From positions 1 to 29,723 of IMG/VR virus record IMGVR_UViG_3300031659_000055: DNA of 29,723 nt, one strand, 5' to 3'. The notes under the pieces are model-generated. The model made no database searches, had not been told where the DNA came from, and saw only the letters and a program-made list of their open reading frames with translations. Below are positions 1-29,723 of the stretch, one piece after another. Numbering within the stretch: the stretch's first letter is position 1; every line of letters starts with the position of its first letter. The stretch is from a virus. Both the position numbers and the translations under genes were made by a program.

Positions 1-930
1 GCTGGCGATGACGCTACCAGTCTAGCTGAGAGTTTAACCACGAACACGGAAGACACTAAGGAAGTGGAAACAACTGATAACCAGGAAGATGGATTTTCTT
101 GGGGTGAAATTGAAGACGAAGCTCCAGTAGTTGAAGAAGAAGAAGTGGAAGAGCCAACCAAAGAAGAAGTGGAAGTTGAGGAGTCTGATGACGACTGGGA
201 CGAAGCTGAGACTAAAAACGATGCAGAACAAGAAGTTGCTGCTGAGTTTGATTGGGAAGGAATAAGTAAAGAAGCTGGTGTTGAAGCTACAAGTAAGGAA
301 GAGTTTATCGCTAAGATAAAAGACTTACAGAAGCCTCCAGTTCAAGAAAACGATATAATTAAAAATCTAAACTCATTCTTAGAGATGGGTGATAAAGATT
401 TAGTTATTGCTGATATGCGTGCTGCAAAATACGAAGATGAAGATATTGCAGATACCGTTGACAGATTACAAGATGCTGGATTATTAAAGCGTGAAGCTGG
501 ATTAGTTCGACAACAACTTACTAAGCACATCCACGGAGAGAAGGATAGAATTAGAAAGGAAGAAAAGGAATCTGAACAACAAAAAACTGAGGGTGCTAAG
601 AACTCACGTAAAGAACTACAAAGCTTTATTAAAGATAAAGAAGAGTTCTTTGGTGGGAAGGTATCTCAGAAAGATAAGAAACAACTATATAATTACATAA
701 CCAAAGGGGATTTCGCCCAAGAAGTGTTTGAGACTCATGCCAATGTTGCGGAGGCTGCCTTCTTATGGAGAAACAAAGAAAAGATTTTCAAAATGGTTCG
801 AACGCAAGGCGTAGAACAAGGAAAGTCTCGTATTTTAGATGGTATAACATCACCGTCTAGGAAAAATCATTCATCTAAGAGCTTTGAAGCTCCGAAGAAA
901 GGTTTTGACCCGAGTAAGTTTAGTAATTAA
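1..930 (+). CDS. Scaffold-like protein, 5' end missing
   Basis: The frame is open from base 1, so this is the last 309 residues of a gene that starts upstream. A GTG at 64 lies inside this open frame and has no special start context; I treat it as an internal codon. The visible protein begins with a strongly acidic, probably disordered stretch (Glu/Asp runs, about residues 22-75 of the visible part), followed by a mostly helical, charged body with a Lys/Glu-rich coiled-coil-like segment near the middle, and a basic, Ser-rich tail ending in PSKFSN. An acidic, helical protein directly before the major capsid gene is the usual place and style of a phage scaffold or prohead core protein, so that is the inferred role. 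No protease or nucleic-acid motif was seen. It could also be a capsid-internal protein. The reading frame is certain; the function is moderately supported by position and composition only. Confidence 0.72.
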   Translation, partial: AGDDATSLAESLTTNTEDTKEVETTDNQEDGFSWGEIEDEAPVVEEEEVEEPTKEEVEVEESDDDWDEAETKNDAEQEVAAEFDWEGISKEAGVEATSKEEFIAKIKDLQKPPVQENDIIKNLNSFLEMGDKDLVIADMRAAKYEDEDIADTVDRLQDAGLLKREAGLVRQQLTKHIHGEKDRIRKEEKESEQQKTEGAKNSRKELQSFIKDKEEFFGGKVSQKDKKQLYNYITKGDFAQEVFETHANVAEAAFLWRNKEKIFKMVRTQGVEQGKSRILDGITSPSRKNHSSKSFEAPKKGFDPSKFSN

Positions 931-973
931 ATAATGTTTAATTAATTATTAACGACTAATAAACAAAACAAAA

Positions 974-2422
974 ATGAAGGTTTATAATGCAAAATATGAC
1001 CCAGCATACAATACAGCGGACAACTCCCTTGTAAACAATATGCTAAAGTACCCTGAGATTGCGAAGAAAATCATTGAATTGTATCCTCGCTACTCTATGA
1101 CGTACTTACTTGAACGCCTAGGATTTGGTGCTTCTGAAAAAGTAATTGGTGGAAGCTCTTTCGAGTGGAAAATCATGCAACGTTATAAAGCTCCTGCTGG
1201 ACTTGATGCGGCTTACGCTGTCAATGCTTCTGTTGGAACTGTTGGAACTATCAAGATTTCAAGTGCTGATGGTGCTAACGAATACTGTATGCTAAACGTA
1301 AACGATGTAATTCGTTTCGAATCTGGTGCTACGGCATTAATAACTGCTGTAGGTTCAATCGACGCTGCTGACGGTGGAAGTACTGATGTTACAATTAAGC
1401 ATATTGATGCTTTTAATTTCTCTGCTGCTGGTGCTTCTGCTGCTGACACAGAGGTTGTTGCAGTAATTGGTTCTGCTTTTGGACAAGGTTCATTAGGTGA
1501 TGAAGTTGGTGAAGGTTATGCTTACCCAGAAACTCACAGAAACCACTTAACTCTTTCTCGTAGAAAGTGTAAGATTAATGGTATTGATTTACATGATGTT
1601 ACTTGGGTTGAGCACAATGGTCACAGACTATGGTACTTTACTAAGGAGCAACAAATGACTGACCAATTCATGTACGAACTTGAATTGAATCGTTGGTTTG
1701 GTAAATCTTCTGTATCTGGAGATATTCAATATCCTGGTGATTCTGGTTCAGTTGCTAACGGTCTTCCAATCATGGGTGACGGAATCTTAGCTCAAATCGC
1801 TTCAGCTAATCAATTCACTACTGCTGGTCTTGGTATCACTGAAGGTGAGTTATTGAAGTTCATCGGTACTTTATCTTTAAGTTCTTTAAAGGCAACTGGT
1901 AACGAATATGTAGTATTTACTGGAATGCAAGGAATGATTCAATTCCAACAAGCTATGACTGCTCACTTGGCAACAATGGGTTCTGCTTCTAGCTTAATTG
2001 CATCTAAATCTGGTGAAGGTGTAGCTGTAGGAACTAACTTTACTTCTTACTCTGCTTTAGGTAACAACATCAAATTGGTACACAATCCATGTTTCGATGA
2101 CCCTAATGTTGCTACAATGACTTCAGGTATTTCTGGTACTGGATTTAACACTGCACAATTATCAGGTTTAATGGTAGTTATGGATATGAGTGTTCAAGAT
2201 GGTGTAGCTAACGTAGAGCTTATCTCTAAAGGTGCTGAAGGATACAACAGAAACTATGTTAAGAAATATGTTCCTGGTATGATTAACCCTAACGACCCTT
2301 CTTCAATGATGGCTGCTAACGGGAATGATACTTTCGAATGTCATATCTTATCTGAATCTGGTATCATTATTCGTAACCCACAATCTTGCGGTGTAATTAT
2401 GCCTGCTGGATTAACAATTTAA
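974..2422 (+). CDS. Major capsid protein (crAss-like, HK97 fold)
   Basis: This 482-residue protein most likely forms the icosahedral shell. Size, position after a scaffold-like gene and before a decoration-like gene, and the sequence style (an N-terminal helix with MTYLLERLGFG, a central YPETHRNHLTLSRRK block, then an acidic/aromatic segment with TKEQQMTDQFMYELELNRWF) fit crAss-like major capsid proteins. A Gly/Ala/Ser-rich beta region at about residues 75-175 would be an inserted surface domain. The ATG at 974 follows an A-rich leader (acaaaacaaaa) with no Shine-Dalgarno sequence, as is normal in Bacteroidota. Codon use stands apart: Ile is almost always ATT/ATC and Arg mostly CGT, whereas the connector and muzzle genes are full of ATA and AGA/AGG, which suggests selection for very high expression. 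Identification is from recognition of the family style, not from a search. Confidence 0.88.
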   Translation: MKVYNAKYDPAYNTADNSLVNNMLKYPEIAKKIIELYPRYSMTYLLERLGFGASEKVIGGSSFEWKIMQRYKAPAGLDAAYAVNASVGTVGTIKISSADGANEYCMLNVNDVIRFESGATALITAVGSIDAADGGSTDVTIKHIDAFNFSAAGASAADTEVVAVIGSAFGQGSLGDEVGEGYAYPETHRNHLTLSRRKCKINGIDLHDVTWVEHNGHRLWYFTKEQQMTDQFMYELELNRWFGKSSVSGDIQYPGDSGSVANGLPIMGDGILAQIASANQFTTAGLGITEGELLKFIGTLSLSSLKATGNEYVVFTGMQGMIQFQQAMTAHLATMGSASSLIASKSGEGVAVGTNFTSYSALGNNIKLVHNPCFDDPNVATMTSGISGTGFNTAQLSGLMVVMDMSVQDGVANVELISKGAEGYNRNYVKKYVPGMINPNDPSSMMAANGNDTFECHILSESGIIIRNPQSCGVIMPAGLTI

Positions 2423-2452
2423 TTTTAACAAAAACTTTTAAATACAAATAAA

Positions 2453-2896
2453 ATGGCTGAAGAAAAATACCTTAAGCAATACGAAAAATCCGCAACTGGT
2501 AATTACTTACTACGTTCACGCGGTACATTGAAAAATGTTCTAACAACTTCTGTAGCTAAAGTTCTTACTCAAGAAGAGTCTGGTTCTGTTGTCTATACAA
2601 ACGGTGCTGTAGCTCACGTTATAACTTTACCTGCTCCTATTGCTGGATGCAACTTTAAGTTTATCTGTGCTGAATCTACTGCTATTGTAGAGATAGCTCA
2701 AGCTGCTGCTGCAGATAAGTTTGTAGGATTGATTCTTGATGGTGCTGGAACTGGCGATGAAGCTGCTTCAACAGACGTTAAGATTCGAGTTATGACAACT
2801 GCCGTTCCTGGTGATGCTCTAGAATTAGTTTCAGACGGTGTAAGCTGGTTTGTTTCTGGTGCTTGTGACGCTGCAAACGGAGTTAAATTCGCTTAA
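2453..2896 (+). CDS. Capsid decoration / head-fibre-like protein
   Basis: This 147-residue protein begins 30 bases after the capsid gene and ends just before a strong terminator, so it is probably made with the capsid protein. After a short basic N-terminal arm (residues 1-25) it is beta-rich, with the pattern VITLPAPIAGCNFKF at about residues 56-70 and alternating hydrophobic residues after it. The LP-x-A/P-x-x-G-x-x-F pattern is common in small phage proteins that sit on the capsid surface as beta-sandwich or trimeric decorations, so a decoration or head-fibre role is inferred. Like the capsid gene it favours GCT, GGT and TCT codons. The start ATG follows acaaataaa without Shine-Dalgarno. 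It could alternatively be a minor structural protein of the vertex. Confidence 0.7.
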   Translation: MAEEKYLKQYEKSATGNYLLRSRGTLKNVLTTSVAKVLTQEESGSVVYTNGAVAHVITLPAPIAGCNFKFICAESTAIVEIAQAAAADKFVGLILDGAGTGDEAASTDVKIRVMTTAVPGDALELVSDGVSWFVSGACDAANGVKFA

Positions 2897-2921
2897 TAGT
2901 TTTAAATAACTAAATAATATT

Positions 2922-2949
2922 CACCCCTTCTTCGGAGGGGGTGTTTTTT
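2922..2949 (+). terminator. Intrinsic terminator with UUCG tetraloop
   Basis: Bases 2922-2930 (caccccttc) pair with 2935-2943 (gagggggtg) in a 9-bp stem with one G-U pair, closed by the very stable C(UUCG)G loop at 2931-2934, and followed at once by six T at 2944-2949. It lies 25 bases after the stop of the decoration gene. It should end most transcripts from the capsid module, separating abundant capsid messages from the connector genes downstream. Confidence 0.9.
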
Positions 2950-2973
2950 AACTAACAACAAAAAAAAGCAAGC

Positions 2974-3651
2974 ATGGAGATTACAAAAAACCTTATTCAT
3001 TACAAGCACAACAAATATTCTAAAATTAGTAACTTTAATTTTGGTAGTGCTTACAAAGACAAATCAGGAAGACTGCACGAGTTAAAAGATGTAAACGGAC
3101 TAGAACAGCAGTTTGTTACAAGTCGTGCCTCATTCATCTTAAACACCTCTATAGAAGGAGATGTAATAACAGACGAATGGTTAAAGAGTCATCCATCTAT
3201 ATTAGCTGCTTGGACTCGTATTGATATACAAGAAAAAGAAGAAGCTGATACTAAAGAGACGTTAACTTCTGCTCAGGCTATTATTGAAGCAGCTAAAATG
3301 TCAGACTCTGATGTGAAAGTATTCGCAACATTAAGTCGTTTTAACCTTAATGCTAGCTTAGATGTGTTAAGAGCTAAAGCAATTAATGTAGCTCAAAGTG
3401 ACCACGCTAAATTCATGGAGGTTCATTTTGACCCAGAGAAGGAACTTAGAGTGTTCATCATGGAAGCGTTGAAGGCTAAGAAGATAAACTATAAGAACGA
3501 AACGTTCTATTATGGTAAAGAAGCTATCGGAACTAACGAGGAACAGGTGTTAGTTTGGTTAAAAGATAACAAAGATATTTTAGCTATCTTGAAGCATGAA
3601 ATAAGAGGTGAAACTAAACCAGCTAAAGGTAAGGTTGCTTCTAAAAAATAA
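2974..3651 (+). CDS. Unrecognised structural-type protein, 225 aa
   Basis: I do not recognise this family. The protein has a probably beta-containing N-terminal part (residues 1-85, with several aromatic residues and a TSIEGDVITDEWLKSHP segment), a charged linker of about 15 residues, a helical C-terminal half, and a Lys/Ala-rich tail (KPAKGKVASKK) that looks flexible. No signal peptide, membrane segment or catalytic motif was seen. It is the first gene after the terminator and ends five bases before the first connector gene, so it is likely co-transcribed with the connector set and probably part of the virion or its assembly (inference from position). The ATG at 2974 follows an A-rich run (acaaaaaaaagcaagc). 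Confidence 0.6.
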   Translation: MEITKNLIHYKHNKYSKISNFNFGSAYKDKSGRLHELKDVNGLEQQFVTSRASFILNTSIEGDVITDEWLKSHPSILAAWTRIDIQEKEEADTKETLTSAQAIIEAAKMSDSDVKVFATLSRFNLNASLDVLRAKAINVAQSDHAKFMEVHFDPEKELRVFIMEALKAKKINYKNETFYYGKEAIGTNEEQVLVWLKDNKDILAILKHEIRGETKPAKGKVASKK

Positions 3652-3656
3652 CAACA

Positions 3657-4274
3657 ATGACTGTAGAGACCGCAAGGGATAGAGTAAGATTAATCATAGA
3701 CAGAGAGGATGCTGCCTACTTATCAAATACTGATATAGATGGGTTTGTTGAAATGGCTGTTGATGAGTTTGCTCAACAATATTATCTATCGTTTGAGACT
3801 AGTCAAGATTCTAGAGATAAACTACAGAATCTAGTTAGGTCTGAAATGGTGGCTGGTACTACGTCTCCTCAGATTGATTTAGAGTCTGCTGGGGGTGAGT
3901 TTTGGGACGTACCTGAAACGGAGCTTGATTATGTTTACTCTAAGATACTAGCCATACACACTAGAAAGAATCCGTACATTAGTGTTAAGATTATTCAGTT
4001 ATCTGATATAACAGCGTACTCTAACGACCCTTTCAATAAGTACAACGAAGAATATCCTATTGCTTACATTCAGATGGGGCATATATTCTTTCAAGGATGG
4101 AAAGGAATGAAGGAAGTTATAGTAAAGTACTTAAAGTACACTACGAATATAGAAGATTTAAGCGCTCATACACACGAAGAAGTGTGTCAGATTGCTGCTC
4201 GTAAAGTCTTGGGAACACTGGGAGACCCAAGATACCAAATGATTCAGGCTGAAATAACTGAACGACGAGTTTAA
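3657..4274 (+). CDS. Head-tail connector / ring protein (adaptor-like)
   Basis: This 205-residue protein begins with a helical, acidic segment (ETARDRVRLIIDREDAAYLS) typical of phage head-completion adaptors that pack under the portal, and ends with another helical segment containing HEEVCQIAARKVLG and GDPRYQMIQAE; a beta-rich part lies between. This helix-beta-helix layout, the size, and the place between the capsid and muzzle genes fit one of the ring proteins of crAss-like tails. It starts 5 bases after the previous stop, following taacaaca, with no Shine-Dalgarno. The specific ring cannot be assigned from the sequence alone. Confidence 0.65.
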   Translation: MTVETARDRVRLIIDREDAAYLSNTDIDGFVEMAVDEFAQQYYLSFETSQDSRDKLQNLVRSEMVAGTTSPQIDLESAGGEFWDVPETELDYVYSKILAIHTRKNPYISVKIIQLSDITAYSNDPFNKYNEEYPIAYIQMGHIFFQGWKGMKEVIVKYLKYTTNIEDLSAHTHEEVCQIAARKVLGTLGDPRYQMIQAEITERRV

Positions 4275-4299
4275 AGATGCTTTTTGCTCCCTGCTTTCT

Positions 4300-4338
4300 A
4301 GAAAGGGTAGAGTAGGGTTTCCTTGCTTTACCCTTTCT
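4300..4338 (+). other. Long intergenic hairpin (18-bp stem, 3-nt loop)
   Basis: Bases 4300-4317 pair with 4321-4338 over 18 positions (three G-U pairs, the rest Watson-Crick) around a ttt loop; the outer ten pairs are a perfect inverted repeat (agaaagggta / taccctttct). It fills most of the 79-base gap between two connector genes and ends 15 bases before the next ATG at 4354. No T-tract follows, so it is not a standard intrinsic terminator; RNase processing, mRNA stabilisation or control of the next start are possible. The left arm also overlaps a 12-base palindrome (ctttctagaaag, 4294-4305). Confidence 0.7.
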
Positions 4339-4353
4339 TATTAAAAAGATATT

Positions 4354-4995
4354 ATGGCTACATTAAACGAAATAACATACAACATAAAAAACATAGTCTC
4401 TGGAGGTGTTGCTTCTGATGATTCTGATATATCTAATCGTCAGATTAAGTTTATGGTACATTACCATAGAGCTAATCTATTGATGCAGTATACGGATAAC
4501 GGAAAGAAGGCTTCTAATGCTTGTTTTCAAATGGATGTCTTAACTCCCAAGGAGTCAGGAGCTTCCATTAAGGCTGTCGTAGGATTTAACGATAATAGAG
4601 GGATTAGGAGTGTAGCGCACAAAGACGATACGTCCACTGATTCGTTTTATGTTCCTTTACCTATAATACAACATCACGACAGAATGTTCGTGAACAGTTC
4701 AAGATTCATATTAAGTGCAGGAAGTAAGATAGCAACATTATCCGATAGAAAGCTTTACGTATGGGAAGGAGACTCACTTGTTTCTGGAGGTTCTGTAGAG
4801 GTTAATGGTATATTTTCTAACCCAACAGAGGTTAGTTCTTATGTGAATGATGATACAACTCAATACCCTATACCTGAAGAGTTAATAGCTGTTCTAGTAA
4901 AAGAAGTATTAAAACAAGAGTTTAGTATCATTGTAACCGTACCATCGAAAGGACCAAACAACCAGGTTGATGAAAACACGACAAAAGGCAAGTAG
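4354..4995 (+). CDS. Ring / connector protein, 213 aa
   Basis: The N-terminal segment (ISNRQIKFMVHYHRANLLMQ at about residues 27-46) is a helix of the type seen in crAss-like ring proteins; the centre is beta-rich and the end is helical again (PIPEELIAVLVKEVLKQEF at about residues 172-190) with a charged flexible tail. Length and layout match its neighbours on both sides, so it is assigned to the head-tail connector set. The ATG at 4354 follows ttaaaaagatatt, just after the long hairpin. It ends in tandem stops (TAG then TAA), and the last 26 bases overlap the next gene. Ile is mostly ATA here, unlike the capsid gene. Confidence 0.65.
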   Translation: MATLNEITYNIKNIVSGGVASDDSDISNRQIKFMVHYHRANLLMQYTDNGKKASNACFQMDVLTPKESGASIKAVVGFNDNRGIRSVAHKDDTSTDSFYVPLPIIQHHDRMFVNSSRFILSAGSKIATLSDRKLYVWEGDSLVSGGSVEVNGIFSNPTEVSSYVNDDTTQYPIPEELIAVLVKEVLKQEFSIIVTVPSKGPNNQVDENTTKGK

Positions 4996-5416
4996 TAATA
5001 CTTACAAGAAATACAAAGACAAATATGTATCCATTAAGGATATATACAACTCTATAAAGAGTGGCCTAAGAGTTAAGGGGGAGAGAAGTGATAGAGCTAT
5101 GTCTTATGCTGAGTATTACTCCATTATGGAGTCTTTCTTAGACAATACGATAGATATAGTAGCTAGACAACAAGAGGTCTTTAAACTGCCTGTAAAGCTA
5201 GGTTCTATTTACACTAAGAAACTACCTCACAAAAGACCATTTCATGTAAGGTTGGATGTTGAAGCAAGTAAAAGAGAAAATAAGACAGTATTATATAAAG
5301 TGCCTATACTTGATGATGAGTATGTAAAAGTTATGTGGGATAGGCCTTATAAGTATAATCAATATAAAGTATTGCCCTTAAGGAGATTTAAGGATATAAT
5401 AAAACAACAAACATGA
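4970..5416 (+). CDS. Small conserved-style tail/connector protein, 148 aa
   Basis: The frame could open with TTG at 4967, but the ATG at 4970 is the better start and gives 148 residues. The start lies inside the preceding gene (26-base overlap), suggesting translational coupling. The N-terminus is basic (Lys/Arg-rich to about residue 35), then helical, then beta-rich: FKLPVKLGSIYTKKLPHKRP around residues 68-87, followed by YVKVMWDRPYKYNQY. The pattern of a lysine-rich strand followed by VMWD resembles a small family found beside connector and tail genes in Bacteroidota phages, with no known biochemical function. It probably belongs to the tail or its assembly. It ends in TGA overlapping the next ATG (ATGA). 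Confidence 0.6.
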   Translation: MKTRQKASSNTYKKYKDKYVSIKDIYNSIKSGLRVKGERSDRAMSYAEYYSIMESFLDNTIDIVARQQEVFKLPVKLGSIYTKKLPHKRPFHVRLDVEASKRENKTVLYKVPILDDEYVKVMWDRPYKYNQYKVLPLRRFKDIIKQQT

Positions 5417-6024
5417 AAGGAAATCCTAGAATAAGTGTTAAACAAGTTGTAGCTGCAGTTATACGTAATTTAGGTATACAAGACGCTGCAAGAGAATTTC
5501 ATAACTTTGTAGAGTGGGCTTTTGAGGCAGAGAAGAAAATTGGCTCTTATACCACTTTCGATAAAAAAGTTACCTCATTAGTTATTTCAAGTAAGAAGGC
5601 TTTACTTCCTTCGGACTTTCTTAACATGATAGAAGTAAGAAGCCCCTCAGATGTGTCGGGCTCTTCTTATGACCAGAGTAGAGATATGTATGTGTCAAGT
5701 GGTTACTTAAATATAGATGTAGCAGACGGAACAACGATAGATGTTCATTATGATGCTATATCAACTGATGAAGAGGGATACCCTACTATATCTTCAGCTC
5801 ACGAAGATGCTATTGCTTCTTATATCATGTATAAATATAAAGGAAGAGAATATTACAATCAAAAACTCCCTAGATATGTTTATCAAGATTTAAAGCAAGA
5901 GTGGTCTTTTCAGTGTGCTCAAGCTAGAGGTAGAGACAATATGCCTACCAAACAGCAGTGGAGGAATATTTCTAAATACTGGAACACTCTTAAGCCTAGT
6001 AGTAACGAACATAAATTGTTTTAA
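5413..6024 (+). CDS. Ring / tail tubular protein A-like protein
   Basis: This 203-residue protein starts on an ATGA overlap with the gene before and ends two bases before the muzzle gene. It has an N-terminal helix pair, then a KKALLPSDFLNMIEVRS segment (about residues 60-76), a beta segment GTTIDVHYDAISTDEEGYPT (about 109-128), and a helical end. The order L-P-x-D-F, then a beta strand with hxVxYxAxxxDEEGxP, then a helix with an HEDAIASYIMYK run, is the pattern of the T7 tail tubular protein A type gatekeeper/ring proteins. It would form a ring joining the portal assembly to the muzzle. Confidence 0.72.
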   Translation: MKGNPRISVKQVVAAVIRNLGIQDAAREFHNFVEWAFEAEKKIGSYTTFDKKVTSLVISSKKALLPSDFLNMIEVRSPSDVSGSSYDQSRDMYVSSGYLNIDVADGTTIDVHYDAISTDEEGYPTISSAHEDAIASYIMYKYKGREYYNQKLPRYVYQDLKQEWSFQCAQARGRDNMPTKQQWRNISKYWNTLKPSSNEHKLF

Positions 6025-6026
6025 CC

Positions 6027-9000
6027 ATGGCAGAATCTCCTAAAAAACCAAATTCATTCTCAAAAGGAATGATGTCTGATTTAGATGCTAATATATTACC
6101 TTCAGATACCTACAAGTCAGCAACAAACGCTAGGCTTGTAAGTAGAGAGGATAATTCTTTTATTTTAAAGAACGCTAAAGGTAATTCTTTGTATGATACT
6201 TTAACTATAAGCGAAAAAAAGGTAACTTTTTCTGAGACTGGAATACTATCTAACACTGCAATAGACAACTTAGATGGTCCTTCTGCCTACGGAATTAGAA
6301 TGTACATAAACGGGGATGGAGGTTTCATTCAGAAAGTATTTAATTTTTATAGTGGCGATACTGTAGGTTCTTGGGGTGGGGTTCTTGAAGGCATGACTGT
6401 TAGTATAAGTTCTGGTGCTGATATTTTAGTATTAATATATTTATGTGTACAGAAGGCCTTGGCTGATGAAACAGTCTCTGAGGCAATGAATATGTCGTTC
6501 AATAACAACTATGACGGTTCTGCTTATATAAATTATAGCGACAAAACTTCGGAAGCTATGACCTTAACATTTAAGGCTTATGTTCGTTACACCGATGGTG
6601 GTGCAGAGGTTTTTAGTGACTATCCCATATCTACTGGTAATGGATACTCAGAAGTTTCTTACATTGGAGTGAATTACGAAATTGTAGCGCTGGCTAACTT
6701 CTCAGACTACATGGTGGCGATAACCACATCGAGTGCGGGTAATGGAGGTGATGCAATATTTAAACTCACATCTAACAATGATGGTAGTTTATTGAATAGA
6801 GAAATGATTATTCAGACAGACTTAGGTTTGGTAAGCAAGTCGTCTATTAGGTTGGAGGTGTCTGAAGAGAATGAGCATTTTCATAGGATTTACTGGACAG
6901 ATGGAGTTAACCCTCTTAGAACTGTAAATTTAAACGAGAGCGATTCTTATTATTCTAATTTAGTGGCTTCTGATTTAAATGTATTTAAAGCAACTAAAAT
7001 GGTTAGTCCTACAGTAACCAGAATAACTTCTGGTGGGAATATTAGCTGTGGCTCTCATTCATATTGCTATAGGTTAGTTACTACAGATGGTAAAACATCA
7101 AGAGTGTCTAATATAACAAATCCAGTTCAGATATTAAAAACAAGCCCACTCACTTCTTATCACTTATCTTTAGGTGGTAGTTTAGAGACCAACTCTTCTA
7201 ATGCTGTCCATTTAACTATTGACAATATTGACCCCTCGTATAACACTATACAGATTATAGATATAACTTACACCTCTGCTGAGGGAGCTATAACTTCAAA
7301 TATAATTTCAGAAAGTATAATCAACTCGACTAGCTTTGATTACACACATAACGGTAGTGAGGTTTTAGTCTCAATACCTATAGGTGAGCTACTAAGGAGT
7401 CATACTAGTTGGGATGTCTGTGCTGATTTAGCTATAAAAGATAATAGATTATTCGCTGCTAATTTAACCAACAATTCAGATTCTATAGATTTAGATTTTA
7501 GAGTTAAATCTTATAGATACCTTGGAGCTTACAATACTGGAACTGCAGCAACTTACAATGATTCAGAAAATCCTGAAATGCACGAGGATACCATGTACAA
7601 GGATGGTGGCTATGGGTGGATAAACGCTGTAGATACAGTAAAAGTTCCTGGCGCAGAAACCGTAGGGTTTGATGCAGCTGATGACGGTGTACGAGTTACT
7701 TTTGCAACAAAAACATTTGACTTAAGTCAGGTTAAGTATTTCGATAATTCTGGAACTGGTGATGATACAGATAGCGCAAGGATAGCCTCTTCTGTTTATG
7801 GTCAAGTACCTCATCACGGTTATTTAGAAACAACACAAGCAGGTGGTTATAATAACTACAAAAACCCATTATTTACCAAAGACTTTACAGGGTATCAGAG
7901 AGGTGAGGTTTATAGATTTGGTATTCTGTTCTACGATAAATCTGGTAATCCAGGATTCGTTAGCCCTATAGGGGATATTAGAATGCCTGATGGTACTATG
8001 GATTATGTAAGTAATGATTCTGCAGGTAATAGGGTAACTCAAAACTCTGACGGTGTTACTACATTTAAGCATGCAGGTAATCTACCAACCAGAAGTTATT
8101 CTTGGGCTTTTGATGATGCAAGCCCTATATTGAATAAAGTTGGTGGAGGTTCGGGTTTAGCTGTTCATGATGTAGTTACAGGAACTGGAATACCACCACA
8201 TACGACTATTGTTAGTATAGCTGGGGATAATGACAGTATAACCGTTTCCAGAAACTCTACATCGGAAGGTACAGCAACTACTTTAACTTTCGACACCACT
8301 ACAAGTGATGTTAGCGGGTTTGCTTTATATCCACAATTTAATGTGAAGTTATCGTCTGATACTAGGTCTAAAATAAGCGGATATTCTATAGTTAGGGTGG
8401 ATAGAAAGCAGAAAGATAAATCTGTTTTAGGTTCTGGTGTATTAAACCAAACTATCATACACTCAAACGATAGTGCGAACGAATCTCTTAGACATAAGAA
8501 TGGTAATCATTACGGTGATATATATACTGGATACCACGCCCATGAATGCTTGTCTGATTCTGACTTTACTTTTGACACTCCAGAGGTTACTTTAGGGTCG
8601 TTACAATACGATAGAAAGGATGAAGATAAAATAAAGGTAGTAGGTAGACTTGATGCTGGGGCTCAAGAATTGAATGATGAAAGCTTTCCATACGATAATA
8701 CTATTACGGATATGGATAACTTCACTCATTTAAAGCAGAAGATACAATCAACCAGTACTTATACTGGAAATATATTATCTGGTAGATTTAACCCTAACAC
8801 AAACGACCAACTATATACTTATCAATCTTCGCAGAAGGTTATATACAGTCAATTTAAGTCTGGTGTTGTGGATTGTAATTCAGCTTCAGAAAGTCAGAAG
8901 ATTAATGAAGTAGAGTACGGAACTATAGTATCTCCAGGTGGAGGTGTAGATAAAGGTAGAATGGGTCATGATGACCACGGGACTGGAAGGGATAACCAAA

Positions 9001-10775
9001 ACTACAGTAATAGAGGTAGGTTTAAAAACCTGCAAGGTAGTTTATATAGTGAAGGGTTTTACCACTTTCCTGACTCTTACACTACTAAAAAATATAATAG
9101 TGCTTCATCATATAATTCTACACTGTTTGGTGTGACTACCTTGTTCGTGACTCTAGGAAAAGAAGTGACAGATAAAATAAGACATAGTCATTTTGGAATA
9201 GGAACAGGTAATGCCTATACTTACAGTCCGTTTGTTTTAAACAGAACCACAGATGGGTTAAGCTATCAACAAGCATGTTATGCAAGTAAGTTATATGTAC
9301 AACTAAAAAGAGATGTTAGATTCACTCAGTACGGAGGTAGTCTCTTATCTAACTATGAATCAAATCAATACATATCTACTGGGCACGTAAACTTTAGTCC
9401 ACTAGCTAGTAATAGCGATTCTGTATTTGGTGGAGATATTTATATAAATATGTATGCCTTAAAAAAGCATATAATAGGTTCTACAACTTATTCTACAATA
9501 AAACCCTACCCCTCTACGGCAATAATATTTCCAGTAGAGTCTAGTGTAAACTTAGATTTAAGAGATGGAGTTTTCTTTGGTTCTACGGATAGTACTGAGC
9601 CTACGGTTGAAGATAACTTCCTTATAAATTCAACCTACTCATCAAGAAACACTAGTAAGACATTCTTACAAAAACCAGGTAGCTTTAAAAACGTTAACAG
9701 TTACAGTAATTTAGTCGCAGCATCCAACTTAAAGTTAGCTGGTAATCTATTTGATGCCTTCACAACTTGGGATGCTAACGAGATACATGAATTAGACAAT
9801 AACAAGGGTGCTATATATAACCTATTTAGTTTAAGGAATGAGTTATTTGCTATACAGCAGAGTGGGGTATCAAAACTATCTATCAATCCTAGGGTTGTTG
9901 TAGATAGCGCAGATGCTGCAGCTGTTACTATAGTTACGGGGACAGGTCAAGTTATACAGAGGAGTGATTATATAGAAACTTCTTACGGTAGTCAGCATTT
10001 TAATAATATGCTAGTTACCAACACTTCAGCTTATTGGTACGATAGTAATATGTCTTCCTTATGTAAATTAGTGGTAGGTAAAGGAATTGCCGTCCAAGAT
10101 TTAGGTATAACAACTCAGAACTCAAACATATTTAACGCACTAAAAGACACTCTTATATCGGATAAGCCTTTGGATTTCACTGTTGGAGGTATATGTTTAT
10201 ATCACAATAAAGTTTATGATGAGGTTGGTATATGTATAACTACTGCAGATAATGATGCAGTTCATGTGGTGTATAGTGAGTTGAACGATGTTATGATTAC
10301 AAGAAAAGAGGATATAATTTCTATGGCAACCAATATTCCAGGCGAGTTAATTACGATAGGTAGAAATTCATCAGACGAAGTTCAATATTCTTCAAATTTG
10401 TGGAGAGAGAATTCAGGTTCTGATTACCTTACTTTTTATGGAACATCAAATACTAATAGCTTAGACGTTACCTTTGTATGTAATGAGAATGTATATAGCT
10501 CTAAGAAATTCGATAAACTTGTCATGTATTTATCTGGAAATGAAAACGTAGAAAAATTTACTACATTTACATTTACAGATTCAGTGAGTAACACACCGTT
10601 TTCTACTACTGGAACTGGAGCGAAAATGTCTAACGGCAAACACATTATACCAATCACAAGTACAGATGGTACATCTAAAGCGACAGGACAACATTTAATT
10701 ATACAAGCAAAGTCTACATCTCCAGATTCTATAGAATTATTTGGAGCTTTAATACACAATAGACCAACAAAATGA
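6027..10775 (+). CDS. Muzzle-type tail protein (tail stabilisation, 1582 aa)
   Basis: This very large, beta-rich protein lies directly after the ring genes, the place of the muzzle protein of crAss-like tails (analogous to T7 tail tubular protein B). The N-terminus (KPNSFSKGMMSDLDANILP, residues 6-24) is the characteristic opening of such proteins, followed by repeated short beta stretches with many Ser/Thr/Asn/Gly residues expected for propeller and Ig-like domains. Near residues 1280-1400 the segment with GVSKLSINPR, then GSQHFNNMLVTNTSAYWYD, fits the propeller strands of the tail-tube type. Residues about 711-755 form a separate inserted module (its own entry). No enzyme motif was seen. 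The start ATG at 6027 follows ttttaacc. The TGA stop overlaps the next start by four bases. Role inferred: forming the distal tail barrel through which DNA and cargo proteins leave. Confidence 0.82.
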   Translation: MAESPKKPNSFSKGMMSDLDANILPSDTYKSATNARLVSREDNSFILKNAKGNSLYDTLTISEKKVTFSETGILSNTAIDNLDGPSAYGIRMYINGDGGFIQKVFNFYSGDTVGSWGGVLEGMTVSISSGADILVLIYLCVQKALADETVSEAMNMSFNNNYDGSAYINYSDKTSEAMTLTFKAYVRYTDGGAEVFSDYPISTGNGYSEVSYIGVNYEIVALANFSDYMVAITTSSAGNGGDAIFKLTSNNDGSLLNREMIIQTDLGLVSKSSIRLEVSEENEHFHRIYWTDGVNPLRTVNLNESDSYYSNLVASDLNVFKATKMVSPTVTRITSGGNISCGSHSYCYRLVTTDGKTSRVSNITNPVQILKTSPLTSYHLSLGGSLETNSSNAVHLTIDNIDPSYNTIQIIDITYTSAEGAITSNIISESIINSTSFDYTHNGSEVLVSIPIGELLRSHTSWDVCADLAIKDNRLFAANLTNNSDSIDLDFRVKSYRYLGAYNTGTAATYNDSENPEMHEDTMYKDGGYGWINAVDTVKVPGAETVGFDAADDGVRVTFATKTFDLSQVKYFDNSGTGDDTDSARIASSVYGQVPHHGYLETTQAGGYNNYKNPLFTKDFTGYQRGEVYRFGILFYDKSGNPGFVSPIGDIRMPDGTMDYVSNDSAGNRVTQNSDGVTTFKHAGNLPTRSYSWAFDDASPILNKVGGGSGLAVHDVVTGTGIPPHTTIVSIAGDNDSITVSRNSTSEGTATTLTFDTTTSDVSGFALYPQFNVKLSSDTRSKISGYSIVRVDRKQKDKSVLGSGVLNQTIIHSNDSANESLRHKNGNHYGDIYTGYHAHECLSDSDFTFDTPEVTLGSLQYDRKDEDKIKVVGRLDAGAQELNDESFPYDNTITDMDNFTHLKQKIQSTSTYTGNILSGRFNPNTNDQLYTYQSSQKVIYSQFKSGVVDCNSASESQKINEVEYGTIVSPGGGVDKGRMGHDDHGTGRDNQNYSNRGRFKNLQGSLYSEGFYHFPDSYTTKKYNSASSYNSTLFGVTTLFVTLGKEVTDKIRHSHFGIGTGNAYTYSPFVLNRTTDGLSYQQACYASKLYVQLKRDVRFTQYGGSLLSNYESNQYISTGHVNFSPLASNSDSVFGGDIYINMYALKKHIIGSTTYSTIKPYPSTAIIFPVESSVNLDLRDGVFFGSTDSTEPTVEDNFLINSTYSSRNTSKTFLQKPGSFKNVNSYSNLVAASNLKLAGNLFDAFTTWDANEIHELDNNKGAIYNLFSLRNELFAIQQSGVSKLSINPRVVVDSADAAAVTIVTGTGQVIQRSDYIETSYGSQHFNNMLVTNTSAYWYDSNMSSLCKLVVGKGIAVQDLGITTQNSNIFNALKDTLISDKPLDFTVGGICLYHNKVYDEVGICITTADNDAVHVVYSELNDVMITRKEDIISMATNIPGELITIGRNSSDEVQYSSNLWRENSGSDYLTFYGTSNTNSLDVTFVCNENVYSSKKFDKLVMYLSGNENVEKFTTFTFTDSVSNTPFSTTGTGAKMSNGKHIIPITSTDGTSKATGQHLIIQAKSTSPDSIELFGALIHNRPTK
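8157..8291 (+). other. GTGIP-type beta module inside the muzzle gene
   Basis: Residues about 711-755 of the muzzle protein read VVTGTGIPPHTTIVSIAG, then an acidic turn, then SITVSRN, then a Ser/Thr/Ala stretch ending TTLTF. This is the layout (V-x-G-T-G-I-P-x-x-T-x-V-x-x-I, then ITVS, then LTF) of a small beta module that recurs in many unrelated phage and bacterial surface or structural proteins. It interrupts the surrounding muzzle sequence and is preceded by a Gly-rich linker (GGGSG). Confidence 0.6.
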
Positions 10776-11728
10776 TAAAAAACTTAAACTTAAAGCAAGA
10801 GAAAGAGCTAGCTAATAACTTGTATTATGGAGGTGGCTATACTAAAAAATATTTAGGAGGTGGGGATGTTCCACCTATCTTAACTGCTGAACAACAAGCA
10901 GCAGCAGATAGTGCGGCAGCAGAAAAGAAAGGTAATACTAACGCTCTTATGGGTGCTGGATTAACTGTAGCTAGTTCTGCTGTAGATGCTTTAGATGATG
11001 ACCCAAAATACGGAACTGCAGATATAGCATCTTCAACATTGAAATACGCTTCTATGGGTGCAGTCGCTGGGCCTTGGGGTGCGGCTGCTGGAGCTGCTGT
11101 AGGACTTGGTGTTGGTATTGCTCAAAAAGGTAAAGCTGACAAGCAAATAGCTACAGACAAAAGAAACAAAGAGCAAACCGATGGTTATAACGCCTTCATG
11201 AAAGACCAGGAAGAGTTTGCAGGATACAAAGAAGGTGGTACTATAAAGCCTTCTAAGGAAATGGAATACGAACTAGACCCTGCTTACAGAAAGATAAAAG
11301 CGAAGTACGATAACGAAGCAATTCAAATGAAAAAGATATTGGGCGATGATTTTAAAGACGATTTCTTTAATCAGTTCAATAGTACATACTCTGACAACAC
11401 TAGAGTGAGTCTTCCAGATACAGAACGTTTAGAAATGTTTAGAACTAATGTAGAGCAAGATTGGGAGAACATACCTTTGGAAGATAGAAAAACATACATG
11501 AACACCTACAAAACAGGTGGTATGACTAAAGGTGCTTATAGCCATTCATCCAACCCTCTTACCGTAGTGGATAAGAGTGGTAAGCCTACAGGTATGGAAC
11601 TTACAGGTGGTGAGGGAGTATTTGATAAACCTTTCATGGGTAAGGTTAAGAATTTATTGGCTGGCGGCAAATACCAAGAAGCTGGTAAAGCAGTTCAAAA
11701 TGAAATGACAACTTGGAAACACAAATAA
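10772..11728 (+). CDS. Internal virion / cargo protein, 318 aa
   Basis: The protein starts on a four-base overlap with the muzzle gene. It has an Ala/Gly-rich, weakly hydrophobic segment at residues 92-118 (including GPWGAAAGAAVGLGVG) that could insert into or cross a membrane, then a charged helical body, and a C-terminal block with GGMTKGAYSHSSNPLTVVD (249-267) followed by GMELTGGEGVF. The SH-x-x-NP-L-x-x-V plus ELTGGE pattern is typical of crAss-like proteins encoded just after the muzzle gene. From position and the membrane-active segment, a virion cargo protein released during infection is inferred. No catalytic residues were seen. Confidence 0.65.
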   Translation: MIKNLNLKQEKELANNLYYGGGYTKKYLGGGDVPPILTAEQQAAADSAAAEKKGNTNALMGAGLTVASSAVDALDDDPKYGTADIASSTLKYASMGAVAGPWGAAAGAAVGLGVGIAQKGKADKQIATDKRNKEQTDGYNAFMKDQEEFAGYKEGGTIKPSKEMEYELDPAYRKIKAKYDNEAIQMKKILGDDFKDDFFNQFNSTYSDNTRVSLPDTERLEMFRTNVEQDWENIPLEDRKTYMNTYKTGGMTKGAYSHSSNPLTVVDKSGKPTGMELTGGEGVFDKPFMGKVKNLLAGGKYQEAGKAVQNEMTTWKHK

Positions 11729-11729
11729 G

Positions 11730-14522
11730 ATGGATAAGAAAGAATTATTAAGATTATTAGAACTCCATACTGAAGGTACTGGATTGTTTCCTGAAGTTAT
11801 GTTAGCTCAAATGATGACCGAATCTGGAATGACTAGAAAGTCTAAGGCAGATGGAGGTAAAGGATTGTCTGTGCTTTCTGAAAAATACCACAATTATTCA
11901 GGTCAAAAAGCTAGTGGAGTAACCCTTAAGAACGGAAAAGAAGGTGTTGATTACGTAATCATGGGTACGGAAGAGGACTTCGATTCTGAACAGGAAGCTA
12001 AAGATTACTTAAAAAAAGAGAAAGGTGGTAATCTTAAGGTTGGAGATACTAAAACCGTCAAAAATGATGATGGTACGTATACTGTAACTCTTGGTCAGCC
12101 TTTTAGGATATTTGAAAGTGATGAAGCAGGTGTTACTGGTCATATTAGATTCCTGACAGGCGATGGGTATACTGCTGGACATAAAGCTAATTACAAACAA
12201 GTTGTAGAAGCTAAAACTCCTGAAGCTCAAATTGAGGCATTAAAGTCTTCTGGCTATGCTACTGACCAAAATTATGTAAAAACCCTTACATCTGTACTTA
12301 ACAATAAGGTTAGAACTGAGAACCCTCAATACTCTAAGAACCCAGATGTTAAAGCTTCTGCTATTGCTTCTATAGAAGCTGGAGAAGAGGTTGGGACTGA
12401 AGAAGAGATTGCTACATCTTTAAGTATTACATACGAACCTCAAGTGGCTGGTTGGTCTATGACCTTTGATAAAAAACTAACAAAAGAAGATAAGATTGCT
12501 TATTACGATTCTTACGGTGGTAAGATGTTCTTAAATGATAGGCTTGGTAATATAGAGGATGGTGGATACGAAAACCAAGGAGTATTTAAGGATGATGACC
12601 AAGGGATGATTATAGGTTACGGTATAGACTTGAATAGTGTCAATACTGTAGACTTACTAGTTGAACAAGGTGTTCATAGAGCTGACGCTGAGAAGTGGGA
12701 GAAGTTAGGTATTCTAGGTAAGACCAAGTCTGAATTAGAAGATGAAGGTAAGGCTCTTGGGAAATTAAAGCTTAGCGTTAATGTTTCTAGTACTGCAGCA
12801 TTCAAGAGTGATATGTCTATAAGACAATCTATAGCTATAGATAAGAAGCTTGAAAAATACCAAGGTAAAGTGTCTGATGACGTTTACATTGCTTTGGCTA
12901 ACAACTTACAGGTTAACGGAGAATCTAGTGAAGATGGTTTTGATTCTGATGATAAATCAGCAAGAGAAGCCCATGCTAGTTCTTTGGTGTATGCTGCCAT
13001 GGATAAATGGATAGCAGAGAATCCTGATAAACCAGTCCCTGATAAAGTAGTTCATAAGGTATTTAAATCAAACTCTGATAGTCTTTCGGATAGCGGAGAT
13101 GAGAATGCAGCTGATTCATACTTTGATAATGCGAAAACATTATTTGATAGCTCTTCTGCTGCTAATAATTATCATGTTAGAGAGCCTGTTGTTTCAGATT
13201 ACGACTATAGCGAAGATGGTGATGGAGCTACTATTGAAGCTTTACTTAGAAGGCAGACTGCAGGCGAAGAGTTAACAGAGGAAGAAACCGATTACCTATA
13301 TAATGCTCAGTTAAATAACCACAAAGTGTTCTATCAAGCTACAGAAGCTGCAAAGAACACTAAAGGGATTATGACTGATGTTGATATAGCTTTAGTTAAA
13401 AAGAATGCTAACGACCCTGATTCATTAACCCCTAAAGAAAAGAAGGCGCTTGCTGTAATAAATAAAGAAGCTGATGTTCTAGAGAAAGATTTAAACATTG
13501 AAGCTACAAACGATGCATTGGTTAGGACTGATGAAACTGGAGGTTTAGGTCCTGCTGTTAAAGCAACTGAAGAGACAGCAGAAAGGACTGAGGTTGATAC
13601 AAGTCTTGTGGCTGGAGATTCTACAGCTCAAGATGATGCAATGAGGTTAGCTAAGGGTGATGCAGACCACGAAGCTAGAATCAAACAAATGCTTAAAGAT
13701 ACTGACTCTTACAATGAGGATGGAACTTTAATTACAGAGGCTCAAGTTAAAGCTAAGCAAGATGCAGAAGACAAATTAAATCAAGATAAGATTGATGCAG
13801 CCAAGTCTGAAAAGAAAGAAGGTCAAATGCGTAAAGCAGAAATGGCCCTAACAGGTTTGAAAGCTGCCGCAGGAATACTATCTTTGTCTCAAGCATTAAG
13901 AGCACCAGATGTTGAAACACCTGAATTAGACCCTTTAATATACGAAGCTTTACAGAAACAAAAAGCATTATCAGAGTCGGGTCTTACGGCTAAGGAAAAG
14001 GGAGCTGCAATGCAGAACATGAATGATGCTTATGCTGGAGCTATGAAGAATGTATTGAGAGCTTCAGGAGGTCAGAGGGGTATGTACTTAGCTAATCAAG
14101 GAACTGTAGATGCACAGCGCATACAAGGACTTAATCAATTAGCAGCACAAGACGCAGCTCTGCACAGGCAGAACATAAAAGAATACAATGCTTTAGCTAC
14201 ATCTGTAGGTTCTATGAAGTTAAATAGAGATATGAACGTAGAGCAAATGAAGCAAGCTACATTAAACAATAACAGACAAATACTTTCTGGAGTTGGTAGT
14301 AACTTATTGTCAGATGCTATTAGTGATGTATCATATTACATGAACCCTAACAGGAAAGCTACAGAAGATTTAATAAAGAATCTATCTGGAAAGAAGAACG
14401 AAGGAGATGGTTACGTTAACCCTTTACTGGAACAACCGATTGATACTGCAAACAAAATATCAGACGAACAAAAAGCTATAAATGCAGAGCTTGCTAAGAA
14501 CGCTAAAGAAACAAAAGTATAA
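11730..14522 (+). CDS. Internal virion protein with glucosaminidase and lysozyme-like domains
   Basis: This 930-residue protein probably opens the cell wall during DNA entry. Residues about 18-192 match the glucosaminidase (GH73-type) layout: FPEVMLAQMMTESG with likely catalytic Glu31, the KYHNYSG region, PFRIFES, GHIRFLTGDGY, and GYATDQNYVKTL at 175-186. Residues about 235-400 may be a second muramidase-like domain: an acidic lead-in, then GMIIGYGIDLNS with GYG at 296-298, as in phage or pesticin-like lysozymes; this part is less sure. The middle (about 480-680) is acidic and repetitive, probably a flexible linker. The C-terminal third is helical and Gln/Ala/Asn-rich (a hydrophobic turn with GLKAAAGILSLSQALRA near 705-721, then QRGMYLANQGTVDAQRIQGL), resembling internal core proteins of T7-like ejection machines. 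It starts two bases after the previous stop and its stop overlaps the next start by one base. Confidence 0.78.
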   Translation: MDKKELLRLLELHTEGTGLFPEVMLAQMMTESGMTRKSKADGGKGLSVLSEKYHNYSGQKASGVTLKNGKEGVDYVIMGTEEDFDSEQEAKDYLKKEKGGNLKVGDTKTVKNDDGTYTVTLGQPFRIFESDEAGVTGHIRFLTGDGYTAGHKANYKQVVEAKTPEAQIEALKSSGYATDQNYVKTLTSVLNNKVRTENPQYSKNPDVKASAIASIEAGEEVGTEEEIATSLSITYEPQVAGWSMTFDKKLTKEDKIAYYDSYGGKMFLNDRLGNIEDGGYENQGVFKDDDQGMIIGYGIDLNSVNTVDLLVEQGVHRADAEKWEKLGILGKTKSELEDEGKALGKLKLSVNVSSTAAFKSDMSIRQSIAIDKKLEKYQGKVSDDVYIALANNLQVNGESSEDGFDSDDKSAREAHASSLVYAAMDKWIAENPDKPVPDKVVHKVFKSNSDSLSDSGDENAADSYFDNAKTLFDSSSAANNYHVREPVVSDYDYSEDGDGATIEALLRRQTAGEELTEEETDYLYNAQLNNHKVFYQATEAAKNTKGIMTDVDIALVKKNANDPDSLTPKEKKALAVINKEADVLEKDLNIEATNDALVRTDETGGLGPAVKATEETAERTEVDTSLVAGDSTAQDDAMRLAKGDADHEARIKQMLKDTDSYNEDGTLITEAQVKAKQDAEDKLNQDKIDAAKSEKKEGQMRKAEMALTGLKAAAGILSLSQALRAPDVETPELDPLIYEALQKQKALSESGLTAKEKGAAMQNMNDAYAGAMKNVLRASGGQRGMYLANQGTVDAQRIQGLNQLAAQDAALHRQNIKEYNALATSVGSMKLNRDMNVEQMKQATLNNNRQILSGVGSNLLSDAISDVSYYMNPNRKATEDLIKNLSGKKNEGDGYVNPLLEQPIDTANKISDEQKAINAELAKNAKETKV

Positions 14523-16255
14523 TGGATTATTCTAAGGTAAATAGTGCACTAAATGGTTGGGTTGGTTCAGGAGCTAGAAGAGATAGAGCTCAAGCTGAAC
14601 TAGGTCAAGCTATGCAATTGCAACAGGCTCAAAGTCAAATGCAAGCAAATGAAGATGCTAAGACGCAAGAGATGGACCAATGGATGCAACACATCCATGA
14701 TATGTCTAGTCAGGTTGCTATACGTAATGAGGATAAAGAAAGAATCCAAGCTATGTATGACCAAGAGAAAGACACCTTCTTGACTGAATTAGAGAAGTCT
14801 GGTAATGACCCTATTAAATTTATGAATTCTGGTGGTAGACAAACTATGAAGAATTTCTATAATAATATAGCGTATTCAGATGATGCTCAAAGAATAAAAG
14901 GTAACACTTCGGAAATACAACGATTCTACGAGCAGTCAGAAGGCGATGATGGTAAGAAAGCTCACCTTATACCTAAGCAAGTACGTAGAGAGTTTGACGC
15001 TTTCATGAATGGTCATATAGATACATTTAAACATAGACAGCTATCTCCATGGGAAGAGCCAGGAGATGATGTAGATGGTAATACTAAGGCTGATAAGTTC
15101 TTAAACCAAGGTCAGAACATGCAGATATTCACAGGGAATTACATGCAAGAGTATGGTTTGTCTGAGACTGAAGCTATGAACATTCCTATAGATGAGTTAA
15201 GAAGATATACAGCGTCTTATGTGGGTGGTATTAATCCAGAACAAGCGTTACAACCTAGTGGAGAACTACAAGTTAGTAAAGCAGTTTCTGGTAGGATACA
15301 AAGACAACACAGAAAACTTAAATCTATTAGTACAAATCTGATAGGCAAGAACTCTCAAGAACACATAACAGCATTAGGTGATTATGATATGGGTGGTTTT
15401 GAATACGGAATGAATCCTGAGAACACTGAGATAATGGGTAATAGAGGGTTTGTCGGTGACGAGCTTGATATGGCTAAAGCTTCTTTAGGTGTAGAGAAGG
15501 TAGTAGACCTTGAAGGTTACATACCAGACGTTAAAGCTAAAGGTATATGGTACGATGAAGATGGTGGTTCTGTAACTCCAGGAGATGACTTAGGTGATGT
15601 AAGACCTGGTGCTATCTTTATGGGTTACAAGCTTAAGCAGTCTGATGGTTCTTACAAGTTAGTTAAGGCTGAAGACTTAGAGGGAGACCCTAAAGATGCT
15701 GAACACGCTCTTATACAAGAGTACGAAAGTGATGACGTTCTATGGTTTAATAGTTATTTCTATAATGAGATAGACCCTAATGACGCTAAAACTATGTCTG
15801 TTTATGAGTCTTTAAAGGCTGGTGAAAGTGCAGGATTAGCTAGGTATACTAAGGAAGCAACATTTGAGCAACCAGCTCCTACGCCTATAGCTAACATAGG
15901 GATTGAGTCTAGTGTAGAAGAAATATCTGCACAGCTACCTAACTACGATACTAAGGTAAATAGAGTTATGCAAACTCTAGGTCTTGGAGAGAAAAGAAAG
16001 GACAACACTACTAAAAGTATTTTATTATCTTTAGCTGCTCTTGACGGAGATATGGATAAAGGAATCAGTGGCCTTTCTGAAAGGTTTAACAATAACGATT
16101 TCCCTGAACTAAACGATGCTCTAATGAAAGGCGACAGTAAAGTTTTCTTTGATGCTTATTATAAAGTATTGATGAGACTTGGAGCTAGTTCGGAAGAAGC
16201 ATCAAGCTACCTTAAAATGGTAGATGAGTTAAGAAATAAAATACAAAAGGCTTAA
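14522..16255 (+). CDS. Internal virion / cargo protein, 577 aa
   Basis: It starts on a TAATG overlap with the gene before. The first 110 residues are Gln/Met/Ala-rich and helical (QAMQLQQAQSQMQANED), likely coiled coil; the middle has conserved-looking short blocks such as IPKQVRREFDAFMNGH and a beta-rich part (GYKLKQSDGSYKLVKAEDL); the end is helical. I do not recognise an enzyme domain. Its place between a lytic cargo protein and the giant polymerase protein, and its coiled-coil opening, fit a cargo protein stored in the capsid or tail, perhaps a partner of the proteins on either side. The function is inferred from context only. Confidence 0.65.
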   Translation: MDYSKVNSALNGWVGSGARRDRAQAELGQAMQLQQAQSQMQANEDAKTQEMDQWMQHIHDMSSQVAIRNEDKERIQAMYDQEKDTFLTELEKSGNDPIKFMNSGGRQTMKNFYNNIAYSDDAQRIKGNTSEIQRFYEQSEGDDGKKAHLIPKQVRREFDAFMNGHIDTFKHRQLSPWEEPGDDVDGNTKADKFLNQGQNMQIFTGNYMQEYGLSETEAMNIPIDELRRYTASYVGGINPEQALQPSGELQVSKAVSGRIQRQHRKLKSISTNLIGKNSQEHITALGDYDMGGFEYGMNPENTEIMGNRGFVGDELDMAKASLGVEKVVDLEGYIPDVKAKGIWYDEDGGSVTPGDDLGDVRPGAIFMGYKLKQSDGSYKLVKAEDLEGDPKDAEHALIQEYESDDVLWFNSYFYNEIDPNDAKTMSVYESLKAGESAGLARYTKEATFEQPAPTPIANIGIESSVEEISAQLPNYDTKVNRVMQTLGLGEKRKDNTTKSILLSLAALDGDMDKGISGLSERFNNNDFPELNDALMKGDSKVFFDAYYKVLMRLGASSEEASSYLKMVDELRNKIQKA

Positions 16256-16263
16256 AAGTAATT

Positions 16264-19200
16264 ATGGAAGAGAAGAAGTTAGCACCGACAATACAACCAT
16301 CGAATGATTTCTGGAGTATAGACGTACCTGAAGAGGGAGTACAGCAGTACGACTCCTCTTTAGATAGTTCGTTTAATGAACCCTCTTCTTCGGAAGGTTT
16401 AGATGTTCCTGATACTAGCATACCTGTTTACAGGAGGAATCTAAACTTAGAAGCTCCAGCCATGGAAGATGCCACCACAGCGTGGAGGCAACCAGAACAA
16501 CCAAAAGTTGAAATAGATGAGGATATGAACTGGTTTGAAATGGCTGGTAAATCGTTTGTTGTTGGTTTAGGTGATATGGTAGATAGCTTTGGTGACATAG
16601 CTGACTTCATGGGGGGTAGTACTTCTTCTGAAATATCTCAACAAGTATATGGTACAGATACATCTAAACCTATATCTGATTCGTTACACGGCTTTGCTGA
16701 CTATTTACAGTCTTATGGTGATGATGTTCCTGGGTTAGCTGATTTAGAGAATATAACTTGGGATGATTTATCTGATATAGATTTCTGGGGAACGGGCGTA
16801 GCTCGTATGCTTCCGTTTGCTTTATCATTAATGATTCCTGCTACGGGTGCTGCTAAATTAGCAGGCATGGCAACTAAAGGTCGTAAGTTTACTAAGGCTG
16901 CTGCAGCTATAGCTAAAGGCTCTAAGTCTATAGGTATAACTAAATATGCTGACCCATTAGTAGCTAGAGGTTTAATAACTGCTGGTATCTCAACTGTATC
17001 TGCGGGTGCTACAGCCAACCTTATAGAGGGGGCTGCATTAGCAGGACAAACACTTAATGAAGGTGTTAAGCAGGGACTTACTGAAGCGGAAGCAATGAAT
17101 GCTGCTAGCTTAGTATATAGGGATAACCTTGCATCTATGGGTGCTGATATTGTTCAGTATGGTTTATTCATGGGGCAAATGGGTATTGGTAAGGGTGCTA
17201 TATCTAGCGCACAGAAGTTAGGTGCTAAATTCGCAGGTACTAGTACGGCTAAGGCTGTTGCTGGTGTTGCTGGTAAAGCAGCTGCAAAGTCAGGAGTTAG
17301 TGCTTTAAAAGCTCCAGGAATGAGTGATGTAATTCGTAGTTCATTCAAGGCTATAGGTATGGGTGCGGTTCATGGTATTACTGATGGTGTTGTAGAACAA
17401 TTCCAAGAGGTGTTTCAAGATTGGTCTGTACAAAGAAGGATAGCAGAAGCTAAAGGTGAGGGGGATGAATTTCCTGGTTACTTAGATTTCTTCTTAGCAG
17501 ACGAACAAAGACCTACAAGGGTTCTTTCTTTTGCTACAAGTTTACTTATGTCTGGTGCTAGTAATACTATTAGAACAGCTACAGAAAACAGAACTACACT
17601 ACAGACCGCTATAGATGAGAGAAATGAGTCTCATGAGATGCTTCAGATATTTGAGAAGGATTTAGATAAAGGAGTATACACTGTTAAGCGTAAGGTTAAT
17701 GTAACTAACGAAGACGGTACGGTTAGTCAGAAAGAGGTTGTAGAAGAGTTAAGTGCTGAAGAGGCTAGTAACTGGGGTAGAGATGCTGCAGCTCATACTA
17801 TGATTCTTAACGCTGTTAAACAAGGTGACGAGCAGGTTATACTAGACTTCTTCCAATCTAAGTTAGATTCTGGTAACATATCAGAGGAACAGCATAGTTC
17901 TTACAAAGGTACTTTTGATGAGATTAAGACTGCTATGGAAGGTAAGCCTACTAACACTCTAGACAATAAAGGTAAGACTGAGTTAGTATATAATTCTTGG
18001 TTGCATAGCACAAGTAAGGTTCAGCTGAATAAGCAGAAAGAAGCTCTTCAAGCTAAGATTGATGAGATTCAAGCTCAGGTAGATGATGGTCCTTTAACTC
18101 AAAAGAGTGCTGACCAAGAGATTGCTGGATTAAAAGAGTTGTCTAAATCTTCGCTACAAGCTCAAGAAGAGATAGTTACAGCTACAGAGTCAAGAGTGAA
18201 TGAAATCTATAGCGAAGCTAAGGACAGGAAAGATGAAGAGACTTGGAATAAAGATACAGGTAAGAAGTTAGAAGGTATTGTAGAGAAGGAGCTTAAGGGC
18301 GAGGACTTGACTGCTGAAGAGCAAGCCTTAACAACTTCAGACGATAAGGCTAAGGGTTTTTATAGTGAGAAGAAACTAGAAGGGCAAAAAGCTAACGCTT
18401 TAAAGGCTGCTAAAAAGAAGGCAGGTAGAAAGTTTAAAGGCTATAAAGCTAATGCTGCTAGTTCAAAGGATGGTACTTACGTATACACTAAAAGGAATGA
18501 GAAGGATAATACTTTAAGTGTTATAACTGTATCTCCTGATGGTTCAGTTGAAATGAAAACTGACACAATTGATGAGAACTTATCTGAAATAGATAAGAAG
18601 GCTAAAGAGAAAAGCGAAGCTAAGACAGAGAAAGAGAGAGTACTTAGGGAAGAGAAGGAAAAAGCTAGAGACGAGAAAGACACTAAAGAAGAGAAGAAGA
18701 AGAATATAACTGAGAAGAATAGTCAATTCAAGGGAAAGGTTATATCTCCTTCAGCACTAGCCTTAGCTAATAAATTAGACATAGACTTGGAAGAGTCTGG
18801 TTTGATAGGTAAAGGTAAAGGTAAAAATGGTAGACTTACTAAGGCTGACATAGAAAACTATAAGCCTGAAGTAAAAGCAGAAGAGAAAGTAGAGGAAAAA
18901 GGTAAGGAAACTATACCTAAGTACTTGACTGGTAGTAATATAAAGGCTACTGCAAAGTTAGCTTTAGATGCTGTAACTGGTGTTCTTGGGGCGTTCTTTA
19001 ATAAAGAGAGAGCCGTAAGAATAGTAGACAAGGTAGAGGCAGCTTTACATAAACGTAAAATACGTAGAGCGTATATGATGGGTAAAGGTTCGCAAAGAAC
19101 TCTTGCTAATTTATATGCAAAGAAATCTGCAGACGGATTGATTTCCGTACAGTTCTTAGATGAGATATATAGTAGAGGCGATGAAGGTGCTGCTTACGCA

Positions 19201-22200
19201 ATGGGATTAGGGGTGTTTATTAACCCAGATGCTGCGACAGATAGTGCTGAAGAAGCTATATTTCACGAGAACTTTCACATATTTAGAATGCTTTATGGGC
19301 ATCTAAAAGAAGTTAAAGACATGATGAGGGCTATAGTAGGTCAGCCTGTGTACAAGACAACTAGACTAGAATATCAAGAAGAGCTTTTATACTTCTTTTT
19401 AGATAAGGAAGGTAATAAGAATACAATGACTCAAGAGGAAGCTTTAGAATACTTAAAGCTTAAGCAAGAGAATGCATCTCAACAAGAGATGTTTAGTGTT
19501 ATAACTTCTGTAGAGAAATATGCTTTAGAGAATAAGAAGGATATTACAGAGGAATTACGTAAAGAGTTCTATGAATCTTCTTTAAATATACTAACGCAAG
19601 CAGGGTTTGTTGAGTTAAAAGATAGAGCACAAGTGCATATACAAGACGAAGCCTTAGCTAAGTTAGGTGGTTTGTATGGTTCTGTTAATCAAGACTTATT
19701 CATCTCTGGTCAAAATAAGACAGAGTACAATAGTAGATTAAAAGCTTGGAAAGAAAAGATAAAAGATTCTGTTACTGAAGAAGAAGCAGAGTCTGCGTTC
19801 GAAGCTGTATCTAAAGGCTTGTATAAAGCTAAAGGAAAGCAGAGTTTAGAGGAGAAGTTCAAGAATGTTAAGAAGTTAATAGCTGATAACGAAGCTAAGT
19901 ACGGTGCTTACACTGTTAAGACTCAACAAGCTTTAAAGAAGAAGCTACTTAAGAAGTCTAGAGTAATAGATGATGTTAAGTATTTACTAAACGACATGGA
20001 GGGTGCTGCCCATAAAAGAGCTTTAGAGTTTGTGGAAAGCGAACTAGATGTACTTCTTGAGATAGATAAGAAAGAAAACTTTACTGTTAGTCAGTTATCT
20101 AAGTATATACAAGAGAAGCTTTTACTAGGTGAAAGTATAAACAAATCTTACATAGACTTATCAAGCGAGATATTATCTGATTACTGGGGTACGAAAGACT
20201 ACAAAGAGGTACGTAAAATAATTACAAACAATGAAGGTACAATAAAAGCCCTTATTCGTAATCAACACCTTACAGGTCTTACAGCCGAAGCTTCTAAGGT
20301 TTTATCTAAACGATTAGATGAGTCTGATAACGCTTACTTAAAGGCTTTGGAGGCTAAATTCTCTAAAGCTCAGAAGGAAGTATTATCCACTGATAATGAT
20401 GGTAATAAGATAATGATTGATGCAGATGATATATTCTCTGCTATGATAGATGATAACCCTCAGCAATTATCTGATAAGTTATATTCTATTCTTGAGTTTC
20501 ATTTACAAGTTGTGAGTCATACTTACAAGAGGGATGTAATCATCGGGAAGGACAAACTACTATCTTATATAAAAAACTTCACTGAAGGTAGAACTAAAGA
20601 GGAGTTTATTACAGATGCTCACGGATTAATAGATGCTTTAAGAATTCAAGAAGAAGGCAAGAGCTGGACTTGGATGGAGAATAACGATGAGCATGTTGCA
20701 AGATTCCTTACAACTCTAATAGAGCAATACGAATTAATGCCAAAGACTGCAGTTCCATATACAAAGAAAGGTGCTGCTATGACATTCGGTTCTGTATTAG
20801 GTGGGTTACATCTTCAGATGAATTCTATGACTACAGAGAAAGGTCTCTTCCTTACTGCTGATGGATATGCTCCTGCTTTATCAAGGCAAGATGTAGACAG
20901 AGTGCAGAGTGCTCTTAGGGACGCTGTAATGTTTGGTTCTGAGTTTTTAAATAAAAAACAAACAGGTAATGTTCCTTTAGGTTTGTTAACTGAAAATGTT
21001 AATGCAACACCTACAAACGTAAGGCAAGCTGGAATGTTATCTCAGCTTAGAAAAAGAATACTATACACTAGAAACTTAGCACGACTTGTATACACTCCTA
21101 ATCATGTTTACAAGAAAGGAGAGAGAGATAAAGATTTGCTTCATTTTATAAACGCTTTCTTCTTGCCGTTTGGTACTAACGAGAGTGGAGTAACTTTTAA
21201 GTTTAATGAATTAGCTTTAGACGAGTTCCGTATACACGACGAAGAAACAGACAAGAACCTAACGCTTAGAGAGTATTTCGAAGGTGATAGACTTAAGGCT
21301 ATATACAACCAATCAATTAGTTTTGATTTAAACGAGAGCGTAAAAAACAGTAATGTTACCCTTGAAGAATTAACTAGTAAGGCTAACTCTGATGTGTTCA
21401 TGCCGTTCTTTATAGCTAACATCACAAGCAAGATAGGTGGAGCTAAGATTCAAGACGGTGTACGTATAGATAAAGAGATTATGTCTCAAATTAGAGACGA
21501 CTTTGATAAGCAGATTAAGGAGGCTTATAATAGTATGGAGAAATTCCCTACAGATAAAGAAGGTCAAGTTGAGTATGTTCAAGAGCTCCCTGAATCTGGT
21601 TTAACTAACTCCCCTAAAGGACGAGAATTCCAAAGGAATGGTAGGGTTACTAGACAGATTAAACTTACAGAGTTAAAGACTGATAAACAAAAAGAAGACT
21701 TTGCTAAGAGAAACGGGCTTATGTCCTTTTCTACTTCTGGAATACAACCTGGTGAAAGGGTGTGGGAAAGAGAAATAGTAAAAGAGTGGAAGACTTCTGA
21801 AAGGGGTTCTATCGCTATGTATACTGTTATGGACGAAGACGGAGGGAAGAATAATTCTAGCTCTCTTAACGACCTACAAGGTCATAAAAAATTATCCCAA
21901 GCAGTTATAGCTACATTTAATTCAGAGCATAACGAAGGGTATATGTCTACCATCTTAACTCCAGAAGGGAAGACTCTTAATCTTAATACAAGAAAATACT
22001 TCTTAGAATACAATGCAGACTCATTAAGAGACTTCATGAAGAAGGATAAAGGAATGCCTTTTGCTGAATTATTCTCTTACGAGGCTTATCAAAACCCTTA
22101 TGCTATGAGGGCTCTTGAGAATGATTACAAGTTAGAGTTCCTTTCTTTGCTTGGTGATTCAGTATCTGAATTAGATAGACAAAACATATCTAGTGTAGGT

Positions 22201-25200
22201 ATTACTGAAGGAGATATTAATGAAATTAACAGAGCTTTAAAGTCGGGGTCTAAAGAATATAATCAGGTTGTCCGTGACTACTCTGATAAGTCTAGAAGAT
22301 ACTACGCTAAGGCTACTGTAATTCCTGCAGACAATCAATACAACCTAGAGGGTGGTATTGCATTCTTCCTAGAGAATGCCGTAAACAATCCTTATGACTT
22401 TACTAAAGAGCAATTAACGGTTATAGACAAGCACTTAAAGTTAGTGGTTGATATAACAGCTACTAAAAGCCAAAAGGACTTAGCCTTAAAGGAAGTTAAG
22501 AAAGAGTATGTAATGGCTGTGACTACAAAGTTGCAAGCCAAGATGGATGAGGTTGTAGATTACCACAACGCTAAGACTAGAGAGATTATAGCTAATCATA
22601 ATAGCGACAATGACTTTGACTTATTCAAGGTTACTAGTCAAGCTACCATAGATAGCTTATTATCAGAAGGTTACACAATAAAGAATTCTGATACTCAGAA
22701 GTCTAAAGTTAAAGGGGAGCTTAACCTATTAGGTAAATTAGCATTCCAACAAACTATAGATGGTAAGATTCAGTACCTAAACAATGTAGAGACTCACGTA
22801 GCTATGATGGATAAGTTAGGAAGAAGTCCTCTCGATGCCGTAGCTTCTATGAATTACTTTACAAACAAGTTCTGGTTACAAGACTTGAATGCTAACACAA
22901 TGGAAGAGCAGAATTTTAGTATGAAGAATAAGCGCTCTACGGGTCTTATTGCTCCACACGATTCTTCTTATTCTGGCAACAGAGTAGAGACTATTATTTT
23001 TGATGACCAGGATTTGGATTTCGAAAACGAATCTCAGAAAGTACAGATATATAATTACGAAACAAAACAATTAGAGTACGTTAAGCTTACGCCTAAACTT
23101 GCTGATTCAGCCTCATACATAACGCAAGAGGAAGCAACAAGACTAGAAGGTAATCATGGTGGTTTATCTGACGTTAAGGGCTCATTCAAGCTTGTTGGAT
23201 ACGGTAGAAATGTAGACAACAAAAGGATAGCTTCTCATACAGGGCAGAAATCTAACCAATTCTACTTCAAAGGTCATACTATTGTATTAAACAATAAGGT
23301 TAGAGGACCTCTTAGGGGAGTGTATAAGTCATTAAAAGCTAGAGAGAAGTTTTATTCTACTGAAGGTTTAAAGAATCATAGAGTTCTTTCTTATGCAGAT
23401 AGTGGTGTTAAGAAGTTTAACATCAAAGGAGTTAACACATTTTCTTTAGAGGAATTGAACAGTAAAGAATTTGACCTTAATGGTCGTTTAGATAAGTGGG
23501 GTTACGATGAGGTTAATAACCTTAGAGGATTCGATGGTAGATTCTTTGGTGTACAAAATGAATTAGATAAGGAGGCTACGTCTGCAACTGTAGCGAAGCA
23601 AGGTATATCTAACATGAATGTATTTGCTGACCACTGGGACACAAACGTACAAGGTCTTTCTCAGAAGGTTATGAATGCTTACGCTCTTGCTTTAGATTTA
23701 CAATACGAAGAAGAGATTGCTAGCCTTACATACGAAGAATTAGCTAAACAAGATATGGAGTCATCGTCTATGCCTCCTGTCCAAGCTGTTATGTTCCAAG
23801 AAGGTAACGACTCTTTACCTACTATTAGAGCGAGAGTTCTAGAGTTGGCTAATTCTAAATTAAGAAAGAAAGGATTTAAATTAAGAACTGAGGGTACTCT
23901 ATCTTTACAAGAGTCTGATATAATCCAAGGATTTGAAATATCAGGTGAGGGTAAATTGGTAGAAACTTCTTCAGCATTAAAACCTATTAGCGTAAGCGGT
24001 ACAGAAGGTAACTTAAAAGTATCGCACGCTGAAGCTTCTATATCTCAGCACATGGCTAAAATGCTAGGCATCACCAAAGAAGATGTAGCTAAAGCTAAAG
24101 CTAGTGGTAAAGAAATCTTATTCCTTGCTACACGTATACCAGCATCATCTGCAGGTTCTACTGTAGTATTAAGGGTTGCTGCTATATCTGACAAGCAAGG
24201 TAATACTATTGCTGTTAATTCTAAGACCTCTTCTATTATGGGAGCTGACCTCGATGGGGATATGCTACACATTAATATGGTAGAGACAGGTAAAGATTTA
24301 ACGGACTTACAGAAAGCTAAGAATGATGTTATACAATCTATTATAGATTTATACTCAGAACCTTCTGTGGTTAATATGTTAATTCAAGAGATTGAAATTG
24401 ACTCTACTACAAAATCTAGTAATCTTGCTTTGTTCGGAAATGAAGAAGGAAGTACTGAAGTAAATAATGATTTAGGTTTACTAGGGACAAATAATTTATA
24501 TGAGACCACTAAGGGTAATGTACCAATGATTGGTATAATTGCATCTCAGAACCTTATGTACAATTATATATCTCAAGGTAATCCTGAGCTTATGTTCGAT
24601 AGTACGGCTATATCATTCCAAATGGAGACTGGTAAACCGTTAACCACTTTAGATAACGTAGTTGGTAAAGATGGTACTGGAACTTACTATGAGGTATGTA
24701 AGTACTTAAACTTAGTTTTAGATGATGGTAAGAATAACAACAGAGCTAACTTCCAATTTATAAAAGAAACTGCTGGACAGTTTATAATGATGATGAAGTA
24801 TGGTGTTAAGCCTGCTGAAATATCTACATCTATAAGAGATATGAATTGGGCTGCCCTTAAGGGATTGAACTCTAAGGAGATATACGATATGGCTATAGAT
24901 GCATCAAGCATTTTAGCTATGGAGTATAGTTCAGTAGAGGATGAAATGCCTGGTTTAAATGAAGTTATACACGATGTATTTAGCCGTGGTGGTAAGTTGA
25001 AGTTTAATATTCCTGAGATTGTTGCGGAGGCTAAATTTGAAAGAACTGGAGAAGAAAATCCAGATTCGATGGTAGGTAATAAAGCTATACTACTCTACTA
25101 CGTTACTAGTCAGATAGGTCAAGACCTTAAGGATTTAAGTCTATTCGTAGGTTTAGATAAGAAGTTTACAGCAAACCCTCTTGATAACTTAATACAACAT

Positions 25201-28200
25201 CAAGCAGCGCTTGAAGCTTTAAAGGTTCAGCCAAGTATAGATGAAAGATTAAGAGCAAAGAATCCTTTATACAAGAGACAACTAGAAGCAAACCAAAAAC
25301 TTATACAGAAAGCTATAGATGAGTCTACCGAATTAAGTAATGGCTATGCCGAAGGATTACTCGGGGACTACAACTTCGAAGAGGTTACAGGTACTGCAGG
25401 GGTTTTAGGTGTAGAGATGATTAAAAATAAAGATGGAGATGATGTTCCTTTAGGGATATTTAATAAAAACTCAAACGGGTTAGTTAATGATTCTGAGTTA
25501 ATAGGTCAATTAACTAAAGCTCTAACATTGTCAAGAGCTCTTATTCATGCTGGTTATGATGTATCTAATAAGATTCTACAACTAGGTGGTATGTTTGAGG
25601 ATGAGATGGGGCTTACTTACGAGGAGTTCGCAGCACTACCAACAAATGCAGGAAAGTTAGTACACCTAACAACTGCTGCTGGGAATGTAGCTAAAGCGTT
25701 CCAAAACGACAACTCAAACAACCAGAATAAATGGTTAGGAAATGAAGGTATATTAAAGTTAATATCTACTAAGGGTTATATAAAAGAAAAAGGGAAAACA
25801 CAAATAGCAGGATATGTTAAGTTTGATATAGATGTTGCTAAACTTCAACGAGAGTTAGAGTTCACTGAGCATGTTGATGTGTATAGAAAGGATTTTGTAA
25901 AACTTCCAGAAGCTCTTCAGAAATTCTTAGTATTTAATGATTTGCTGTCAACTGGTTGGGGTTCTAAAAACCCTGGAAAGTCTATGATACCTTACATGTC
26001 TGCTAAGTATTCTTCTCAAATTAATACTTGGTTTAGCGATATAAACGATTCATCTGTAAGTAACTTCACTGATGATATGGCTATAATGAAAGAGAAGCTA
26101 AGTCATATAATGAACTTCACTGGAGATAATGAACTAGACAACAGAAGAATTGCTTTAGTGCTTCAGATTGGATTGAACGGTCCTAACGCTACAGTGACTA
26201 TAAATACAAAGACGGGAGAACCAACTATAAAGAACAAGCATAATGGTGGACTGTTTTCTGTACGAACTAGTAAGATAGGTGCTAACCCACTTAATCAAGT
26301 GTCTGAGATTGTATTCGATAAGCAAGCAACTGCTGAATATAGAGAGGTAAACCCTTCAGAAACTTTCCCATTCCAATATGGTAAAGGAATCCCTTACTTT
26401 AATCAGTTCCCTGAGTTATCAATGCTAAATACTATGGAAGCTTTAACTAAGGTTAAGCACGCTGAGAATGGTGTTTCTGTACATGAAGTTATTACACCGT
26501 CAGTAACGAGTGACACCAACACAAAGACAAGTATTAACAGAGAAAGATGGACTAAGGACTCTCCAAAGGTAAATCCAGGAACTGCGTATGTGTTTGCTGA
26601 AAACATTAACTCAATCGGAAGTTCAAGAGTTGGAGGAGGTTCTGCTGTAATTAGAAATAATCCTAACGCTATAGGTATAGTAACTAAAAAATACTACACC
26701 TACAAAGAAGATAGGACTAATGATAATAAAGAGCAGTGGGATGCTAACTTCCAAGATACTGATTCTGATTTTGAGTTATTCGCAAGAACTAACATGAAGC
26801 AGTTTAGTGAATTAGAGAAGTTTGATTCTAAGATATTCCCTGATGGATTTGCAAATTCTTTAGCTGCTATACCTAATAGCTTTGCTTTATGGTTACAGAA
26901 GGAATTGAAGAGTAGGTTTGACTTAGTTACAGAAGTAAACTCTAAGGGTACAGGTTTAATATCTAAATCTGTCCAACAAACAAACGACAACAAAGGACCT
27001 AAGAAGAAGTTCCTAAAGATAGCATCTCATAGTAGAAACCACTTCGGAGATACTGGTGTAGCGTATACTAAAAAAGAATATGCATCTAAGGTTTTACCTA
27101 AAGGTCAAACAATGGACAAGCTGTCTGAGGAGATGTTAGAGGATTTCAATCTAAGATTTAAGGTTTATAAGGCTTCCGTAAAGAGAGCTGCTGAAATCAA
27201 TAAAGAGATTAGTAAGGAATTGGACGATACCATATATAGATTAGACCATAAAAACAAAGAAGCTAGTAAGATAGCTTTAGATAAGAAGTTTCAAAATGTT
27301 AGAGATATATACGCTAACCTTAGAGATTCAATAGACAAAGGAACTGTAGTTATAGGTAAGGAGTCTTACAAATTAGACTCTATGGCTTTTGATACATTAC
27401 TACGTTTAGCTCAATACAACTTTGGTAATCATATAGCTGAGAAGCAAATAACTGATTGGGAGTATGCACACGGTAAGAAGTTTGTAGAGACGGTTATTAA
27501 TGACCAACACAAACATTCTAAAGATATTTCTACGCTGACGTTATGGATGTCGCCAGGTGATTTTGGTAAAACTAAGCCAGCAGTAGCTTATATAAACAAG
27601 AACATCAAAATGACTCACATGAAGTATACAAGAAACATATCTCTTGTTGCTAAAGAAATGAACGATAAATTGGATTCCTTATTCAAGCATAAGTTTGGTA
27701 GCGATTTAGTTGCTAAAGGAGTTAAGGCTTGGATGGCTTATATGCCTATAGGTACAATGGGTTACAGTGAGAAGCTGTTTGAAAACTTCTACCAATCTCA
27801 TACTGGTCTTGAGAAGATTACAGATAAGAAAGGTAAAGTATCTTATAGAGATAGGTCTAACTTAGAGTTACACCCAGAATTATTCAATAAAAGTGGTAAG
27901 CATGGTAATACTATATCTTTGAAAAGAGAAGGTAAGAAATATGCTAGTTTACACGAATCAGAGAGAGAGTATATAGAGATGTATGTTAAGTATACAAACT
28001 TCTACAGAGAGTTGATAGTAGCTAAAGGCTTATATAAGACGACTAAAGGAGCTAACTATGTTGCTAACATAAACTCTAGTACTTGGGAGACTTACCACAG
28101 AAGAGGTTTGTTTGGTATGTACTACCAAATGTTTAAGGGTGATGAAATGTTCTCGGACGTAATGATTAAAGGTGTCAACCCTATAACGGGTGAGCCAGCA

Positions 28201-29723
28201 ACTTTAGATTACTTTAGTTGGAAGGCTATCTTTATGCACGCTCCAGGAGAATCATTCAAAATATCTAGAGCTCAGATAGTTAAAGGTGGAGTGAAGATGA
28301 TTTCTTCTCAAGGACATAGCAAGCAAGTTATGACTGGAGCTGAAAGAATTAAAGCTTACAAGGCTATACAAGATAGAGCTCAAGAATTATGGGACAACAA
28401 GAAGGATGATAACGATAATGATATAAATGTAATCTCTCCAGTTAATGAGGTTATGGCTTTAGAATCTGAAGAGGCTGTTAACAGATATACACATAAGCGT
28501 TCTATGACTTCTGGTTACTTAGCTACCCATAACATACATCAAGCTTTAAATACTTATGTAAGAGACTTTATGTTCTTGCATGGTAATATGTTCTATGACC
28601 CTAAAGCTAAAGTTTGGAATACTCTTTCGTGGGCTGGAGACGATAAAGCTTTAGAGCACTCTTATATAAGCGACGAAAAAGTTACTGATTCTAGATATTC
28701 TGGATTAAAGCATATAAGGTCAAACGAAGGAGATGCAAGTCTTAAAGATTATAAGTTAGCGTTCTCAGGATTTAATGATAAGACTGCAGAAATAGATGCA
28801 GCAATGTCAAGCCTTGGAGATAATCATATAAATGCTAGGAAGTTTTTACAGAAAGTTGTCAAGGAAGGATTCTTACTTAAAGAAAAGAGTCTTACTGTGA
28901 GTGATAAGACTATAAGGGTGTTGAACAGACAACCAGAGAAAGTTTTAGCTAACTTCTTCACTCAATGGACTATGTATATCGCATTAGGATTTAACATTCC
29001 TGCTGCAAAAGGTAACGTGTTGATTGGTAAGTATAACGCTTATAGACAAGCTGGTGGTAAAGCCTTAATAAAAGGTGAGGCTAGATACTGGGGATTAAGT
29101 AGCGATAAGATTTACGACAACCCTGCTAGGCTTAAAGCCCGTAAGATGATTGACGAACTAGGTATACTTACATATCGTGCTGAGGAATTAGCCGAAGGTT
29201 TAGGTGCAAGTTCTTTAAGCTCTCTTATCTTCTACCCTATGGTAGCTGCAGAGAACTGGATACAACAAGCACAATTCTTAGGTCAATTAACTCAGAAACA
29301 ATGGGATGGTTACTTCATAGACAAGAACGGAGACCTTAAATTTAATGGAGCAGAAGAAGACAGACTAACTCAACAGGATGTAGCTGACTTAGAAAGGAAG
29401 GTAATTGATGTACAAGGTAGAGGATATTCTGAAACTGATGTACGTTACATACAATTGTTCTCTCTTGGTACAATGGCTATGCAATTCAAGAGATGGTTTC
29501 CAACTTTCTTAGCTGATAGATTTAAAAACGAAGACGTAGATGACTTAGGTAATTTACGTATGGGCTCAGTAATAGGAGCTAGAAAGTTTATAAGCAGAAT
29601 GCATAAGGAAGGGAAGTTGTGGAAGTTTAGCGAGTTCAAGAAAGAACTTGATGAGAACTTCAAGCCACACGAACGTGAGGCTGTGATGAGAGTATTCTAT
29701 GGGACTAACGGTATTATGGTTGC
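16264..29723 (+). CDS. Giant virion RNA polymerase polyprotein, 3' end missing
   Basis: One open frame runs from ATG 16264 through the window edge without a stop: 4486 full codons and unfinished. Visible parts in order: an acidic N-terminus; hydrophobic helical segments (about residues 180-205, 239-265, 290-313) that may touch membranes; coiled-coil and a Lys/Glu-rich linker (about 770-822); a PSBD-like segment (827-866); a zincin motif HENFH (1001-1005) with Glu1039/1040 as possible third ligand; a long unassigned stretch; the polymerase core with TRIP (Arg2624) and ADLDGD (Asp2662, 2664, 2666); a GMIGI-like helix segment after it (VPMIGIIASQNLMYNY); a small GGGSAVIR/GIVTK block (3443-3476); and a C-terminal region with MQFKRWFPTFLADRF. 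The DxDGD motif with the upstream RxP block is that of crAss-like virion RNA polymerases (Cellulophaga phage phi14:2 gp66), which enter the host with the DNA and transcribe early genes. Here many parts that are often separate genes are fused. Upstream gap is 8 bases. Confidence 0.88.
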   Translation, partial: MEEKKLAPTIQPSNDFWSIDVPEEGVQQYDSSLDSSFNEPSSSEGLDVPDTSIPVYRRNLNLEAPAMEDATTAWRQPEQPKVEIDEDMNWFEMAGKSFVVGLGDMVDSFGDIADFMGGSTSSEISQQVYGTDTSKPISDSLHGFADYLQSYGDDVPGLADLENITWDDLSDIDFWGTGVARMLPFALSLMIPATGAAKLAGMATKGRKFTKAAAAIAKGSKSIGITKYADPLVARGLITAGISTVSAGATANLIEGAALAGQTLNEGVKQGLTEAEAMNAASLVYRDNLASMGADIVQYGLFMGQMGIGKGAISSAQKLGAKFAGTSTAKAVAGVAGKAAAKSGVSALKAPGMSDVIRSSFKAIGMGAVHGITDGVVEQFQEVFQDWSVQRRIAEAKGEGDEFPGYLDFFLADEQRPTRVLSFATSLLMSGASNTIRTATENRTTLQTAIDERNESHEMLQIFEKDLDKGVYTVKRKVNVTNEDGTVSQKEVVEELSAEEASNWGRDAAAHTMILNAVKQGDEQVILDFFQSKLDSGNISEEQHSSYKGTFDEIKTAMEGKPTNTLDNKGKTELVYNSWLHSTSKVQLNKQKEALQAKIDEIQAQVDDGPLTQKSADQEIAGLKELSKSSLQAQEEIVTATESRVNEIYSEAKDRKDEETWNKDTGKKLEGIVEKELKGEDLTAEEQALTTSDDKAKGFYSEKKLEGQKANALKAAKKKAGRKFKGYKANAASSKDGTYVYTKRNEKDNTLSVITVSPDGSVEMKTDTIDENLSEIDKKAKEKSEAKTEKERVLREEKEKARDEKDTKEEKKKNITEKNSQFKGKVISPSALALANKLDIDLEESGLIGKGKGKNGRLTKADIENYKPEVKAEEKVEEKGKETIPKYLTGSNIKATAKLALDAVTGVLGAFFNKERAVRIVDKVEAALHKRKIRRAYMMGKGSQRTLANLYAKKSADGLISVQFLDEIYSRGDEGAAYAMGLGVFINPDAATDSAEEAIFHENFHIFRMLYGHLKEVKDMMRAIVGQPVYKTTRLEYQEELLYFFLDKEGNKNTMTQEEALEYLKLKQENASQQEMFSVITSVEKYALENKKDITEELRKEFYESSLNILTQAGFVELKDRAQVHIQDEALAKLGGLYGSVNQDLFISGQNKTEYNSRLKAWKEKIKDSVTEEEAESAFEAVSKGLYKAKGKQSLEEKFKNVKKLIADNEAKYGAYTVKTQQALKKKLLKKSRVIDDVKYLLNDMEGAAHKRALEFVESELDVLLEIDKKENFTVSQLSKYIQEKLLLGESINKSYIDLSSEILSDYWGTKDYKEVRKIITNNEGTIKALIRNQHLTGLTAEASKVLSKRLDESDNAYLKALEAKFSKAQKEVLSTDNDGNKIMIDADDIFSAMIDDNPQQLSDKLYSILEFHLQVVSHTYKRDVIIGKDKLLSYIKNFTEGRTKEEFITDAHGLIDALRIQEEGKSWTWMENNDEHVARFLTTLIEQYELMPKTAVPYTKKGAAMTFGSVLGGLHLQMNSMTTEKGLFLTADGYAPALSRQDVDRVQSALRDAVMFGSEFLNKKQTGNVPLGLLTENVNATPTNVRQAGMLSQLRKRILYTRNLARLVYTPNHVYKKGERDKDLLHFINAFFLPFGTNESGVTFKFNELALDEFRIHDEETDKNLTLREYFEGDRLKAIYNQSISFDLNESVKNSNVTLEELTSKANSDVFMPFFIANITSKIGGAKIQDGVRIDKEIMSQIRDDFDKQIKEAYNSMEKFPTDKEGQVEYVQELPESGLTNSPKGREFQRNGRVTRQIKLTELKTDKQKEDFAKRNGLMSFSTSGIQPGERVWEREIVKEWKTSERGSIAMYTVMDEDGGKNNSSSLNDLQGHKKLSQAVIATFNSEHNEGYMSTILTPEGKTLNLNTRKYFLEYNADSLRDFMKKDKGMPFAELFSYEAYQNPYAMRALENDYKLEFLSLLGDSVSELDRQNISSVGITEGDINEINRALKSGSKEYNQVVRDYSDKSRRYYAKATVIPADNQYNLEGGIAFFLENAVNNPYDFTKEQLTVIDKHLKLVVDITATKSQKDLALKEVKKEYVMAVTTKLQAKMDEVVDYHNAKTREIIANHNSDNDFDLFKVTSQATIDSLLSEGYTIKNSDTQKSKVKGELNLLGKLAFQQTIDGKIQYLNNVETHVAMMDKLGRSPLDAVASMNYFTNKFWLQDLNANTMEEQNFSMKNKRSTGLIAPHDSSYSGNRVETIIFDDQDLDFENESQKVQIYNYETKQLEYVKLTPKLADSASYITQEEATRLEGNHGGLSDVKGSFKLVGYGRNVDNKRIASHTGQKSNQFYFKGHTIVLNNKVRGPLRGVYKSLKAREKFYSTEGLKNHRVLSYADSGVKKFNIKGVNTFSLEELNSKEFDLNGRLDKWGYDEVNNLRGFDGRFFGVQNELDKEATSATVAKQGISNMNVFADHWDTNVQGLSQKVMNAYALALDLQYEEEIASLTYEELAKQDMESSSMPPVQAVMFQEGNDSLPTIRARVLELANSKLRKKGFKLRTEGTLSLQESDIIQGFEISGEGKLVETSSALKPISVSGTEGNLKVSHAEASISQHMAKMLGITKEDVAKAKASGKEILFLATRIPASSAGSTVVLRVAAISDKQGNTIAVNSKTSSIMGADLDGDMLHINMVETGKDLTDLQKAKNDVIQSIIDLYSEPSVVNMLIQEIEIDSTTKSSNLALFGNEEGSTEVNNDLGLLGTNNLYETTKGNVPMIGIIASQNLMYNYISQGNPELMFDSTAISFQMETGKPLTTLDNVVGKDGTGTYYEVCKYLNLVLDDGKNNNRANFQFIKETAGQFIMMMKYGVKPAEISTSIRDMNWAALKGLNSKEIYDMAIDASSILAMEYSSVEDEMPGLNEVIHDVFSRGGKLKFNIPEIVAEAKFERTGEENPDSMVGNKAILLYYVTSQIGQDLKDLSLFVGLDKKFTANPLDNLIQHQAALEALKVQPSIDERLRAKNPLYKRQLEANQKLIQKAIDESTELSNGYAEGLLGDYNFEEVTGTAGVLGVEMIKNKDGDDVPLGIFNKNSNGLVNDSELIGQLTKALTLSRALIHAGYDVSNKILQLGGMFEDEMGLTYEEFAALPTNAGKLVHLTTAAGNVAKAFQNDNSNNQNKWLGNEGILKLISTKGYIKEKGKTQIAGYVKFDIDVAKLQRELEFTEHVDVYRKDFVKLPEALQKFLVFNDLLSTGWGSKNPGKSMIPYMSAKYSSQINTWFSDINDSSVSNFTDDMAIMKEKLSHIMNFTGDNELDNRRIALVLQIGLNGPNATVTINTKTGEPTIKNKHNGGLFSVRTSKIGANPLNQVSEIVFDKQATAEYREVNPSETFPFQYGKGIPYFNQFPELSMLNTMEALTKVKHAENGVSVHEVITPSVTSDTNTKTSINRERWTKDSPKVNPGTAYVFAENINSIGSSRVGGGSAVIRNNPNAIGIVTKKYYTYKEDRTNDNKEQWDANFQDTDSDFELFARTNMKQFSELEKFDSKIFPDGFANSLAAIPNSFALWLQKELKSRFDLVTEVNSKGTGLISKSVQQTNDNKGPKKKFLKIASHSRNHFGDTGVAYTKKEYASKVLPKGQTMDKLSEEMLEDFNLRFKVYKASVKRAAEINKEISKELDDTIYRLDHKNKEASKIALDKKFQNVRDIYANLRDSIDKGTVVIGKESYKLDSMAFDTLLRLAQYNFGNHIAEKQITDWEYAHGKKFVETVINDQHKHSKDISTLTLWMSPGDFGKTKPAVAYINKNIKMTHMKYTRNISLVAKEMNDKLDSLFKHKFGSDLVAKGVKAWMAYMPIGTMGYSEKLFENFYQSHTGLEKITDKKGKVSYRDRSNLELHPELFNKSGKHGNTISLKREGKKYASLHESEREYIEMYVKYTNFYRELIVAKGLYKTTKGANYVANINSSTWETYHRRGLFGMYYQMFKGDEMFSDVMIKGVNPITGEPATLDYFSWKAIFMHAPGESFKISRAQIVKGGVKMISSQGHSKQVMTGAERIKAYKAIQDRAQELWDNKKDDNDNDINVISPVNEVMALESEEAVNRYTHKRSMTSGYLATHNIHQALNTYVRDFMFLHGNMFYDPKAKVWNTLSWAGDDKALEHSYISDEKVTDSRYSGLKHIRSNEGDASLKDYKLAFSGFNDKTAEIDAAMSSLGDNHINARKFLQKVVKEGFLLKEKSLTVSDKTIRVLNRQPEKVLANFFTQWTMYIALGFNIPAAKGNVLIGKYNAYRQAGGKALIKGEARYWGLSSDKIYDNPARLKARKMIDELGILTYRAEELAEGLGASSLSSLIFYPMVAAENWIQQAQFLGQLTQKQWDGYFIDKNGDLKFNGAEEDRLTQQDVADLERKVIDVQGRGYSETDVRYIQLFSLGTMAMQFKRWFPTFLADRFKNEDVDDLGNLRMGSVIGARKFISRMHKEGKLWKFSEFKKELDENFKPHEREAVMRVFYGTNGIMV
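18742..18861 (+). other. PSBD-like (E3-binding-domain-like) segment in the giant protein
   Basis: Residues 827-866 read ISPSALALANKLDIDLEES, then a Gly/Lys turn (GLIGKGKGKNGRLT), then KADIENY. This is the pattern of the peripheral-subunit-binding domain of 2-oxoacid dehydrogenase E2 proteins: SP-S/A-A-x-x-L-A-x-x-x-x-I-D-L, G-x-G-x-x-G-R-(I/L)-T-K-x-D-(I/V). It is flanked on both sides by Lys/Glu-rich linker, as a free-standing small domain would be. Related tiny folds in nucleoid proteins bind DNA, so either protein or nucleic-acid binding is possible. Confidence 0.6.
19243..19392 (+). other. Zincin-like metallopeptidase motif in the giant protein
   Basis: The segment EEAIFHENFHIFRML carries HExxH at residues 1001-1005 (His1001, Glu1002, His1005), preceded by an acidic/small residue helix start and followed 34 residues later by a Glu pair in YQEELLYFF (1039-1040) that could supply the third zinc ligand. 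Large polyvalent phage proteins are known to contain such zincin domains. If active it may cut the giant protein itself or neighbours. Confidence 0.62.
24124..24279 (+). other. RNA polymerase catalytic core motif (RxP ... DxDGD)
   Basis: FLATRIPASSAGSTVVLRV (Arg2624 in TRIP) is followed about 38 residues later by IMGADLDGDMLHINM, with Asp2662, Asp2664 and Asp2666 as the metal-binding triad. The same order (R-x-P, hydrophobic strand, N/G-A-D-x-D-G-D) is found in the beta-prime subunit of cellular RNA polymerases and in the two-barrel polymerases of crAss-like phages and eukaryotic RNAi polymerases. The common middle residue Phe is Leu here. Confidence 0.85.
26590..26691 (+). other. YVFAEN / GGGSAVIR / GIVTK motif block in the giant protein
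   Basis: Residues 3443-3476 read VFAENINSIGSSRV, then GGGSAVIRNNPNAIGIVTKK. From memory this resembles a small uncharacterised domain of phage and mobile-element proteins with the pattern VFGDN, G-x-G-G-x-A-x-I-R, PNA-x-GI-x-TK. The function of that domain is unknown to me; the compact pattern of Gly, Arg and Asn suggests a nucleotide- or phosphate-binding site. Confidence 0.45.

Follow-up and report, generated by a model that had tools for sequence, protein, structure and literature searches.

With its 29,723 bases the window analysed here takes up the whole of a virus record. As the earlier note had claimed, an ATG-started frame of 4486 codons runs through its 3′ part without a stop and is still open where the record ends, its stop codon therefore lying outside. 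Upstream, the muzzle gene is followed by ORFs of 318, 930 and 577 amino acids and then by the giant gene. The proposed crAss-like origin is borne out by the muzzle protein together with a crAss-type major capsid protein (phrog_11589, E 2.5e-27), and relatives of the window add the portal (phrog_6547) and TerL (phrog_6681), giving a virion block of the Crassvirales type. No profile match and no homology were found for the 577-aa ORF.

Table 1. Features of the window; residue numbers refer to the giant protein.
Feature	Position	Strand	Remarks
Muzzle protein	6027..10775	+	PF25731 crAss_MUZ, E 1.5e-116; marks the crAss-like tail block and gene order
Upstream 930-aa ORF, cargo-protein position	11730..14522	+	N-terminal glucosaminidase PF01832, E 6.2e-15; phrog_3513 endolysin, E 2.7e-16
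577-aa ORF, directly upstream, second cargo-protein position	14522..16255	+	Syntenic in L001, L009, G006 and G007
Giant virion transcription protein (predicted)	16264..29721	+	4486 codons to the record end
Module 1, N-terminal region, residues 168-531	16765..17856	+	Colinear with residues 166-549 of the p-crAssphage gp45 family
PSBD-like (E3_binding) domain, residues 827-864	18742..18855	+	PF02817, in a variable linker
Zincin motif HENFH, residues 1001-1005	19264..19278	+	Kept in all homologues covering the site
Module 2, RNAP core, residues 2278-2868	23095..24867	+	Match to the joint crAss RNAP profile
DLDGD catalytic motif, predicted Mg2+ site, residues 2662-2666	24247..24261	+	Conserved in all homologues covering the site
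Insertion of ~166 residues with DUF7831 (residues 3426-3504), module 2/3 joint	26491..26991	+	Absent from L001
Module 3 match, residues 4226-4480	28939..29703	+	gp49/g065 cargo family; whole module from ~3580 to the C-terminus

The giant frame is one translated gene, with a single coding frame and no hidden stop or frameshift. With a stop-codon probability of 0.078 per codon at the composition of the window, 4486 open codons would arise by chance with a probability of ~10^-159; none of the other five frames stays open for more than 146 codons. The stop codon was sought in relatives found by a scan of viral contigs. In IMGVR_UViG_3300030388_000730 (L001), 93% identical to the window over the searched region, the gene is complete (3353-17458) and ends after 4701 codons; in a second contig (L002), 92% identical, the frame is open at the contig end. 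Third codon positions hold most of the changes between the window and L001 from end to end of the gene, and dN/dS is 0.08-0.27 in every 300-codon tile, which argues for a translated gene under purifying selection rather than an artefact. Residue 4486 of the window aligns with residue 4588 of L001, so that ~113 residues are missing and a full protein of ~4,600 amino acids, ~515 kDa, is expected. The earlier note had raised the prospect that an assembly or sequencing error masks stop codons; although this is a metagenomic record with an incomplete 3′ end, such an error has next to no chance of being the explanation, being refuted by the independent contigs (the same frame in five, complete in four of them), by dN/dS below 0.3 with third-position bias along the whole frame, and by the negligible probability of so long an open frame.

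More distant homologues, also complete in a single frame, measure 4424 aa (L009, in G005), 4062 aa (G006) and 4048 aa (G007); they share ~49% and ~38% of their residues with the window, and identity between lineages is 37-49%. The gene lies in the relatives directly after an ORF of the 577-aa type and before one of ~170 aa. Residues 151-450 of the window are 75-79% identical to L009, which places them with the best conserved parts of the chain. TerL (L010, L052) keeps 80% identity between G005 and G006, against only 37% for the giant protein (L009, L051), uneven rates that are in line with the reported fast evolution of crAss-like RNAPs (PMC7886860). Searches with the giant sequence itself gave no match with the full protein in the PDB (phmmer), none with residues 2013-3512 in 50,697 phage records (tblastn) and no link to known families in PHROGs. 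A scan of genome contigs also gave no relative, so no host link could be drawn. Only profile-profile comparison tied the protein to known families.

For this comparison, members of the window clade and of known families were aligned and the resulting profiles compared by hhalign, with reversed and unrelated profiles as controls; the controls stayed at or below 3% in all module comparisons. Large tiles set against single families first gave 62-84%, values that are suggestive, and it was joint profiles that settled the matches. At the N-terminus, the match to the Intestiviridae gp45 family spans residues 168-531 (95.6%, E 1.3e-8; reversed control 0.0%), and residues 105-315 match residues 91-316 of phi14:2 g067 at 84.7% (E 6.7e-6). 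No similarity of this region to crAss001 gp47 (0.5%) or to Suoliviridae N-termini (0.5%) was detected by profile comparison. The membrane-prone N-terminal segments of the earlier note reduce to a single weak candidate, residues 179-197, with a Kyte-Doolittle value of 1.37. Its PSBD-like domain and zincin motif both stand. The former scores 26.2 bits against a Pfam E3_binding cut-off of 23.7 and is above the cut-off in four of the five homologues (window, L001, G006 and G007), with no hit above it in L009, while HENFH, at residue 1001, is present in all five. In the zincin-like metallopeptidase of polyvalent phage proteins the HEXXH helix is accompanied by a glutamate in the next helix (PMC5512222); the window, L001 and L009 have a downstream Glu, which G006 and G007 lack at that place. 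The zincin region matches the known crAss zincin profile weakly (6.9%). Taken together, module 1 can be assigned by homology as a predicted counterpart of p-crAssphage gp45 and phi14:2 g067, carrying a PSBD-like domain and the HENFH motif.

The central part of the protein matches the joint crAss RNAP profile at 95% (E 3.8e-8; reversed control 0.1%). In the alignment DLDGD falls on GSDFDxD, and the preceding RIP...GNTI falls on RIP...GSTI, in agreement with the DxDGD polymerase core that had been read from the sequence; the motif begins at residue 2662. An AlphaFold model of the RNAP region, built from a 6-7-sequence alignment, has a pLDDT of 35.9, too low to show two double-psi beta-barrels. 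By homology, including that of the DxDxD barrel, module 2 is a predicted crAss-like virion RNAP of the phi14:2 g066 type; in phi14:2 itself this virion enzyme serves the early genes (PMC7886860). The distance from HENFH to the DxDxD motif in the window is 1661 residues, compared with 1475-1876 in known families. When split relatives are laid end to end the same distance is 1667 (crAss001), 1647 (p-crAssphage) and 1671 (jaberico), and also 1698; this closeness to a virtual concatenation of separate proteins counts in favour of a colinear fusion.

The earlier note recorded the long C-terminal part but missed its identity. Residues 4226-4480 match a joint gp49/g065 profile at 97.3% (E 1.7e-11; reversed control 0.6%), and crAss001 gp49, phi14:2 g065 and Fpv1 gp34 each point to this same C-terminal place, near their own C-termini. 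Module 3 is thus assigned, from these matches, as a putative homologue of crAss001 gp49 and phi14:2 g065. The match covers ~250 of the ~1,000 residues of the module, the remainder being unmatched, and the AlphaFold model of the module (6-7-sequence alignment) reaches a pLDDT of 41; the C-terminal part might then be an unrelated tail or effector domain, and the frame an ordinary Suoliviridae-like fusion of modules 1 and 2. Given the E-value with clean controls, the convergence of three separate proteins on one place and the failure of the next large downstream ORF (1187 aa in L001) to match gp49, this seems decidedly improbable.

The same three modules, in the same order and at the same position after the muzzle gene, are found in phi14:2 (Steigviridae) as g067-g066-g065, all three annotated as virion proteins from MS/MS. 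Unlike in the window they are three separate genes there, g067 and g066 overlapping by one base, with DFDID in place of DLDGD and with no HExxH found in g067. crAss001 also differs in having three genes, of which gp49 and gp50 run opposite to gp47. A HEAFH zincin motif lies near the C-terminus of gp47, the RNAP is gp50, and all three products, gp47, gp49 and gp50, were found in virions by MS (PMC10172136). In p-crAssphage (Carjivirus) the split falls between modules 1 and 2, where the window has none: gp45 (1957 aa) is annotated as 'RNAP associated protein fused to zincin protease' and gp44 (4070 aa) as 'RNAP catalytic subunit fused to unknown RNAP subunit', and by profile comparison (99.5-99.9%) gp44 consists of modules 2 and 3, that is, RNAP plus gp49. 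The giants of the Suoliviridae (cr118_1 gp14, 4946 aa; cr52_1 gp34, 4464 aa; cr130_1 gp79, 5801 aa; cr273_1 gp35, 5794 aa) resemble the window in having the HExxH zincin motif and then DxDxD in one frame, at a spacing of 1475-1876, but differ in that cr118, cr52 and cr273 encode module 3 downstream in a gene of its own (gp49-family match 99.8%). Several of them are readable only with TAG as sense, and that of cr118 has a C-terminal helicase-like part. In the cultured Flavobacterium phage Fpv1, gp33 (L057, 29869-43074, 4401 aa) is annotated merely as a virion structural protein; comparison with the crAss RNAP profile gives 99.9% for its residues 2367-3593.

The modules are therefore all separate in Steigviridae, divided as 1 and 2+3 in Intestiviridae, as 1+2 and 3 in Suoliviridae and Fpv1, and undivided (1+2+3) in the window clade. 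The earlier statement that other functions lie on separate genes in better studied crAss-like phages consequently applies in full to the Steigviridae, but not to the other three, where they are partly fused. Its companion, that the polymerase is much shorter in such phages, is likewise true of the Steigviridae (2180 aa for phi14:2 g066, 2412 aa for crAss001 gp50) and fails for p-crAssphage of the Intestiviridae (4070 aa), for Suoliviridae (4464-5801 aa) and for Fpv1, giant RNAPs of 'up to ~6000 aa' being described in a review as a hallmark of crAss-like phages (PMC10136315). What is new here is not a giant crAss RNAP, which was already known, but the presence of all three modules in one reading frame, in a separate lineage. 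The complete fusion was seen in no other of the ~10 crAss-like genomes opened, a small survey, and is unmentioned in the open-access literature searched; an earlier description may exist elsewhere. Nor is the principle new, since virion RNAP fused to a metallopeptidase is known from N4-like phages and from Thermus phage P23-45. P23-45 gp96, a 5,002-aa tape measure protein fused to a virion RNAP (PMC10770324), and the N4 virion RNAP are, as is predicted for the window protein, single giant virion chains that combine an RNAP with a metallopeptidase (PMC10770324, PMC5512222), and gp96 has membrane segments in the same chain (PMC10770324). They differ in that the RNAP of P23-45 is N-terminal on the tape measure, that of N4 is of the single-subunit type, and no gp49-like module is reported for either.

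It would seem very likely, from the homology of its parts, that in this frame a crAss-like lineage has its whole virion transcription apparatus encoded in one chain, of ~450-530 kDa (~515 kDa expected for the window). The clean, separate matches of the three modules in the order of phi14:2 support this reading, as does the succession of muzzle gene, ORFs and modules 1-2-3 that the window shares with that phage. In these terms the giant protein is a predicted colinear fusion of the counterparts of g067-g066-g065 of phi14:2, or of gp47, gp50 and gp49 of crAss001. Conservation along the chain points the same way. Identity between the window and L009 drops to 0.25 at residues 751-900, to 0.26-0.27 at 1201-1500 and to 0.09 at 3451-3600, the last being the expected joint between the RNAP and gp49, and this last trough, with lineage-specific inserts at the joint, counts for a fusion of three modules. 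Against the single-apparatus reading weigh the weak zincin match, the glutamate missing at its place in G006 and G007, the low pLDDT of the RNAP model and the lack of hits for the sequence itself in the PDB and in phage records. The DUF7831 within the window's insertion at the RNAP/gp49 joint lies at 26539-26775, and the insertion is largely absent from the other relatives too. L001 has ~268 extra residues after window residue 2790, just past the RNAP core (L001 residues 2795-3063, ~11735-12541), in which a VVYRG...YQYFTT stretch recalls, by eye, ADP-ribosyltransferase-like domains; this insert gave no significant Pfam or PHROG family, and an intein was rejected since no intein-like ends were seen by eye.

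Troughs of this kind bear on a refinement of the single-chain reading with which it is compatible, namely that the chain is made whole and then cut at the joints, by its own zincin or by another protease, into separate gp47-, gp50- and gp49-like virion proteins. The joints are the least conserved stretches and tolerate lineage-specific inserts, although such inserts would also suit joints that serve as flexible linkers in a chain left uncut. Steigviridae make these modules as separate virion proteins, and autoprocessing by zincins has been proposed for large injected phage proteins (PMC5512222); no cleavage site, on the other hand, was identified, and the zincin motif stays on module 1 in the split families, where the modules are already separate, so that cleavage of a polyprotein is not the only conceivable role for it. 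We give processing somewhat less than an even chance.

Since TerL is absent from the window, three relatives stand for the window clade in a TerL tree from which zeta genomes were left out. They form a clade of their own with 100/100 support and a long branch, and a supported branch parts them from Intestiviridae, Steigviridae, Suoliviridae and Fpv1, so that the clade falls in no sampled named Crassvirales family. The root of this tree is uncertain and a small portal tree gave a branching order without resolution; with that proviso, we call the window clade a putative separate, deep crAss-like lineage.

The window phage is uncultured and its giant protein is known here from sequence alone, but the virions of its relatives suggest a route of delivery for a single-chain apparatus. 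The chain would be packed in the capsid beside the DNA and would leave by way of the portal and tail barrel, partly unfolded and probably with its N-terminus ahead; module 1 would be the first part to meet the envelope. The RNAP would presumably refold in the cytoplasm and transcribe early genes independently of the host enzyme. Joining the modules covalently would hold their ratio at 1:1:1 and set their order of entry. For crAss001, in which the tail constrictions are below 50 Å, the published model already has cargo passing through the tail in a partly unfolded state (PMC10172136). That the lineage delivers its whole transcription apparatus as one uncut chain of ~500 kDa, threaded unfolded through the tail and refolding in the host, is a bolder proposal that we advance tentatively and consider unlikely. 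Whatever its fate, the size of the chain sets a mark for models of how proteins are ejected through crAss-like tails, all of which have to accommodate it.

With the window clade the series of arrangements is complete: split at both joints, at the first only, at the second only, or at neither. The series makes it likely that the three modules act together and ties module 3, the 'unknown RNAP subunit', more firmly to the polymerase. If the 1+2+3 fusion were ancestral, the known families would have become split afterwards, by breaks that arose independently at these two joints.

Two neighbouring genes may also be described. Downstream of the giant gene there is a conserved ORF of 1081-1198 aa (L001 18729-22292, L007 13967-17212, L006 4380-7976, L053 406-3672), which matched none of the crAss cargo profiles tried. 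The L001 copy (1187 aa), which belongs to no PHROG or Pfam family, was considered as a separate gp49 homologue and rejected. Upstream, a PF01832 glucosaminidase N-terminus is found in the 930-aa ORF of the window and in its counterpart beside L009 (16751-18994, minus strand), whereas in L001, despite 93% identity over much of the giant gene, the counterpart (L012, 10680-12842) is 720 aa long with a different N-terminus and no Pfam match, as if a predicted peptidoglycan-hydrolase module had been exchanged.
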